60,917 nt of DNA from Verrucomicrobiales bacterium. GTDB taxonomy: Bacteria; Verrucomicrobiota; Verrucomicrobiia; Verrucomicrobiales; DEV007. A program made the translations under genes and the position numbers. The DNA lies in NCBI GenBank assembly GCA_016795505.1, contig JAEUHH010000087.1, forward strand, positions 1 through 60,917, written 5' to 3'. Shown here one piece after another: positions 1-60,917 of this stretch. How positions within the stretch are numbered: the stretch's first letter is position 1; each line of letters opens with the position of its first letter. The notes beneath the pieces are model-generated. The model ran no database searches. It worked only from the letters and a program-made list of their open reading frames with translations, and was not told the origin of the DNA.

Positions 1-4
1 TGAT

Positions 5-65
5 CCGGTGGTGTCGTCGCTACGCTCCTCAACCACCGGCTAATAGCTGTGATGCCTGCGGCATC
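5..65. repeat. REP-like pair of hairpins at the left edge
   Basis: Two palindromes lie close together. The first has 8-bp arms CCGGTGGT (5-12) and ACCACCGG (32-39). The second, GATGCCTGCGGCATC (51-65), has perfect 6-bp arms. Such GC-rich hairpin pairs between genes resemble bacterial REP/BIME elements. No transposase gene is adjacent in the window. Confidence 0.5.
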
Positions 66-145
66 TATTTCGCTCGAAACACCCGTTTGGACCGAAGAGC
101 CGTCTTAATCCCGTGGCATTCGGGTCTGATCGGAATCGAAAACGC

Positions 146-1126
146 TCACTTCTTCTTCGCCGGGATCTCCATCTTGGGAAAGGGCTGGCCGCCCTGCTCG
201 ACGAAGGCCTTTTCGACCTGATTGATGAAAAAGGTGCCGAGATAGCGGGCGATGCGCTCGTTTTTCCGCAGCGATGCCATCATGCGCGGCACGGCGGCCT
301 CGACTTTGGCGGGCTCCTGACCGGCGTATTGCTTCACCTCGTCGCGCAGAGCGATGAAAAACGCCTGCTGGTCATCGAGCAGCTCCGGGCCGCCCATGGG
401 GCCGTGGCCGGGGCAGACGATCTTGGGCTTGAGCTGTTTCACGGCTTCCAGGGTTTTGATCCACTCGCCGAGGTCGCCATCGCCCGTGTAGTTGTAGGGG
501 CCGTTGACACAGGCGTCGCCGGAAAACAGGATGCGCTCCTTCGGCAGCCACGCCCAGCCGTCGCCGCGGGTATGGGCCACTCCGAAATGCAGCAGTTCGA
601 CCCGCTGTTTGCCATCGTCGAAGATCAATTCCGACCGATAGAGCAGGCTCGGGGCCTTCAACTTGCTGGCAGCCACATCGGGCCGGGTCGCGGCGGCCTG
701 TTCCCAGCGCCCCGGCTCGCCGCCGAAGAGGGCGGTCTCATATTTCTTCATTTCCTCCAGCACGCCTTCATGCGCGACCGGGGTGGCGCCGGCTTCGAAC
801 CACACCTGATTCCCGTAGGCGTGATCGCCGTGGTGGTGGGTGTCGAAGGCAAAGCGGATCGGCTTGTCCGTCATGGCCTGGATCTTCGGCAGGGTGACCT
901 TGGCGCCGGAGGGGAAATTGGCGTCTATCACGAGCACGTAGTCTTCGAAAATGATCCAGCCGTTGTTGCAGTGGCCCGAGGGCTTCAGCTCGCCCTCGTG
1001 GAAATAGACGCCCTCGGCGACCTTTTGGACCACATTGACTTGTGCATCCGCCTCGGGTGCGGACGGGAAAGCGGCGAAGCCGGCCAGCAGGGCCGGGAGA
1101 TGACGGAAAAAGCGGACAGATTTCAT
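146..1126 (-). CDS. Secreted metallo-beta-lactamase-fold hydrolase
   Basis: A 326-residue protein with an N-terminal signal peptide (about residues 1-28, ending near PEADA). The metal-binding signature HHHGDH is at residues 97-102, giving the HxHxDH ligands of the MBL fold. Further ligands are likely in the HTRGD segment and in the CPGHGP segment near the C-terminus. The arrangement resembles SoxH/quinoprotein-relay-type MBL proteins that act in the periplasm; the substrate cannot be told from sequence. The ATG at 1126 is chosen because the signal peptide begins there; the frame is open further upstream but reads into the divergent Gfo/Idh/MocA gene. Confidence 0.85.
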   Translation of the reverse strand: MKSVRFFRHLPALLAGFAAFPSAPEADAQVNVVQKVAEGVYFHEGELKPSGHCNNGWIIFEDYVLVIDANFPSGAKVTLPKIQAMTDKPIRFAFDTHHHGDHAYGNQVWFEAGATPVAHEGVLEEMKKYETALFGGEPGRWEQAAATRPDVAASKLKAPSLLYRSELIFDDGKQRVELLHFGVAHTRGDGWAWLPKERILFSGDACVNGPYNYTGDGDLGEWIKTLEAVKQLKPKIVCPGHGPMGGPELLDDQQAFFIALRDEVKQYAGQEPAKVEAAVPRMMASLRKNERIARYLGTFFINQVEKAFVEQGGQPFPKMEIPAKKK

Positions 1127-1319
1127 GGGAGACGAATGGGAAAGACCTGGGGACCAGTCGGCGCCAGTCTGGCAAATCGATCCGCCGCTGACAATCCCGA
1201 AGTCGCCAGCGCCGCCACGGAATCGCGGCATCATCGCGCCGCTTTGACTTTCCCCATGGATGCGGGAAGTTTCCGGTCCCTTACCCAGTAATTCATCCCC
1301 ACCTGTCCTGCCCATCCCC

Positions 1320-2696
1320 ATGAGCGATCCCGCATCCCCCACTGAACCCACCCCGGCCCCGGCTTCGCGCCGCGAGTTTTTGTCGAAGACCTCGGCCGTC
1401 GCCGCCACTGGGGTGGCCGCTTCCGCCATCGGCTTTCCCTCCATCACCCTCGGCCAGGGCGACAAGAAGACGCTCAAGGTCGGCCTGATCGGCTGTGGCG
1501 GTCGTGGCACCGGTGCCGCCGCCCAGGCGCTCGCGGCGGATGACAATGTCGTGCTCCATGCCATGGGCGACGTCTATCAGGACATCGCCATGACCCAGCT
1601 CCGCGTGCTGGCCCGCGATCGCAAGTCTGCGGCGAAGATTTCCCCCGAGGTCCAGAGCACCAAGAACATCTTCGGCGGTCTCGACGCCTACCAGAAGGTC
1701 ATGGACAGCGGCGTCGATGTCGTGCTGCTGACCACGCCTCCCGGCTTCCGGCCGATCCATTTCAAGGAAGCCGTCAATCGCGGCATCCATGCCTTCGTCG
1801 AGAAACCCTGCGCCACCGACGTGGCCGGGGTGAAAGATTTCCTCGAAACGGGCAAGATCGCCGCGTCGAAGGGACTCTCCGTCCTTTGCGGCTTCTGCTA
1901 CCGTTATTCCGACCACGGACGCGAATTGTTCGAAAAGCGCCTGCCCGGCGGCGACATCGGCGCCATCCGCGCGGTCCACTCGACCTACTGGGCCAACATC
2001 GTGAAGCCCATGCCGCCCGAAGCCGACCGCCCCGCCGGCATGAGCGACACCGAGTGGCAGATCAAGAACTGGTACAATTTCTCCTGGCTCAGCGGTGACG
2101 GCTACGTCGAGCAGGCCATCCACAAGGTAGACAAAATGGCCTGGCTCATGGCCAACATGACCGGCAACAAGCTGCCCACCCCGGTCGCCTGCTATGCCCA
2201 GGGCGGTCGCCAGCGCCCGAACAACGCCGGCAACACCTACGATCACTACAGCGTGACCTACGAGTGGGAGAACGGCCTGCGCTTTCACATCGACTGGAGC
2301 CAGTACGGCGCCGGCGTTCACAAGGAGGACAAGGACTACATCGTGGGAGAAAAGGGCATGGCCGAGTTCGACATCGGCAACGCCTCCATCACCGGTGAAA
2401 AGGCCTGGACCTTCCGCAAGCCCCGTACCGGCGGTCGGAACATGTATCAGACCGAGCACGACGAATTTTTCGCCAACCTCCGCAAAGGCGAGCGCCACGC
2501 GGACGAGGAGTGGGTCGCCCACAGCACCCTGCTCGGCATCATGGGCCGCATGGCCGCCTACACCGGCAAGCAGATCAAGTGGGACGATGTCATCAACAGC
2601 CCCGAGAAGCTCGTGCCGGACAAGATCGACTGGGCCGCGCCCCTGCCCGTCCGCCCCATGCCCATCCCCGGCGTGGCCGAGACGCAGAGCGTCTGA
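1320..2696 (+). CDS. Tat-exported Gfo/Idh/MocA-family oxidoreductase
   Basis: A 458-residue NAD(P)-dependent dehydrogenase-like protein. It starts with a twin-arginine signal (SRREFLSKTSA, about residues 17-27) followed by an alanine-rich hydrophobic stretch. The Rossmann GLIGCGGRGTG motif follows near residue 55, and the conserved EKP motif of the family (FVEKPCA) is in the middle. Family members oxidise or epimerise sugars or inositols. Exported versions with Tat signals are abundant in Planctomycetes and Verrucomicrobia, where they are linked to polysaccharide breakdown. The ATG at 1320 puts the Tat signal at the N-terminus. A terminator follows at 2746. Confidence 0.92.
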   Translation: MSDPASPTEPTPAPASRREFLSKTSAVAATGVAASAIGFPSITLGQGDKKTLKVGLIGCGGRGTGAAAQALAADDNVVLHAMGDVYQDIAMTQLRVLARDRKSAAKISPEVQSTKNIFGGLDAYQKVMDSGVDVVLLTTPPGFRPIHFKEAVNRGIHAFVEKPCATDVAGVKDFLETGKIAASKGLSVLCGFCYRYSDHGRELFEKRLPGGDIGAIRAVHSTYWANIVKPMPPEADRPAGMSDTEWQIKNWYNFSWLSGDGYVEQAIHKVDKMAWLMANMTGNKLPTPVACYAQGGRQRPNNAGNTYDHYSVTYEWENGLRFHIDWSQYGAGVHKEDKDYIVGEKGMAEFDIGNASITGEKAWTFRKPRTGGRNMYQTEHDEFFANLRKGERHADEEWVAHSTLLGIMGRMAAYTGKQIKWDDVINSPEKLVPDKIDWAAPLPVRPMPIPGVAETQSV

Positions 2697-2745
2697 TCGC
2701 CCCGGCATCCCCGCATTTTGGCACCCCGCACCCGGTGCCATCGGA

Positions 2746-2774
2746 AAAGGCGTCCAGCGATGGACGCCTTTTTT
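2746..2774. terminator. Rho-independent terminator, probably bidirectional
   Basis: A 10-bp perfect stem (AAAGGCGTCC / GGACGCCTTT) with a 6-nt loop is followed by a T-run on the plus strand and preceded by A residues. It lies between the convergent stops of the Gfo/Idh/MocA gene (2696) and the FecR-like gene (2799), so it can serve both. Confidence 0.85.
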
Positions 2775-2798
2775 CGTGGGAGGAAAGCCGCTCGATTC

Positions 2799-4511
2799 TC
2801 AATTCAGCGCCACCAGCACCCGCACATGGTCGAGCCGGTCGCCGCCGTCGCCGCTGAGCTTCAGATTCACCGTGCGCCGGTCGTCCGACAGCAGGATCTG
2901 GTCGCCCGACCCAGGGGCGGACTGGCCGCGAGCCGCGAGCAGACCGTCGCCCGCCGCGCCGACCAGGTCATCCGAGTCGGCGAGACGCTCCGGGGAGTAG
3001 ATCACCCCGACGATCTCGTGGTCAAACGTCACCGATGCCTCCACCGGCTCACCGTCCTTCGTGAGCGTGCCCGTGGCCGCGTCCCACTCCAGCAGGTAAC
3101 TGCGCAATTGCCGTCCCGAGGAGTCGAGCTTGCGGCCATCCCCGGCCGAGACTTGGGCAAACTGCCCCGGCTCGAGGGTGTCCACCTCGATCTCACCGGC
3201 CGCGACAAAGCGGATCTTCTCCACCGACAGCCGCACCTCGCCCGCCTTCGGCTGCGGGTCCGTCAGCGGCGTCTCACCGGGCAGCGCCACCCGCAGCGGT
3301 CCCGTGTTGCCCTGAATGCCCGCATTGGCCTGCCAGGCTTTGGCAAAAACCCCGGGATTGTAGGGAATGTCGAACAGCTTTTCCCGTCTCAGATCCGCCC
3401 GGACCGGCTCCAGCGCGAACAATTCCCGGCAAAAGCCGAGCCGTGGCAGACAGATCTCCGATTCCCCGTCGAACACCACCGCCTCGGCGCTGGCCGCCCC
3501 GTTCGCGACCAGTCCGATCGTCTCGCCACTCTCGCCCAAGTCCAGCGCATCGGTCCCCAGGGTAAAGCCCCCGTTGGCGACGGCGTCATTTTTCGCCAGC
3601 ACCGCCACGCCGCTGTGGACGAACGCCTCGCGCTCACCGCGCACCTCGAATTCCGCCGGTCCCTCCACCGTCATCTCCGCGCCACTGCCGAAAGTCACCG
3701 TGATCACCCCCGACTCCAGCGCATAGCGACCCGGCGCGAAGTACCGGTCCTCGACCGGAGCTCCTTCCACCTGCCAGCGCACATCATCGCGGACCCGCGT
3801 GACCTCGGCCACCGACTCCATCGGCGCCCCCGGCTTGGGCTGAAATTGAATCGCCATCCCCAGCAGCACCACCGCCGCAGCCGCCGCCGCCCAACCGCCC
3901 GCCAGCGCGATGATCGACGTCACCGGCAGCCGCTCGCGACGCGGGCGGACCGGCGTCTCCGCCACCGGAACCAGCGGGATCGAAACGGTCCCCGTTCCCG
4001 CCGGCGTCATCGACACGATCTTCGACGCCACCGACGACACGAACTGATCCTCGGCCTGCTCCGCCCACATCCGGGTCTCCAGCGCCTCGACAAAAGCCGC
4101 CTCCGACCGCGCCCCGGCCACCACCTGATGCAGCAGATCATCCTGAATCAAAGCCGCCCGCACCTCCGCCGCGATCGCCCCATCCCGCCAGCACAGCGTC
4201 ACCAGCGACCGCAGTTGCTCATCCGTCAGATCGCCGTCCAGCAGCCGCTGAATCAATTCCGGTGCTTCATCCACCCCGATCGTTCCGCCGCGCAGCCGCT
4301 GGCCCAATTCCTCGGAAAAAGCCGCCTCACCCCACTCGTCCCGGGCGATCTGGCGGATCATCTCGGCCAGTTCCAGTTCGTCCCGCAGCCGGCGCGCCAG
4401 ATCCGGCCGCGCCTCGCAGAGCCGGGCCAGAGCATCCCGGTCGGCGGCTTCCAATTCGCCGTCGAGCAGGTCTCCCACCCATTTTTGAAATTGACTGTCG
4501 TCCGTTGTCAT
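2799..4511 (-). CDS. FecR-like transmembrane anti-sigma/sensor protein
   Basis: A 570-residue protein. Residues 1-170 are acidic and helical with two repeats resembling zinc-less anti-sigma modules (LLDGELEAADRDAL and LLDGDLTDEQLRSL). One transmembrane helix lies around residues 200-220 (IIALAGGWAAAAAAVVLLG). The remainder is periplasmic and contains a FecR-like beta domain (PGRYALESGVITVTFGSGAEM). It lies 31 bp downstream of an ECF sigma gene on the same strand, so it is most likely the cognate regulator, as in the many Verrucomicrobia/Planctomycetes sigma-FecR pairs. Ligand unknown. Confidence 0.85.
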   Translation of the reverse strand: MTTDDSQFQKWVGDLLDGELEAADRDALARLCEARPDLARRLRDELELAEMIRQIARDEWGEAAFSEELGQRLRGGTIGVDEAPELIQRLLDGDLTDEQLRSLVTLCWRDGAIAAEVRAALIQDDLLHQVVAGARSEAAFVEALETRMWAEQAEDQFVSSVASKIVSMTPAGTGTVSIPLVPVAETPVRPRRERLPVTSIIALAGGWAAAAAAVVLLGMAIQFQPKPGAPMESVAEVTRVRDDVRWQVEGAPVEDRYFAPGRYALESGVITVTFGSGAEMTVEGPAEFEVRGEREAFVHSGVAVLAKNDAVANGGFTLGTDALDLGESGETIGLVANGAASAEAVVFDGESEICLPRLGFCRELFALEPVRADLRREKLFDIPYNPGVFAKAWQANAGIQGNTGPLRVALPGETPLTDPQPKAGEVRLSVEKIRFVAAGEIEVDTLEPGQFAQVSAGDGRKLDSSGRQLRSYLLEWDAATGTLTKDGEPVEASVTFDHEIVGVIYSPERLADSDDLVGAAGDGLLAARGQSAPGSGDQILLSDDRRTVNLKLSGDGGDRLDHVRVLVALN

Positions 4512-4542
4512 CGCCGTTGGTTCGTTTCCGTTGGTTCCTCAC

Positions 4543-5088
4543 TCACACCTCCGCCACACAGCGCAGTTTTTCCTCCATGCAGCGTTTCAGCGCATCGCGC
4601 ACCCGCTCCAGCGCCTTGCGCACCGCCGGGGCCTTCATCTGGAGCCGGTCCGCGATGTCCGGCGCCGCCTCGTCCTTCTCATAGCGGGCCTTGATCAGGT
4701 CGCGACTCTTTTCCGGCAACTGCGTCAGGCAGTCCCGCAACGCCGCCAAGCGGGCCGTGCCGTAGTCGCCCAATTCCTCATCCTCATCCTCCTGCACCGA
4801 ACTGGTCCGCACCAGGATGTCCGTCAAATTGTCCGCCAGGATCCGTTTCCGGCGGGCGTCCTTGCGCCGCTCGTTGATCACCAGATTCCGCGCGATGCCC
4901 CGCACCCACGCGCCAAAATCCCGGCTTTCGTCGAATTCATCGAGACGCTCGTAGGCGACGATAAATGCCTCCTGCGCGATGTCATCCACCCACATCGGCA
5001 GCACCCCCAGCGATCGCACAAAGGCCCGCAGCCCCGCGTGATACTGGCGGACGAATTGGACGTAATTCTCGGGAGTCGGGCCGGACAT
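4543..5088 (-). CDS. ECF RNA polymerase sigma factor (Rhodopirellula/Verrucomicrobium type)
   Basis: A 181-residue sigma-70 family protein with region 2 (YVQFVRQYHAGLRAFVRSLG, then DIAQEAFIVAYERL) and region 4 (LTQLPEKSRDLIKARYEK...DIADRLQMKAPAVRKAL). The length fits the short PVC-specific ECF group. It is co-transcribed with the FecR-like gene 31 bp downstream and is divergent from the lipoprotein gene at 5237. The 148-bp gap between those two starts probably carries both promoters. The ATG at 5088 is chosen because region 2 begins directly after it. Confidence 0.92.
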   Translation of the reverse strand: MSGPTPENYVQFVRQYHAGLRAFVRSLGVLPMWVDDIAQEAFIVAYERLDEFDESRDFGAWVRGIARNLVINERRKDARRKRILADNLTDILVRTSSVQEDEDEELGDYGTARLAALRDCLTQLPEKSRDLIKARYEKDEAAPDIADRLQMKAPAVRKALERVRDALKRCMEEKLRCVAEV

Positions 5089-5236
5089 GGCGGGAACGGG
5101 CTTCAACAGGGATTTGTCATGGCGCCGCCGGACGTGACACACAGTTTTCGCGCTTCCGCCTCCAGCCGTCGCCACGGGACGGGGATTGAACTTTGACAGA
5201 AAGCTGACAGCATTACCCGGAAAATCCGTTCCCTCC

Positions 5237-5902
5237 GTGAAACACCTCCCCTCCTGTCTCGCCACGCTCCTCCTGAGTCTCCTGGTCGCCTGCGACGCCC
5301 CGGTGAAAACCCCGTCCCTGCCGCCCCAGGCCGAGCAGACGCCGCCGCCCGCCACCCCGGAGCCCGCTCCCGCACCGCCTGCCGCCCCGGCTCCACCCGC
5401 CCCCGTGGCCGCCGCTCCCGAGCCGGCTCCAGTTCCACCCGCACCAGAGCCACCGCTCAAGCCCATCCTCGAAGTCCGCGAACAGGGCAACAAGATCACC
5501 CTCTCCGGCCACCTCTCCAGCCGCTTCCAGATCGCCGACATCGTCTCTGGTATCACCAGCAATTTCCCCGACGCCGAGATCGTCAACAACCTCACCGCCG
5601 ACGCCCGGATCGAGGAAGTTCGCTGGGGCAACCGGGTCAATGACCTGCTCCTGCCCCTGATCCATCACCTGGAGGATGCCCGCTTTTACTACGAGGACGG
5701 CGTGACCCACCTGGAAGGCACCGCGACCAAGCCGGGAATGAACGCCGAGTTCCAGAAAATGACCGTTTACGTGATGGGCGACAGCGACGCGCGCGACATC
5801 AAGAACCAGATCAAGGAACCCGCCGCCGGAAAATCAACTCCCCTCAAAAAAGACAAAGCCGGCCCGGACGCGCCGCCCGATCCGGTCGAGCCTCCGATGT
5901 AA
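5237..5902 (+). CDS. Pro-rich lipoprotein with BON/OmpA-ArfA-like repeats
   Basis: A 221-residue protein. A signal peptide ends in a lipobox (SLLVAC, Cys about residue 19). A long Pro/Ala linker of about 60 residues follows, then about 110 residues with two BON-like units (ILEVREQGNKITLSGHLSS and ARFYYEDGVTHLEGTAT). Such domains usually bind membranes or peptidoglycan-associated partners. The start is a GTG directly before the Lys-containing signal peptide. The last codons and the TAA stop fall inside a unit of the 22-bp repeat family. It is divergent from the sigma/FecR operon and could be a target of it; that is inference. Confidence 0.75.
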   Translation: MKHLPSCLATLLLSLLVACDAPVKTPSLPPQAEQTPPPATPEPAPAPPAAPAPPAPVAAAPEPAPVPPAPEPPLKPILEVREQGNKITLSGHLSSRFQIADIVSGITSNFPDAEIVNNLTADARIEEVRWGNRVNDLLLPLIHHLEDARFYYEDGVTHLEGTATKPGMNAEFQKMTVYVMGDSDARDIKNQIKEPAAGKSTPLKKDKAGPDAPPDPVEPPM

Positions 5903-5939
5903 CCCTCTTTGATCGGAGATGAGACAGGGTTCGATCGAA
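5896..5939. repeat. 22-bp tandem repeat family, locus 1
   Basis: Two units with the shared core are adjacent and in opposite reading sense: one (5896-5917) reads CGATGTAACCCT then ATCGG, and the other (5914-5935) reads GATGAGACAGGGT then CGAT. The first overlaps the stop codon of the lipoprotein gene. The array lies in the 105-bp gap before the permease gene. Confidence 0.75.
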
Positions 5940-6007
5940 ACCTCGGCCCTGCAAGGAAACGGTCCCGGCGGCGTCTGACAGGGAACCACTCTCTACGCCT
6001 CTTTCCG

Positions 6008-7168
6008 ATGTCCTCTTCCTGCTGCGGCCACACGCCCCCGCCTCCGCCCGAACCGGAATCCCGGCCATCGTGCTGCGGCGGCGGGTCGACGCCTGAGCCA
6101 GCACCGTCCTGCTGCGGGGCGCCCGCGGCGAAGCGGCGCATCGACTGGCTGCTGTGGGGCTCGGCGGCGCTGCTGCTGCCGGCTTATCTCTGGCATGCGC
6201 TCGGCAGCGGCAGTGGCACGGGCCATGTCCACGGCGGCGCGGGCGGCTGGCTGACGATGTTTTCCGGCGGGGCCTTTGAATTGCTCAATCGCATGTGGTG
6301 GGGTCTGCTGGCGGGCATCGTGGCCGTCGGCCTGATCGCCCGGGTGCCGCGCGAATTCGTGCTCGGGGTGCTGGGTCAGGGCGGGAGCTTCACCGGACTG
6401 CTCCGCGCCACGGCGGCGGGCACCCTGCTGGACTTGTGCAGCCACGGCATCCTGCTGGTGGGCACGCAGCTCTACCGCCGCGGGGCGAGTCTGGGGCAGA
6501 CGGTGGCCTTCCTCATCGCCAGCCCGTGGAATTCGCTGTCGCTGACGCTCATCCTCATCTCGCTGATCGGGCTGGGCTGGACGCTGGCTTTCGTGGGGCT
6601 GTCCATGGTGGTCGCGCTGCTGGGCGGCTGGCTGATGGAGCGTTTCGTCGCCAGCGGCGTGCTGCCGGAAAATCCCCACCGCATCGACCTGCCGGAGGGC
6701 TTCCGCTTTTTCCCGGAAGCCCGCCGACGGCTGCGGGAGACGCGGTTCGACGGGGCCTTCTTCCTCGGCGTGCTGCGCCAGGGCTTTGCGGAATCGGGTA
6801 TGATCCTGCGCTGGATCTTTTTCGGCACCGTGCTGGCGGCGGCGATCCGGGCCTCGGTGCCGGAGACGGCTTTCGCGGCGTGGTTCGGGCCGACGCTGGC
6901 GGGACTGGGCCTGACGCTGGTCGCCACGACCATCATCGAGGTCTGCTCGGAGGGGTCCAGCCCGATCGCGGCCGATCTGCTGACGCGCGGCGCGGCTCCG
7001 GGCAATGGCTTCGCCTTCCTGATGGCCGGGGTGGCGACCGATTACACCGAGATCCTGAGCCTCCGGGAGACGACGCGGAGCTGGAAAGCGGCGCTCTTTC
7101 TGCCGCTGGTGACCGTCCCGCAGGTGCTGGTGATCGGCTGGCTGCTGAATCGCGGCTGGGGCGGCTGA
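6008..7168 (+). CDS. Cys-rich permease of the ArsP/DUF318 (SO_0444 Cu/Zn efflux-like) family
   Basis: A 386-residue integral membrane protein with about eight to ten hydrophobic helices. Conserved segments with Cys (LDLCSHGILLVG and IIEVCSEGSSPIAAD) are characteristic of the two-domain PF03773 permeases, which include ArsP and proposed metal-efflux members. The cytoplasmic N-terminus carries three CC pairs within 40 residues (SSCCGH, SCCGGG, SCCGAP), a likely soft-metal or metalloid capture site. The family often carries short CC-containing tails. The ATG at 6008 places the first CC directly after the start. Substrate (As, Cu, Zn) not decided. Confidence 0.85.
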   Translation: MSSSCCGHTPPPPPEPESRPSCCGGGSTPEPAPSCCGAPAAKRRIDWLLWGSAALLLPAYLWHALGSGSGTGHVHGGAGGWLTMFSGGAFELLNRMWWGLLAGIVAVGLIARVPREFVLGVLGQGGSFTGLLRATAAGTLLDLCSHGILLVGTQLYRRGASLGQTVAFLIASPWNSLSLTLILISLIGLGWTLAFVGLSMVVALLGGWLMERFVASGVLPENPHRIDLPEGFRFFPEARRRLRETRFDGAFFLGVLRQGFAESGMILRWIFFGTVLAAAIRASVPETAFAAWFGPTLAGLGLTLVATTIIEVCSEGSSPIAADLLTRGAAPGNGFAFLMAGVATDYTEILSLRETTRSWKAALFLPLVTVPQVLVIGWLLNRGWGG

Positions 7169-7191
7169 GACGCGCCGGCGTCCGGTGTCAA

Positions 7192-7701
7192 TCAACCGAG
7201 CTCACCGGCCCGCCAGCGGCGGAGCAGGCCCGCGCACCCGTCCTCCAGCAGGTCGAGCACGCGCTCGAAGCCCTCGGGACCGCCATAGTAGGGGTCGGGC
7301 ACCTCGGCGACACCGCGGTGGGTCTCGCAAAATTCGCCAAACAGCACCACCCGCGCCTGTCCGGGGCCGTGGTGACGGCTCATGTCCTGCACGTCGGCGA
7401 GATTTTCACGATCCATCACCAGCACCCAGTCGAACTCATGGAGATCACCCGGCACGATCTGCCGGGCGCGACCCGTCATGGCGATGCCCCGGCGGGTGGC
7501 GGCTTCGATCATGCGGGCGTCGGGCCGGTTCCCGGCATGCAGGCCGATGGTGCCGGCCGAATCGAGCGCAAAGGCATGGCTCAAACCTTGCTGATCGATC
7601 TGGTGGCGCATCACATTTTCCGCCGCCGGCGAGCGGCAGATATTGCCCATGCAGACGAACAACAGGCGCAGCGGGCGGTCGGTACCGGGGAATTCACTCA
7701 T
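7192..7701 (-). CDS. Low-molecular-weight protein-tyrosine phosphatase
   Basis: A 169-residue protein with the P-loop CMGNICRS (Cys17, Arg23) matching CX5R, and the general-acid segment PDPYYGG near the C-terminus. Length is typical for the family. LMW-PTPs dephosphorylate tyrosine kinases of exopolysaccharide synthesis or arsenate-like substrates; here no kinase is adjacent. It converges with the permease gene, with only 23 bp between the stops. The ATG at 7701 is preferred because the P-loop strand begins about 10 residues later. Confidence 0.93.
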   Translation of the reverse strand: MSEFPGTDRPLRLLFVCMGNICRSPAAENVMRHQIDQQGLSHAFALDSAGTIGLHAGNRPDARMIEAATRRGIAMTGRARQIVPGDLHEFDWVLVMDRENLADVQDMSRHHGPGQARVVLFGEFCETHRGVAEVPDPYYGGPEGFERVLDLLEDGCAGLLRRWRAGELG

Positions 7702-7793
7702 GGTCCGGCAATCAATCGTGCCGAAATGCTTTCTCAACCGCAATACTTGAGCTACCCTGACATTTTTCCATCGTTGGACGTCCTCCCGCATCC

Positions 7794-9188
7794 GTGAGTT
7801 CCCTGCCCCGCACCGCTATCCTCAACGTCGTCGGTCTGACCCCGCGCCACATCGGCCCGGAGACGCCGTTCATTTCCCAGTTCGTCGATCGGGAGGACAA
7901 TGTCCTCGCCCACGTGGAGCCGCTCATCCCGGCAGTGACCTCCACCATGCAGGCCACCTACCTCACCGGCAAGACACCCGCCGGCCATGGCATCGTGGGC
8001 AATTGCTGGTACGACCGCGACTACGCCGAGCACCGCAACTGGAAGCAGAGCAACCACCTCGTCCACGCCCGCAAACTGTGGGAGCACCTCCGCGAGACCG
8101 ATCCCGGCTACACCGTGGCCAAGCTCTTCTGGTGGAACAACCTGTACTCGTCCGCCGACTGGACCATCACCCCGCGCCCGATCTACCGGGTCGATGGCCG
8201 CAAGATCTTCGACATCCAGACCTGGCCGATGGATCTGCGCAAGCTAGTGAAGCGAAAGCTGGGCAAGTTCCCCTTCCAGGCGTTCTGGGGACCGATGTCC
8301 GGCATCGAATCGAGCCACTGGATCGCCCGCTCGGCGAAATTCGTGGAGGAAAAATACTCGCCGAACCTGAACCTGGTCTACCTGCCCCATCTGGACTACC
8401 CACTCCAGAAAACCGGCCCCAACGATCCCTTCCTCTCCCAGGAACTCGGCCAGATCGATGCCGTGGTGGGCGATCTGATCCGCTTTTACGAAAATCGCGG
8501 CGTGCAGGTCGTCCTGCTCAGCGAATACGGCATCACCGAGGTGGACAACCCCATCCACATCAACCGTGTCTTTCGGGAAAAGGGCTGGATCACCTGCCGC
8601 GACGAGGTGGGCACCGACATGATCGACCTGGGCAGTTGCCGGGCCTTCGCCATCCCGGACCATCAGGTCGCCCATATCTATGTGAACGACCCTTCCATCC
8701 TCGCCGAGGTGCGCGACACCGTGGCCGAACTGGAGGGCGTGACCGATGTCATCGACGGCTCGATGCGGAACTACCGCGGCCTGGAACACCGCCGCGCCGG
8801 CGACCTCATCGCCGTGTCGAACATCCGCAGTTGGTTCACCTACTACTATTGGGAAAAGGATCGCCGCGCTCCCGACTACGCCCGGACCATCGACATCCAC
8901 CGCAAGCCCGGCTACGACCCCTGCGAGCTGTTCATCGACCCCAAGATCCGCGCCCCGAAGTTCAAGATCGGCCTGAAGATGCTGCGCAAGGCACTCGGCT
9001 TCCGCATGACGCTCGACGTGATCCCCCTCGATGCCTCACTCGTGAAGGGCTCCCACGGCTGTATCCCCGAGCTGATCGACAACCACCCGGTCCTGATCGG
9101 CAACTTCCCCCGCCTCCGTAGAGGTGCCAAAATCCATGCCGTGGATGTCTATCAACATCTTTATGAGATGTGCTCGAGGGTGGTTTGA
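7794..9188 (+). CDS. Alkaline-phosphatase-superfamily protein (phosphodiesterase/nucleotide-pyrophosphatase fold), altered metal ligands
   Basis: A 464-residue protein. The segment AVTSTMQATYLTG followed by AGHGIVGN matches the nucleophile region of type I phosphodiesterases/nucleotide pyrophosphatases, and a late KGSHGC segment fits the last His ligand. However, the first strand reads LNVVGL where the family has an Asp, the usual SDHG is SEYG, and the usual DxxGHxxGP is DYPLQKTGP. A normal two-zinc site is therefore doubtful. No signal peptide is visible. The start is GTG. The divergent LMW-PTP starts 92 bp upstream. Related proteins occur in ebo-type biosynthetic clusters; no other ebo gene is visible here. 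Confidence 0.75.
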   Translation: MSSLPRTAILNVVGLTPRHIGPETPFISQFVDREDNVLAHVEPLIPAVTSTMQATYLTGKTPAGHGIVGNCWYDRDYAEHRNWKQSNHLVHARKLWEHLRETDPGYTVAKLFWWNNLYSSADWTITPRPIYRVDGRKIFDIQTWPMDLRKLVKRKLGKFPFQAFWGPMSGIESSHWIARSAKFVEEKYSPNLNLVYLPHLDYPLQKTGPNDPFLSQELGQIDAVVGDLIRFYENRGVQVVLLSEYGITEVDNPIHINRVFREKGWITCRDEVGTDMIDLGSCRAFAIPDHQVAHIYVNDPSILAEVRDTVAELEGVTDVIDGSMRNYRGLEHRRAGDLIAVSNIRSWFTYYYWEKDRRAPDYARTIDIHRKPGYDPCELFIDPKIRAPKFKIGLKMLRKALGFRMTLDVIPLDASLVKGSHGCIPELIDNHPVLIGNFPRLRRGAKIHAVDVYQHLYEMCSRVV

Positions 9189-9351
9189 GCGCCAAATGGC
9201 GGAAATCCGAAATCCTAAGCTCGAAATCCGAAACAATTTCGAATTTCAAAGAGGGAATGCTCAAAACGAGCTCTACTTGAGAGAACGGCGTCCCTTTACC
9301 AGCTCAACCTTTTTACCTTTTACCTTTTACTTTTTACCTTCCACCAAACCT
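9189..9351. repeat. AT-rich low-complexity spacer
   Basis: The gap between convergent genes holds degenerate direct repeats: a CGAAATCC/GAAAT motif repeated about four times (9198-9245) and a run of TTTTTACC/TTTTACT units (about 9308-9340). Base composition is far more AT-rich than the flanking genes. No coding signal is seen. Confidence 0.5.
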
Positions 9352-10641
9352 CTACTTCCGCCCAAAATGCCGGTCAGCGAAGCCGAGATACTGCTGCCAG
9401 TCATAGTCCGTCACGTCATGCTTGCCGGTCCGGATATGATAGCCGACGACATCGCCCACCGGCTGGTCGATGGGCGGTTGCTCTGACACGCCGACGCCCT
9501 TTTTGCCGAGCCGTTCATACACGGGACCAGCCAGTTGGGCGGCGAGGAATTCGCCCTTGGGATCGGCCCAGGTATCCTCCACCGCGCTGGCGACATAGAC
9601 GGGCCGCGGCGCCATCAGGGCGATGAGCTGGTGCTGATCGACGGGGCAGGCGTCCTCCTTGGCGTTGTAGTCGAGGAACCGATCGCAAAACCAGTGCGGG
9701 AAGGACGTATTGATCCGCTCCACCGTCTCCCCGATCGCCCGGCGGCTCAGCGCGGCGCCACCGCAGCCGGAATTGTTGGAAATGACAAAGGCAAAGCGCT
9801 CATCCTGCGCCCCCGCCCACAGCGAGGTTTTGCCGAGGCGGGAATGCCCGATGACCGCCACCTGTTTGGCATGGATCGCCGGATCGGTCTCCAGATAGTC
9901 CAGGATGCGGCTCAGCCCCCAGGCCCACGCGCCGATGGAGCCCCACTCCTCCGGCCCCGGCTTGCCAAAGACCGAGTGGATGCCGTTTTCAAATCCATCG
10001 TCGAAGTCCGGATCGATGTCGCCGTAATACATCGTCGCCAGCGCGTAGCCGCGGTCCACGATCATCTCCAGCGGCCAGCGGCTCTGCGCCGCCCCGCGGG
10101 TGGCCTCGGTGGCGCGGTTGTTTTCCACCCCGCCGTCCTTGTCCGGTCGCATCCACGCGGTCGACAGCGTGATCCGCGGATCGGGATGCACGGCGTGATT
10201 GCCGCGGAAATTCAGTCCCACAAAGGCCGGCACCGGTCCCGTCGCCGCCTTGGGCGTCACCAGCATCAGGTGCATCGCCACGCCCTCGCCGCCGCCCGCC
10301 GCGGGCAGGGTCAGGCGAATCTCCCGCAGCGTGGCTTTGCCGCCGAGAAAATCGGGGATGGTCTGCGTCACCTCGGCTTTCAACTTCGCGCCGCGGGCCG
10401 CCGCGGGCGTGCGGCCATACACGTGGGTTTCGAACAGCGACAGGATCTCCGCCCGGCGCTTCGGCCAGTCCGCCGCCGATTTCACCGCCGAGCCATCCGC
10501 GAACACCAGCGGATCCGGCAGCGTGTATTTCGGGATCTTGGCTTCGTCGTAATTCGCTTCCGGCGGCGCGGCGGCGACAGTGCAGGCGAAAGCGGCGCAG
10601 CCGAGGGCGATCAGGGACGGGCGGAGCAGAGAGTCGATCAT
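9352..10641 (-). CDS. Secreted CE15-like glucuronoyl esterase (alpha/beta hydrolase)
   Basis: A 429-residue protein with a signal peptide (about 1-24, ending TVAAA). The nucleophile elbow GHSRLGK, the following SGCGGAALSRR block and the SFPHWFCDRF block match bacterial 4-O-methylglucuronoyl methylesterases, which cut ester links between glucuronoxylan and lignin. The acid residue is probably in the VEDTWADPKGE segment and the catalytic His in GKHDVTDYDW. No other xylan gene is next to it; it is divergent from nothing and stands alone between two convergent or same-strand neighbours. Closely related acetylxylan-esterase-like proteins are the main alternative. Confidence 0.85.
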   Translation of the reverse strand: MIDSLLRPSLIALGCAAFACTVAAAPPEANYDEAKIPKYTLPDPLVFADGSAVKSAADWPKRRAEILSLFETHVYGRTPAAARGAKLKAEVTQTIPDFLGGKATLREIRLTLPAAGGGEGVAMHLMLVTPKAATGPVPAFVGLNFRGNHAVHPDPRITLSTAWMRPDKDGGVENNRATEATRGAAQSRWPLEMIVDRGYALATMYYGDIDPDFDDGFENGIHSVFGKPGPEEWGSIGAWAWGLSRILDYLETDPAIHAKQVAVIGHSRLGKTSLWAGAQDERFAFVISNNSGCGGAALSRRAIGETVERINTSFPHWFCDRFLDYNAKEDACPVDQHQLIALMAPRPVYVASAVEDTWADPKGEFLAAQLAGPVYERLGKKGVGVSEQPPIDQPVGDVVGYHIRTGKHDVTDYDWQQYLGFADRHFGRK

Positions 10642-10779
10642 GCCGCCATTGTAGCGAGGCATCCGCGCCACTGGCAACGCCGAAACGGGACGCAATCCGG
10701 GGCTCCACGATGAAAATCCACCGACAGGCCCCAACTCCCCCGGTGCGACCCGGGCCGCTTTGCCCCTGCCCCCCGCCGA

Positions 10780-12024
10780 TCAGCCCTGAATCTTTTCCCA
10801 CACCGCCGTCGCCGTGCGAAACGCCACGACGCAGGAGATTACGAACCCGACCGAGGCGAGCGCCAGTATCCATCGCGGGATGCGTCGCTCGCCACTCAGC
10901 TCCGGTCTCGTCCCCAGGTAGAGGAGGGTCGCTCCCAGCGCCGGATTCCCCACCACAGTGAGAGCCTGGGCGATCGTGATCAGCGTCACGGTGCTGCCGC
11001 TCTGGGTCAGCGAGAGCATCGCCACCCCCATCCCCGTGAGCAGGGCCACGCTGGTGAGATGGATGGGCCAGCCTTTGCCGAGGCGGCTCCCCTTTCCGAG
11101 ACTGTCCGACATCACCGTGCCGCCGATCATGGCGTTCACCAAAAATGAGCTGAAGGCTGCCGCGACGATGCCCACGCTGAAAATGACGGTGGCCCACGAG
11201 CCGAAAAGCGGCTCGAGTTGGCGGGCGACCTGATCGACGCTGGTGAGCTCGGGCTGATCGGGCCGACCGTAAAAAACCCGCATCGAGGTCAGCAGGATCA
11301 CCACCGTCACCAGTCCCAGCACCGAGATGCTCACGACCGTGTCAGTGAGGCCGCGCCTCGCGTCTGAGATCCCCCAGCCTTTTTCCTTCACGAGGTAGCT
11401 CTGGTAAAACGCGCCGCCGACCGAGAAAGTCGTCCCGATGAGACCGATCAGGGCGAAGAGATCCCCCTGGCTCGTCGGGGCAACCCACTCGAACGACCGC
11501 GGCGTCAGATAGACGACGAGGAAATTGAACAGGAAGGCCACGACCATCACGCCGATGAGGAACTTCATCAGCTTCTCAATCGAACGGTAGAGTTCGCGCA
11601 TCAGATAGAGCACCCCGATGAGTACCGCGTTGAAGAGCAGGAGCAGGAGGACCTGGCCGTTCGAAGCGACCGCCTTTCCGCCGTTCATCATCTCGATCAG
11701 CGGAGAAAGACCCGCGACCATCGCCAGATTGTTGCTCGACTGGAACAAGGCCACGACGAGAAAAAGGATCAGGCCCACGACGATCGCGAGGGGTCGTCCC
11801 AGGCGGGCGGCGAGTTCATCGCAGGTGCTGCCCTGGTAGCTGACACCGATCCGAGCAGCCAGAGCCACCATGCCGATCATCATCACGGCCGCCGCGATGA
11901 CCACCGGGATACCGATCCCGCCGAATCCGGCCCCGACTTTGGAACTGGTCAGTATGCTGCCGGGCCCCAGCACGACCGCCGCCACGACCATGGCCGGCCC
12001 GATTGATCGCCAGAGATTTTTCAT
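10780..12024 (-). CDS. NRAMP-like membrane transporter with altered metal-binding motifs
   Basis: A 414-residue protein with 11 hydrophobic helices and the overall NRAMP (LeuT-fold) pattern. In TM1 the canonical DPGN metal motif is replaced by G-P-G-S (residues 20-23), and in TM6 the MPH motif is replaced by GGAFYQ (residues 203-208). The surrounding family features (GxGS...T at TM1, QxxxAxTVxGNP-like segment in TM10) are retained. It may carry a different ion such as Mg2+, or another solute; Mn/Fe transport should not be assumed. The ATG at 12024 directly precedes the first helix. Confidence 0.8.
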   Translation of the reverse strand: MKNLWRSIGPAMVVAAVVLGPGSILTSSKVGAGFGGIGIPVVIAAAVMMIGMVALAARIGVSYQGSTCDELAARLGRPLAIVVGLILFLVVALFQSSNNLAMVAGLSPLIEMMNGGKAVASNGQVLLLLLFNAVLIGVLYLMRELYRSIEKLMKFLIGVMVVAFLFNFLVVYLTPRSFEWVAPTSQGDLFALIGLIGTTFSVGGAFYQSYLVKEKGWGISDARRGLTDTVVSISVLGLVTVVILLTSMRVFYGRPDQPELTSVDQVARQLEPLFGSWATVIFSVGIVAAAFSSFLVNAMIGGTVMSDSLGKGSRLGKGWPIHLTSVALLTGMGVAMLSLTQSGSTVTLITIAQALTVVGNPALGATLLYLGTRPELSGERRIPRWILALASVGFVISCVVAFRTATAVWEKIQG

Positions 12025-12166
12025 TCGGACAGGGAATCAGATCGCACCCGATGGGGCGAGCCCATTCATGCGGACTTGACGCGGAGCCCCGCTCCTGCCT
12101 TTAGGATCAATTGAGAAGACCCAGTCGGTATCGGACCCGACAAGGCGCGAACCTGGTTCGGATGGG

Positions 12167-12461
12167 AAAAATGGCCGGCTCGATTGCCAAAATGGCTGGC
12201 CGGATCGCCAAAAAGGCCAACCCGATCGCGAAAAAGGCCAACCCGATCGCGAAAAAGGCCAGCCCGATCGCGAAAAAGGCTAGCCCGATCGCGAAAAAGG
12301 CTAGCCCGATTGTCAAAATGGCTAGCCCGATTGTCAAAAAGGTGAACCCGATTGCCAAAAAGGCTAGCCCGATCGCGAAAAAGGTGAACCCGATCACCAA
12401 AAAGGTGAACCCGATTGCCAAAAAGGTGAACCCGATTGTCAAAATGGCTAGCCCGATTGCG
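12167..12461. repeat. 21-bp minisatellite, 14 copies
   Basis: Fourteen head-to-tail 21-bp units, each about AAAAAGGCTAGCCCGAT plus a variable GCG/TGC/TGT triplet, fill this gap. Because 21 is a multiple of three, the array is open in several frames. On the plus strand it encodes a basic heptad of the type K-K-A-S-P-I-A. On the minus strand it encodes either a hydrophobic heptad (G-L-A-F-F-A-I) or a charged one (D-R-A-S-L-F-R). Unit variation is concentrated at two positions, suggesting repeated duplication. No convincing start site or conserved domain marks any of these frames as a gene; the rest of 12025-12691 shows no other gene. Confidence 0.9.
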
Positions 12462-12691
12462 GCGATTTCTCGGGATTCCGCCAGCCCGATCATCGCCGCA
12501 ACGCCTCGAAATCAACGCCTTAGGAGGATCGCGAGGAGAATCCCGCACCACCCCGCCCTTTCGTCCCGGGCAGCGATGCCTTGGGCGGGGAGTGGAAGCT
12601 GGATTCGCGCGAGGACGGCCGATTTCCCGATTCGAGGTTCCGCGCCGGCTCGCCGGGAAGGCGGTGGTCGCCGCCCAGTTCCCGCGGGTGG

Positions 12692-13675
12692 CTATTTCCG
12701 TTGCCACCGATCCCCCGCTTCCAGCACGGAGCGGGCGCCGTCGCCCTGGAGCCAGGCTTTGGCGGCGGGATCGTCTCTCAGATAGGCGTCCCAGAAGGCG
12801 GTGCTGAGGGCGAGGATGACGCGGTGATGGTTCGGGTTCCGCCCCGCGCCCTCGCCGGGCAGGGCTCGATCACCGAAGGCATGATGGGCGGCGCCTTCGA
12901 GCACCAGCTCATATTTGTCGCCTTCCGGCAGGGCGGGATAGACCGCGAGACGCGAGGCCACGTCGGCCGGTCCCAGCGTGGTGCCGCCGATCCGGGCCAC
13001 GTCCGCGGTGCCGGTCATGAGCAGCCAGGGGATCTTCACGGCGCCAAAGGCACGCCCGGCATCGCCGACGGCAGGCACGCTGGGGCTCATGGCGATGGCC
13101 GCCCGGATGCGCGGATCGGTGAAGCGCGCCCCGCCCGCCGGCAGGCTCTGCCCGCTGACCGCCTGAGTGGTCACGGCGCCGAAGGAGTGCCCCGACATGC
13201 CGACGCGCTTCAGGTCCAGCCGCCCCTGCAGCGCGTGCCCCGTCTCCGCCTGCCAGCGTTCCAACTGATCCAGCACCGCCGGGATGTCGGCGACGCGCAG
13301 CAGGAGATTCTGCCCGCTGGCGGCCTGCTTCAGCGCCGTCGGCAGTCGCAGGGGCGCGACGCCTTTCCACACCGATTCATCGCTGCCCGGATGCTGGACA
13401 AAGACGACCGCATTGCCGCGCCCCGACCAGTGGCGACCGAGGTAGGGATTGTTCTCCCGCGACCCGCCGAGCCCGTGACTGAACAGCACCACCGGCGCCG
13501 GCGCCTTGCCCGTCGGCAGATACACCCGGATGGGCAGCTCGCGCTGTCGCCCCGCATCCGAGACGGTGAAATCGAGCGGCTCCCCCTTCCCGCCGGCAGC
13601 CACCGACATCGGATCGTAGCCGCGGGCGGGCAGGATGAAGAGGATGGACAGCCAGAGGATCGCGGGCAATTTCAT
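12692..13675 (-). CDS. Secreted alpha/beta hydrolase (PAF-acetylhydrolase/dienelactone-hydrolase-like)
   Basis: A 327-residue protein with a signal peptide (about 1-20, ending PARG). It contains an oxyanion strand (PVVLFSHGLGGSREN), the nucleophile elbow GHSFGA and a late catalytic His (GAAHHAFGD). This pattern matches the predicted dienelactone hydrolase/PAF-AH-like group common in Planctomycetes and Verrucomicrobia. The substrate is unknown. The ATG at 13675 is chosen because the signal peptide begins there. It is divergent from the SRAP gene, with 84 bp between the starts. Confidence 0.82.
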   Translation of the reverse strand: MKLPAILWLSILFILPARGYDPMSVAAGGKGEPLDFTVSDAGRQRELPIRVYLPTGKAPAPVVLFSHGLGGSRENNPYLGRHWSGRGNAVVFVQHPGSDESVWKGVAPLRLPTALKQAASGQNLLLRVADIPAVLDQLERWQAETGHALQGRLDLKRVGMSGHSFGAVTTQAVSGQSLPAGGARFTDPRIRAAIAMSPSVPAVGDAGRAFGAVKIPWLLMTGTADVARIGGTTLGPADVASRLAVYPALPEGDKYELVLEGAAHHAFGDRALPGEGAGRNPNHHRVILALSTAFWDAYLRDDPAAKAWLQGDGARSVLEAGDRWQRK

Positions 13676-13759
13676 GGCAGAAAAATCAGCAGTGTAATCG
13701 TAAACCCCGGCGCGATCCATCAGTCGCTCCCTCCCGCCCTCCAGACCGCCTCCCCATCC

Positions 13760-14413
13760 ATGTGCAATCTCTACGACATCGGCCCCGGACCGGCGCGGCA
13801 GGCGCGGGGCTGGGAACGCGAAGTGGTCTCGGTGCTGGGACAATTGCCCAAGCTCTACGCCCTGCGTCGCACCGACCGCGGCGTCGTGGTGCGCCGCGAT
13901 CGATCCGCCCCAGAGGCCTGGCAGGCGACGCCGATGCGCTGGGGATTCCGCCGCGAGTTCAGCGACTGCATCAACAACGCCCGCACCGACAAGCTCGACT
14001 CGCCCACCTGGACCGAGGCGTGGCGGGAGCGGCGCTGTGTCATCCCGGCGTCGGCATTTTACGAATGGAGCGGCGGTGAAAAAGGCGCCAAACAGACCTA
14101 CGCCCTGGAAGATCCCACCGCGCCGGGCACCTGGCTCTGGATGGCCGGTCTCTGGGAGGCGGACGCCCGCACCGGCGAACTCTGCTACGCCATGCTGACC
14201 CGCGACGCCAGCGGCCCGATCGCCGCGATCCACGACCGCATGCCAGTGATCCTGCCGACCGACCGGGTGGAAGCCTTTCTCCAGACCGGCCCCGCCTCCG
14301 AGGCCGCCGCTTTTCTGGACGAGGCGCGGGACGACCTGCGGATGTATCGCTGCCTGAATCCCCTGAAAACCGCCCAAAACGGCCCACCCGTGGAGGAAAG
14401 CTTCCTCTTTTGA
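13760..14413 (+). CDS. SRAP/HMCES (YedK) abasic-site DNA-protein crosslink protein
   Basis: A 217-residue protein beginning MCNLYD, so Cys2 becomes the catalytic N-terminal residue once Met is removed. It also shows the conserved NARTDKL segment, the RRCVIPASAFYEW block and the HDRMPVIL block with the catalytic His. The family shields abasic sites in single-stranded DNA by forming a thiazolidine crosslink. It stands alone; no SOS box was recognised in the 84-bp upstream gap. Confidence 0.95.
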   Translation: MCNLYDIGPGPARQARGWEREVVSVLGQLPKLYALRRTDRGVVVRRDRSAPEAWQATPMRWGFRREFSDCINNARTDKLDSPTWTEAWRERRCVIPASAFYEWSGGEKGAKQTYALEDPTAPGTWLWMAGLWEADARTGELCYAMLTRDASGPIAAIHDRMPVILPTDRVEAFLQTGPASEAAAFLDEARDDLRMYRCLNPLKTAQNGPPVEESFLF

Positions 14414-14489
14414 GCCAGCCAACAGCGATTCGGCCCGACGGCCTTGCCATCGGCCCGGTTTCCCGCTTCCCTGTCGCCCCCGTCGCCCC

Positions 14490-16274
14490 ATGTCCCCCGC
14501 CCTTCACGATGCGTATCTCAACGCCCGCCGCGCCCTGCTCGCGGAGCGGACCGCGGCCGGCCACTGGGAGGGCGAACTGGCCACCTCGGCCCTGTCCACC
14601 GCCACGGCGATCGTCGCGCTGGACCAGGTCGACCGGGCGCGCCACGCCGCCCGCATCGCCGGCGGCCTGCGCTGGCTGATCGCGCATCAGAATGCCGACG
14701 GTGGCTGGGGTGACACGGTGAAAAGCGCCTCGAACATCTCCACCACCCTGCTCTGCTGGAGCGCCCTGACCCGCAGCGCCGGCGACGTGCCCATCGCAGC
14801 GGCGGAAACCCGCGCCGCCCACTGGATCCGCGACTACGTCGGCTCGCTGGAGCCCGGCCGCATCGTCGAGGTGGTCAGCGCCCGCTACGGCAAGGACCGC
14901 ACCTTTTCCGTGCCCATCCTGATGCTCTGCGCCCTGTGCGGACGCCTCGGACCGCGTCCCTGGCGGCGCGTGCTGCCACTGCCCTTTGAGCTGGCCACCT
15001 TTCCCCGCCACTGGTTCGCCGCGCTGCGCCTGCCGGTGGTGAGCTACGCCCTGCCGGCTTTGATCGCGATCGGGCACGCCCGTTTTCATCACGAGCCTCC
15101 GCTGGGCCCCTGGCGGCTCATTCGCCTGCTCGCCTGGCCGCGCGCCTCGCGCCTGCTGGAGACGATCCAGCCCGATGGAGGCGGCTTTCTGGAGGCGGCA
15201 CCGCTGACGAGCTTCGTCACCATGGCGCTGGCCTCGTCCGGCCAGAAAGGGCACCCCGTCGTGGCGCGGGCGGTCGATTTCCTGGAGCGCTCGGTCCGGC
15301 CGGATGGCAGTTGGCCCATCGACACGAATCTCGCCACCTGGGTGACCTCCCTGGCGGTGAAGGCGCTCCGATCCTACCCGGTTGGATCGGAGAGGGAACC
15401 GGGTCTGATCGGCGATGCAACCGGGTTTGATCAGAAACCGGTGCTCGACTGGCTGCTGGGCCAGCAATATCGCGAGCGCCACCCGTTCACCGACGCGGCG
15501 CCGGGCGGCTGGGCCTGGACCGACCTGCCCGGCGGTGTGCCCGATGCCGACGACACACCCGGCGCGCTGCTGGCGCTGCGGCTGCTCTCGGGCGCTGAGC
15601 ATCGGGACGAGGCGGCGCGCGGGGTGACGTGGCTGCTGGACCTGCAAAATCGCGACGGCGGCATCCCGACTTTTTGCCGTGGCTGGGGCGCGCTGCCGTT
15701 TGACCGTTCCAGCCCGGACCTGACCGCCCACACGCTGCGGGCCTGGCACCTCTGGGAGGCCGATCTCGACGAAGCCAACCGCCAGCGCATCGTTGCCGGC
15801 AAATCGCAGGCACTGGCCTACCTGAGACGGGAGCAGCGCGCCGACGGCTCGTGGGTGCCACTGTGGTTCGGCAATCAGCACCTGCGCCGCGACGAGGAGA
15901 ACCCCACCTACGGCACGGCGATGGTGGTGCGCGCCTTGATCGATCTCGGCGAGACCGATCTGGCCCGCGGCGGTCTGGCCTGGCTGCTGGCCAACCAGAA
16001 CCCCGACGGCGGCTGGGGCGGCGGTCTGGGGACGCCATCAAGCATCGAGGAGACCGCCCTGGCGCTGGAGACGCTGGCCCCGGTCGCCGCGGTGCCGGCC
16101 GAGGCGCTGCGGCGCGGCACGGACTGGCTGATCGGCGCAACCCGCGGCGGCACGGACTTCCCGGCCTCGCCGATCGGCTTCTACTTTGCCAAACTCTGGT
16201 ACTATGAGCGGCTCTACCCGCTGGTCTGGACCGTCGGCGCCCTGGGCGCGGTGGCGGCGCGCGAGGAGGCTTGA
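14490..16274 (+). CDS. Squalene-hopene-type triterpene cyclase
   Basis: A 594-residue class II cyclase. QW-type repeats are visible (QNADGGWGD near residue 70, QPDGGGF, RPDGSWP, QNRDGGIP, QNPDGGWGG), and the catalytic acid motif D-A-D-D-T is near residue 353, equivalent to DxDD. Such enzymes protonate squalene or related polyprenes to form hopanoids or other triterpenes at the membrane. Length is slightly short of the usual 620-680. Residues 293-314 are encoded entirely by three units of the 22-bp repeat family, an extra loop just before the LDWLLGQQ helix. No hpn, squalene synthase or shc-accessory genes are adjacent. Confidence 0.88.
   Translation: MSPALHDAYLNARRALLAERTAAGHWEGELATSALSTATAIVALDQVDRARHAARIAGGLRWLIAHQNADGGWGDTVKSASNISTTLLCWSALTRSAGDVPIAAAETRAAHWIRDYVGSLEPGRIVEVVSARYGKDRTFSVPILMLCALCGRLGPRPWRRVLPLPFELATFPRHWFAALRLPVVSYALPALIAIGHARFHHEPPLGPWRLIRLLAWPRASRLLETIQPDGGGFLEAAPLTSFVTMALASSGQKGHPVVARAVDFLERSVRPDGSWPIDTNLATWVTSLAVKALRSYPVGSEREPGLIGDATGFDQKPVLDWLLGQQYRERHPFTDAAPGGWAWTDLPGGVPDADDTPGALLALRLLSGAEHRDEAARGVTWLLDLQNRDGGIPTFCRGWGALPFDRSSPDLTAHTLRAWHLWEADLDEANRQRIVAGKSQALAYLRREQRADGSWVPLWFGNQHLRRDEENPTYGTAMVVRALIDLGETDLARGGLAWLLANQNPDGGWGGGLGTPSSIEETALALETLAPVAAVPAEALRRGTDWLIGATRGGTDFPASPIGFYFAKLWYYERLYPLVWTVGALGAVAAREEA
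15366..15431. repeat. 22-bp tandem repeat family inside a coding sequence, locus 2
   Basis: Three adjacent 22-bp units start at 15366, 15388 and 15410, each with the ACCGGG-type core and a following GAT. The array is exactly 66 bp and begins on a codon boundary of the cyclase gene, so it adds 22 residues (SYPVGSEREPGLIG lies within them) without changing the frame or creating a stop. Confidence 0.85.
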
Positions 16275-16305
16275 TCTTTTTCCCAAAAGGCTCCTGAATA
16301 GCGCC

Positions 16306-16824
16306 ATGCGCGCGCTCTGCCTCCTCATCCTGTCCGGCCTGGCCCTCGCCGGCCCCACCTTCTCGCAGGACAAAGCCGGCACCGGTGACTGGCACAACTA
16401 TCGCAATGCCCGCTTCGGCTTTGTCCTCCCGGTGCCTCCGGGACTGAAGGCCGACCGCGCCCCGGACAACGGCGGCGGGCAGCGCTTTTTCTCCACCCAG
16501 CGGGGCGTCGATCTGGTCTGCTGGGGCAGTTTCAACGTCGACGGACTCGGCGACGTGACCGCCCGATGGGAATCGGAACTGGCTACCGAGGGGCGTAAAA
16601 TCACCTACAAGGTCAAGAAAACCAAGTGGTACGTCGTCTCCGGCGTGACGACGTACGGCGTCGGCTTCTACACCCGCTACGAGGCGGACGCGAACCACTG
16701 CGCCGGCTGGACGCTGACCTACCCGCAGGCGGAGGAAAAGACCTACTCGGCCTGGGTCGAGCGCATCGCCCGCGGCTGGGAGGCGCGCCTCGGTCAGGGC
16801 GAAGACCGCATCGAGGCCCGGTGA
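16306..16824 (+). CDS. Small secreted protein, unknown function
   Basis: A 172-residue protein with a signal peptide (about 1-21, ending PTFSQ). The mature part has alternating beta segments (YRNARFGFVLPVPPGL and VSGVTTYGVGFYTRY) of the type seen in short uncharacterised periplasmic proteins that start with an NxRFGFxxxxP motif. It follows the cyclase gene by 31 bp and may be co-transcribed with it. No catalytic motif is visible. Confidence 0.7.
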   Translation: MRALCLLILSGLALAGPTFSQDKAGTGDWHNYRNARFGFVLPVPPGLKADRAPDNGGGQRFFSTQRGVDLVCWGSFNVDGLGDVTARWESELATEGRKITYKVKKTKWYVVSGVTTYGVGFYTRYEADANHCAGWTLTYPQAEEKTYSAWVERIARGWEARLGQGEDRIEAR

Positions 16825-16881
16825 GGGCGCGTCGCCGCGAGGACGGGACGCGTTTTTTCTCGGTCCGACGCCAATTTTTTG

Positions 16882-16928
16882 TCGAAATCGTTTCGATTTT
16901 CATCGAACAATATTGAGATCCCGTCTCA
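16882..16928 (+). promoter_or_regulatory. Candidate operator region of the feo operon
   Basis: Two perfect inverted repeats precede feoA: TCGAAATCGTTTCGA (16882-16896) and TGAGATCCCGTCTCA (16914-16928), the second ending 18 bp before the ATG. The stretch is AT-rich compared with its surroundings. The arrangement suits a metal-responsive dimer such as a Fur or DtxR protein, but neither inverted repeat matches a classical Fur or DtxR box, so the regulator is open. Confidence 0.4.
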
Positions 16929-16946
16929 CATAGAGTTGTATCCCCC

Positions 16947-17213
16947 ATGATCGCACAAGACGCAGCGCCCCTGACCCAGGTTCCGGTCGGCTCGACCGCC
17001 CGGATCGATCGTTACCTGTCGGCGGACCCGGCGCTGCGCCGCTTCCGGGAACTCGGGATGCTGCCAGGGACGCTGATCAAGGTGGTCCGCCGCGCGCCGC
17101 TCGGCGATCCGATCGAAGTCGCAGTGGGCGCCTCGCTGCTCTCCATCCGGGGCGAGCAGGCCTCCCTGATCGCTGTTTCGCTGATTTCCGAAGCCGATCC
17201 CACCGCGGAATGA
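16947..17213 (+). CDS. feoA: FeoA, SH3-like cytoplasmic subunit of ferrous iron uptake
   Basis: An 88-residue protein with the FeoA pattern: the RELGMLPGTLIKVVRRAPLG block of the SH3-like barrel, then DPIEVAVGASLLSIR. FeoA interacts with FeoB and is needed for Fe2+ transport. Its TGA overlaps the feoB ATG (ATGA at 17210-17213), indicating translational coupling. Confidence 0.95.
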   Translation: MIAQDAAPLTQVPVGSTARIDRYLSADPALRRFRELGMLPGTLIKVVRRAPLGDPIEVAVGASLLSIRGEQASLIAVSLISEADPTAE

Positions 17214-19234
17214 GTGCCTCGCCAGCCGCCAAGCAAGCGCCGCGGGTGTTTGCCCTGGTCGGCAACCCGAATTGCGGGAAATCGACGCTGTTCAACGCCC
17301 TCACGGGCCTGCGGCAAAAGGTCTCGAACTACCCCGGCGTGACGGTGGAGCGCCGCGAGGGCACCGCCATCGGCCAGCACGGCGAAGCCATCCGCCTGCT
17401 CGACCTGCCGGGCGCGTACAGCCTGAATCCCCAGTCGCCGGACGAGGAAATCCTCCGCGATGTGCTGCTGGGCCGCCGCGCTGACACGCCCCGACCCGAT
17501 GCGGTGATCTGCGTGATCGATGCGACGAATGTCGAACGCCATTTCTATCTCGCCTCGCAGGTGCTGGAGCTCGGCCTGCCGACCATCCTGGTCCTGAACA
17601 TGACGGACATCGCCGAGGCGCACCACATCCGCATCGACCCCGAGCAACTCGCGGTGCGGCTGAATGTGCCGGTGATCCCGATGCGGGCGCATCAGCGCAA
17701 GGGGCTGCCGGAGCTGCGCATCGCCATGAGCCGGGCCGATCTCCCGCCATCGAACCACCAGGTGCCGCTGCCGGAGGAAGTCCACGGGCTGCTGGAGAAA
17801 TCGAGCACCGCGGACGCCAACCTGGCCCGGCATGCCGCCCTCTACCTCCCGGGCGCGGCCCGCGACCAGCTCGACCGGAATCAGGAGTGGGAAGACCGGC
17901 TCATCGCGGCCCGCTACGAGGCGATCCGGGAAATCTGCGAAGGCTCGGTGGAAAAACAGGCCGAGCCGGGCCATCGCACCCGGACGGACAAGCTCGACGC
18001 CGTCTTTTTGCACCCGGTGCTCGGCTGGGGCATCCTGCTGGCGGTGCTGGGCAGCCTGTTCATGCTGGTCTTCTCGGGCGCCGAACTGCCGATGCAGGGC
18101 ATCGACTGGATTTTCTCGCAGTTGTCCGATCTGGCCCGCGCCCACCTGCCGGAGGGCGACCTGACCGACCTGCTGGTCGATGGGGTGATCGCCGGGCTCA
18201 ACGGGGTGATCATTTTCCTGCCGCAGATCCTGATCCTCTTTTTCTTCATCGGTCTGATGGAGGACACCGGCTACCTGTCGCGCGTCGCCTTCCTGCTCGA
18301 CCGGTTCATGTCGCGGGTCGGGCTCCACGGCCGCTCGTTCATTCCCCTGCTCAGCGCCTACGCCTGCGCGGTGCCGGCGATCATGAGCACGCGGACCATC
18401 GAAAATCCCAAGGATCGCCTCGTCACCATCCTGGTGGCGCCCTTTGCCAGTTGCACCGCCCGGCTGCCCGTTTACATGCTGATGATCGCGACCCTGATCC
18501 CGAACGAGCAGGCGTCGTCGTCGTCCAAGGCCCTGCTCCTGCTCGGGATGTACGTGCTCGGCACGCTGGGCATCCTCGGGTTTGCCTGGTTGTTCAACAA
18601 GGTCCTGAAACGCAGCGTCAGCGCGCCCGGTCTGATGGAACTGCCCACCTACAAGGCGCCCTCGCTGCGGGCGGTGCTGGTGCAGATGTGGGAGCGCAGC
18701 CGGCTGTTTGTCCGGCGGGCGGGCACAGTCATTCTGGGGATTTCCATTCTGCTGTGGGCGGCCAACACCTACCCGAAATCACCCGGCGCCGATCCGGCCA
18801 CGCAGGCGGAAAACAGCTTCGCGGGCCGACTCGGCCACGCCATCGAGCCGGTCATCGCGCCGCTGGGCTATGACTGGCGCATCGGCGTGGGCATCGTGGC
18901 CTCGTTCGCGGCGCGGGAGGTCTTCGTCAGCGCGATGGCGATCAGTTTCCGGGTCGAAGAGAGCGACGACGAGGACGACACCATCACCCGGCTCCGCGAT
19001 CAGCTCTGGCTGGCCAAAAACGACGCGGGGAAAGCCTTGTTCACTCCCCTCACCTGCCTGAGCATCATGGTTTTCTACGTTTTCGCGCTCCAGTGCGCCA
19101 GCACCGTCGCCGTCGTCCGCCGGGAGACGAACAGTTGGCGCTGGCCGATCTTTCAATTCGCCTACATGACCGCGACCGCCTATCTGGCAGCCCTGTTGGT
19201 CTATCAGGGCGGTCGATTGCTGGGCTACGTCTGA
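17210..19234 (+). CDS. feoB: FeoB, GTP-driven ferrous iron transporter
   Basis: A 674-residue inner-membrane protein. The N-terminal G domain shows G1 (GNPNCGKST), G3 (DLPGAYSL) and G4 (NMTD). Residues from about 265 contain two Gate motifs with conserved Cys (for example AYACAVPAIMSTR and FASCTARLPVYML) and the hydrophobic helices of the transport domain. It is somewhat shorter than the E. coli protein (773). It lies second in the feoA-feoB-accessory operon. Confidence 0.97.
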   Translation: MSASPAAKQAPRVFALVGNPNCGKSTLFNALTGLRQKVSNYPGVTVERREGTAIGQHGEAIRLLDLPGAYSLNPQSPDEEILRDVLLGRRADTPRPDAVICVIDATNVERHFYLASQVLELGLPTILVLNMTDIAEAHHIRIDPEQLAVRLNVPVIPMRAHQRKGLPELRIAMSRADLPPSNHQVPLPEEVHGLLEKSSTADANLARHAALYLPGAARDQLDRNQEWEDRLIAARYEAIREICEGSVEKQAEPGHRTRTDKLDAVFLHPVLGWGILLAVLGSLFMLVFSGAELPMQGIDWIFSQLSDLARAHLPEGDLTDLLVDGVIAGLNGVIIFLPQILILFFFIGLMEDTGYLSRVAFLLDRFMSRVGLHGRSFIPLLSAYACAVPAIMSTRTIENPKDRLVTILVAPFASCTARLPVYMLMIATLIPNEQASSSSKALLLLGMYVLGTLGILGFAWLFNKVLKRSVSAPGLMELPTYKAPSLRAVLVQMWERSRLFVRRAGTVILGISILLWAANTYPKSPGADPATQAENSFAGRLGHAIEPVIAPLGYDWRIGVGIVASFAAREVFVSAMAISFRVEESDDEDDTITRLRDQLWLAKNDAGKALFTPLTCLSIMVFYVFALQCASTVAVVRRETNSWRWPIFQFAYMTATAYLAALLVYQGGRLLGYV

Positions 19235-19269
19235 CCGGTTCTGCCTCTCCGCTTTTTCCTTACCCCGCC

Positions 19270-19467
19270 ATGGATGGATTCACCGACATTCCGGGCCAAA
19301 CCCTCGCCGCCTGGGCCATCGTCGCGGCGACGGGCCTGCTGCTGGCCCGCTATGGATGGCGCAGGCTCCGCGCCACCGGCGGCACCGGAAAATCGGGCTG
19401 CGGAGGCGGCTGCGGCTGCCCGCGGAGCGGCGGAATCCCCGAAAAGCCCGAAAAAAAGGGACTCTAA
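19270..19467 (+). CDS. FeoB-associated Cys-rich membrane protein
   Basis: A 65-residue protein with one transmembrane helix (about residues 11-27, LAAWAIVAATGLLLARY) and a C-terminal cysteine cluster (GCGGGCGCP). This is the layout of the small FeoB-associated Cys-rich proteins often found after feoB and proposed to bind or relay iron. It begins 35 bp after feoB. Confidence 0.85.
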   Translation: MDGFTDIPGQTLAAWAIVAATGLLLARYGWRRLRATGGTGKSGCGGGCGCPRSGGIPEKPEKKGL

Positions 19468-19491
19468 ATATAAAATTCATAATTTTCGCAT

Positions 19492-19520
19492 TTGCTAGAT
19501 TGTTTAGAGGCGGTTACTAT
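19492..19520 (+). promoter_or_regulatory. Sigma70-like promoter of the exporter operon
   Basis: TTGCTA (19492-19497) and TACTAT (19515-19520) are separated by exactly 17 bp in an AT-rich stretch. Transcription would start near 19527, giving a leader of about 20 nt to the ATG at 19547 and ruling out a start inside the -10 box. Confidence 0.65.
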
Positions 19521-19546
19521 TGGGTCCAGACCAATTTCGCCGCTTC

Positions 19547-20800
19547 ATGGCTTTCCCTTTTCGGCATCCTTTTTCCCGGTTCCTTCCCGAGGCTCCCGCT
19601 GTCCCCCGTTTGGCGGGCTGGCAGGTGTTGACCTGTTTCGGGAGCCTGATCCTCGCCCTCGCCACCGGCGGGCCGGGAGCCATGGCTCAAGAGGCCCCCA
19701 AGCAGGCACCCTTTGCCTGGGCGCAGCCGGCCAAAAGCCAGCCCAAAGCCCCGGCCCACTCCGTCGGCCGCTCTGAGACGGCTCCGGTCGTCGAATCCGC
19801 CCCCGCCTGGGCCGGACAACCCATGGCGCCGGTCGCTCCCGTGCCGATCGATGCCATTCGCCGCGAGGTGCGGGCCGAAGTCGACCAGATGCCCCGCGTC
19901 ACCCCGACCGGCGCGCCGTCGTGGCATCGCCGCTACACGCTGGGACCGGGCGACACGCTGAATTTCTCCATGTACGACCGTCCCGACCTGTCCCGCGAGT
20001 CGGTGCCGATCGCGCCGGACGGAACCATCAGCTACCTGCAGGCCGTGGGCGTGAAAGCCGTTGGACGCTCCATCCCCGAGCTCCGCAAAGCCATTGAAAC
20101 CGCACTCGGGGAATACCACAAGTCGCCCAAGGTCATCGTGACGCCGGCCACGATCGGCAGCAAGCGGTTCACCATCATCGGCAAAGTCCGCGAGCCCGGC
20201 AGCTACCTGCTCGACCGGCCCCTGACCATTCTGGAGGGCATCGCGCTCGCCAAAGGCATCGAAGTCGGCTCCGTCGGCGGCACGTCACAGGAACTCGCCG
20301 ACCTCGACCGCTCGTTCGTCGCCCGCAACGGCCGGAAGCTGGATGTCGACCTCGCCAGCCTCTACTACCAGGGCAAACTCGCCGAAAATGCCTTCCTCGA
20401 GCCCAATGACTACATCTTCGTGGCTTCCAGCCTGAAGAACGAAGTCTACGTCCTCGGCGCCGTCGGTCGTCCCGGCCGCCTGAAGATGACCACCCGCCTC
20501 ACCGTCACGCGGGCCATCGCCCAGGCCGGCGGCTACTCGAAGGACGCCTACAAGAGCCGCGTCCTGCTCATCCGCGGCAGCATTCACAAGCCCGACGTGA
20601 CCGTGGTCAATGTCGGCGACATCCTGCGCGGCAAATCCAACGACATCCCCGTCGGCGACCGGGACATCATCTTTGTCGACAAGCGGCCCTTCGAGATGGT
20701 CGAGAAGGCGCTCGACTCCGCCATCTTCACCTTCGTCCAGACCGTCACCGCCGAGTCGATCAACGACGAATACAACGACATTTCCATCCCCGCCCAGTGA
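19547..20800 (+). CDS. Periplasmic polysaccharide export protein with SLBB domains (Wza-like) 1
   Basis: A 417-residue protein with a long signal region (TM about residues 30-48) and a Pro/Ala-rich linker. A polysaccharide-export domain follows (YTLGPGDTLNFSMYDRPDLS), then two SLBB-type repeats (FTIIGKVREPGSYLL and VYVLGAVGRPGRLKM). Wza-like proteins form the outer-membrane channel for capsule or exopolysaccharide. No lipobox is seen in this copy. It is translationally close to a second SLBB exporter at 20851. Confidence 0.88.
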   Translation: MAFPFRHPFSRFLPEAPAVPRLAGWQVLTCFGSLILALATGGPGAMAQEAPKQAPFAWAQPAKSQPKAPAHSVGRSETAPVVESAPAWAGQPMAPVAPVPIDAIRREVRAEVDQMPRVTPTGAPSWHRRYTLGPGDTLNFSMYDRPDLSRESVPIAPDGTISYLQAVGVKAVGRSIPELRKAIETALGEYHKSPKVIVTPATIGSKRFTIIGKVREPGSYLLDRPLTILEGIALAKGIEVGSVGGTSQELADLDRSFVARNGRKLDVDLASLYYQGKLAENAFLEPNDYIFVASSLKNEVYVLGAVGRPGRLKMTTRLTVTRAIAQAGGYSKDAYKSRVLLIRGSIHKPDVTVVNVGDILRGKSNDIPVGDRDIIFVDKRPFEMVEKALDSAIFTFVQTVTAESINDEYNDISIPAQ

Positions 20801-20850
20801 CCGCCCCCGCCGCCCGACCGGAGCCGTCCCGCCCCCGCCCTTCCCGTCCG

Positions 20851-21930
20851 ATGAGATCGCCCTTCCCCATCACCGCCGCCCTCGCGAGCCTGCTCCTGCT
20901 GTCGGGTTGCGCCATCCCGCAGGGAGAGCGCTTCGATGCAGAGGACCCGCTCGCCGAAGTCGGTGACGAACCGGACTTTCTCTCCCTCGATCTCGCCCGC
21001 CCCGTGCCGCCCGAGGCCCTGCGTCCCTCCGAGGCCCCCTACCGCGTCGGCCCCGGCGATGTCCTGGCCATCGAAGTGGCCGAGGATGCCCGCACCCGCG
21101 CCTCGGTGAAGGTCATGCCCGACGGCATGCTCTACTTCGATGTCGCCGAGGGCGTGAAAGTGACCGGCATGACGCTGAAGGAAGTCTCGGCCACCCTGTC
21201 CAAGAGCCTCGCCGGCGACTACCCGGCCGCGGTGGTCACGGTGAATCTCGCCGAGGCCCAGAGCCAGCGCTATTTCATCCTCGGTCAGGTGAAAAATCCC
21301 GGCGCCTACCCGCTCGGCAAGCCCACCACGGTCATCGAGGCGATCTCCCAGGCCGGCGGATTGTTTACCGCGCAGAATGTGACCGGCGACTCACAGGAGT
21401 TGGTCGACCTCGATCGCTCCCTGCTCATTCGCGGCGAGGAAATCATCCCGGTCGACTTCCGCGGTCTCGTCGAGCATGGCGACATGGGTCAGAATGCCTA
21501 CGTGCGTCCCGGCGACTATCTCTACCTGCCCTCCGTGCAACGCCGCGCCGTCTACGTGCTCGGCTCGGTGCAAAATCCCGGCCCAGTCTATTTCGACACC
21601 GATCCCACCATCCTCTCGTCCGTGGCCATGGCCGGCGGTCCCCGTCAGGATGCCGTCATCATCAATGCCCTCGTCATTCGCGGCTCGCTCACCCAGCCCA
21701 AGGTCGCCAAGGTCAATCTCCACGACATCATCCGCGGCCAGGCCTCCGACGCCCGCCTCGCTGCCGGCGACATCGTCTGGGTGCCCAATACGGTCTTCAC
21801 CAACCTGAAAAACTACACTCAGGCCGTCCTCGTCACCGCCGCCCAGGCCGTCGCCGTGCAGGAGGGCCTGTCCGTCCTCGGCAAGCAAACCGGCGGCGCC
21901 GGCGTGACCATCACTGCGGGCGGGGGTTGA
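20851..21930 (+). CDS. Polysaccharide export lipoprotein with SLBB domains (Wza-like) 2
   Basis: A 359-residue lipoprotein (lipobox LLSGC at about residue 18). It has the export motif YRVGPGDVLAIEV and two SLBB segments (YFILGQVKNPGAYPL and VYVLGSVQNPGPVYF). It is a paralogue of the preceding gene, beginning 50 bp after its stop; a GTG overlapping that stop (20797) is an alternative start but would put the signal peptide 18 residues in. Glycosyltransferases, Wzc or Wzx/Wzy are not present nearby. Confidence 0.88.
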   Translation: MRSPFPITAALASLLLLSGCAIPQGERFDAEDPLAEVGDEPDFLSLDLARPVPPEALRPSEAPYRVGPGDVLAIEVAEDARTRASVKVMPDGMLYFDVAEGVKVTGMTLKEVSATLSKSLAGDYPAAVVTVNLAEAQSQRYFILGQVKNPGAYPLGKPTTVIEAISQAGGLFTAQNVTGDSQELVDLDRSLLIRGEEIIPVDFRGLVEHGDMGQNAYVRPGDYLYLPSVQRRAVYVLGSVQNPGPVYFDTDPTILSSVAMAGGPRQDAVIINALVIRGSLTQPKVAKVNLHDIIRGQASDARLAAGDIVWVPNTVFTNLKNYTQAVLVTAAQAVAVQEGLSVLGKQTGGAGVTITAGGG

Positions 21931-22022
21931 GCGAGCGGCTTTGGGAGCCAGGAAAGGCCCGCTGGCTTGTCCCGCGTGGCAGCTTGAGGCAACCCCACGG
22001 TTTTGAGCGTCTTAGCCAAATA

Positions 22023-22087
22023 CGTAGCCGCCTTCGCCAGAAGGTGGCCCGGTGCCTTAGTTCCACGCTCTGGCGAGCGCGGCTACG
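22023..22087. repeat. 65-bp imperfect inverted repeat
   Basis: The outer arms are CGTAGCCG (22023-22030) and CGGCTACG (22080-22087). The arms continue inward with mismatches (CTTCGCCAGAAGGTGG facing CCACGCTCTGGCGAG). This long stem-loop lies in the 210-bp gap between the exporter operon and the convergent cNMP-binding gene and could act as a terminator or be a MITE/REP-type element. Confidence 0.65.
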
Positions 22088-22140
22088 AATCATTCTGATT
22101 TGCTCTAGAGTCCGATCGCCTTTCGGGAGCTCCCCCTCCC

Positions 22141-22617
22141 TCAAAACTCGCGGTCCAAATGGTGGTCCACCAGCCGCCGCAGGACGGCGTTGAGCGTGGC
22201 GACATGGACCCCTTCGTCCTCGTCGGCGTCTTCCACCGCCGTTTCGAGTTGCTCGCGCAACTCGACGAATTCATCAGTCAGGTTCTTCAGCCGCCGGGCC
22301 AGCAATCGGGCGACGAGACCCATCAATTCCGGACGCGCCGCGAAAAAGCGGGCGCCATCCTCGATTTCAAACGCCTCCGTCGGCTCTACCGCCACCACGC
22401 TGGCGGCCCGGCTTTGATCCAGCAGGACAGCCACCTCCCCGAGCACACTGCCGGCCGAGGACAGGCGGTTGATCAGGGTGCCGCGCTTGGAAATTTCGAC
22501 CACCCCGCGTTTCAACACGTAGCAGCGACCATCCTTGCGGTTTTCTTCCAGAATCACCTCTCCGGCGGCAAATTCACGGACCGGCAGCCCGGTGCAGTAG
22601 TCGATCAGGGTGCTCAT
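22141..22617 (-). CDS. Cyclic-nucleotide-binding domain protein
   Basis: A 158-residue protein. Residues 1-105 form a cNMP-binding beta-roll (FAAGEVILEENRKDGRCYVL, then SVLGEVAVLLDQSRAASVVA, equivalent to the phosphate-binding cassette). A short coiled-coil-like helix with an acidic stretch (VEDADEDEG) follows. There is no HTH, so it is a sensor or docking module rather than a CRP-type regulator. It is the last gene of the moxR-LRR-cNMP cluster, 30 bp after the LRR gene. Confidence 0.8.
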   Translation of the reverse strand: MSTLIDYCTGLPVREFAAGEVILEENRKDGRCYVLKRGVVEISKRGTLINRLSSAGSVLGEVAVLLDQSRAASVVAVEPTEAFEIEDGARFFAARPELMGLVARLLARRLKNLTDEFVELREQLETAVEDADEDEGVHVATLNAVLRRLVDHHLDREF

Positions 22618-22647
22618 GGGACGGTTCGAGAAAAAGGACGCGGCGCT

Positions 22648-23925
22648 TCAGCCCTCGGAGATCGTGAAGTCGAAGATCACCTCCGGCCGGACCTTCCGCA
22701 TCTCGATGAGCCGGGCCATCGGAATGCCGGAGCCACCCAACTGAACAATCTCCAGCGCCGGCAGTTGCCCGAAAATCGCCGGATCGACTACCGCGCGACA
22801 GCCCGCCAGGTTCAACTCGCGCAATTGGCCGAGTTGGGTCAGCGGCGTGAGGTCCGCCAGCCGGTCACAGCCCGACAGATCGAGCCGCTCCAAGCCAGTC
22901 GCCCGCTCGATGCCCTCCAGCGATGTCAGCGCCGGGCAGTGCACCACCGCCGCGAAGCCCGTCAGCGAAGCCGGAAATCCCCGCAGCGACGCGAGATTCT
23001 CGCAGCCCTCGACATGCAGCTCGGTGAGCTGGTTCAGCCCCGACAACAGGCTCAAGTCGGTCAATTCCGGCCGACCGCCCAGTTGCAGCCCCTCCAGCGA
23101 GGTCAGCTTGCCGATGTCGGCCAGATTGGAGACGGCCGCGGCATTCCGCACATTCAGCATCACCAGCAACGTCAGCCGGTCGAGCCCGTTCAGGTGCTTC
23201 AGCGCGTGGCAGGTGCTCACATCCAGATCGGTCAGCGCCGCCGCCTGTTCCAGGCCGCCGATCTCGGGAAGCGCCCGGCAGCCTTCCAGAAACAATTGCC
23301 GCAGCCCGCCGGCCCCGGCGACATCGAGCGAGGTGAGCCCCTCGCAGCGGCTCAAATACAGATTCTGCACGCCCGGCAGCGCCGCCAGGCTCACCGTCGT
23401 CAGCCGGTTGCTGCCGCTGGCATCGAGATTGGTCAGCGCCGGCAGATCCTTCAGCCCCGACAGATCCGTGAGCGCGGGACTGTCGGGCACCACCACTTCG
23501 ATCAGCGACGGCAGCCCCTGCACGCCGTCGACCGAGGCCAGTTCGGGGCAGCCGATCGCGATCAGCGAGACCAGCGAATCCAGCCCCTCGACCCCGCGCA
23601 GCGAAGCCAGCTTCGGGCTGCCGGAAAGGTCCAGCGTCTTCACCGGCCCCGCCGTTTTCAGCAAAGCCGCCACCGGCGTCAGGTCGGTCAGCGACTCGTG
23701 GTTCAGCACCACGGTCACGCCCGTGCCCTCCGGCTCGACATCGACCTCCGCGCCCCACTCGGCCCGCAGCGCCTCGCGCGCCCGCTCCCGGCCCTGCCCT
23801 TTCCACCAGATCAGCGCCAGCACCACTGCGGACAGGCCGATCAGGATGAAAACCAGGGCTTTCGGGCTCAGGCCACCACGGGGGGCGGCGTCGGAGGCTG
23901 GCGGAGGAGTCGTGGGGTTATCCAT
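22648..23925 (-). CDS. Membrane-anchored leucine-rich-repeat protein
   Basis: A 425-residue protein with a Pro-rich N-terminus, one TM helix (about residues 25-41) and then about 14 LRR units of 22-24 residues (for example LTNLDASGSNRLTTVSLAAL and LERLDLSGCDRLADLTPL). The arrangement indicates a cell-surface or periplasmic solenoid for protein binding. The ATG at 23925 lies 26 bp after the MoxR stop, consistent with one transcript. Confidence 0.8.
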   Translation of the reverse strand: MDNPTTPPPASDAAPRGGLSPKALVFILIGLSAVVLALIWWKGQGRERAREALRAEWGAEVDVEPEGTGVTVVLNHESLTDLTPVAALLKTAGPVKTLDLSGSPKLASLRGVEGLDSLVSLIAIGCPELASVDGVQGLPSLIEVVVPDSPALTDLSGLKDLPALTNLDASGSNRLTTVSLAALPGVQNLYLSRCEGLTSLDVAGAGGLRQLFLEGCRALPEIGGLEQAAALTDLDVSTCHALKHLNGLDRLTLLVMLNVRNAAAVSNLADIGKLTSLEGLQLGGRPELTDLSLLSGLNQLTELHVEGCENLASLRGFPASLTGFAAVVHCPALTSLEGIERATGLERLDLSGCDRLADLTPLTQLGQLRELNLAGCRAVVDPAIFGQLPALEIVQLGGSGIPMARLIEMRKVRPEVIFDFTISEG

Positions 23926-23951
23926 GGATTCAGTTTCCGAAAAATCCGGCT

Positions 23952-24953
23952 TCACGGCACCGGCGTGCGCTCCAGGATGCGGTCCACGATCCACTCACTG
24001 GTGATTTCTTCCGCCTCGGCTTCGTAGGTCAGCAGGATGCGGTGACGCAACACATCATGAGCCAGGCTCTTGATGTCCTGCGGGACCACGTAGCCCCGGC
24101 CGGAGAGAAAAGCCACCGCCTTGGCCGCGAGCGTCAGGTTGATGGTGCCCCGCGGAGACGATCCCGCCCGGATCAGCGGTTTCAGGGCCGGATCGATGAT
24201 CTCCGGGTAGCGGGTCGCGTGGATGATGGAGACGATGTAGTCCTTCACCGCGTCATCCACATAGATGTAGTTCACCAGCTCCCGGCTTTGGATGACCGTG
24301 GCTGGCTCCACGATCGCCCGGGTGCGCACCTTCGGCGCCGACGTGCTCATGCGGTCGAGGATTTCCCGCTCCTCCTCCGGCGACGGATACGTGACCAGCA
24401 CCTTCAGGAGAAAGCGGTCGAGCTGCGCCTCCGGCAGCGTGTAGGTGCCCTCTTGGTCGATCGGGTTTTGCGTCGCCATGACCAGGAACGGGTCCGGCAG
24501 CCGGTAGGTCGTGTCGCCGATGGTCACCTGCCGCTCCTGCATCGCCTCCAGCAGCGCGCTCTGCACCTTGGCCGGGGCGCGGTTGATCTCATCGGCCAGC
24601 ACCAGATTCGCAAAGACCGGGCCGAGGCGCGGCGAGAATTCGGTGGTCTGCGGATTGTAGATCAGCGTGCCGATCAAGTCGGCCGGCAGCAGGTCGGGCG
24701 TGAACTGGATGCGCGAGAAATTCGCGTGCAAAGAGCCGGCCAGCGCGTTCACCGTCAGCGTCTTGGCCAGACCGGGCACCCCTTCCAGCAGGATGTGGCC
24801 ATTCGTCAGCAGGCCGATCAGCAGCCGGTCCACCAGATCCAACTGCCCCACGATGACCCGGGCCATTTCCTCCCGGACCGCATGCACCCAGGCACCCTGA
24901 TGTTGGATCTGCTCGGAGAGCTGCTCGGTGTCGATCTGATGGACGGAGGGCAT
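23952..24953 (-). CDS. moxR: MoxR-family AAA+ ATPase
   Basis: A 333-residue AAA+ protein with Walker A (GVPGLAKT), Walker B (LADEINRA), sensor 1 (MATQNP) and the GTYTLPEAQLDRF segment that marks the MoxR family. MoxR proteins act as chaperones for partner complexes, often vWA/DUF58 proteins, in metal insertion or stress responses. No DUF58 or vWA partner follows here; an LRR membrane protein and a cNMP sensor take its place. Confidence 0.95.
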   Translation of the reverse strand: MPSVHQIDTEQLSEQIQHQGAWVHAVREEMARVIVGQLDLVDRLLIGLLTNGHILLEGVPGLAKTLTVNALAGSLHANFSRIQFTPDLLPADLIGTLIYNPQTTEFSPRLGPVFANLVLADEINRAPAKVQSALLEAMQERQVTIGDTTYRLPDPFLVMATQNPIDQEGTYTLPEAQLDRFLLKVLVTYPSPEEEREILDRMSTSAPKVRTRAIVEPATVIQSRELVNYIYVDDAVKDYIVSIIHATRYPEIIDPALKPLIRAGSSPRGTINLTLAAKAVAFLSGRGYVVPQDIKSLAHDVLRHRILLTYEAEAEEITSEWIVDRILERTPVP

Positions 24954-25112
24954 GGGAAGGATCGGAAAAGCCGTATCATGCCGGAGAATGCCCGGAGATC
25001 AAGCAGCATCCCCCGGACGTGCCGGCTCACTAGGCTGCCGCCCCCCAGGAGCCGGAGTGATCGGCTTGGATTGCGCGAAGGCCCCTCGGCTCGAGGGCGG
25101 CGAAGGAAAGGA

Positions 25113-25206
25113 ATCCGATGGCAGAGGGTATGGGCGGAGAGGAAACAGGATTCAATCGGAGATGAGACAGGGTTGGATCGGCGATCAGACCGGGTCTGAT
25201 CGTCAG
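25113..25206. repeat. 22-bp tandem repeat family, locus 3
   Basis: Four units in 22-bp register start near 25113, 25135, 25157 and 25179; the last two are best conserved. The last one contains the perfect palindrome CGATCAGACC-G-GGTCTGATCG (21 bp, 25181-25201). The array sits between the moxR start and the potD stop, ending 18 bp before potD's stop codon. Confidence 0.85.
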
Positions 25207-25223
25207 CTCGGACACCTCTGTCC

Positions 25224-26285
25224 TCACTGCGCCGCCGCCGCCTTGATCTGGTCCCAGATCTTGACGTATTTCGCGTTCCCCTCCTCGCCGAGGTCGTCGA
25301 TGATCTCGCTCTTGGCCAGCACGTCGCGCTCCAGGAAGATGGTCGGATCGTTGCGGATCTCGGGGTCCAGCTTGTCGTAGCTGGTTTTGTTGGGGGACAG
25401 GTAGTAGACGTAGCCGACGTTGCGGGCGGCGACATCGGGGTCGCAGAGGAAATTGATCCACGCGTGGGCGAGGTCGGGATTGGGCGCATCCTTGGGGATG
25501 ACGAGGTCGTCGCAGGCGATGGATGTGCCCTCCTGCGGGATCACGATGGTGACCTGGTCATTGGACTCCTGCGACTGGAGCAGGTCGCCGGTGTAGCCGT
25601 GGACGAGCACGAACTCGCCCGAGGCGATACCGGCGCGGTACTGGTCGCTCTCGAACTTGGCGATGTTCTTCTTCCACCCGATCACGACATCGCGGGCGGC
25701 CTGGAGATGGGCGTCGTCGGTGGTGTTCAGGCTATGGCCGAGGGACTTGAGCGCGGCGCCGATGGTCTCGCGCATGTCGTTGAGCAGGGTCATGCGGCCC
25801 TTCAGGTCGGCGCGGTCGAAGACCTTCCAGCTCGGCTCGACATTCTCCACCTTGTCGGCCAGATAGGCGAAACTGGTGGCGGCGAACATGTAGGGCACGC
25901 TGATGCGCATTTCCTTGTCGAAGGAATGGTCGCGCAGGAACTCCGGATCGATGTGCTGCTTCACATTCGGCAGCTTGGCGTGGTCGAGCAGCTGGATCAT
26001 GCCCTGTTTGTCGAGGATTTTGACCATGTAGCTGCTCGGCACCAGGATGTCGTAGCCGGAGGCGCCGGCCTGGATCTTGGCCAGCATCGCCTCGTTCGAG
26101 TCGAAGGTGTCGATGACGACGCGGCACCCGTGCTTGGCCTCGAACTCGGGGATCAACTCGGGATTGATGTAGTCGTCGAAGGTGAAGACATGGAGCGCCG
26201 GCTTTTTCTCACCGCACGCGGCGAGGAACAGGCTGGCGCAAAGGGCGGCGAGGATTCCGGGGAGACGTTTCATCAGCATCTTCAT
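25224..26285 (-). CDS. potD: PotD/PotF-like spermidine/putrescine-binding lipoprotein
   Basis: A 353-residue lipoprotein (signal peptide with lipobox LAAC, Cys about residue 24). The mature protein is a type 2 periplasmic binding fold with PotD features (FTFDDYINPELIPEF, YDILVPSSYMV, NDMRETIGAALKSLGHSLN). It is encoded 36 bp after potC on the same strand and delivers polyamine to PotBC. The start may be Met1 or Met3. Confidence 0.9.
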   Translation of the reverse strand: MKMLMKRLPGILAALCASLFLAACGEKKPALHVFTFDDYINPELIPEFEAKHGCRVVIDTFDSNEAMLAKIQAGASGYDILVPSSYMVKILDKQGMIQLLDHAKLPNVKQHIDPEFLRDHSFDKEMRISVPYMFAATSFAYLADKVENVEPSWKVFDRADLKGRMTLLNDMRETIGAALKSLGHSLNTTDDAHLQAARDVVIGWKKNIAKFESDQYRAGIASGEFVLVHGYTGDLLQSQESNDQVTIVIPQEGTSIACDDLVIPKDAPNPDLAHAWINFLCDPDVAARNVGYVYYLSPNKTSYDKLDPEIRNDPTIFLERDVLAKSEIIDDLGEEGNAKYVKIWDQIKAAAAQ

Positions 26286-26321
26286 TTTCTTGGGCGCACT
26301 GGGGTGGTTGGTTTCGAGAGA

Positions 26322-27119
26322 TCAGGCGGCGGATTGCGGGCGTGGCTTGGCGAGCCGCTGGATCCACCAGACGGTGGCGAATGTAAACGTGAGCATCAGG
26401 GTGGAAAGCGCATTTATCACCGGCATCTCGCGGGAATGGCGCGTCATGCTGTAGATCTTCAGCGGCAGGGTGTCGGAGCCCACGCCCTTCACGAAAAAGG
26501 TGATGACGAAGTCGTCGATCGACAGCGTGAAAGCCAGCAGGCCGCCGGCGAAGATGCCCGGCATCAGCAGCGGGACCACGACGCGCCACACCGCCTGCGC
26601 CCATGTCGCCCCGAGGTCGCGCGCGGCATCGACGATGGAATGGTCGAAGTCCTGCAGCCGCGCCAGCACCGCCAGGGCCACGAAGCTGATGCAGAAGGTG
26701 ATGTGCGCCACGGTGATGACCGCCAGATTGCGCTCGATGCCGAGGGCGATGAACAAAATGCCCAGGCTGAGCCCCATCAGGATGTCCGGCGCCACGATGG
26801 GCAGATAGACCAGACCGAAATGCGCCCGCTGCAGCCGCGACCGGTAGCGGTTCAGCGCCCAGGCCGCCAGCGTGCCGAGCACCATCGAGACCAGACTGGC
26901 CCCCGCCGCCACCTTGAGCGAGCGCCACACCGCCGCCCAGATGTCCCGGCTCGCCGAGCTGAACAACACCTCGTACCAATGCGTCGTCCAGCCCTCCCAA
27001 CTCGCCCCGTAGCGCGAGGCATTGAAGGAATTGAGCACCAGGATCAGAATCGGAAAATACAGGAACAGCAGGGCCACGACCGTGAGCCCGATGGGCAGCG
27101 TGTGTCGGTTGTATTTCAT
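26322..27119 (-). CDS. potC: PotC-like polyamine ABC permease
   Basis: A 265-residue inner-membrane permease with six predicted helices and the EAA-loop segment (DAARDLGATWAQAVWRVVVPLLMPGI) that contacts the ATPase. Its ATG overlaps the TGA of potB (ATGA), indicating coupling. The frame is open upstream, but the ATG at 27119 fits the first helix. Confidence 0.92.
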   Translation of the reverse strand: MKYNRHTLPIGLTVVALLFLYFPILILVLNSFNASRYGASWEGWTTHWYEVLFSSASRDIWAAVWRSLKVAAGASLVSMVLGTLAAWALNRYRSRLQRAHFGLVYLPIVAPDILMGLSLGILFIALGIERNLAVITVAHITFCISFVALAVLARLQDFDHSIVDAARDLGATWAQAVWRVVVPLLMPGIFAGGLLAFTLSIDDFVITFFVKGVGSDTLPLKIYSMTRHSREMPVINALSTLMLTFTFATVWWIQRLAKPRPQSAA

Positions 27120-28099
27120 CAGCGGTCCCCTCCCTTCCGTCCCGGGATCGGCGCGGTCGCCGGGGCATTCGCCTGCCGGCCCGAGAAAAAGGCCGCCAGC
27201 ACCGGCGCCAGAGACACCAGCATGAGCAGACAGGCCAGGGCAGCCGCGTGGGGCCAGTTGCGGTCCACAAAGACCCGCTGCCCGATCTTGTTGCCGATCA
27301 TCTCCGCCGTCGGTCCGCCGACCAACTCCGGGATGATGTAGGAGCCCAGCGCCGGGATCAGCACCATCGCCACCGCCGCCAGGATGCCGCGCCGCACGCC
27401 CGGCACGAACACCAGCCAGAAGGCCCGCGATGCCGAAGCGCCCAGGTCCCGCGCCGCATCGAGCAGCGCGAAGTCGAATTTCTCCGCCGATGCATAGATC
27501 GGCAGGATGGCGAAGGGCAGGAAGGAATAGACCATCACCAGCAGCACCGCCCATTCATTGTACAGCAGCGTCGTCTCCGCATCGATCACCCCCAGCGCCA
27601 GCAGCCCCCGCCGAAGGAAGCCCTCGGGGTGCAGCAGCACCTTCCACGCGAAGACCCGGATCAGGAAATTCGTCCAGAAAGGCACCACCACCAGCAGCAG
27701 CACGATATTGCGCCAGTGCGACCGCAGCTTGCCCAGCAGATAGCCGACCGGCAGCGCAAAGGCCAGACAGATCGCCGTCGCCACCACGCTCAGCCACACC
27801 GTGCGCCAGACGATCTGCGGGTAGCTCGGGTTTCGCATGTCCACCCACGCCTTCAGGCTCCACCCCTCGCCAAAGCCGCCGTAGGGATCGGCCGGCTTGA
27901 ACGACATCACCACGATGAGCACCGTCGGGATGGCAAAAAACACCAGCAACCAGCCAAAGGACGGCAGCGTGACGAGCCATTCGGCTTTCGGTGATGTCGG
28001 ACGTTCTTTCAAAAGGCCGGAGACGCGCACCTTATTCAGATCGGCCCCGGCGCGAAAGGAAAAAAGTACACCGCACCCGGCCGACGGGGCTTCCGGCAC
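27119..28099 (-). CDS. potB: PotB-like polyamine ABC permease
   Basis: Up to 326 residues with six helices and an EAA loop (DAARDLGASASRAFWLVFVPGV). The first helix starts near residue 44 if the GTG at 28099 is used. A later GTG near residue 24 (about 28030) would give a more typical N-terminus, so the start is uncertain. The ATPase gene potA, normally upstream of potB, is absent; a divergent PQQ-propeller gene lies there instead. Confidence 0.88.
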   Translation of the reverse strand: MPEAPSAGCGVLFSFRAGADLNKVRVSGLLKERPTSPKAEWLVTLPSFGWLLVFFAIPTVLIVVMSFKPADPYGGFGEGWSLKAWVDMRNPSYPQIVWRTVWLSVVATAICLAFALPVGYLLGKLRSHWRNIVLLLVVVPFWTNFLIRVFAWKVLLHPEGFLRRGLLALGVIDAETTLLYNEWAVLLVMVYSFLPFAILPIYASAEKFDFALLDAARDLGASASRAFWLVFVPGVRRGILAAVAMVLIPALGSYIIPELVGGPTAEMIGNKIGQRVFVDRNWPHAAALACLLMLVSLAPVLAAFFSGRQANAPATAPIPGRKGGDR

Positions 28100-28138
28100 A
28101 GCGCCGCTTCGGCCGGACGCGATGGCGCGACTTTGACC

Positions 28139-28190
28139 CGACGATCAGACCGGGTTCAGTCTCCGATCCGACCCTGTTTCCTCGTCAGTC
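28139..28190. repeat. 22-bp tandem repeat family, locus 4
   Basis: Two units start at 28139 and 28161 in 22-bp register, with cores GATCAGACCGGGTT and GATCCGACCCTGTT. A short tail CGTCAGTCC follows, like the tail at locus 3. The array fills the divergent gap between potB and the PQQ-propeller gene and ends 7 bp before the latter's ATG. Confidence 0.85.
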
Positions 28191-28197
28191 CACGCCC

Positions 28198-29481
28198 ATG
28201 ATCCCCGCCGCCGCCTCCCGCTGTTTCCCGACCCTGCTCGTCATCGCCCTCGCCACCGCGCCGATCAGCGGCTGGGCTGACGATACCGATGGCTGGCCGC
28301 GCTGGCGTGGACCGCAGGGCGATGGCACCTGGCTCCACGCCCCGGCCATCGATCCCGATGGTGGCGATGGCCTCGAGCCACTCTGGCGACAGACCATCGG
28401 CGGCGGCTACTCGGGCGTCACCGCGGCCGGTGGCCGGGTCTATACCATGGACCGGCAGGGCCAGACACCGCAGGTCACCGAGCGGGTGCTCTGCTTCGAT
28501 GCCCAGTCCGGCGAGCCCGTCTGGACCCACAGCTATGTCTCCGACTATAGCGGCCTGGAGTACGACTCCGGTCCCCGCGCCTCCGTGACCATCGCCGATG
28601 GCAAAGTCTGGACCCTCGGCACCTCCGGACACGTCCACTGCCTCGACGCCGCCACCGGTCGCGTCATCTGGTCGCTCGATGCCATGGCGCGACTCGGCGC
28701 CGTGCGGCCCAAGTGGGGTTTCGCCGCGTCACCGGTCATCTGGAAAGACACCGTCATCATCCACCTCGGCGTGCCCGATGGCGGCGGCTTCGTCGCCTTT
28801 GGCAAAGACGACGGCGTCGAGCGCTGGCGCGGCTCGGGCGACCCGGCCGGCTATTGCACCCCCGTTTTCACCCGCCACGGCGACCGCGACCTGATGATCG
28901 CCTGGACCCCCGCCCACATCCAGGCGCTCGATCCCGACACCGGGCGCACCCTCTGGCAGTTTCCCTACGAGATCACCTACGGCGTCTCCATCGCCACCCC
29001 CATCGTCCACGACGGGCTCGTCTTCGTGGCCGGCTACTGGCACGGCAGCAAGGCCATCCGCCTCGCCGACGGCTCCCTGGCATGGGAGGACAACGAGCAC
29101 CTCCGCGGCCTGATGTCCCAGCCCCTCTATCGCGACGGCGTCGCCTGGCTGCTCGACAAACAGCACGGGCTCGTCTCCTTCGATTGGAAAACCGGCCAAA
29201 AAATCGGCGACGACGCCCATCGGCTCACCCCCGCCGAGCGCAATCCCCAGGTGAATCTCGTCTGGCTCGGTCAGACGCCCGGCGTCCTCGCGCTGAATGC
29301 CAATGGCGAGCTCATCCACGGCACCCTGACCCGCGCCGGATTCACCGAAGTCTGGCGCGAGCAACTCATCGGCAAGACCTGGGCCCACCCCGCCTTTGCC
29401 GGCGACCGTGTCTATGCCCGCGACGACCGATCCCTCGTAGCCGCGCGGCTGCCGGTGGCTGCTGGCGCCGATGCTCCGTGA
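28198..29481 (+). CDS. Secreted PQQ-like beta-propeller protein
   Basis: A 427-residue protein with a signal peptide (about 1-24, ending SGWAD), then WPRWRGPQGDG, the usual first motif of outer-membrane PQQ-like repeat proteins in Planctomycetes and Verrucomicrobia. Several propeller blades follow (HCLDAATGRVIWSL, QALDPDTGRTLWQF, WKTGQKIG). These proteins may not bind PQQ; quinoprotein-type catalytic residues are not evident. Function unknown, periplasmic. Confidence 0.88.
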   Translation: MIPAAASRCFPTLLVIALATAPISGWADDTDGWPRWRGPQGDGTWLHAPAIDPDGGDGLEPLWRQTIGGGYSGVTAAGGRVYTMDRQGQTPQVTERVLCFDAQSGEPVWTHSYVSDYSGLEYDSGPRASVTIADGKVWTLGTSGHVHCLDAATGRVIWSLDAMARLGAVRPKWGFAASPVIWKDTVIIHLGVPDGGGFVAFGKDDGVERWRGSGDPAGYCTPVFTRHGDRDLMIAWTPAHIQALDPDTGRTLWQFPYEITYGVSIATPIVHDGLVFVAGYWHGSKAIRLADGSLAWEDNEHLRGLMSQPLYRDGVAWLLDKQHGLVSFDWKTGQKIGDDAHRLTPAERNPQVNLVWLGQTPGVLALNANGELIHGTLTRAGFTEVWREQLIGKTWAHPAFAGDRVYARDDRSLVAARLPVAAGADAP

Positions 29482-29506
29482 GAGAGCGCCCGGCTCCGTG
29501 GCTCCG

Positions 29507-30973
29507 TCACGCCCCCGGCGCCTTGCCGGCCTGGCTCCCCGGCGCCTGTTCCTTCGCTTTCGCCTTGGCCTTGCCGCCTGATTTCTTCTTCTTGCCGTCC
29601 TCCGCCGTGCGCGGCCGGCCGCCGGAGGCATTCAGCCGCTTCCACCAGTCCGGCCCCTCGGCCTCGACCGCGGCATTGTGCTCCAGAAAGCGCGCCTTCA
29701 TCTCGGCGAATTTCTCCGGCTGACTCTCGCGGAGATCCGTCGCCTCCCGCGGATCAGCCTTCAGGTCGTACAGCTCGTACTGCTTCAGTTCCCCGTCGGC
29801 AAGGATCTTCCAGTCGCCGAGGCGCATCGCATACTGCGCGTTCGGCGCCATGTGCAGCCGCCAGTAGAGCGGCTGCGGCCGTTCCACCGCCTCCGACCGG
29901 CCTTCCAGCACCGCCCGCACATCCACCCCATCCAGCACCCGGTCGCCCGGCACCGCCACCCCGGCCAGCCCCAGCAGGGTGGGAAACAGATCACTGCCGA
30001 TCACCGGCACCTCGCACACCGACCCCGGCGCGATGCGTCCCGGCCAGCGCGCCAGACCCGGCACCCGGATGCCGCCCTCGTGCAGGTCGCGCTTGCGCCC
30101 GCGCAGGTCGCCCTGGCTGCCCCGGCCCGGCGACTTCACCCCGTCGCCCTCCGGACCGTTGTCCGAAGTGAAAAAGACAAAGGTGTCCTCCGTCAGCTTC
30201 TCCTCATCCAGCGCCCGCATCAGCTCGCCGAAGGCGTGGTCCATCTGCGTCACATTCGCGTGGTGCTCGATCTGCACCTCGTCCGTCAGCTCCGGATACC
30301 GCGCCTTGAAGGCCGGGTCCGATTTGATCGGGTAGTGCGGCTCGTGCGTCCACACCGCCAGATAGAAAGGCTTCGACCGGTCCCGCTTCTCCCGCAGCCA
30401 CTTCACCGCCTCCTCCACCACCAGCGGCGCCGAGTAGCCCGTCAGCCGGCCCGCCGGCTGGCCGTTGCGGACGAAATTGTCCGGATTCTCATGCGTCGGA
30501 GCCGCGTTGTTCTGGGTGGCAAACCACCAGTCGTAGCCATGATCCCCCGGCTGCGGCTGCCGCGGATCGTTGAACAGGCCATTCAGGTGCCATTTCCCAC
30601 TGTGACAGGTCTGGTAGCCCGCCTGTTTCAGCAGCGACGGCAGCGTCCGCTCGCTGGTGCGCAGGTGCACCTCGGCGCCCTCCGCGATCCACGTATAGAC
30701 CCCGTTGCGATGCGGCGTCCGGCCCGTCAGGATCGCCGAGCGCGACGGACTGCACACCGCGCTGGCCGCATAGCACTGCGTCAGCCGCACCCCCTGCTTC
30801 GCGAACGCGTCCAGATGCGGCGTCTGGATCACCGGATGCCCCTGGCACCCCAGATCCCCCCACCCCAGGTCATCGGCGAGGAAGACGATCAGATTCGGCC
30901 GATCCTCCGCCGCCCCCGACAGGGACGGACAGAGCGAGGCGGCACAGACGACGGCGAGCAGGGTCTTTTTCAT
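29507..30973 (-). CDS. Secreted Cys-type sulfatase (formylglycine-dependent)
   Basis: A 488-residue protein with a signal peptide (1-21). The metal-binding DD pair is at residues 34-35 (FLADDLGWG), and the maturation motif C-S-P-S-R is at 74-78, where Cys74 must be converted to formylglycine. A KWHLNG segment and a late SDNGPEG segment add metal ligands. The C-terminus is a Lys/Ala-rich low-complexity tail of about 35 residues. Substrate is probably a sulfated polysaccharide. Maturation needs an FGE or anaerobic SME; an FGE-like gene lies at 47.4 kb. The upstream Met at 30982 lies in the 49-bp repeat. Confidence 0.93.
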   Translation of the reverse strand: MKKTLLAVVCAASLCPSLSGAAEDRPNLIVFLADDLGWGDLGCQGHPVIQTPHLDAFAKQGVRLTQCYAASAVCSPSRSAILTGRTPHRNGVYTWIAEGAEVHLRTSERTLPSLLKQAGYQTCHSGKWHLNGLFNDPRQPQPGDHGYDWWFATQNNAAPTHENPDNFVRNGQPAGRLTGYSAPLVVEEAVKWLREKRDRSKPFYLAVWTHEPHYPIKSDPAFKARYPELTDEVQIEHHANVTQMDHAFGELMRALDEEKLTEDTFVFFTSDNGPEGDGVKSPGRGSQGDLRGRKRDLHEGGIRVPGLARWPGRIAPGSVCEVPVIGSDLFPTLLGLAGVAVPGDRVLDGVDVRAVLEGRSEAVERPQPLYWRLHMAPNAQYAMRLGDWKILADGELKQYELYDLKADPREATDLRESQPEKFAEMKARFLEHNAAVEAEGPDWWKRLNASGGRPRTAEDGKKKKSGGKAKAKAKEQAPGSQAGKAPGA

Positions 30974-30977
30974 GGGA

Positions 30978-31026
30978 CCCATTCAGCCACAAACCGCCGC
31001 GGGAAGCACGGAGAAAATGGTGGGTG
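30978..31026. repeat. 49-bp direct repeat, left copy
   Basis: Identical over 49 bp to 32810-32858. It begins CCCATTCAGCCAC and ends AATGGTGGGTG. It lies immediately upstream of the sulfatase start codon. The two copies bracket the ribbon-helix-helix, YgjP-like and DUF2235 genes (1832 bp apart). Confidence 0.9.
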
Positions 31027-31045
31027 GGCTCGGACCGCTTTCCGG

Positions 31046-31246
31046 TCAATCGTCGCCATTCAGCCCCCATTGCACGTCACTCATCACCATGGTCTCAGTC
31101 AAGCGCCCGGAGTGAGACTCCAGAAAGCGTCGCAAGGCATCCGCCAGCAGTTCGTTGAAATCGGAAGCCCACCCCTCTTCGACATAGGTGAGAGCCCGCG
31201 CCACCAACTCTGGCGGTAATTCAACTTGAATGGTGGTTTTGCTCAT
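31046..31246 (-). CDS. Ribbon-helix-helix (CopG-like) protein, possible orphan antitoxin
   Basis: A 66-residue protein: an N-terminal beta strand (TTIQVELPPEL) followed by two helices (ARALTYVEEG and FNELLADALRRFLES), the standard ribbon-helix-helix layout of DNA-binding antitoxins. No toxin is encoded next to it; the next gene upstream is a metallopeptidase. Confidence 0.65.
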   Translation of the reverse strand: MSKTTIQVELPPELVARALTYVEEGWASDFNELLADALRRFLESHSGRLTETMVMSDVQWGLNGDD

Positions 31247-31357
31247 CAGCCAAGCATAGCACGTAGGTTGAGAAGAGGAAGTCCCGGTTACGGTTGAAAG
31301 GCGGGAGCCGAATGAAGAGTGCTTGGGAGGACGAAGACCATCACCCGAAAAGAAACC

Positions 31358-31687
31358 TCATCCTCCCCCCTCGCCCGACCCCAAGTCATTCAATCGATTG
31401 GCAGCCGGTTCATAATCTCCGAGGTGAGCCCGCATCAGGCTTTTCCCCAGCCTTCCATGATTGGGCCCAAAGAAATGGAGCAGTTCGTGGACGATCACAT
31501 AGTCCCACACCTCTCGGTCAAAACTCAGGAGTTCCTCATTGAAACTCAGCGTTCCCGCCGTTGAACACGTGGCCCATTTGCGATGCATCGGCCGGATGTG
31601 GATCGCCCGAGTCCCGACATCCAGCCGTTCCGCCCATTCCCGCGCCCGTTGGCAGAAAGCCTCTTTAGCATCGTCCGATTGCCTCAT
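31358..31687 (-). CDS. YgjP/WLM-like zinc metallopeptidase
   Basis: A 109-residue protein with HELLHFFGPNHG, an HExxH-type site (H-E-L-L-H) with a third His, in a short YgjP/SprT-like fold; upstream is WATCSTAGTLSFN, a block typical of the family. Such genes are frequently found beside type I restriction hsdR genes. The chosen ATG lies 8 bp after the stop of the DUF2235 gene. An upstream GTG would overlap that gene. Confidence 0.8.
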   Translation of the reverse strand: MRQSDDAKEAFCQRAREWAERLDVGTRAIHIRPMHRKWATCSTAGTLSFNEELLSFDREVWDYVIVHELLHFFGPNHGRLGKSLMRAHLGDYEPAANRLNDLGSGEGGG

Positions 31688-31695
31688 CGTCTCCC

Positions 31696-32718
31696 TCAGG
31701 GCTCGATCTGGATTCCGTTCCACTGCTGGCCCATCTCCTTGAAAAACTTCCGAAAAGCCGGCGACTTCCAGTCCGATCCCAGGGTCTCGTAGCGCTGCTT
31801 CACCGACGAGTGGATCAGATCAGTCGGCTTGATGACCCGGTAGGTTCTTCCCCGCATCTTCCAGATCCCCGTCGGCTGCGGGTGCTGCACCGCCGTGGGA
31901 TCGTTTGCCAGCCGACCGCTGAAATGAGGCTCCACCGCCAGACCCCGGCTGGCCGCCTCGCGCAAGATCCACGCCGCGGGGATTTCCGAGAGCCGCCGGT
32001 CGTCCGTGTAGCCGCCACCCACATCGCTGTGCACTCCCGCGAACCAGACCTCCTTCAGATCCAGACCCGGCTTCGGATCCCACCGCCCCACCGGGAAATC
32101 CTCCCGCACCTCATCGATCGCCATCGCATGCCGGGCACATTGGATGATTCTGCTCGGCGACGTGTCGTGAAACAGGTAGTTCGCGCTGTTGAGCACGCCG
32201 AACAAGGGCACCGGAATCCCCAGACTCCCCACCGTGTCCCACACCCCGAGGAATTCGATCGGCGACAGGTCGGCCACCGCATAGCGTTGCCGGAAGTCGA
32301 CAGCCGCCGGTGCGTCGGGCGCCTTACTAGGCTGCCGCTGGCGATACAGTTCGAAGGCATCGTCCACCCGGCCCGCGTGCTCCCGCTTCAGGATGCCGCT
32401 GTTCCGGATCAGCCCGGCCAGGGATCGCACCGTGTAGGCTCCCCGGCTGAAGCCGAACAGGAACAGCCGGTCCGCCGGATCGTAGTTCTGGACGATAAAC
32501 CGGTACCCATCCATGATGTTCTTGTCCAAGCCGTCCCCCGAGATGCCACCCGTCAGCTTCTTGCGGTCCGTTCCCACCCCCCAATCGTAAAAGACCACCT
32601 GCTTCGTGCCCGTCGGCGTCACCGGGGCGATTGCCTCCGCCAATCTCAGGACATTCGAGATTCCCTCTTCTTCGGGGGAGTTCCAGGTTCCATCGGCACA
32701 GATGACGATGTGTTTCAT
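31696..32718 (-). CDS. DUF2235 alpha/beta hydrolase (Tle1-like phospholipase family)
   Basis: A 340-residue protein with the start motif ICADGTWNSP, the nucleophile elbow FGFSRGAYTVR and the later Asp/His region GVHSDVGGGY, all of the DUF2235 (T6SS_Tle1) family. Members include type VI secretion phospholipase effectors, but many stand alone as here. No signal peptide and no VgrG or immunity gene is near. It probably shares a transcript with the metallopeptidase. Confidence 0.88.
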   Translation of the reverse strand: MKHIVICADGTWNSPEEEGISNVLRLAEAIAPVTPTGTKQVVFYDWGVGTDRKKLTGGISGDGLDKNIMDGYRFIVQNYDPADRLFLFGFSRGAYTVRSLAGLIRNSGILKREHAGRVDDAFELYRQRQPSKAPDAPAAVDFRQRYAVADLSPIEFLGVWDTVGSLGIPVPLFGVLNSANYLFHDTSPSRIIQCARHAMAIDEVREDFPVGRWDPKPGLDLKEVWFAGVHSDVGGGYTDDRRLSEIPAAWILREAASRGLAVEPHFSGRLANDPTAVQHPQPTGIWKMRGRTYRVIKPTDLIHSSVKQRYETLGSDWKSPAFRKFFKEMGQQWNGIQIEP

Positions 32719-32809
32719 GTCGATTCCTCGGGTGTGGGTTGATTAGGATTTCACCGTTACGAGATTCCGGGTGAGCGTCTCCACCGTGGTGGTCACCTTT
32801 TCCAAGGAC

Positions 32810-32858
32810 CCCATTCAGCCACAAACCGCCGCGGGAAGCACGGAGAAAATGGTGGGTG
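32810..32858. repeat. 49-bp direct repeat, right copy
   Basis: Second copy of the repeat at 30978-31026. It directly abuts the truncated end of the hsdR remnant at 32860. On the minus strand a 23-codon reading frame starts inside it (32814 to 32743), just upstream of the DUF2235 gene; whether it is translated is unknown. Confidence 0.9.
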
Positions 32859-32859
32859 A

Positions 32860-33009
32860 ACGGTTCTTGGCCCGGTCAACTGGGGGCACGTCCGGGTCAA
32901 ACCCGCACCCTTGCTCGGCTTACTCGCGGGACACCATTGTCCACCCTGCGACCTCGGCGTAGGCGAGGATCCGGGCTTGGATGGCTTTGTGTTCTCCGGG
33001 GGTAGGCAT
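32860..33009 (-). pseudogene. hsdR N-terminal remnant (type I restriction subunit)
   Basis: From ATG 33009 the frame reads MPTPGEHKAIQARILAYAE...SRE, the usual start of HsdR subunits. A TAA at 32920-32922 replaces the expected Glu codon, and beyond it the same frame continues with AEQGCGFDPDVPPVDRAKN, again typical HsdR sequence. The homology stops where the 49-bp repeat begins. The gene is therefore doubly broken, by a nonsense change and by truncation. The 418-bp gap 32719-33136 holds this remnant, the repeat copy and an uncertain frame (33010-33136). Confidence 0.8.
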
Positions 33010-33136
33010 CGGCAATCACTACTTGAGATCTCCACACGAAGCGCAATCGGTTCGGTGTTCTCCGCCAGTGGCAGCAGAGCTTGCAAATGCCCCCGCAGAG
33101 CCAGCCGGGTCAAATCTGCGGTGCCGTTTTCTGCCC

Positions 33137-34333
33137 TCATGGCTTTGTTCGCCTCCGCTTGGTTTTCGGCGCCGGCAAAATTTCCCTCGCCACATCTGTG
33201 AGTTGCCTGGCGGTCGGGAGCTTGCCCTTGAACTCCGCCGGCAAGGTCTCCTGGAGCTGATACTCCGCCACGCCGATCGGGTTCGCCTTGGTCTTCAGCG
33301 CATACTCGACCTCCACGTCGTCCTTCTCAGCACACAGGATGATGCCGATCGACGGCCGGTCGTCCGGTCCACGTTCCTTTTCGTTAAGCAGGTTCAGATA
33401 GAAATCCATCTTGCCCGCGTGCTCCGGCTCGAACTCGCCGATTTTCAGATCAAACGCCACCAGTGCCTTGAGGAAACGATGGTAAAACAGCAGGTCCACG
33501 AAATACTCCTTCTTTCTCAGCACCAGCCGGTATTGCCGACCGATGAAACAGAAGCCGTAGCCCAGTTCCAGGATGAACTGCTGGAGCCGGGAAATCAGAC
33601 GCTCCTCCAATTCCAGCTCCTTCATTGGCCTCGCGATCCCGAGAAACTCCAGGTTGTAGCGACTCTTCAGCATTTCGTCCGCCTGCTCCGCGAGGTGCTC
33701 CGGCAGGGCCAGTTCGAAATTGTGAGCCTTCTTCTCCCTCACCGCCCGCTCAAATGCCTGCCCCTTGATCTGGTTCAACAACACGCTCCGGCTCCAGCCG
33801 AATTGCGCCGTGGCGCGGAGATAATAGAGGCGGGCGGTGGGATCCTTGACCTTCTTCATCAGTTGGACGTGATGGCCCCACGGAACCCGCGACACCAATT
33901 CCAGCACAGCCTGTGCGAGCATTTCTGGAACAGCTTGTCCCAGAATTGAATGATCGGTGTTCCCGCCTGTTTCTGGGACAGCTTGTCCCAGAAATGCCGT
34001 TCCCGCCCGCCTCTGCAATTCCTGAACAGCCTGTTCAAGGAACTCCGCTGTTGAATGCTCGATGTAGAACTGCCGCATCCGCCAGACATTGTCCGCTGAA
34101 AAGCTAGTCATATCCGGAAACTCCGCCCGTAAGTCCGCCGCCAGCCGCTCCACCACCGCCTCGCCCCAGCCCGCCGTCCGCTGCTTCTCCACGATCCCGC
34201 GCCCGATGTCCCAGTAGAGCATCACCAGTTCCCGGTTCGCCGCCCGTGCGGCCTGAAGACGCGCGGTCTGGATGCGGCCCTTCACCTCCGAGAGAAACTT
34301 GCGGTAGTCGGGTGAGAGTGATTCAGGTTTCAT
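33137..34333 (-). CDS. DUF1016 (YhcG-type) PDDEXK nuclease-like protein
   Basis: A 398-residue protein. The N-terminal DUF1016_N region shows LYWDIGRGIVEKQ and WGEAVVERLAADLRAEFP. The C-terminal nuclease-like region contains FVDLLFYHRFLKALVAFDLKIGEFEPEHAGKMDFYLN, with the E/D-x-K-type residues of a PDDEXK fold. Members are linked to type I restriction loci and mobile elements. Between the two parts, residues about 95-145 are an expanded repeat region with the octad LGQAVPE, encoded by palindromes. The ATG overlaps the stop of an hsdR fragment (ATGA). Confidence 0.9.
   Translation of the reverse strand: MKPESLSPDYRKFLSEVKGRIQTARLQAARAANRELVMLYWDIGRGIVEKQRTAGWGEAVVERLAADLRAEFPDMTSFSADNVWRMRQFYIEHSTAEFLEQAVQELQRRAGTAFLGQAVPETGGNTDHSILGQAVPEMLAQAVLELVSRVPWGHHVQLMKKVKDPTARLYYLRATAQFGWSRSVLLNQIKGQAFERAVREKKAHNFELALPEHLAEQADEMLKSRYNLEFLGIARPMKELELEERLISRLQQFILELGYGFCFIGRQYRLVLRKKEYFVDLLFYHRFLKALVAFDLKIGEFEPEHAGKMDFYLNLLNEKERGPDDRPSIGIILCAEKDDVEVEYALKTKANPIGVAEYQLQETLPAEFKGKLPTARQLTDVAREILPAPKTKRRRTKP
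33902..34042. repeat. Array of palindromes inside the DUF1016 gene
   Basis: Three 23-25-bp imperfect palindromes of the type TTCTGGGACAGCTTGTCCCA lie at 33923-33945, 33970-33994 and 34019-34042, about 48 bp apart, and a shorter fourth (GCACAGCCTGTGC) lies near 33904. They are all in frame and each encodes a version of L-x-Q-A-V-x-E. Such in-gene palindromes recall the Rickettsia palindromic elements. Confidence 0.8.
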
Positions 34334-34515
34334 CGTTCGGATGGTTCATGGCGATTCTCCTCGTGATCGAAGAATTTTCCCCGGTTGCGCAGGTGCTCGA
34401 CGAATTCGCGGTTGCCGTGGATGGAAGGAAAGAGATGGCGGAACTGCGTGAGCAACGCGCCCTCGGCCTCGGTGTAGGCGAGGATTCGGGCTTGGACGGA
34501 TTTGTGTTCTCCTGG
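34330..34515 (-). pseudogene. Second hsdR remnant with internal deletion
   Basis: The frame reads PGEHKSVQARILAYTEAEG, then ALLTQFRHLFPSIHGN and RGKFFDHEENR before a TGA at 34330. The first part matches the extreme N-terminus of HsdR; the second matches a segment normally about 60 residues further in. A deletion has joined the two at the shared AY(A/T)E sequence. The stop overlaps the DUF1016 start. No upstream start codon belongs to it. Confidence 0.75.
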
Positions 34516-34710
34516 TACGAGCCAAAACTGAAGCCTCTGGCTTCGCATTCAACGCGAATGGAAAGGAATGAAAGGAATGCCGCGAATCGTTGCGCGGCGC
34601 AGCAGCCGAGCCCCTCTCACTCTTCACATTCCCCTTCCCTTCCCTTCCCTCTCGCCTCAGCGTCTCATCACTCGCTCTCCCCTATCCCGGCCGATCGATG
34701 GCCGCCGCTC

Positions 34711-35319
34711 TCACTCCGCACGGCGGAGCGGCTCCATCAAGGCCGGCGGTGGAGAGTCCTGCGGCACGTCGATGAGTTTCTCCAGATCGTAACCGGCCCC
34801 GGTGACGGCGCGGAGCATGGTGGCCCGGGTGGCGGCGCTGATCCGCGGGGTGCGGGACAGGAGCCAGAGGTAGTCGCGATTCGGCCCCGCCACCACGGCC
34901 CAGCGATAGCCGGCCTGATCGAGGGCGATGACGTGATAGCCGGCCTCGAAGGGCGGGAAGAAGGTCACGAGCAGGCTGCCGGTGCCGCCGTCGGCTGTCT
35001 GGAGCCGGGCGGTGCCGCGAATCTCCTGCCACCGGCCCGCGCCGGTGTCGTAGCCGCGGTTGAGCACCTGGATGCGGCCGTCGGCGCCTTTGGTGTAGGT
35101 CGCCGACACATGGGTGAGCCCGCGCTCGAAGCGGTGATCGTAGCGCGCGATCTCATACCACGTGCCCAGATACCGCTCGGGCTGGAACCCGGTCACCGCG
35201 CTCAACCCCGCCGGCGGGGTGGTGGCACAACCGGCCAGGGTCAGGACCACCAGGACCAGAGCCAGAGCCGCGGTCACCGATGCCGACACCCGCACCGCCC
35301 AAGCCTGGAACGGTCTCAT
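34711..35319 (-). CDS. Bacterial lipocalin (Blc-like lipoprotein)
   Basis: A 202-residue lipoprotein with lipobox LAGC (Cys about residue 31) and the lipocalin motif GTWYEIARYDHRFERGL. It also shows the conserved TFFPPFEAGYHVIALD and YLWLLSRTPRI strands. Blc-type lipocalins sit in the outer membrane and bind lysophospholipids or fatty acids. The ATG overlaps the stop of the small lipoprotein gene upstream (ATGA), so the two are coupled. Confidence 0.92.
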   Translation of the reverse strand: MRPFQAWAVRVSASVTAALALVLVVLTLAGCATTPPAGLSAVTGFQPERYLGTWYEIARYDHRFERGLTHVSATYTKGADGRIQVLNRGYDTGAGRWQEIRGTARLQTADGGTGSLLVTFFPPFEAGYHVIALDQAGYRWAVVAGPNRDYLWLLSRTPRISAATRATMLRAVTGAGYDLEKLIDVPQDSPPPALMEPLRRAE

Positions 35320-35522
35320 AGGAACGAGCGGGTCACCTGGCTCATCTTTTCCTGCATCCGGTACTGTTTTTCAGCCGGATCGGGATAGGTGATGGTGCCG
35401 CCGGAGTCGTCCGCCGTGGCGCAACCCGAGAGCCCCGTGCCGGCCAGCGCGCCGAGGACCAGTGCCAGCGCCGCCATCAGGCTCCGGCGTGAAGAACCAC
35501 ACTTCGATGAGATCGCTTTCAT
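35316..35522 (-). CDS. Small lipoprotein
   Basis: A 68-residue protein: signal peptide with lipobox GLSGC (Cys about residue 34) and a mature part of only about 35 residues (DDSGGTITYPDPAEKQY...). It is encoded just upstream of the lipocalin gene and overlaps it by 4 bp. No known family is recognised; a role next to the lipocalin in the outer membrane is inference. Confidence 0.65.
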   Translation of the reverse strand: MKAISSKCGSSRRSLMAALALVLGALAGTGLSGCATADDSGGTITYPDPAEKQYRMQEKMSQVTRSFL

Positions 35523-35639
35523 GGGATACCTACAAATGCGCCCCTTCTGGCGGGGCGTTGCCTTTCTGCAGCCACTCATACAGCCTCACCCGGCGTCCGG
35601 TCAATCCCGGCGATGGGGAAACCGTCAGGCGCTGGATTA

Positions 35640-37217
35640 CTACTTCGCCGCGGGAGCCGGGGTGGCGGGCTTCGGCGCGGTGATCATGGGCCAGTCATCG
35701 GTGCGGAAGGGCACGACCGGCAGGTTTTCACGGCTCCGCAGGGTGGCCACGGGGTTGTCCGACCAGGCGTAGCGCACCGCAGCCGGCGCGGCCACGGCAT
35801 CGCTCCAGACTTCCACCTGATGGTTCGTCCCCGGCACGAGGCGCGCCTGTGCCCAATGCCAGGCTTTGTCCGCGCCCGCGATGGCGAAGCCCTTCGGCTC
35901 CGGCACGTCGAAGGAATAGAGGCCGCCGCCGACTTCCTTGAAGGTCAGCAACACCTTGTTGCCCCGCACTTCCATCTTGTCATACTGCGGGCTCTGGTAG
36001 GGCACGGCCACGCCGTAGTCGCGGGCCAGCGCGATGCGGGCGAGCCGGCGGCCGACGGTCTGCTTGTCGCGCGGGTGGATGTCGCGGCCCTCGCCGACAT
36101 CGTAAATGACCGCCTGGCCGGAGTTCGGCAGGGAGAGGGTGCGGGTCTGCGCCTCGCGGAGTTCGGCCCAGTTGCTGTCGCCGGGCTTCGGGGTCTCGGC
36201 CATGAAATCGGCGAGTTGCACCCAGTAGAACGGGAAATCGCCCTGGCCCCACTCCTTCCGCCAATGCTCGATCATCAGGGGGAACAGGTCGCGATACTGG
36301 GCGGCGCGGCCGGCATTGCTTTCGCCCTGGTACCAGATCGCGCCGCGGATGCCGTAGCCGATCGTCGGATGCAGCACGCCGGCATAGAGATTGCCGGGCC
36401 GGTGCTGGCCGACCAGCGGATTGGTGGGCTGGCGGGGCGCCGGCTTGCCCTCGGCTTTCGCCTTTTCGGAAGCGGTCTTCCACGCGGCCAGGGCGGCGTC
36501 GTGGTTGTAGGTCGCCTCGGTGATCTTCCACTGGGCCATGACATCGGCAAAGCGCGCGTCCTGCTCCAGCACATCGCGCCGCACCCAGGCCTCAGCCGCC
36601 GAGCCGCCCCAGGCATTGTCAATCAGTCCGATCGGCACGCCCAGGGTCTGGTGGAGCTGCCGGCCGAAGTAAAAGCCCACCGCCGAGAAATCGCCCACCA
36701 CCTCGGGCGTGCAGACATCCCACTGGCCCTTGAAATCGTCCTGAATCTCCTGCGTGCCCACCTGCGGCACGGAGATCAGGCGGATCTGGGGGTGCTTCGC
36801 GGTCAGCTTTTCCAGATCGGCATCGTAGCTCTGGTTCACCGACCACTGCATGTTGGACTGGCCCGAGCAGACCCACACCTCGCCGACAAGGATGTCCTTC
36901 AGCACCCGGCTTTCCGCGCCGGCGGTGATGGTCATCTCCAGCGGCTTGTCCGAAACTTTCAGCGCGGCCAGCTTCACCTCCCAGCGGCCTTTGTCATTTG
37001 CCTTGCCCTCGACCTTCTGACCGGCGATCGCCACCGACACGGTCTGGCCCGGAGTGGCCCAGCCCCAGATGGGAAGCGCCAGATCGCGCTGCAGCACCAT
37101 GTGGTCGCCCACGATGGCGGGCAGCTTCAGCTCGGCGCGCAGGGCCGGGGCGGCGGACAGGGCGCCGGCCGCGAGGGCGAGCGCGAGGAATCGGGAGAAT
37201 GCGGGGACAGTTTTCAT
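35640..37217 (-). CDS. Secreted sialate O-acetylesterase (SGNH/GDSL-type)
   Basis: A 525-residue protein with a signal peptide (1-28). The family motifs are block I CSGQSNMQW with the nucleophile Ser, IDNAWGGSAAEAW, IWYQGESN and DIHPRDKQTVGRR with the catalytic Asp/His. Members remove acetyl groups from sialic acid or xylan side chains. It follows the 9.8-kb lower-GC accessory region and is not in a cluster with other CAZymes. Confidence 0.93.
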   Translation of the reverse strand: MKTVPAFSRFLALALAAGALSAAPALRAELKLPAIVGDHMVLQRDLALPIWGWATPGQTVSVAIAGQKVEGKANDKGRWEVKLAALKVSDKPLEMTITAGAESRVLKDILVGEVWVCSGQSNMQWSVNQSYDADLEKLTAKHPQIRLISVPQVGTQEIQDDFKGQWDVCTPEVVGDFSAVGFYFGRQLHQTLGVPIGLIDNAWGGSAAEAWVRRDVLEQDARFADVMAQWKITEATYNHDAALAAWKTASEKAKAEGKPAPRQPTNPLVGQHRPGNLYAGVLHPTIGYGIRGAIWYQGESNAGRAAQYRDLFPLMIEHWRKEWGQGDFPFYWVQLADFMAETPKPGDSNWAELREAQTRTLSLPNSGQAVIYDVGEGRDIHPRDKQTVGRRLARIALARDYGVAVPYQSPQYDKMEVRGNKVLLTFKEVGGGLYSFDVPEPKGFAIAGADKAWHWAQARLVPGTNHQVEVWSDAVAAPAAVRYAWSDNPVATLRSRENLPVVPFRTDDWPMITAPKPATPAPAAK

Positions 37218-37324
37218 GCGGTCGCCATTTCACTGGCAAGCCCGCCTCCGGTCAATGCCCAAATCCCCCCGCCCGGCGGCGTCTTTGCGTGAAAGCCAGG
37301 CGACGCGGGAGTCCCCCCATCCGC

Positions 37325-37513
37325 TCAGGCCTTCACGCCGAGCTTGGCGAGGATCTTCTCCATCAGGCACCATTTGGTGAAGGCGGACTGGAGCAGGTTC
37401 GCCCCCACGAAGGCGGTGAACCAGAGCCAGTTCGGATGCACGTAATGGGCCAGGGTCAGCGACGCGAGGATGAAGGTCCCCGCGATCGCCCGGATGCAGT
37501 CGTTCATTTTCAT
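37325..37513 (-). CDS. DUF2892 (YgaP-like) small membrane protein
   Basis: A 62-residue protein with two hydrophobic helices separated by a short loop (IRAIAGTFILASLTL and WFTAFVGANLLQSAF) and then FTKWCLMEKILAKLG, the usual end of DUF2892. It lies downstream of the RND gene on the same strand, 43 bp after it. A role is unknown; the family often accompanies rhodanese domains. Confidence 0.85.
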   Translation of the reverse strand: MKMNDCIRAIAGTFILASLTLAHYVHPNWLWFTAFVGANLLQSAFTKWCLMEKILAKLGVKA

Positions 37514-37556
37514 AGTCGTATCAGGCTGGGTCAGGAAGCCGTCGGGCTGGTGGCCA

Positions 37557-40500
37557 TCAGTCTTCGCGGTTCACCATGTAATAAATAACCGGCACGGCGA
37601 TGCGGCTGACGAGCAGCGAAGCGATCTCGCCGGCCATCAGGGCAATGGCGAGCCCCTGAAAGATCGGGTCCATCAGGATCACCCCCGCTCCCACGACCAC
37701 GGCCATCGCGGTCAACAGCATGGGCCGGAACCGCACCGCCCCGGCATCGACCACCGCCTCGCGCAGGGGCATGCCTTCTTTAAGACGCAGGTGGATGAAG
37801 TCGACGAGGATGATGGAATTCCGCACCACGATGCCACCGCCGGCCATGAAGCCGATCATCGACGTGGCCGAGAAGAAGGCGCCCATCAGCCCGTGGGCCG
37901 GCAGCACGCCGATCAGTGTGAAAGGGATGGCCGCCATCACGATGAGCGGGGTGACGAAGGATTTGAACCACCCGACCATGAGGATGTAGATGAGCACGAT
38001 GACAGCGGCAAAGGCGATGCCGAGGTCGCGGAACACCTCGATGGTGATGTGCCACTCGCCGTCCCACTTCATGGAGGGCTCGGTGTCGACAAAGGGCAGC
38101 GTGGCATTCAGCACCTTCAGGGTCGGGTCGCTGGCGCCGAACTGGGTCATGTCGATCCGGGCCAGTTTCTCATTCATTTCGAGAATGGCATAGACGGGGC
38201 TCTCCTTCACGCCGGCGACATCGCCGATGACGTAGGTGACGGGCAGGAGGTTTTTGTGATAGATGCTTTTGTCGATGATGTCCTCCTCCAGCGTGACCAG
38301 CTCGCCGAGCGGCACCAGGGCGGGTGGCGCGGGCTGGCCGCCGGGCTCGGGCAGGGCATTGGCATCGCCCGACCGCACCCTCAGGCCGAGGAGCTGGCGC
38401 GGATCGGTGCGCGCCTCGCGGGGCAGTTTCACCCGCACCACGACGGGCTCGCGCTCGCGGGGAAAGTGGGCCAGATCGACATCCACCCCATCCACCGCCA
38501 TGCGGATGGTCTGCGAGATGGTCTCGGCGGTGATGCCATTGAGGGCGGCCTTTTCCTTGTCGATGAGGAAACGGTAGCGTTTCTGATCTTCCTCGCCATA
38601 CCAGTCCACATCGACCACGCCGGGGGTGGACTCGAAGATGCGCCGCACCTCCAGGGCGAGGCGCTCGCGGTCCTCGCGGTCATGCCCATAGACTTCGGCC
38701 ACGAGGGTCTGGAGCACGGGCGGTCCGGGCGGCACCTCGGCCACGGCGATGGCGGCGCCGAACTTTTTCGCGATCGGCTGGAGCTTCGGCCGCACCCGCT
38801 TGGCGATGTCGTGGCTCTCCTGGTCGCGGTCGTGCTTCGGCAGCAGGTTCACCTGGATATCGGCGACATTGGCCCCGGTGCGCATGAAGTAGTGGCGCAC
38901 CAGGCCGTTGAAATTGAAGGGCGACGCCGTGCCGGCATACACCTGATAGTCGGTGACCTCCGGCTCGCCGGCGATGACCGCGGCCATCTCGCGCGCGGCC
39001 CGGGTGGTCTGCTCCAGAGTGGAGCCCTCGGGCATGTCGATGATGACCTGGAACTCGCTCTTGTTGTCGAAGGGCAGCATCTTCACCTTCACAAAGCCGG
39101 TGCCGACCAGCGCCATGCTGCCGATGAGCAGTGCGCCGACGATGGCGAGGAAGGCCCACTGGTGCAGGTGGCCTTCCAGCAGCCAGTTCATGTAGCGGCG
39201 GTAGAGCCGGGTCAGGGCGCCTTCCCGGGCATGATCGTCGTGGCCCTTGCCGCCGGTGTTTTTGCCCAGGATCCTCACCGCCGCCCACGGGGTGACGATG
39301 AAGGCGATCAGCAGCGAGAAGATCATCGCCGCGCTCGCCCCGATCGGGATGGGCCGCATGTAGGGGCCCATCAGGCCACCGACGAAGGCCATCGGCACGA
39401 TCGCCGCGATGACCGCCCAGGTGGCCAGCACGGTGGGATTCCCCACCTCGCTCACCGCCCCGATGGCCACCCGCATGGCGGGACGGTCGCGATTCTCCGT
39501 CAGCCGGTAGTGCCGCACGATGTTTTCCACCACCACGATGGCGTCATCCACGAGGATGCCGATGGAGAAGATCAGCGCGAAGAGGGTGATGCGGTTCAGG
39601 GTGAAGCCGTAGAGGTAGAATACCAGCAGCGTCAGCGCCAGCGTGGAGGGGATCGCGATGGCCACCACCAGGGACTCGCGCCATCCCAGCATGAAGAGAA
39701 TCAGCAGCGATACGCTGACCACGGCGATGCCCATGTGGTAGAGCAGCTCGTTCGACTTTTCCGCCGCCGTCTCGCCGTAATGGCGCGTGACCGACACGGT
39801 GACATCGGAGGGAATGACGCGGCCTTTGAGGGCCTCGACCTTGGCCAGCACCTGCTCGGCGAGGCTGATGGCATTCGTACCCGGTCGCTTCGCCACGGTC
39901 AGGGTGACGGCATTTTCCTCCCCGCCAATGCGTCCGCTGGCCGCGCCGTGGCCGAAGAGCACGTAGTGGTCGGGATCGTCGGCGCCATCCGACAGCGTGG
40001 CCACGTCGCGGAGATAGACCGGCTTGCCCCCTTGCGCCCCGAGCACCACCGCACCGGCCTCCTCGGCGGAATGCAGGAAGGCGCCGCTCTCGATGAGCAC
40101 CTGGGTATTCCCCGAGGCCACCTCGCCGGCGCGGTATTGGCGGTTGGCCTGCTGCAGCACCGGCACGATGCCCGCGAGGCTCAGGTTGCGCGCCGCGAGC
40201 TTGGCCGGATCAATGGACGCGAGGATGGTCCGCTGCCGGCCGCCGATCAGCGTGGTCTCAGCCACATCGGGCACCTGCTTCACCGCGTCCTCCAGTTCCG
40301 CGGCCAGCCGGCGCAGCGTCACGGAGTCGTAGCGCTCGCTGTGGACGGTGAGCGCCAGGATCGGCACGTCGTCGATGGATTTGGCCTTGATCAGCGGCGG
40401 CGAGACGCCCGGCGGGATGCGGTCGAAGTTGGATTGCAGCTTTTGGTTGAGCCGCACCAATGCCGTCTCCAGATCATGGCCGACTTTGAAGCGCACGATG

Positions 40501-40811
40501 ACGAGGCTCTCGCCGGCGCGGGAGGTGGAATAGACATACTCGACGCCGGAGATCTCCCAGAGCAGCTTTTCCATCGGACTGGTGACGCGCTCCTCGACTT
40601 CCTTGGCCGTGGCGCCCGGCATGGCGACCATCACGTCGATCATCGGCACCTTGATCTGCGGCTCCTCCTCGCGGGGCAGCATGATGACGGCGAACAGGCC
40701 GAGCAGCACCGAGGCGACGATGACCAGCGGCGTCAGCTTCGAGTCGATGAAGCCGGCCGCCAGTTTGCCGGCGAGCCCGTGGACTTCGGGGGTCTGGGTA
40801 GAGTCGCTCAT
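37557..40811 (-). CDS. RND-family efflux permease (AcrB/HAE-like)
   Basis: A 1084-residue inner-membrane transporter. TM1 is at about residues 25-45, followed by a periplasmic porter domain. The TM2-6 bundle contains [23 protein letters not shown] with the DD pair of the proton relay, and a second porter domain and TM bundle ([23 protein letters not shown]) follow. The 1084-residue length is slightly above AcrB (1049). It is paired with the membrane-fusion lipoprotein upstream (40860). No TolC-type gene is present. The ATG at 40811 is directly preceded by a 22-bp repeat array. Confidence 0.95.
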
Positions 40812-40813
40812 TT

Positions 40814-40857
40814 CCGATCCAACAGGGTAGGGTCTCCGATCCAACAGGGTCTGATCG
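40814..40857. repeat. 22-bp tandem repeat family, locus 5
   Basis: Two adjacent units (40814-40835 and 40836-40857) start identically with CCGATCCAACAGGGT and differ in their last bases (AGGGTCT and CTGATCG). They fill almost the whole 48-bp gap between the membrane-fusion stop and the RND start codon, so they are transcribed within the efflux operon. Confidence 0.88.
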
Positions 40858-40859
40858 CG

Positions 40860-41873
40860 TCACTGAATGGGCTGCCCGTCGCGCAAATCGGCCGGCGGGG
40901 TGACGACGACGCTCTCCCCGCCATCGAGGCCGGACAGAATCTCGGTTTTTCCATTGTCACGGATCCCGGCGCGGACGATGCGCAGCCGGGCGATGCCCTC
41001 CACCACGACGAAGACGTAATCCATCTGCCCGCGCGCCAGCACCGCGGTGGCGGGGACGAAAATGGCGGAACGCTCTCCCCGCGGCAGGTAAGCCCGGCCA
41101 AACAGGCCCGCGCGCAGCCCGGCGGTGGCGGGCAGGTCGAGCTTGATGGAAAACGTGCGGCTGCCGACATCGGCCGACGGGGCGATCTCGCTGACGGTGC
41201 CCTCGACGCGGGCTTCGGCGCCGGAAACCTCCACGGCAAAGCGGTCGCCGATCTTCAGGCTGCCGGCCAGTCCCTCGGCCACGGCGATTTCCAGCCGCAG
41301 CAGCGAGGAATCCTCCATGGCGAACAGCGGTCGTCCCGGGGCGGCGAGGTCACCGGGCTCAAGATATTTCCGCGTCACGGTGCCAGCAAAGGGCGACGTG
41401 ACGGTGGCATTCGCGACCAGAGTCTGGGTCTCCTGCACGGTGGCGGCGGCGATGCGCTGCTGGGACTCGGCCTGCTCGAACTCCGCCTCGGTAGCGGCGC
41501 CGGACTCGCGCAGCATCCGCTGGCGCGCCAGATCGCGGTCGGCCTGGGCCAGGGCGGCGCGGGCGCGATCAAGGGCGGCTTCCAATTCCTTCACCTCCAG
41601 CGTGGCGAGGGTCTCGCCGGCTTTGACCTTCATCCCCGGCACGGCGGCGATCTCCAGCACGCGACCGGTGACCTTGGCGGCGACCTGAGCCTCCTGCCGT
41701 GGCCGCACGGTGCCGACGACTTCTTCAAAGACGGGCACCTCGGTGGCTTCGACCGTGGTCGTCTCGGCGGTGACGGGATCAAGCGGCATCACCGCGGCCG
41801 GTTCGGCCGATCGATGGCAGGCGGTCGCGATCAGCAGCGGCGAGCACAGGAGGAAGAGGGAAAGCGGCTTCAT
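40860..41873 (-). CDS. Membrane-fusion (HlyD-like) lipoprotein of the RND pump
   Basis: A 337-residue lipoprotein with lipobox ATAC (about residue 19). It has a lipoyl half-motif (AKVTGRVLEIAAVPGMKVKAGETLATLE), a short coiled-coil hairpin (residues about 95-150, ALDRARAALAQADRDLARQ) and a second half-motif and beta-barrel (ATVTSPFAGTVTRKYLEPGD). It connects the RND permease to an outer-membrane channel. The upstream 130 bp before the divergent photolyase gene hold an AT-rich stretch that may carry both promoters. Confidence 0.93.
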   Translation of the reverse strand: MKPLSLFLLCSPLLIATACHRSAEPAAVMPLDPVTAETTTVEATEVPVFEEVVGTVRPRQEAQVAAKVTGRVLEIAAVPGMKVKAGETLATLEVKELEAALDRARAALAQADRDLARQRMLRESGAATEAEFEQAESQQRIAAATVQETQTLVANATVTSPFAGTVTRKYLEPGDLAAPGRPLFAMEDSSLLRLEIAVAEGLAGSLKIGDRFAVEVSGAEARVEGTVSEIAPSADVGSRTFSIKLDLPATAGLRAGLFGRAYLPRGERSAIFVPATAVLARGQMDYVFVVVEGIARLRIVRAGIRDNGKTEILSGLDGGESVVVTPPADLRDGQPIQ

Positions 41874-42002
41874 GGAAACAATATTCCTTTACGGCGATAT
41901 TCGACGGACTGCCAGCGGATTCCTTTCAGCGGGCCCGATTTTCCTCCATATCATCATTTGCGCGCGACATCCACCGGCGGTTCGCCAGCGTAAGCCAAGC
42001 CG

Positions 42003-43442
42003 ATGTCCCAGCCCTCCCACCGTCTCGCCATCCACTGGTTCCGCCGCGATCTGCGGCTCAGTGACAATACCGCCCTCTGGCACGCCTCCACCGCCTCACA
42101 GGCCGTGCTGCCGGTCTATGTGGTCAGCGACTGGCAGGGCGCGCATCACTGGACTGGTCCGGGCCGGCAGCATTTCCTCTGCGGCTGTCTCGAGTCGCTC
42201 TCGCGCAATCTCAGCACCCTCGATAGCCGGCTCGTCATCCGCCAAGGCGATCCGGTGGCGGCTCTGGAAATGCTGATCCGCGAGAGCCGGGCCGACGCGG
42301 TGTATTTCAATCGCGACCCCGATCCCCACGGCCGCGCCACGGAGGAACGCGTGCGCCGGCTCTGCCGCTCGCTGGGCATCGCGGTGCATGACTACAAGGA
42401 TGCCGTGCTGCACGAGCCGGGCGAGGTCCTGACCGGCGCGGGCGATCCCTACCGTGTCTACACCCCCTACTCGCGGGCATGGTTTACCCAGGCCAAAGCC
42501 GGCATCCTCGGCCGTCCCAAACAACTTGGCACCGCGCCGGAGGTCGCCTCCGATCCCCTGCCGACCCTGGACCACTGGCGTCTCAGTCTGCCCGGCGACC
42601 TCACCCTGCCTCCGGCCGGGGAACGCGCCGCGCACGACCGGCTCAAGGCCGCCCTGGCCGGTCCCGTGCTGCGCTACGCCGAGCAGCGGAACGATCCCGC
42701 CGCCGACGCCACCTCCCACCTCGGCCCCGATCTGCGCTACGGCACTATTTCCGTGCGCGAAGTCTTTCACCGCGCCCAACAGGCGCTGGACGGCAGCCGG
42801 ACGGCGGCGGAGCGCGAGTCGATCCACACCTTCCAAAAACAGCTCGCCTGGCGGGAATTTTTCATGGCCGTGCTCGGGCATTTCCCCCACGTGCTCGACG
42901 CGGATTTCAATCAGCAGTGGCGTCACCTCGAGTGGGAGGATCCCGCGCGGAGCGATGCCTTCGACCGCTGGCGCGAGGGCCGCACCGGCTTTCCCATCGT
43001 GGACGCCGGCATGCGCCAGCTCCTCGCCACCGGCTACATGCACAACCGCGTCCGGATGATCGTGGCGATGTTCCTGACCAAGGACCTGCACCTGCACTGG
43101 CGGCTCGGCGAGGCTCACTTCATGCGTCACCTGCTGGATGGGGAAATCGCGAACAACAACGGCGGCTGGCAATGGTCCGCCGGCACGGGAGCCGATGCCG
43201 CACCCTACTTCCGCATCCAGAATCCCTGGACCCAGAGCCAGCGCCACGATCCGACCGGCACCTACGTGAAACGCTGGGTGCCCGAACTGGCCCGCTGTCC
43301 CGCGACCGCGTTTTTCAGCCCGCCCGCAGGGACGCGCCCCATCGCGGCGGACTACCCGCTGCCGATGGTCGACCACGGCGAGGAGCGCGAGCGCACCCTG
43401 GAGCGATTTGCCCGCGCCAAGGAAGCGGCCGCGGCGTCATAG
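42003..43442 (+). CDS. phrB: Deoxyribodipyrimidine photolyase (class I CPD type)
   Basis: A 479-residue protein with the N-terminal antenna domain (IHWFRRDLRLSDN) and the FAD-binding domain (FQKQLAWREFF, TGFPIVDAGMRQL, NNNGGWQW). It repairs cyclobutane dimers with blue light. Length is typical. The stop overlaps the convergent bcp stop by a few bases. Confidence 0.96.
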   Translation: MSQPSHRLAIHWFRRDLRLSDNTALWHASTASQAVLPVYVVSDWQGAHHWTGPGRQHFLCGCLESLSRNLSTLDSRLVIRQGDPVAALEMLIRESRADAVYFNRDPDPHGRATEERVRRLCRSLGIAVHDYKDAVLHEPGEVLTGAGDPYRVYTPYSRAWFTQAKAGILGRPKQLGTAPEVASDPLPTLDHWRLSLPGDLTLPPAGERAAHDRLKAALAGPVLRYAEQRNDPAADATSHLGPDLRYGTISVREVFHRAQQALDGSRTAAERESIHTFQKQLAWREFFMAVLGHFPHVLDADFNQQWRHLEWEDPARSDAFDRWREGRTGFPIVDAGMRQLLATGYMHNRVRMIVAMFLTKDLHLHWRLGEAHFMRHLLDGEIANNNGGWQWSAGTGADAAPYFRIQNPWTQSQRHDPTGTYVKRWVPELARCPATAFFSPPAGTRPIAADYPLPMVDHGEERERTLERFARAKEAAAAS

Positions 43443-43913
43443 CACACTGAGCAGCTTGTCGACGTGCTCGGCCGGCTTCACCAGCGGGAAGACCGCGACG
43501 ATGCGGCCCTCCTCATCGATGACGAAGGTGGTCCGCTCCGTGCCGAAGTAGGTCTTGCCATACATCGACTTTTCCACCCACACGCCGTAGTCCTGCACGA
43601 GTCGCTGGGCTTCGTCGCTGATCAGAGGGAAGGGCAGACTGTATTTGTCGATGAATTTCCGGTGCTTCTTCACCGGATCGATGCTGACGCCGAAGACGGC
43701 GGCCCTTTTCCCGATCTCGCCCCAGGCATCGCGGAGCCCGCAGGCCTGGGTGGTGCAGCCGGGCGTGTCGTCCTTCGGGTAAAAATAGAGCACCACCTTG
43801 CGGCCCCGCAGGGCGTCGAGGCTGACGATGTCCCCGTCGGCGTAGGGCGCGCCAGCGACGGGGGCGGAAAAAGACGGGGCGGGATCGCCGGGTTGTGGAC
43901 GGGCATTCATCAT
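43437..43913 (-). CDS. bcp: Bcp/PrxQ-type peroxiredoxin
   Basis: A 158-residue thiol peroxidase. The peroxidatic Cys lies in YPKDDTPGCTTQACGL and the resolving Cys is five residues later, the PrxQ pattern. It reduces hydroperoxides with thioredoxin. Convergent with phrB. The Met at 43913 or 43910 can start the protein. Confidence 0.93.
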   Translation of the reverse strand: MMNARPQPGDPAPSFSAPVAGAPYADGDIVSLDALRGRKVVLYFYPKDDTPGCTTQACGLRDAWGEIGKRAAVFGVSIDPVKKHRKFIDKYSLPFPLISDEAQRLVQDYGVWVEKSMYGKTYFGTERTTFVIDEEGRIVAVFPLVKPAEHVDKLLSVL

Positions 43914-44006
43914 GCCACAATACGCCTCGGCCGGCGGGATCGACGCGGGATTTTTCCCCTCGTCGAGCCGACCACCGCCCGACTGCCTCTCCCCCACCCT
44001 GCCACC

Positions 44007-44612
44007 GTGACCACCGCGAACAAGATCACCGTCGCCCGCCTGCTGCTGATCCCGGTCTTTGTCACGCTGGCCGCGTATTACTCCCGCAGCATCGCCCAGG
44101 GAGCGGAGGAGATCGGCTTTCGCATCGCCGCGCTGGCGGTGTATGCGCTGGCCTCCATCAGCGACGCCGTGGACGGCTACATCGCCCGGCATTACAACCA
44201 GCGCACCCCGTTTGGGCAGGTCGTCGATCCATTGGCCGACAAGCTGCTGCTGCTGTCCGGCGTCATCACCCTCAGCGTGACCCACTGGCACGTCGGACTG
44301 CCCATCTGGTTCGCCGCCCTCGTGATCGCCCGCGACGCCGTCATCGTGAGCGGCGTCCTGATCATCAAGTATTTCACCGGCACCGTGAAGATGGGACCGA
44401 AGCTCAGCAGCAAGGTGTGCACCTTCCTCCAACTCAGTTGCGTGGTCTGGGTGCTGCTCGATTTCCGCAATCCCGAGCATCCCCCGCTCGGCCTGTCGAT
44501 CCTGATCGGCGCGGCAGCCCTTTTCACCGTCATTTCCGGCGCCCAATACATCCTCGAAGGCATCCGCCAGCTCAAAGAAGGCGGCCACACCAGCCCGCCG
44601 GCGGGCGCGTGA
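44007..44612 (+). CDS. pgsA: PgsA-type CDP-alcohol phosphatidyltransferase
   Basis: A 201-residue membrane protein. The signature DG-x2-AR-x8-G-x3-D-x3-D is complete at residues 56-78 (D56, G57, A60, R61, G70, D74, D78), with about five helices. It probably makes phosphatidylglycerophosphate from CDP-diacylglycerol and glycerol-3-phosphate. The start is a GTG that gives the usual N-terminus TTANKITVAR; longer upstream frames are antisense to bcp. Confidence 0.92.
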   Translation: MTTANKITVARLLLIPVFVTLAAYYSRSIAQGAEEIGFRIAALAVYALASISDAVDGYIARHYNQRTPFGQVVDPLADKLLLLSGVITLSVTHWHVGLPIWFAALVIARDAVIVSGVLIIKYFTGTVKMGPKLSSKVCTFLQLSCVVWVLLDFRNPEHPPLGLSILIGAAALFTVISGAQYILEGIRQLKEGGHTSPPAGA

Positions 44613-44734
44613 GTCGGAAAAAGGCCGATTCCCTCCTTGTCTGGCCCCGGTCGGGGGGAGCCCAGCGCGAGAGGACTGGGGCGAGGAATTCCCAGTGGAA
44701 AATCGCCCGATTCTGGCCGAACACCCTTGGCAGA

Positions 44735-47281
44735 ATGAGTGCCGAGCCAAACCAATCGAAAACGGGCCCATCCACCGCCGAGAGAGCCCTTCTGAAGCGC
44801 CCCGACCTGGTGTTGCGGGTCGGATTCGTGGGAAATTGCAAGCTCCCCGAAGACCCTGACGAAAAAATTCACGCATCGCTCTCCGAGATTTTCCGAATCA
44901 TGGCCCATCGGCTGGCCGCGATCTCCCCATCTCTGGAAGAGCCGCCTTTCCCTCCCAATTTGCCCATTGCCATGTTCGAATTTTTCTCGGAAAAATTCCC
45001 CCGGCTGCATCTCGTGTCCGGCCTGGCGGAGGGAGCCGATGCTCTGGCGGCAGATCTCTTTCTCGATCTGAAAGAGAAATCAAAAGGCGAACCCGTCACC
45101 CAGCACTCCCAGAGCGCGGTGATCGGCTTTCCCTATGCCGCCTATCGAGACAGTCGTCCCCCGGCTCATCAGCGTGAATTCGATCGACTCGCGCAGGACT
45201 GCACCCATGTGCTGGAACTCGACGGCCCTGCAAGGCCCTACCCGAACGCAGACAAAAAGAAGGACCATCAGTTGGACAAGGATCGCCGCGCCCGGGCCTA
45301 TCGGGCCCAGACCGAACTGATTCTGCGGAATAGTGACATCCTCGTCGCGGTGGCAGACCGGTCGAAAGACGCCCTCGCCGGCGGCACCCTGGAGGCCGTG
45401 CGATCCGCGCAGGGCTTTCGGCTGCCGGTGGTATTTGTCGAGCTGATTACAGCGTCCAAAGACTCCGAAACGAAAGACACGTCCGCCACCCAGACCGTTC
45501 TCGTTTTAAAAGCGGTCAAACCGACATTCATCCAACCTGACGAGACCTTGGAGGGCGCCCTGTCGGCAGATTATCATGTTGAAGGCGTCACCGAGTCTAT
45601 CAAAAAGAAAATCGAAGAATGGATCGGCATTCTGGTCGCGGGCCCGGCGATCAGTTTGTTGAGAAAGCACGAGGGCGTTGAAGAGCCCGGCGTTTCCAGC
45701 AATTCCAAGGTTCATCTGAAGAAGCAGTTGGACTACCTGAATGAATACTTCTACCGAAGGGAAGTGCCAGAAGTGATGATGAAGAAGGGAAAAGAGGACC
45801 GGCGTCCATCCTGGCAGGAGCGATTTTGGAAATACTTCGGGGAACGAATCGAGAAAATTGGCCCCAGTTTGATAGGGGCGGCGGAAAGTGTCAAAGAATG
45901 GGGCTGGGCCTGGAAGCGTCTCACCATCGAGTTGGGTCCGGACGCGAAGAACCGGCTCGCCGAGTTCGACGCGCTGCGCCGGAAAGAGCGGGATCGGATC
46001 GCGCGCCTCAGCCACGGAGGTTCCGAGCCTACTCCATCGCCCGAGCGTGCGAATTCAGGAAACTCACATGAGTCCAATCGGCGCATTCTTTCGAACGAGG
46101 ACGATCGGAAAAAGCGGTTGAAGGAGTTCGAAATCCCCGGGGTCAAGAAATGGCGGGACCGGGCGACGGCGTTGAGTTATCATTACGCCGGCCTCTACCG
46201 GGGCACCATCGTGGCCATCTACCTGCTGTCGGTGATCGCCGTGGCCCTCGCCGGAGTCAGCCTGCTCGTCCTGGGTGGCCAGGGCGGTCTGGGAGATTTC
46301 CGCGCTGCGGCCGGACTACACCCTTCTCCCACGGTGGCTGGGGCGCCGCCGCCCTCACCTGAGATGGGCGGCAGCCACGGAGAATCTCACCATTCGGGAC
46401 ACCAAAACGGCCCGCATCTGCCCGCCCTGCTCGTGTTGGCCTTCCTAAAAATCGGGTGCGTGCTGGGCATCCTCTGGCTGACCACCCTGGGCAACAGTCG
46501 CCGCTGGAACGACCGCGCCATCAATTACCGCTATCTCGCCGAGCGGCTCCGGGTGATGCATATTTTTCCGAGACTCGGCAGTTTCCAGCCACCCGCTGCC
46601 GGTGTCTCCCAGTCGGCCTCGCGGGCGATGGATCAGGGCATTTTCGATTGGTTGTTCGATGCCATCGTCCGCTCGGCACCGGTCAAGTGCTGGATGGTTG
46701 CCCGACCCAAATCCGGCTCGGGCTCTGGAGTCACCATCGTCAAGCCCACCCCGGAGATCGCAGCGGAGTTGGCGACCCTTTTCCTGGTGGATGCGCAGAT
46801 CGATTACCACAAAGGCAACCATGCAAAAATGCACCTGATGCACGAGGCGCTGGAGGCGGCCGGCAAACTCTTCAACATCGCCGTCGTCGCCATCGTAGCC
46901 CTGGATATCGGTCTGATTGCCTTTAAACTCACCCATCCGCCCGATGCGGTCGCGGGTGCGCTCCAGACGATCTCCGCCTGGCTGATTTTTCTCGCCGGCC
47001 TCCTGCCTGCGGTGGTGGCGGCCATCCATGGTGTCCGCTACCAGAGCGAATGCCAACGCCTCTCCGACCGTTCCCTGATGATGGCCCGCCTGTTGGATAC
47101 CCACGGAGACCGTCTGGACAACCTGCGCCATCTCATCGACCAGCACCTCACCAACCCCGCCGACGATCCCGGCAGTTGGACCGCCGAGGTCCTCCATGCC
47201 ACCGAGGCCTGCGCCCGCGACCTCATCGAGGAGGCCGCCGAGTGGACGGTGCTCTATTCCAAGGAAATCAACGAGCCGTAA
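44735..47281 (+). CDS. SLOG-like domain fused to a four-helix membrane (SLATT/2TM-like) region; candidate defence effector
   Basis: An 848-residue protein. Residues 26-235 look like a SLOG-type Rossmann domain: LVSGLAEGADALAADLF at 93-109 and GGTLEAVRSA at 216-225 are the expected phosphosugar- or nucleotide-binding loops. Residues 285-470 are mainly charged helices. Two TM pairs follow (490-514 with 562-586, and 711-731 with 745-765), the first pair separated by a His/Pro-rich loop. The C-terminus ends with EEAAEWTVLYSKE, resembling SLATT (SMODS/SLOG-associated 2TM effector) tails. Such domains are predicted to sense a nucleotide or NAD-derived signal and permeabilise the membrane. Codon use is less GC-rich than neighbours. 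No CD-NTase or TIR gene is adjacent. Confidence 0.75.
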   Translation: MSAEPNQSKTGPSTAERALLKRPDLVLRVGFVGNCKLPEDPDEKIHASLSEIFRIMAHRLAAISPSLEEPPFPPNLPIAMFEFFSEKFPRLHLVSGLAEGADALAADLFLDLKEKSKGEPVTQHSQSAVIGFPYAAYRDSRPPAHQREFDRLAQDCTHVLELDGPARPYPNADKKKDHQLDKDRRARAYRAQTELILRNSDILVAVADRSKDALAGGTLEAVRSAQGFRLPVVFVELITASKDSETKDTSATQTVLVLKAVKPTFIQPDETLEGALSADYHVEGVTESIKKKIEEWIGILVAGPAISLLRKHEGVEEPGVSSNSKVHLKKQLDYLNEYFYRREVPEVMMKKGKEDRRPSWQERFWKYFGERIEKIGPSLIGAAESVKEWGWAWKRLTIELGPDAKNRLAEFDALRRKERDRIARLSHGGSEPTPSPERANSGNSHESNRRILSNEDDRKKRLKEFEIPGVKKWRDRATALSYHYAGLYRGTIVAIYLLSVIAVALAGVSLLVLGGQGGLGDFRAAAGLHPSPTVAGAPPPSPEMGGSHGESHHSGHQNGPHLPALLVLAFLKIGCVLGILWLTTLGNSRRWNDRAINYRYLAERLRVMHIFPRLGSFQPPAAGVSQSASRAMDQGIFDWLFDAIVRSAPVKCWMVARPKSGSGSGVTIVKPTPEIAAELATLFLVDAQIDYHKGNHAKMHLMHEALEAAGKLFNIAVVAIVALDIGLIAFKLTHPPDAVAGALQTISAWLIFLAGLLPAVVAAIHGVRYQSECQRLSDRSLMMARLLDTHGDRLDNLRHLIDQHLTNPADDPGSWTAEVLHATEACARDLIEEAAEWTVLYSKEINEP

Positions 47282-47398
47282 CAGGGCGCGCCTCTCCCCT
47301 CCCTACCCGGCTCCGCGCCAGCGGGCCGCTCGCTTCCCCGCGTCCCGCGGGGCCCCTGCTCCACGTCCCGCCCGTCGCTCCGCCTCTGGCCTCCCGTT

Positions 47399-48199
47399 TC
47401 ACGCCGCCGGCTCCGCCGGACCAGGGAACGCGGCCAGACAGAACAGCACCGGGCGGAAGCCCCGGATCAGGTTGCGGTACGACGGCCCCCTCCAGTCGCG
47501 AAAGGCCGAGCGGCACCCCCGGGGCGAGCAGTTCCACGAGCCGCCACGCACCACGCGAATCGAGGGGTCGCTCCCGGGAGTCTCGGCCGTGATCTCCGGG
47601 TCCTGCACCCCATCCTCTCTCAACACATACGGATGATCATGCCACCAGTCCCGGCACCACTCCCACACATTCCCATGCAGGTCCCGCAGCCCCCAGCCAT
47701 TCGGCTCTTTCTGCCCCACCGGATGCGTCGAGCCTTTTCCCAATTCCTCGCCATACCACCCCGCCTGTCTCAAAGCCGACTCGCCGTCTCCCGTATGATA
47801 CTCGCAGAGATGGCCCAGGCAGCCTTTCTCCGGCTCATCCGGCCCCCGACGGGCCCGCTCCCACTGCGCCTCCGTCGGCAGATCCACCCCCTCACACCCA
47901 GACGGCAACTGGGACCGCAAGTAGGGCGTCACCCAGAGCCAGCGGCAAGACGCGCCAGCCTCGTCCCAGGTCAGGTTTTCCGCCGGGTGAGTCGGGCGTC
48001 CTGGAAAGCCGTTCTCGTGCCCTGGTAAAAATGCCGCGAACTGCGCCTGCGTCACTGGAGTCTCCGCCATCCAATACAGCCGCGTGATCTCCACCCAGTG
48101 CACCAGCTCTTCATAGTTATGCCACCCGTTGACCCGGCCCATCCCCCGCGATCCCATCCGAAAGCGGCCCGCCGGTATGTAGCGAAGGCGCAGCTCCAC
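47399..48199 (-). CDS. Formylglycine-generating-enzyme/SUMF1-like protein
   Basis: A 266-residue protein with the FGE-sulfatase fold motifs: IPAGRFRMGS near the start, TPVTQAQF, DLPTEAQWERARRG, LRDLHGNVWEWCRDWW and RVVRGGSWNC...CRSAFR. Cys224 and Cys229 have the C-x4-C spacing of the copper-binding pair of true FGEs, although many family members are non-enzymatic. The start is uncertain: a GTG is used here, and the frame continues upstream with WTG. It converges with the SLOG/TM gene, with 117 bp between the stops. It could mature the sulfatase at 29.5 kb. Confidence 0.85.
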   Translation of the reverse strand: MELRLRYIPAGRFRMGSRGMGRVNGWHNYEELVHWVEITRLYWMAETPVTQAQFAAFLPGHENGFPGRPTHPAENLTWDEAGASCRWLWVTPYLRSQLPSGCEGVDLPTEAQWERARRGPDEPEKGCLGHLCEYHTGDGESALRQAGWYGEELGKGSTHPVGQKEPNGWGLRDLHGNVWEWCRDWWHDHPYVLREDGVQDPEITAETPGSDPSIRVVRGGSWNCSPRGCRSAFRDWRGPSYRNLIRGFRPVLFCLAAFPGPAEPAA

Positions 48200-48366
48200 A
48201 CCGGTCCAATCCGGGGCCGGCAGGCGGATCGGGTGCGACCGCCCGGTCGGAGTGCAACGGTCATTAGGTGGGACGATCGGTGGATGGCGATCTGCGGAGG
48301 CGTGGGGGCGGCCTCTCTCCAGTGATCAGGATGGTGAGTCAGAAAAAAGGGGGGAATCGATTGTTC

Positions 48367-48410
48367 CGATGATACCCTGTCTCATCGGCGATGATACCCT
48401 GTCTGATCGA
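48367..48410. repeat. 22-bp tandem repeat family, locus 6
   Basis: Two perfectly adjacent 22-bp units (48367-48388 and 48389-48410) share CGATGATACCCTGTCT and end CATCGG and GATCGA. This is the cleanest copy of the family. It lies in the gap between the FGE-like gene and the SHD1 gene. Confidence 0.92.
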
Positions 48411-48465
48411 AAAGCCCGACCGCTCCGCCGCGAGAGAATCGACGCCGGGAGCGGTGGTCGGGCCT

Positions 48466-49209
48466 TCACCACTTCGCTTCCTTCAGCGCGGCGTGGCTTG
48501 ACTTCACCTCATGCACCTCCTTGCCGTCGTGGAAAATTTTGAACCACGCGCCGTCGATGTCGTCCTTCTGTTTGCTCTTGTCGCCGTCCGTGTAGTAGAA
48601 GCCGGCTTCCAACTGGCTCGTCGACAGCGGGATACTACCCGTTTGCACCGTGCTGGCCTTCAGCCGGGGCACGTCGCCCAGGGAAACTTTTCCCTTCAAC
48701 ACGAGATACTGGCCCTCGCGGGTCAAGCCTTCGGAGCGGTAACGGCTTTCATTGGCATCCGCCTTGGCTGACTTATAAATTTTGTATTGCAACTCCAACC
48801 CTTTCAGATCGGCATCACTCACATTCTCGACGATCACTTCGTATACCCATTTCTCATAGGTCACCTCAACGGCGCCCTCGCTTCGTTTCTCCTTCTCCGT
48901 CCGTTTCCGCCGATACTCCACGTCGAAGTCATATTTCACCTTGGAGGCGTTCTTGGCGCCCCATTCGGCAATGAAGTCCTGGTCGGCTTTGGAGAAATAA
49001 GTCGTCGCGGTTTCGATCTCGCGGCCACCCTCCAGTTTCAACTTCACCTTGTCCCCGGTCACCCCAAGGATTTGTGCCTTCACGGTCTTGCCTTCCGGAT
49101 TGGAAAAATCGCGGAATTCAGACTGACAGTGCGCGCCGGCGAGACCGGCCATCCACACCATGGGCAGCAGCAGGGCTGCCCGTATCGTAGTTTTCGATTT
49201 CTGTTTCAT
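48466..49209 (-). CDS. Secreted SHD1-domain protein
   Basis: A 247-residue protein with a signal peptide (about 1-28). It has a SLA1-homology-domain-1-like unit (FRDFSNPEGKTVKAQILGVTGDKVKLKLEGG, then FSKADQDFIAEW), a small beta barrel common in Planctomycetes and Verrucomicrobia. The C-terminal 170 residues form an uncharacterised beta-rich region. Function unknown. The ATG at 49209 is preferred over an upstream TTG. Confidence 0.82.
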   Translation of the reverse strand: MKQKSKTTIRAALLLPMVWMAGLAGAHCQSEFRDFSNPEGKTVKAQILGVTGDKVKLKLEGGREIETATTYFSKADQDFIAEWGAKNASKVKYDFDVEYRRKRTEKEKRSEGAVEVTYEKWVYEVIVENVSDADLKGLELQYKIYKSAKADANESRYRSEGLTREGQYLVLKGKVSLGDVPRLKASTVQTGSIPLSTSQLEAGFYYTDGDKSKQKDDIDGAWFKIFHDGKEVHEVKSSHAALKEAKW

Positions 49210-49407
49210 GACACTAACAGGTAACAAATCGATACGACCTCATTTAGGAATCAATTTCTCATCACATCAAGCAGATTCGGCGCCACTCGCGGCGCAATCG
49301 CGCCAGCCAACCTCCGGGACGAGCCGATCGCCGCGCCGGACCGGCTCCGACCGCGTGGCGATGCCGCCGCTTGCGGGTCGGCGCGGGCGGGGCGATGATT
49401 GGAGCCC

Positions 49408-49842
49408 ATGTTGCGCGGTATTTCCCCCCTGCTTTCCCCCGACCTGCTCGCCACTCTGTGCCGGATGGGTCACGGCGACACGATCGTGCTCGCCGATGCC
49501 CATTTCCCCGGTCACTCGGTCAATGCCCTGACGCTCCGGGCCGATGGCCTAAAGATCGCGGACTTGCTCGATGGCATTCTGCCCCTGTTCGTGCTCGACG
49601 ACTTCATCCCCGATCCGGTGGCCATGATGGCTCCGGTGCCGGGCGACACGGCCGATCCAGCGGTGGAGGCCACCTATCGGGCCGTGATCGACCGCCAAGC
49701 ACCCGGCACCGCACCCATCGCTCATCTGGAACGCTTCGCGTTTTATGAGAAAGCCCGCGGCGCCTTCGCCATCGTCATGACCGGCGACACGGCCAAATAC
49801 GGAAATCTGCTGCTCACCAAGGGCGTCACTCCGGTCGCGTGA
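49408..49842 (+). CDS. RbsD/FucU-family sugar mutarotase
   Basis: A 144-residue protein with the family start LLATLCRMGHGDTIVLADAHFPG (catalytic His) and the C-terminal TGDTAKYGNLLLTKGV block, which favours the fucose mutarotase (FucU) branch over RbsD. It converts anomers of L-fucose or a related sugar. Its stop overlaps the start of the next gene (GTGA), so the two are an operon. Confidence 0.9.
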   Translation: MLRGISPLLSPDLLATLCRMGHGDTIVLADAHFPGHSVNALTLRADGLKIADLLDGILPLFVLDDFIPDPVAMMAPVPGDTADPAVEATYRAVIDRQAPGTAPIAHLERFAFYEKARGAFAIVMTGDTAKYGNLLLTKGVTPVA

Positions 49843-51590
49843 GGTTGATTCATCCATCCTCCGGCTTTCGGCTCGGCGTGGCTTTGCTGCTGCTGGTGCC
49901 GGTGTCGCCCTCCCGATCGGCCGAGGCACCGGCCACGGCGCCAACACCGGCCTCGGTGGCCCGGGCCGAACGCCTCCGCAGTTATTGGGAACGCACCGAC
50001 TTCCCCGCGCGCATCGACTCGGTGCGCGTGACCGCCGATCGCATTCACTTCGCCATCCACGCCGCGGCGCCGCCTTCGGGAACAGCCCTGCACCTCGCCG
50101 AGATTCGCCCTCACGAGGATGTGACCCAGCCGCCGCAAGGCCGCTATCCCCGGGCCTTCGCCCTGCCGGTGCGAGGGGCGGATGGCGCGCTGGCATTCGA
50201 CATCCAGCGAGTCCTGCCGGTCTACGACCAGATTTTCTCCAAATGGGCTGTGATTGCCCGCTCCGCAGACCCACAAGCGCCAGACACTCTGCTCAGCCAC
50301 GCTGTCCACGGCACCGACCTGACTGCCGCTGCGGCGCGCCCGGACCTGCCGCCGGTCACCGCCCGGACCAAAAAGGGACTTGCCGGCATCCACCCCGATC
50401 CCGCGCTTTTCCCCGATCTGGTGGAACTGGGCATCGGCCATCTGACCCACAACATCACCCTCGGCAGCCTGCTCCGGGAGAAGGCCGGCCCCGACACGCT
50501 GTCGCACGACTACGCGGGGCGTACCTACCATTTTGCCAAAGCCGGGGTGGCGACCATCGACCGCGTCACGTCCTTCGCCCATCAGCACGGCATCGTCGTA
50601 TCGGCGATCATCCTGGTGCCTAACCTGCCGGATCGGCAAAGCTGGGCCGGCCGGGTGCTGACCCACCCAGAGGCCCACCCCTCCGGCATTTACAGCCTCG
50701 CCAATGTGGCCACCTTCGAAGGCATCACCCACTACGCGGCCGCGATGCGGTTCCTCGCCGAGCGCTACAGCCGCCCCGACAGTCCGCTCGGCCGCATCGC
50801 CCACTGGATCATCCACAACGAAGTGGACTCCGGCTGGGTCTGGACCAACGCCGGCCACCAGCCCGCGGCGGTGTATCTCGACGACTACGCCAAGTCCATG
50901 CGCATCGCCTACCAGGCGGTACGCAGCTACGATCCGCTGGGAAAAGTCCACATCTCGCTGACGCACAACTGGACCCGCTCCCACCTGCCCAAAGACCCGC
51001 GCTTCTTCCCCTCGCGTCACCTGCTCGGCCTGCTGAACCGCCTGTCCCGTCTCGAAGGCGACTTCGAATGGGGTCTGGCTTTTCACCCCTACCCGCAGAG
51101 CCTCTTCCACCCCAGGACTTGGGAGGACGTTGGCGCGCGCAACGACCCCGACTCGCCCTACATCACCTTTCGCAACATCGAAGTGCTCGACCGCTGGATG
51201 CAACAGCCCGCCTATCGCTATCAGGGAAAGACTGTGCGGACCATCCTGCTTTCGGAACAGGGATTTCACACTCCGGACACCTCCGAGACCTCACAGGCCA
51301 CCCAGGCGGCGGCGCTGGCTTATGCCTGGAAGAAGATCGCCCCGATCGCATCGATCGAGGCATTTCACTATCATCGCTGGATCGACCACGAGCGCGAAGG
51401 CGGCCTCAACTTGGGACTCTGGACCGTGAAACCCGGCACCATCACCCTGCCTTTGGCGAAAAAGAAAAGCTGGGAGGTCTTTCGCGCCCTCGACACTCCC
51501 GGCGAAGCGGCCGCGGTGGAATTTGCAAAGCCGATCATCGGCATTGAGGACTGGAGCGGGATCGCTCTGCCACCCGCTCCGGTCCCGTGA
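49839..51590 (+). CDS. Secreted TIM-barrel glycoside-hydrolase-like protein (DUF5722-like)
   Basis: A 583-residue protein with a signal peptide (about 1-28). After a beta-rich N-terminal part, a TIM-barrel region shows WIIHNEVDSGWVWTN and ILLSEQGFHTPD, each with a Glu at the end of a strand as in clan GH-A catalytic pairs. The start is a GTG overlapping the FucU-like gene. The last 75 bp are repeated downstream at 52276-52350, beyond a hicBA insertion. Substrate unknown; linkage to a mutarotase suggests a fucoside or similar. Confidence 0.72.
   Translation: MRLIHPSSGFRLGVALLLLVPVSPSRSAEAPATAPTPASVARAERLRSYWERTDFPARIDSVRVTADRIHFAIHAAAPPSGTALHLAEIRPHEDVTQPPQGRYPRAFALPVRGADGALAFDIQRVLPVYDQIFSKWAVIARSADPQAPDTLLSHAVHGTDLTAAAARPDLPPVTARTKKGLAGIHPDPALFPDLVELGIGHLTHNITLGSLLREKAGPDTLSHDYAGRTYHFAKAGVATIDRVTSFAHQHGIVVSAIILVPNLPDRQSWAGRVLTHPEAHPSGIYSLANVATFEGITHYAAAMRFLAERYSRPDSPLGRIAHWIIHNEVDSGWVWTNAGHQPAAVYLDDYAKSMRIAYQAVRSYDPLGKVHISLTHNWTRSHLPKDPRFFPSRHLLGLLNRLSRLEGDFEWGLAFHPYPQSLFHPRTWEDVGARNDPDSPYITFRNIEVLDRWMQQPAYRYQGKTVRTILLSEQGFHTPDTSETSQATQAAALAYAWKKIAPIASIEAFHYHRWIDHEREGGLNLGLWTVKPGTITLPLAKKKSWEVFRALDTPGEAAAVEFAKPIIGIEDWSGIALPPAPVP
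51516..51590. repeat. 75-bp direct repeat, left copy
   Basis: The last 75 bp of the TIM-barrel gene, including the stop codon, are nearly identical (one mismatch) to 52276-52350. The two copies flank a 685-bp hicBA segment. The left copy is the one used by the intact gene. Confidence 0.95.
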
Positions 51591-51626
51591 ACATGGCGGG
51601 ATCTGGGGCAGCAGTATTGCTCGGCA

Positions 51627-51851
51627 TTATTCTTCCGAGAGAAACTCGTCAACTGTCATTCCCACATCTTTCGCAATCTGCCGCAGCAGTGGAGGAGCGA
51701 TATCCCTCCCTCGGTGGTCTGGAACAGTCGTCTGGCGCCCATCCGGATGTTTTAGCTGGCAGTGTGATCCTCGTTGCCGGATCACTGAGAAGCCATGCCC
51801 TTCGAGAAGGCGGATAACCTCGCGCGCCTTGAGAACGGGAACTCTGCCCAT
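51627..51851 (-). CDS. hicA: HicA-type mRNA interferase toxin
   Basis: A 74-residue protein with the HicA dsRBD-like layout: KAREVIRLLEGHGFSVIRQRGSH (catalytic His in the GSH turn) followed by VPDHRGRDIAPPLLRQIAKDVGM. HicA cuts mRNA in starvation or when antitoxin is lost. Preceded by hicB with a 4-bp gap. Confidence 0.93.
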   Translation of the reverse strand: MGRVPVLKAREVIRLLEGHGFSVIRQRGSHCQLKHPDGRQTTVPDHRGRDIAPPLLRQIAKDVGMTVDEFLSEE

Positions 51852-51855
51852 CGGT

Positions 51856-52062
51856 TCAAACCGTCACCAACTGTGTTCCCATATATTCGGCTTCCAGTTC
51901 AGGTTCGCCGTCTTCCAAAAGCAATTGTATCACTTCACGCAGGTTTCCGTGAAGTTCGTCGAGAGATTCGCCTTGCGAATGGGCGCCAGGGAAACCAGGC
52001 ACAAAACCGACCAAAAGGCCGGTCTCTGGGCACTTTTCGATGACAGCGGTGAACGATCTCAT
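51856..52062 (-). CDS. hicB: HicB-type antitoxin
   Basis: A 68-residue protein with the partial RNase H-like fold (FTAVIEKCPETGLLVGFVPG, then GAHSQGESLDELHGNLREVI). No C-terminal DNA-binding domain is visible. The ATG at 52062 is chosen over one 17 codons upstream because the core fold begins there. HicB precedes HicA, so the antitoxin is made first. Confidence 0.85.
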   Translation of the reverse strand: MRSFTAVIEKCPETGLLVGFVPGFPGAHSQGESLDELHGNLREVIQLLLEDGEPELEAEYMGTQLVTV

Positions 52063-52154
52063 GGTTGTGAACTGGTAGGAATACGCTTTTTCAACCCTTC
52101 CGATCACCCGCATCTTTTGGGACCGGGTCGGAAACTATTTCGAAAGAGGAAGGG

Positions 52155-52230
52155 CTAATCGGCGATCTCTTTCAGGTATTCTGCGCTGAATTCACTGCCG
52201 CGGTCAACCACATTTCCGAAAGCGACCGAT
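52155..52230 (-). pseudogene. Possible integrase/transposase fragment
   Basis: The frame reads FGNVVDRGSEFSAEYLKEI before a stop, similar to the DxGSEF segment of rve-type transposases (IS3/IS481). The fragment lies between hicB and the right copy of the 75-bp repeat. Similarity is short, so it may be coincidence. The rest of 52063-52275 shows no gene. Confidence 0.3.
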
Positions 52231-52275
52231 TGTTAGATGGAATGCTTCGAGAACATCCCCGCAAAATCGCGCACC

Positions 52276-52350
52276 GTGGAATTTGCAAAGCCGATCATCG
52301 GCATTGAGGACTGGAGCGGGATCTCTCTGCCACCCGCTCCGGTCCCGTGA
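52276..52350. repeat. 75-bp direct repeat, right copy
   Basis: Orphan copy of the 3' end of the TIM-barrel gene (see 51516-51590) with one substitution (ATCTCT instead of ATCGCT). It ends 13 bp before the stop codon of the convergent sigma factor gene. Confidence 0.95.
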
Positions 52351-52363
52351 GATTGCCTCGCGA

Positions 52364-53002
52364 TCAGAAACCGCGCATGAGCACCTCAGCCTCGCCGCTG
52401 AGACGCTCCCTGATCATGCCCTGGAGGCGCTGGAGACCGCGGCGGATGCGGGCCTTCACCGTGCCGAGCGGGCTGTTCAGCCGGTCGGCGATCTGGCGCT
52501 GGGTCAGACCTTCGAAGTAAGCCATCTCGATCACTTCCCGCTGCTCCGGCGACAGTTCGACCACGGCGCTCTCGAGGATCTGACGGGCGTCGGACAGGAA
52601 AACCTCGTCGCGACCGCTGGCCTGGGCCTCGGGCAGTTCGATCTCCTGTCGCGACTCGTAGCGGTCGTGCATGGCGGACCGGCGCTGGACGCTGCGGACC
52701 CGATCGATGGAGCGGTTCCGGGTCGTGGTGCAGATCCAGGTCACCAGCGTGCCCTTGGTCGGCTCATAGCTGTCGGCTTTCTGCCAGACGGACAGCAGGA
52801 CATCGTGGGCGACATCCTCGGCATCCTGGGCATGGTTCAGGACTTTGTAGGCGGTGGAGAAAATCAGCGGCGAATAGCGGTCACAGAAGGCATCGAAGGC
52901 GTCGTGATCGCCCGAGGCGATGCGCTGCATCAACTGATGGTCTTCCTCGCGGCTGGAAGCAGGAGCGGAGGAGGTGGAAAGGGAGGCGGGTGCGGTGTTC
53001 AT
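52364..53002 (-). CDS. ECF sigma factor (SigK-like)
   Basis: A 212-residue sigma-70 protein. Region 2 is at about residues 25-95 (LMQRIASGDHDAFDAFCDRY, AEDVAHDVLLSVWQKA) and region 4 at 145-205 (SPEQREVIEMAYFEGLTQRQIADRLNSP). It is divergent from the MerR-type gene; its ATG is 6 bp from one of three direct-repeat operators, implying control by that regulator. The layout recalls LitR/LitS and CarH regulatory pairs. No anti-sigma is encoded beside it. Confidence 0.92.
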   Translation of the reverse strand: MNTAPASLSTSSAPASSREEDHQLMQRIASGDHDAFDAFCDRYSPLIFSTAYKVLNHAQDAEDVAHDVLLSVWQKADSYEPTKGTLVTWICTTTRNRSIDRVRSVQRRSAMHDRYESRQEIELPEAQASGRDEVFLSDARQILESAVVELSPEQREVIEMAYFEGLTQRQIADRLNSPLGTVKARIRRGLQRLQGMIRERLSGEAEVLMRGF

Positions 53003-53007
53003 GATTT

Positions 53008-53142
53008 TGTCTAAATTTCGTCTAGAATGAGAACGAGACAGCGTCTTGCGCAAGAGATTTTTTCGACAAAATTTCGACATTTTGTCGTTTTGTTGATTCT
53101 TCGGACGGAATTTGGGCGTAATTATTCGACAAATTCAAGACA
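53008..53142. promoter_or_regulatory. Three 11-bp-spaced direct-repeat operators in the divergent promoter
   Basis: GAC(A/G)-N7-GACA occurs three times: 53065-53079 and 53128-53142 on the plus strand, and 53008-53022 on the minus strand. In each case the GAC units are exactly 11 bp apart. The left copy lies 6 bp upstream of the sigma ATG, the right copy 2 bp upstream of the MerR ATG, and the middle copy is part of a perfect 9-bp inverted repeat (CGACAAAAT...ATTTTGTCG, 53064-53087). The spacing of one helical turn suits a MerR/CarH oligomer. Confidence 0.75.
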
Positions 53143-53144
53143 AG

Positions 53145-54194
53145 ATGAGATTTTATTCCGTGTCCGACTCCTCCTCCTCTTCAGACCCCTCGCCTTCCGA
53201 CGAAGTATTCGGCATCGGCGAGGTGTCCCGCCTCACCGGTATTTCCGATCACGCCCTCCGCGTGTGGGAGCGCCGCTACCGCGTCGTCGATCCCGGCCGC
53301 ACCGAGACGCGGCGTCGCGAATACACCCGTGAAGACATTCGCCGACTCAGCCTGATCAAAATGCTGGTCGATGCCGGTCACGCCATCCGCCACCTCGCTC
53401 CGCTGGGCACCGAGGCGCTCGAAGCCCGGCTGCGCGAGACCCAGCCGGCCGGAAATGGCAACGGCCCCGCCGAAGTGTCCTGGACAGCCGGTCCCACCCG
53501 GGTCGCCTTCGCCGGCAGCCTGTCCCGCGATGTGCTGCGGGCTGCCGCCGACGCGGGTCCGGGCCTGCAAATCGTCGGGGAATTCATCACCGCCGAGGAA
53601 TTGGGCAGCACGCTGCGACCCGGCGCCATCGATCTCGTGGTCGTCGAGTGCCCCACGGTGTTCGAGGAGGAAGTCGCCGCCATCCAGCAGCTCGTCGAGT
53701 CACTGCATGCCCGCCGGGCGGTCATGATCTATCGCTTTGCCAAAACCCAGGCCCTGCAGCCGGCCGACAAGGACATCCGGTGCATCACCGCCCTGCGCGC
53801 GCCGGTGACAGCCGACGAACTGCGTCTCGCCTGTCTCGCCGATGCCCAGCCGGCCCGGGCGCTGGCGAGACGAAGCCAGACCGGCACTGGCGAGACGGCC
53901 TTCCCCGCTCCGGCCGGCGTGATCGACCTGCCGCCACGCCTCTTCAACGACCGGCAACTCGCCCGCATCGCCCGGCACTCCTCGGTGGTGCAGTGCGAGT
54001 GCCCCCAGCACCTGGCCAACCTGCTGGCCAGCCTCGCGGCTTTCGAAAGCTACAGCGCCGAATGCGAAAACCGCAATGAGGAGGATGCCCAACTCCACGC
54101 TTACCTCCACCGCGTCACCGCCGACTGCCGCGCGGAAATGGAAGCCGCCCTGAGCCACCTGATGGAGGTCGAGGGCATCTCGGTGGACGATTGA
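53145..54194 (+). CDS. MerR-family regulator with CarH-like Rossmann domain and Cys motif
   Basis: A 349-residue protein. Residues 20-90 form a MerR winged HTH (FGIGEVSRLTGISDHALRVWERRY). Residues 118-235 resemble the B12-binding Rossmann fold of CarH/LitR, but the cobalamin DxHxxG motif is absent. The C-terminal 80 residues hold a CEC motif (C284, C286) and C307, followed by a helix (LHAYLHRVTADCRAEMEAAL). The protein could sense redox or metal through the cysteines. It is divergent from the ECF sigma gene. Confidence 0.85.
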   Translation: MRFYSVSDSSSSSDPSPSDEVFGIGEVSRLTGISDHALRVWERRYRVVDPGRTETRRREYTREDIRRLSLIKMLVDAGHAIRHLAPLGTEALEARLRETQPAGNGNGPAEVSWTAGPTRVAFAGSLSRDVLRAAADAGPGLQIVGEFITAEELGSTLRPGAIDLVVVECPTVFEEEVAAIQQLVESLHARRAVMIYRFAKTQALQPADKDIRCITALRAPVTADELRLACLADAQPARALARRSQTGTGETAFPAPAGVIDLPPRLFNDRQLARIARHSSVVQCECPQHLANLLASLAAFESYSAECENRNEEDAQLHAYLHRVTADCRAEMEAALSHLMEVEGISVDD

Positions 54195-54239
54195 ACCGCC
54201 CAGTCGCGCTCCGCGTGGATTCTGGCAGTGGCCGGTTTC

Positions 54240-54283
54240 CGATGGTACCCTGTTGCCTCTCCGATCGAACCCTGTTCCATCGG
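54240..54283. repeat. 22-bp tandem repeat family, locus 7
   Basis: Two adjacent units (54240-54261 and 54262-54283) begin CGATGGTACCCTGT and CGATCGAACCCTGT. The second ends CCATCGG. They fill the gap between the convergent MerR gene and the azurin-fusion gene. Confidence 0.88.
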
Positions 54284-54307
54284 AAAGCACGCCTGACGAG
54301 CCGACTG

Positions 54308-57300
54308 TCACTCGACCATCAACACGCCATTCATCACCATCCAGTGACCCGGAAAGGTGCATAAGTAGGGATAGCTCCCCTTCTCATTCGGCGCGTCAAA
54401 GTGGATCGTGAAGTCCGCCTTGGGATTCACCATGTCGGTCCAGACGACGACCTCATCCGATTTCGGCACGTAGTGGCGCGCGAGCGCCTCCGGGTCGGCG
54501 ATCATCAGATTGCAGAGTTCGCCCATCTTTTGCAGCGTGCCCGGCTTCGCCAGGAGCCAGTTGTGCGGGACGAGATCGGGGTTCACAAACGTGAGACTGA
54601 TGCGCTCTCCGGCTTTCACCCGAATCTCCTTCTGCACATATTGCAGCCCGAGCCCTGCCTCCACTGTGATCTGGCGGCCTTTCGATCCACCTGCCCACGG
54701 ATTCGGCTTTGCGGCGACCGGGGCGACCACGCCGATCTGGGCGGCGTGCAGGGTCTTCGGGATCTTCGTATAACCAGTGAAGTCGGTGTAGGCCCCGCCG
54801 AGCGCGTGCACGGTCAGGAAAAGATCCTGCCCCGTCGCGAGCCGTAGATGCACCTGTCCCGCCGGCACGATCTGCGGGATCTCGACAAAAATCGCCCTGC
54901 CCCCCTCGAGTCGCTGCACGCTGCGCACCTCGAGCGGATCATGCCCCGGCGTGTCAGGGTAACGAACCGAATACTCCGGCGATCCATAGGTGCCGCTGTA
55001 TTTGTAGGTCCAGCACTGGGCGAATGTCTCCGCGGCGACACTCGCGGATTCGGAGACGGGCTGATCAAAGCGGACGATGACGCCATTCTCCCGCGTCTCA
55101 AAGCCGACCGGCACGGGAGTGCCGCCAGTGAAACGGACCCGCTGGAAACAACCATCGAGCGGCGTGTAGGTGCCCCAGCCCTGCAATCCGGTCACGTAGA
55201 GCGCGCCATCCTTTCCGCTGAAACGCGCGCACTGGACGCCCGAGTCGAAGTTGCCGCTGATCTTCATCGCGGCAGCCTGCCAGCGGCCCTTCACCTGCTC
55301 GCGCATCACGAGCCAGGCACTGCCTCCGCCGGAGGACAGGTGCACGAGGTTGCCATTGCCTTCGAGCGGCCTCCACACCTCTCCTGAGATGAAGGCCTGG
55401 CTGCTCGCGGAGTTGTCCTCGCCACGCGGCAGATAGAGCAGCACCGGCTCGGGCGACTGGCCGTTCTTTGGTCCACCCGCGCCAAAATGGGCGCCCTCGT
55501 TCACGCCGAGTTCGACTTGGAAGACGCTCGTCGCCGGCGTCCAGTCGCCTTCCTGTGCACTCGTCGTCAGAAAACGGCCGTCATTTGAGATGCCGAGTCC
55601 GTTCGGATTGCGGAAGCCGGTCGCGAGCACGTCGAGACTACCTGCCTTGTCGATGCGGCAGAGCCCCTGGTTGCCCGAGGTGAAATACCAATTCCCCGCC
55701 GCATCGCGCTCGAGCCCGACGACGAAATCATGCCCGCCGGGCGAGGACTGCATCGCATTCGTCACACACTCGTAGTAGTCGGCCTCGTCGTCGCCGTTGA
55801 GGTCGTGGAGACAGGTGATCTGATCGCGGCCGAGGACGTGGATCTTCCCGTCGACGATTTTCATCCCGAGCGGCTGATGCAGACCGGTGGCAAAGCGTTT
55901 CCATCGCAATGTTTCGAGCGTTTCATCGATACCGCGCACCAGCCAGACCTCGCCCGTCATCGTCGCCACGGCGGCGCTGCCGTCTTCGAAGAAATCGTGC
56001 GCAGTGAGGAAAAAGATCGTGCCATGAGGGTTCTCAAAAGGGATCGTCAGCGTGTCGGTGGCGAAGGGCTTCTCCGATCCGACCGTTCCCTTCGTTTCGA
56101 GCCACTGCGGCCATTGCGCGGGACCACCCCGGGTCAGGGCGGCGAGTTTTTCCGAAGCCTCGCCACGGGCATTGAGGTATTGCGTCCTGCCGCCGGCTTC
56201 ATACGCGAAGACTACTTCTTTGCCATGCCGGTAAAAGCCGAGATAACGCCCCTCGCGTTTCTCATCCGACTTCGTCACCACCTCGCCCTCCATCGGGGCT
56301 CCGGCCATGAAACCGTGGCGGGCGTCGTTGAGCCTGACAAATCCACCTTTCCACGTCACCGGGAAGCTGAGCGTCTCCGGATTGAAAACCGCGGCGAGAT
56401 CGTCGTATCGGACACAGACGCCCTTTGGCAGGGTAAGGCCCGCGCCTTTGAAGACACCGCTGAAGAGATTGCCGTGATCACTTTCAGCCCAGCGCCCGTC
56501 TTTCCAGGTGACCTGGTCATTCTGGTTGCCCCAGTGTCCCTGCTGGCCGCCATCCATTCCGGGGAAATCGGGAATCAATTGCGGCAGCGGGCGATGGGTG
56601 AGAAAAGCGAGCGCCTGTTTGCCGTAAAAATCGAAGACGCGCTCGCGGTTCACGAATGCCTTCCAATGGCGGTTTTGCGACGGATCAAGCGGCTCCAGAG
56701 TCGGCTCGAAGGGCGCGGGAGCCGGAGCGCGCGGCCCGGTGAGGAGCGAGTCGAGATGGTCGAAATCCCACAGTCCAAGCGTGTTGTCCATGCGCTCGCG
56801 CGGGGTGTTGCCAGGTCGCGGCTTCATGACGCCGCGGGAGATCCGCACGTCGTCGAGGATTCCGTCACAGCCGATTCCGCCCTCGACGAGACGACCGAAG
56901 GCGAGTTGCTCCTTCTCCGCCTGTCTCAATTCGCCCGCCTTGCCGACGGGCTTTTCCAACACCTTCTTTCCATCGACCCAGAGCGTGACCAACTCCGCAT
57001 CGACGCTGGCGACGAAGTTGTGCCACTGGCCATCGCAGACATTGACGCCGGAATCAAAGTCTCCCCCGCGGCCGGGCATATAAAGCGCAAGCGTGCCGCG
57101 TCCGGCGTGGGTGTAGAGCTCCCAGTGCGTCCCGGCCGATTTCGGATTGCAGGCGACGAGGATGTTGTAGCGATCCTTCCCATCCAATTTGGCGCGGCAT
57201 TCAATCGAAAAGGGCAGCGTGTGGTAGTCCGCGCTGCCCTCGATGACGAGTCCGCCCGAGAGCGCCTTGCCGAAGTCGGCGCTCAGGGACGCGACCTCCG

Positions 57301-58273
57301 TTCCCTCCCGGATCGCCGGCCGCCCGCCGCCTCCGGCTTGCGGCTTCGCATCGTTCCAGGTGCGGTACTTCGGCTTCGCCGCGGGCGGCGCGTCGTCGAG
57401 TTGGGGGACGAGCCAGTTCAGTCCGTCGAGATTGTCGAGAAGTCGCCCCTCGGCGTCCTCGTCGGTGTGATTGAGGATGCCGACAGGACCGTTGTAGCCG
57501 CTGGCGCGGATCTGGCGCAAAACCTTCACATCCTCCGTGCCGACGCCGAGTGGCAGGATCTTGCGCCCTTTCGTGTCGCCGGCAATGTCCATGCCGTTGA
57601 GATTGAAACAGAGCAGATGCGGTTTCATCCGCTCGATCGCCGCCGGGAGCCTGTCGAGATGACTGTGCCCGTGGTGGAGATTGTAAACGATGCCGACATG
57701 GTCGGCTCCGTGGTTTTTTTTCAGATATTCGCAGACGGCGACGAGATTCTCCGGCTCACCGCCCCATCCGCCGTGATTGTAGAGTCCGAGTGGGCAACCG
57801 GCCTTGCGGGTCCGCTCGACGATGGGCAGCAGCCTCGTCGCTGCGGCTTTGACCCGTTCCTCCGGCGTCGCTTCGCTGCCACCACTGAGGGTGAGCCAGA
57901 TCTGCGGATGGAGGTCGTATTTCTCGAAAAGCCGGAAGGCCTCGTCGTGCGTGCTCCAGAAGGCGAAGAACTCGATACCGTGCTTTTGATAGGCAAGGAT
58001 CTCTCGTTCAAACTCGGCAACGTGCTCCTGCCGCCAGTCATAGGCGATTTTCTTAATGCCCATCTTCGCGACCATCTCGGCGCGTTCCTCGGGCGAGCGT
58101 TTCTTCGCATCGAACGGCACGATGCACCACGCGGCGAGGTTTGATTTGTCGAAGAGGTCCGCGGCTGCCACGGGAGAGCCGATCAAACAGGCAGGCAGAA
58201 TGATGGGGAGGAGGTGCCGTGGGAACCGTAAGGCGGAAAAGGCAATCATCTGAAGGGAGATTCTACTTTTCAT
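54308..58273 (-). CDS. Giant secreted TIM-barrel/LamG/propeller protein with C-terminal azurin domain
   Basis: A 1321-residue protein with a signal peptide (about 1-37, ending VAAAD). Residues 40-300 resemble a xylose-isomerase-like TIM barrel (KKIAYDWRQEH, GLYNHGGWGG, GPVGILNHTDED), 320-500 a LamG jelly roll (YHTLPFSIECRAKLDG, QWHNFVASVD), 520-700 a DUF6797-like block, and 740-1080 a six-bladed-type propeller (LGISNDGRFL). Residues 1195-1321 form an azurin-like cupredoxin: His1237 (VPHNW) and C1305, H1310, M1314 (CTFPGHWMVM), which have the same C+5H, C+9M spacing as azurin. Its electron partner is unknown. The ATG lies 5 bp after the amidohydrolase stop. Confidence 0.8.
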   Translation of the reverse strand: MKSRISLQMIAFSALRFPRHLLPIILPACLIGSPVAAADLFDKSNLAAWCIVPFDAKKRSPEERAEMVAKMGIKKIAYDWRQEHVAEFEREILAYQKHGIEFFAFWSTHDEAFRLFEKYDLHPQIWLTLSGGSEATPEERVKAAATRLLPIVERTRKAGCPLGLYNHGGWGGEPENLVAVCEYLKKNHGADHVGIVYNLHHGHSHLDRLPAAIERMKPHLLCFNLNGMDIAGDTKGRKILPLGVGTEDVKVLRQIRASGYNGPVGILNHTDEDAEGRLLDNLDGLNWLVPQLDDAPPAAKPKYRTWNDAKPQAGGGGRPAIREGTEVASLSADFGKALSGGLVIEGSADYHTLPFSIECRAKLDGKDRYNILVACNPKSAGTHWELYTHAGRGTLALYMPGRGGDFDSGVNVCDGQWHNFVASVDAELVTLWVDGKKVLEKPVGKAGELRQAEKEQLAFGRLVEGGIGCDGILDDVRISRGVMKPRPGNTPRERMDNTLGLWDFDHLDSLLTGPRAPAPAPFEPTLEPLDPSQNRHWKAFVNRERVFDFYGKQALAFLTHRPLPQLIPDFPGMDGGQQGHWGNQNDQVTWKDGRWAESDHGNLFSGVFKGAGLTLPKGVCVRYDDLAAVFNPETLSFPVTWKGGFVRLNDARHGFMAGAPMEGEVVTKSDEKREGRYLGFYRHGKEVVFAYEAGGRTQYLNARGEASEKLAALTRGGPAQWPQWLETKGTVGSEKPFATDTLTIPFENPHGTIFFLTAHDFFEDGSAAVATMTGEVWLVRGIDETLETLRWKRFATGLHQPLGMKIVDGKIHVLGRDQITCLHDLNGDDEADYYECVTNAMQSSPGGHDFVVGLERDAAGNWYFTSGNQGLCRIDKAGSLDVLATGFRNPNGLGISNDGRFLTTSAQEGDWTPATSVFQVELGVNEGAHFGAGGPKNGQSPEPVLLYLPRGEDNSASSQAFISGEVWRPLEGNGNLVHLSSGGGSAWLVMREQVKGRWQAAAMKISGNFDSGVQCARFSGKDGALYVTGLQGWGTYTPLDGCFQRVRFTGGTPVPVGFETRENGVIVRFDQPVSESASVAAETFAQCWTYKYSGTYGSPEYSVRYPDTPGHDPLEVRSVQRLEGGRAIFVEIPQIVPAGQVHLRLATGQDLFLTVHALGGAYTDFTGYTKIPKTLHAAQIGVVAPVAAKPNPWAGGSKGRQITVEAGLGLQYVQKEIRVKAGERISLTFVNPDLVPHNWLLAKPGTLQKMGELCNLMIADPEALARHYVPKSDEVVVWTDMVNPKADFTIHFDAPNEKGSYPYLCTFPGHWMVMNGVLMVE

Positions 58274-58278
58274 CGTTC

Positions 58279-59583
58279 TCAATCTTTGGTGTTTTCGTTG
58301 GACCGCGTATCCGCTCCTCTTCCCGCCAGACTCCCCGCCTTCACCACACCACCCTGCATCACGGCCAGCAGGTTGGCACGATCTTCGAGGATCGAGATGT
58401 CCCTCATCACATCGCCTGCCACCACCAGCACGTCGGCGAGTTTCCCCGGCTCCACCGACCCGATCTCGGCCTCCCGCCCCATCATCTTCGCACCACCGAG
58501 GGTGGCGCAGCGGATCGTATCAAGGACACTGAAACCGACGTAATCGACGAAGAAGGTCAGTTCCTGCGCGTAGGTGCCGTGGGGCGTCCAACCAAAGCCG
58601 TAATCGCCTCCAAGCCCCATTGTGCCCCCGGCCGCGAGCACCCGGCGGCAGCTCTCCGCTCCGGCTTCCAGCGTTTCCTGATGTCCGTCGATGACCTGCT
58701 GCGACAGACCGAATTCCTTGCCACGATCGACGCTGAATTTCTCGAATCCCAGCCCGGGGCACATCGGCACATGGCGCTTCAGCAGCAACTCCAGACATTC
58801 GTCGTCCATGAAAGTGCCGTGCTCGATCGCATCGTACCCGGCTTTCAACGCGTTGCGGATGCCCTCGGTGGCGCGGCAATGGCCGGTCACCTTCAGCCCG
58901 TGATTGTGCGCCGTCTGCACCACCGCGTGCATCTCGTCGAAGGTCATGCAGAGGGTGTGGTGATCATTGATGTCAGGCGAGGCGGCATCGCCGGTCGGGT
59001 AGGTCTTCACCCACTCGATCCCGTCCTTCACGAGCTTCCGCACCGCCTTGCGCGCTTCCTCGGGGCCGTTGACGATGAAAACAATGCCCTCCATGCCGAT
59101 CTTGCGGTAGTCCGGATTCCAATCCATCAGGCCGCCCGCGCCGCAGATCTCGCGCCCGCTCGCACTGAGGCGCGGCCCGGGGATCATGTCCTCCTCGATC
59201 GCCTTTTTCATCCAAACGTCGATGTTGTGCAGGCAACCGCCACTCCGCGCCGCCGTGTAGCCGCACTCCAGTGCCGTCTTCGCATTCACCGCCGACTGGA
59301 GCGTCACGTATTCCACCGGGAACTTGATGTCGAGATCCTGTAGTTCCGTGACATTGAAGTAGGTCAGGTGGATATGCGCCTCGATCAGACCCGGCAGGAT
59401 GGTGCCGCCTCGTGCATCGATCCGCGCCGCCCCCTCCGGCACCGGAGGGGCATCAGCCGCGGGGCCGGCGTAGGTGATGATCCCGTCCGTGACGACGACC
59501 GCCGCATCCGGCACCGGTGGCGCGCCCGTGCCGTCAATGAGTTGGCCATGGTGAATCAAAGTAGTGCCGGTCGCGAGTTTCAT
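58279..59583 (-). CDS. Amidohydrolase (imidazolonepropionase/prolidase-like)
   Basis: A 434-residue metal-dependent hydrolase with the HxH motif (IEAHIHLTYF), later His ligands (GHCRATEG and EHGTFMDD) and the final Asp in the LGGDYGFGW segment. The DGTGAPP N-terminal motif is typical of the PF01979 subgroup that hydrolyses cyclic amides or peptides. No signal peptide. It heads an operon with the azurin fusion. Confidence 0.9.
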   Translation of the reverse strand: MKLATGTTLIHHGQLIDGTGAPPVPDAAVVVTDGIITYAGPAADAPPVPEGAARIDARGGTILPGLIEAHIHLTYFNVTELQDLDIKFPVEYVTLQSAVNAKTALECGYTAARSGGCLHNIDVWMKKAIEEDMIPGPRLSASGREICGAGGLMDWNPDYRKIGMEGIVFIVNGPEEARKAVRKLVKDGIEWVKTYPTGDAASPDINDHHTLCMTFDEMHAVVQTAHNHGLKVTGHCRATEGIRNALKAGYDAIEHGTFMDDECLELLLKRHVPMCPGLGFEKFSVDRGKEFGLSQQVIDGHQETLEAGAESCRRVLAAGGTMGLGGDYGFGWTPHGTYAQELTFFVDYVGFSVLDTIRCATLGGAKMMGREAEIGSVEPGKLADVLVVAGDVMRDISILEDRANLLAVMQGGVVKAGSLAGRGADTRSNENTKD

Positions 59584-59734
59584 GGGGTGAGAGCGTAGCA
59601 TCCTCTCCAATCGGCGTCTTGAGCGTCAACCGCATTCTTTTGAAGAATCGCGGCGTACCGCCCTCCGCGGCCATACGCGATCGCGACCACGCCTTGCCGG
59701 ATCGCCCCTTTTCCCGCATCCTGTGAGCCTAATC

Positions 59735-60622
59735 ATGAAAAAACCCCGTCCCCTCTCAACCGCCGCCCTCGCCCTGCCCCTCATCGCCGCTCTCGGCTGC
59801 CTTTCCACTGGCAACGGAAGGGCCGACGAGGCGCTGAGCCGATCGCTGACTCACTTCGTGTCGTTCGACAAAGGCTTCACCGCCGATTTCTCCAAGGGCG
59901 ACAAGACCTGCTATCTCAAAAAGGGTGCCGAACTCGTTCCCTGCCAGGAAAGCGATGAAGTGAAGCTCGCTCCCGATGCCGGTCGTTTCGGCGGCGCGGT
60001 CTGGTTTCCCAAAAAAGGCGCCACCCGGCCGCTCTGGCTGGGCCAGAATGTGCTCGGCTACAATGACAAAAGCTGGAGCACCACCGTGTCCCTCTGGCTG
60101 CGGCTCACCCCCGATGAGGACCTCGAGCCCGGCTATTGCGACCCTGTCCAGATCGTTGGCGACGACACCAAGAAGGGTTTCATCTTTCTGGAATGGTCCA
60201 AGGACCACAATCCCCGCCATTTCCGTTATGCCATTCGTCCCCTGATCGAACTGTGGGATCCCCAGGGACTCGGCTGGGAGGGCATTCCCGATGAAAAGCG
60301 GCCCATGGTGCGGGTGCTCAATGCCCCCTTTTCCCGCGAGCGCTGGACCCACGCCGTCTTCACCCTCGACCGGATCAACGACAAAGCCGCCCCGCCCTCC
60401 GGCACCCTCTATCTCGACGGCAAGAAGCAGGGCCGCATCGACGGTCACGATCTCACCTTCGGTTGGGACCCCGCGTCCGTGAGCCTCGTCATCGGCGCGG
60501 CTTACGTCGGCCATCAGGATGACCTCGCCGTTTTCGACCGCGTCCTCACGGATGACGAAGTGACCCGCCTGTTCCAGTTGAAAGGCGGCGTGCGGGAGTT
60601 GATCCCCGCCGACAAGCCTTGA
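59735..60622 (+). CDS. Secreted LamG-domain protein
   Basis: A 295-residue protein with a signal peptide; the hydrophobic core ends at GCLSTG, which includes a possible lipobox-like LGC. The LamG-like core spans about residues 50-285 (YNDKSWSTTVSLWLRLTP, WTHAVFTLDRIN, DDLAVFDRVLTDDEV), the pattern of concanavalin-like carbohydrate-binding modules in Verrucomicrobia. No catalytic residues are visible. Divergent from the amidohydrolase gene. Confidence 0.85.
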   Translation: MKKPRPLSTAALALPLIAALGCLSTGNGRADEALSRSLTHFVSFDKGFTADFSKGDKTCYLKKGAELVPCQESDEVKLAPDAGRFGGAVWFPKKGATRPLWLGQNVLGYNDKSWSTTVSLWLRLTPDEDLEPGYCDPVQIVGDDTKKGFIFLEWSKDHNPRHFRYAIRPLIELWDPQGLGWEGIPDEKRPMVRVLNAPFSRERWTHAVFTLDRINDKAAPPSGTLYLDGKKQGRIDGHDLTFGWDPASVSLVIGAAYVGHQDDLAVFDRVLTDDEVTRLFQLKGGVRELIPADKP

Positions 60623-60690
60623 CGCCAGGTCGCCCCGAGATTCCCCATTGGACAACCCCATCCGGAGTTGTTCGAGGTGGCGCATCCAAC

Positions 60691-60737
60691 CCCGGCGTTT
60701 CACGCCGGGCTATTCATGGAGAATCCCTCCGGGATTC
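60691..60737. repeat. REP-like pair of hairpins at the right edge
   Basis: CCCGGCGTTTCACGCCGGG (60691-60709) has perfect 8-bp arms. GAATCCCTCCGGGATTC (60721-60737) has perfect 7-bp arms. The pair resembles REP/BIME elements. The remaining bases to the window end (60738-60917) show no gene. Confidence 0.6.
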
Positions 60738-60917
60738 AGTCGAGTTCGTCATCCGTTACCAGCCGCCTCAGAAAGTAAAACACAGCCGTCCCACAGCAGG
60801 GACGCGATTGAGGCTGAAAAGCGGGCTGGCGCCCTTCGTTCCCCTGCCACTCGGTAGGGGTGTATGAACAAAAAACCGCCAGCCCGATCCAACGTTACCG
60901 TCCTCCAGCAATTGCTC

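What the first reader, a model, noticed from the sequence alone, without database searches (positions are those of the whole stretch)
54308..58273. Five-part secreted protein ending in a complete azurin domain
TIM barrel, LamG, DUF6797-like block, beta propeller and azurin-like cupredoxin are joined in one 1321-residue protein. All four type 1 copper ligands are present with azurin spacing (H1237, C1305, H1310, M1314). In comparable Planctomycete/Verrucomicrobial giants the redox module, when present, is usually cytochrome c. A copper module here would couple an extracytoplasmic sugar-active protein to electron transfer.
Basis: partly seen in the sequence, partly recalled or inferred. Interest (0 to 1): 0.75.

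Follow-up and report, generated by a model that had tools for sequence, protein, structure and literature searches.

The report
Blue-copper-tipped propeller oxidoreductase, PVC bacteria
This is a large secreted bacterial protein that joins a sugar-type TIM barrel, a lectin domain and a six-bladed propeller to a real blue-copper (azurin/auracyanin-like) domain; relatives swap the copper domain for a heme domain, so it is most likely an uncharacterised periplasmic sugar-oxidising enzyme with its electron acceptor built in.

Summary
TIM barrel, LamG, DUF6797, propeller and cupredoxin are all confirmed by profiles or by AlphaFold models with mean pLDDT 89-91. The C-terminal domain superposes on auracyanin A at 1.6 Å over 118 residues and keeps all four type-1 copper ligands, which are complete in 107 of 108 homologous domains. 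The family is not a one-off: full-length orthologues occur across Verrucomicrobiota, and planctomycete relatives carry both a heme c and the azurin. One small clade nested inside the copper clade has replaced the azurin with a cytochrome c. The propeller is six-bladed with a PQQ-sugar-dehydrogenase-like fold. It conserves that family's catalytic His and Arg positions (H848, R888) and usually Asn (N889), but PqqC is absent from the host. Related propeller cassettes are fused to, or adjacent to, 3-keto-disaccharide hydrolase and ThuA domains. The TIM barrel has lost its metal ligands. Best reading: a secreted carbohydrate dehydrogenase (possibly of the 3-keto-glycoside type) with a built-in blue-copper acceptor. 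Catalysis, cofactor and substrate are inferred, not shown. New variant of a known kind.

The parts
54308..58273 (-). whole gene, 1321 aa, ATG start, TGA stop
58160..58273 (-). putative signal peptide, residues 1-38 (cleavage after ...PVAAA inferred by eye)
   Evidence: sequence; no signal-peptide program available
57374..58159 (-). xylose-isomerase-like TIM barrel, about residues 39-300; canonical metal ligands replaced (Y165, N198, N224, L267)
   Evidence: Pfam; model; Foldseek YcjR; VIA UlaE Z 19.8; ligand mapping
56804..57301 (-). LamG / concanavalin-like domain, about residues 325-490
   Evidence: Pfam; model; neurexin/laminin/perlecan matches
56186..56392 (-). DUF6797 domain, residues 628-696 (conserved block about 520-700)
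   Evidence: Pfam
55124..56074 (-). six-bladed beta-propeller, about residues 734-1050
   Evidence: model; PQQ sugar dehydrogenases 2ism Z 20.1, 3a9g Z 19.6, 3das Z 18.9; NHL propellers Z 21.6
55730..55732 (-). H848, aligned to the sGDH catalytic base His144 (133/136 conserved)
   Evidence: role from PMC6881810
55607..55612 (-). R888-N889, aligned to sGDH Arg228-Asn229 (R 136/136, N 115/136)
   Evidence: role from PMC6881810
55778..55804 (-). DxNxDxExD acidic loop, residues 824-832, calcium-type motif, near-invariant
   Evidence: calcium binding inferred
54779..55096 (-). beta-sandwich between propeller and cupredoxin, about residues 1060-1165 (WxYxYSxxYGSPE motif)
   Evidence: model; conservation
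54311..54682 (-). type-1 copper (auracyanin/azurin-like) cupredoxin, residues 1198-1321
54563..54565 (-). Cu ligand H1237
54359..54361 (-). Cu ligand C1305
54344..54346 (-). Cu ligand H1310
54332..54334 (-). Cu ligand M1314
58279..59610 (-). amidohydrolase gene directly upstream, same strand, ends 5 bp before the ATG; same neighbour family seen in 15 related loci
   Evidence: Pfam; neighbourhood

Best explanation
A secreted, probably periplasmic, multidomain oxidoreductase. The DUF6797-plus-propeller core is proposed to bind and oxidise a carbohydrate (hydride transfer helped by H848 and R888-N889, as in soluble glucose dehydrogenase, with a cofactor not yet identified). The electrons are passed to the C-terminal blue-copper domain, which hands them to the respiratory chain in place of the cytochrome c used by relatives. 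LamG would hold glycan, and the metal-free TIM barrel would bind or process the keto-sugar. SHOWN: domains, complete copper ligands, copper/heme exchange between relatives, conserved His/Arg. INFERRED: catalysis, electron path, sugar substrate, 3-keto chemistry.
For: (1) Copper domain: PF00127 above cut-off; auracyanin A E 1.5e-12; model Z 19.0, 1.6 Å over 118 residues; ligands 107/108. (2) Redox exchange: L028, L030 and L033 keep TIM-DUF6797-propeller but end in CxxCH instead of azurin and lie inside the copper clade; planctomycete homologues carry a heme domain (TIGR02603 above cut-off in L101 and L112) plus the azurin; other DUF6797 propellers have only heme. (3) Propeller: Foldseek's best match is 2ism, a putative glucose dehydrogenase (E 3e-12); hhalign to a GSDH profile 85%, E 6e-6, aligning H848, R888 and N889 with the sGDH catalytic residues; H 133/136, R 136/136. 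A Catenovulum propeller that matches ours (5e-30) also matches GSDH at 24.9 bits against a cut-off of 25. (4) Sugar theme: same cassette fused to 3-keto-disaccharide hydrolase and/or ThuA; in Rufibacter a propeller-azurin gene lies directly behind a 3-keto-disaccharide hydrolase gene; the TIM barrel alone sits with Gfo/Idh/MocA and ThuA genes in Spirosoma.
Against: No activity is known for any member. PqqC is absent from G000, the sGDH lysine region is not recognisable, and P0001 scores nothing against PF07995, so the cofactor is unknown. The PDB profile search with the propeller found only NHL-type propellers, a fold that is often non-catalytic; gluconolactonases score nearly as well as dehydrogenases. 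No coordinates were available, so the Cu-to-propeller distance could not be measured.
Confidence: 0.5

Rival explanations
1. The propeller is a non-catalytic scaffold or glycan-binding platform (NHL-like); the azurin is only a tethered electron shuttle serving a separate enzyme of the same pathway.
For: Highest structural Z-scores are to NHL/Pizza/PknD propellers; the PDB profile search finds only these; no cofactor is identified.
Against: H848, R888 and a DxNxDxExD loop are near-invariant across 136 propellers with very different partner domains, which is more than a scaffold needs; the best Foldseek hit is a dehydrogenase.
Confidence: 0.25
2. A classical PQQ-dependent sugar dehydrogenase of the sGDH type that uses scavenged PQQ and azurin as acceptor.
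For: Fold, aligned catalytic His/Arg/Asn; E. coli-type Asd enzymes also work with external PQQ (own knowledge).
Against: None of the cassette-bearing genomes searched has PqqC, while the model rings in 8 other Verrucomicrobiota genomes; the PQQ-binding lysine region is not recognisable; no PF07995 hit.
Confidence: 0.12
3. The copper domain works in the other direction or in copper handling (donating electrons to an oxidative glycan-cleaving step, or buffering copper).
For: A cupredoxin alone does not say which way electrons flow (one search shows only the fold).
Against: Replacement by cytochrome c at the same position, and joint presence with heme c in planctomycetes, point to electron transfer rather than copper storage; an electron acceptor role is the usual one for such fusions (inference).
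Confidence: 0.1

Closest known systems
Auracyanin A/B and azurin (type-1 copper proteins, PF00127)
   Same: Fold (1.6 Å over 118 residues), four copper ligands and spacing
   Different: Here the C-terminal domain of a 1321-aa protein; below the azurin equivalog cut-off
PVC-type heme-binding CxxCH proteins (TIGR02604 propeller + TIGR02603 heme)
   Same: Related propeller in large secreted proteins with a terminal redox domain; often CBM/LamG and sulfatase neighbours (PMC5615132)
   Different: Copper in place of heme; scores 23.1 bits against the cut-off of 122.2
Soluble PQQ glucose / aldose sugar dehydrogenases (sGDH, PF07995)
   Same: Six-bladed propeller fold and aligned catalytic His/Arg/Asn
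   Different: No PF07995 score, PQQ lysine region not recognised, host lacks PqqC, fused azurin
Nitrous oxide reductase (NosZ)
   Same: Propeller followed by a cupredoxin domain; Foldseek E 1e-10
   Different: No superposition across both domains (rmsd 28 Å); six blades, not seven; type-1 site, not CuA (NosZ blade count and CuA from own knowledge)
Bacterial 3-keto-glycoside pathway (3-keto-disaccharide hydrolase/DUF1080, ThuA, Gfo/Idh/MocA, LacABC)
   Same: Related cassettes are fused to or beside its domains; pathway described in PMC9007349
   Different: No 3-keto-disaccharide hydrolase domain in this protein itself; the oxidising module would be of a different type

Membership tests
Plastocyanin/azurin family PF00127 (type-1 copper) | Profile score above curated cut-off | tested here: met
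   39.5 against 21.2 bits
Plastocyanin/azurin family PF00127 (type-1 copper) | His...Cys-x4-His-x3-Met ligand set | tested here: met
   H1237, C1305, H1310, M1314; conserved in 107/108
Plastocyanin/azurin family PF00127 (type-1 copper) | Cupredoxin fold | tested here: met
   2aan Z 19.0, 1.6 Å, 118 aligned
Plastocyanin/azurin family PF00127 (type-1 copper) | Binds copper, ~600 nm band | not testable with these tools
   needs expressed protein
Azurin proper (TIGR02695 equivalog) | Score above equivalog cut-off | tested here: not met
   34.7 against 105.1 bits
Soluble glucose dehydrogenase (PF07995) | Six-bladed sGDH-type propeller | tested here: met
   2ism Z 20.1, 3a9g 19.6, 3das 18.9; NHL propellers score as high
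Soluble glucose dehydrogenase (PF07995) | Pfam GSDH score | tested here: not met
   not listed for P0001 at E<=1
Soluble glucose dehydrogenase (PF07995) | Catalytic His, Arg, Asn | tested here: inconclusive
   aligned by hhalign at 85% probability and conserved; no structural superposition of residues possible
Soluble glucose dehydrogenase (PF07995) | PQQ cofactor | tested here: inconclusive
   no PqqC in the host or in other cassette genomes; scavenging not excluded
PVC-type heme-binding CxxCH protein (TIGR02604) | Score above cut-off | tested here: not met
   23.1 against 122.2 bits
PVC-type heme-binding CxxCH protein (TIGR02604) | CxxCH heme motif | tested here: not met
   none in the ORF (L006)
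Xylose-isomerase-like metal-dependent sugar isomerase (PF01261) | TIM barrel fold | tested here: met
   UlaE Z 19.8; 29.8 against 31.1 bits, 33.6 in the six-frame search
Xylose-isomerase-like metal-dependent sugar isomerase (PF01261) | E/D/H/E divalent metal ligands | tested here: not met
   replaced by Y165/N198/N224/L267 (first three invariant)
Nitrous oxide reductase | CuA cupredoxin and CuZ propeller | tested here: not met
   type-1 ligand set; no common superposition
3-keto-disaccharide hydrolase (PF06439) | Pfam score above cut-off | tested here: not met
   14.7 against 26.8 bits on the LamG region; true hits only in relatives

The most novel reading that the evidence does not exclude
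DUF6797 plus propeller is an unrecognised class of periplasmic glycoside dehydrogenase, neither PQQ-linked nor Gfo/Idh/MocA, that makes keto-glycosides for fused keto-sugar enzymes (TIM, ThuA, 3-keto-disaccharide hydrolase) and uses interchangeable built-in electron acceptors: blue copper, heme c, or both in series.
Probability: 0.25. Interest if true: 0.85.

Novelty: new variant of a known kind. Interest (0 to 1): 0.58.

Why it matters
PVC bacteria encode dozens of giant secreted propeller/cytochrome proteins; a survey of freshwater Verrucomicrobia states that nothing is known about the functions of such cytochrome proteins (PMC5615132). This family gives a testable reading: the terminal module is an electron acceptor, since nature exchanges blue copper for heme at the same place and sometimes uses both. 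The fusions to 3-keto-sugar enzymes name a candidate chemistry. If right, it would add an oxidative, respiration-coupled route of glycan breakdown with the electron carrier on the same polypeptide, and it offers an optical readout (copper bleaching) for substrate screening.

Tried and rejected
Plus-strand reading: broken by stops. Classical PQQ enzyme with own PQQ synthesis: PqqC absent from host and cassette genomes (the first control was silent, the phylum search rang in 8 other genomes); the best PqqE-like hit is only 84 of 381 bits. Metal-dependent sugar isomerase in the TIM barrel: ligands lost. LamG as 3-keto-disaccharide hydrolase: E 0.033 only. NosZ homologue: same domain order but no superposition. 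Profile search of the propeller against PDB sequences gave only generic NHL propellers and marginal unrelated chains. Paper searches for azurin + Verrucomicrobia + propeller, and for DUF6797 or DUF7133, found nothing; a guessed DOI on 3-keto pathways is not held. The counts of copper versus heme come from a sample biased to close relatives (best 80 of 562 confirmed) and are not frequencies.
Full report
OBSERVATION. The finding's coordinates are right, but the gene runs on the minus strand: ATG at 58273, TGA at 54308-54310, 1321 residues. The plus-strand frame is broken by stops. Codon-position GC of 0.64/0.45/0.77 on the minus strand is that of a coding gene in a 65% GC window. Pfam finds a xylose-isomerase-like TIM barrel (81-267, 29.8 bits, just under the 31.1 cut-off), LamG (352-483), DUF6797 (628-696) and the copper family PF00127 (1202-1321, 39.5 bits against 21.2).

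STRUCTURE. Residues 501-1321 were modelled from 45 homologues: mean pLDDT 88.7, pTM 0.87. The cupredoxin (model 698-821) matches auracyanin A with Z 19.0, 1.6 Å over 118 residues, 28% identity; by sequence auracyanin A is also the nearest solved relative, E 1.5e-12. It is thus a type-1 copper domain of the auracyanin/azurin kind, not azurin in the equivalog sense (34.7 against 105.1 bits). Residues 734-1050 form a six-bladed propeller: highest Z to NHL-type propellers (21.6), then 2ism (20.1), 3a9g (19.6) and PQQ-bound 3das (18.9); Foldseek ranks the putative glucose dehydrogenase 2ism first, E 3e-12. Nitrous oxide reductase, which also joins a propeller to a cupredoxin, appears at E 1e-10 but with 28 Å rmsd, so only the domain order is shared. 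A further beta-sandwich lies between propeller and copper domain. Residues 36-500 were modelled at pLDDT 90.9: a TIM barrel whose first Foldseek match is the 3-keto-D-glucoside 4-epimerase YcjR (E 1.7e-9), with UlaE at Z 19.8, and a LamG domain. The packing between the two halves was not tested.

THE TIM BARREL HAS LOST ITS METAL SITE. Alignment with MJ1311 (3wqo) and, for three of the four positions, with 22 host-genome members of PF01261 puts Y165, N198, N224 and L267 at the places of the Glu/Asp/His/Glu metal ligands; the first three are invariant in 32 sequences. It should not be called a metal-dependent isomerase. The same variant barrel occurs alone in Spirosoma oryzicola (39% identity), in a cluster with a Gfo/Idh/MocA oxidoreductase, a ThuA gene and another sugar isomerase.

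FAMILY. Full-length relatives at 53-91% identity occur in the host's family and order, and further ones in Opitutae, Chthoniobacteraceae and Planctomycetota. Among distinct propellers collected here: 62 TIM-LamG-DUF6797-propeller-Cu; 21 DUF6797-propeller-Cu (this group includes proteins whose other N-terminal domains were not scored in this census); 18 planctomycete forms with a heme c domain before DUF6797 AND the C-terminal copper domain; 3 with cytochrome c in place of the copper domain; 14 with N-terminal heme only. The sample is biased to close relatives and gives no frequencies. TIGR02603 heme is above cut-off in L101 and L112. On a tree of 136 propellers the 18 heme-plus-copper rows are one clade (SH-aLRT 99), and the three C-terminal-heme rows lie inside the copper clade, so there copper was most simply replaced by heme (quick tree, no bootstrap). 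Copper ligands are complete in 107 of 108 domains. These exchanges are the strongest sign that the C-terminal domain is an electron-transfer module.

PROPELLER CHEMISTRY. A profile comparison with the GSDH family (85%, E 6e-6) aligns H848 with the sGDH catalytic base and R888-N889 with the two residues around the PQQ ketones (residue roles from PMC6881810). H848 is kept in 133 of 136 propellers, R888 in 136, N889 in 115, and an acidic DxNxDxExD loop (824-832) in nearly all. A Catenovulum propeller annotated as PQQ-dependent sugar dehydrogenase, next to a cytochrome c gene, links the two families, although N889 is Ser there. Against PQQ: P0001 has no GSDH score, the PQQ lysine region is not recognisable by eye, and PqqC, which rings in 8 of 289 Verrucomicrobiota genomes, is missing in the host and in the other genomes of that sample that carry the cassette. 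The cofactor is therefore open.

WHAT IT WORKS ON. In relatives the same DUF6797-propeller is fused to 3-keto-disaccharide hydrolase (L209, L212, L216), to ThuA (L160, L161, L163, L164, L175, L212) and to an FAD oxidoreductase (L174). In Rufibacter tibetensis a propeller-azurin gene without DUF6797 follows a 3-keto-disaccharide hydrolase gene by 2 bp, in a cluster with GH65 and GH28 genes. In the window an amidohydrolase gene ends 5 bp upstream of the start; this family, DUF6807, AraC-type regulators, sulfatases and PSCyt/PSD genes recur near relatives. 3-keto-disaccharide hydrolases (DUF1080) are proposed to act on 3-keto sugars made by a periplasmic dehydrogenase, and one (BT2157) is characterised on 3-ketotrehalose (PMC9007349). 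The likeliest substrate class is thus a carbohydrate, possibly oxidised at C3; this is inference from fusions.

MECHANISM (marked). Shown: a protein with the stated domains and a signal-like N-terminus; intact copper ligands; exchange and combination of copper with heme; conserved His/Arg in the propeller. Inferred: secretion, sugar oxidation in the propeller, electrons to copper and then to respiration, TIM/LamG handling of substrate or product. About 0.5 for this whole reading.

COMPARISON AND NOVELTY. It works like the PVC propeller-cytochrome proteins, with copper for heme; a survey of freshwater Verrucomicrobia says nothing is known about the functions of the planctomycete-type cytochrome proteins (PMC5615132). 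No held paper describes DUF6797 or such azurin fusions; in PLSDB one propeller-azurin is simply named 'plastocyanin/azurin family copper-binding protein'. I file it as a new variant of a known kind.

Noticed in passing
L209, L212, L216 (DUF6797-propeller proteins of relatives): One chain can hold ThuA, 3-keto-disaccharide hydrolase, LamG, cytochrome c, DUF6797, propeller, PSCyt1, PSCyt3 and PSD2-5 (L212, 2365 aa): an apparent whole pathway on one polypeptide.
   Followed up: partly
window 57374-58159 (TIM barrel): Xylose-isomerase-like barrel whose metal ligands are replaced by invariant Tyr/Asn/Asn; a separate subfamily, also alone in a Bacteroidota gene cluster with ThuA and Gfo/Idh/MocA.
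   Followed up: partly
host genome C30:29381-31235 and C100:80877-83535 (L158, L159): Two further multidomain azurin proteins in the same genome: GDSL lipase-DUF7133 propeller-azurin and DUF7133 propeller-HEAT-azurin.
   Followed up: partly
window 52364-53080 (-) and 53112-54194 (+): ECF-type sigma factor and MerR regulator genes next to the finding, divergently arranged.
   Followed up: no
window 49839-51590 (+) and 47399-48199 (-): DUF5722 protein (E 1e-120) and an FGE-sulfatase-type domain protein.
   Followed up: no
window 59723-60622 (+): A second LamG (Laminin_G_3, E 2e-9) protein just beyond the upstream amidohydrolase, on the opposite strand.
   Followed up: no
window 37470-41993 (+) and 43895-47281 (+): Very long plus-strand ORFs (1507 and 1128 aa) without any Pfam match; each overlaps minus-strand ORFs, so they may be real unknowns or spurious readings of a high-GC region.
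   Followed up: no
L125 5019-6203 and 6371-9478 (Gemmataceae): The TIM barrel and the heme-DUF6797-propeller-azurin part are two adjacent genes instead of one, a natural split of the fusion.
   Followed up: no
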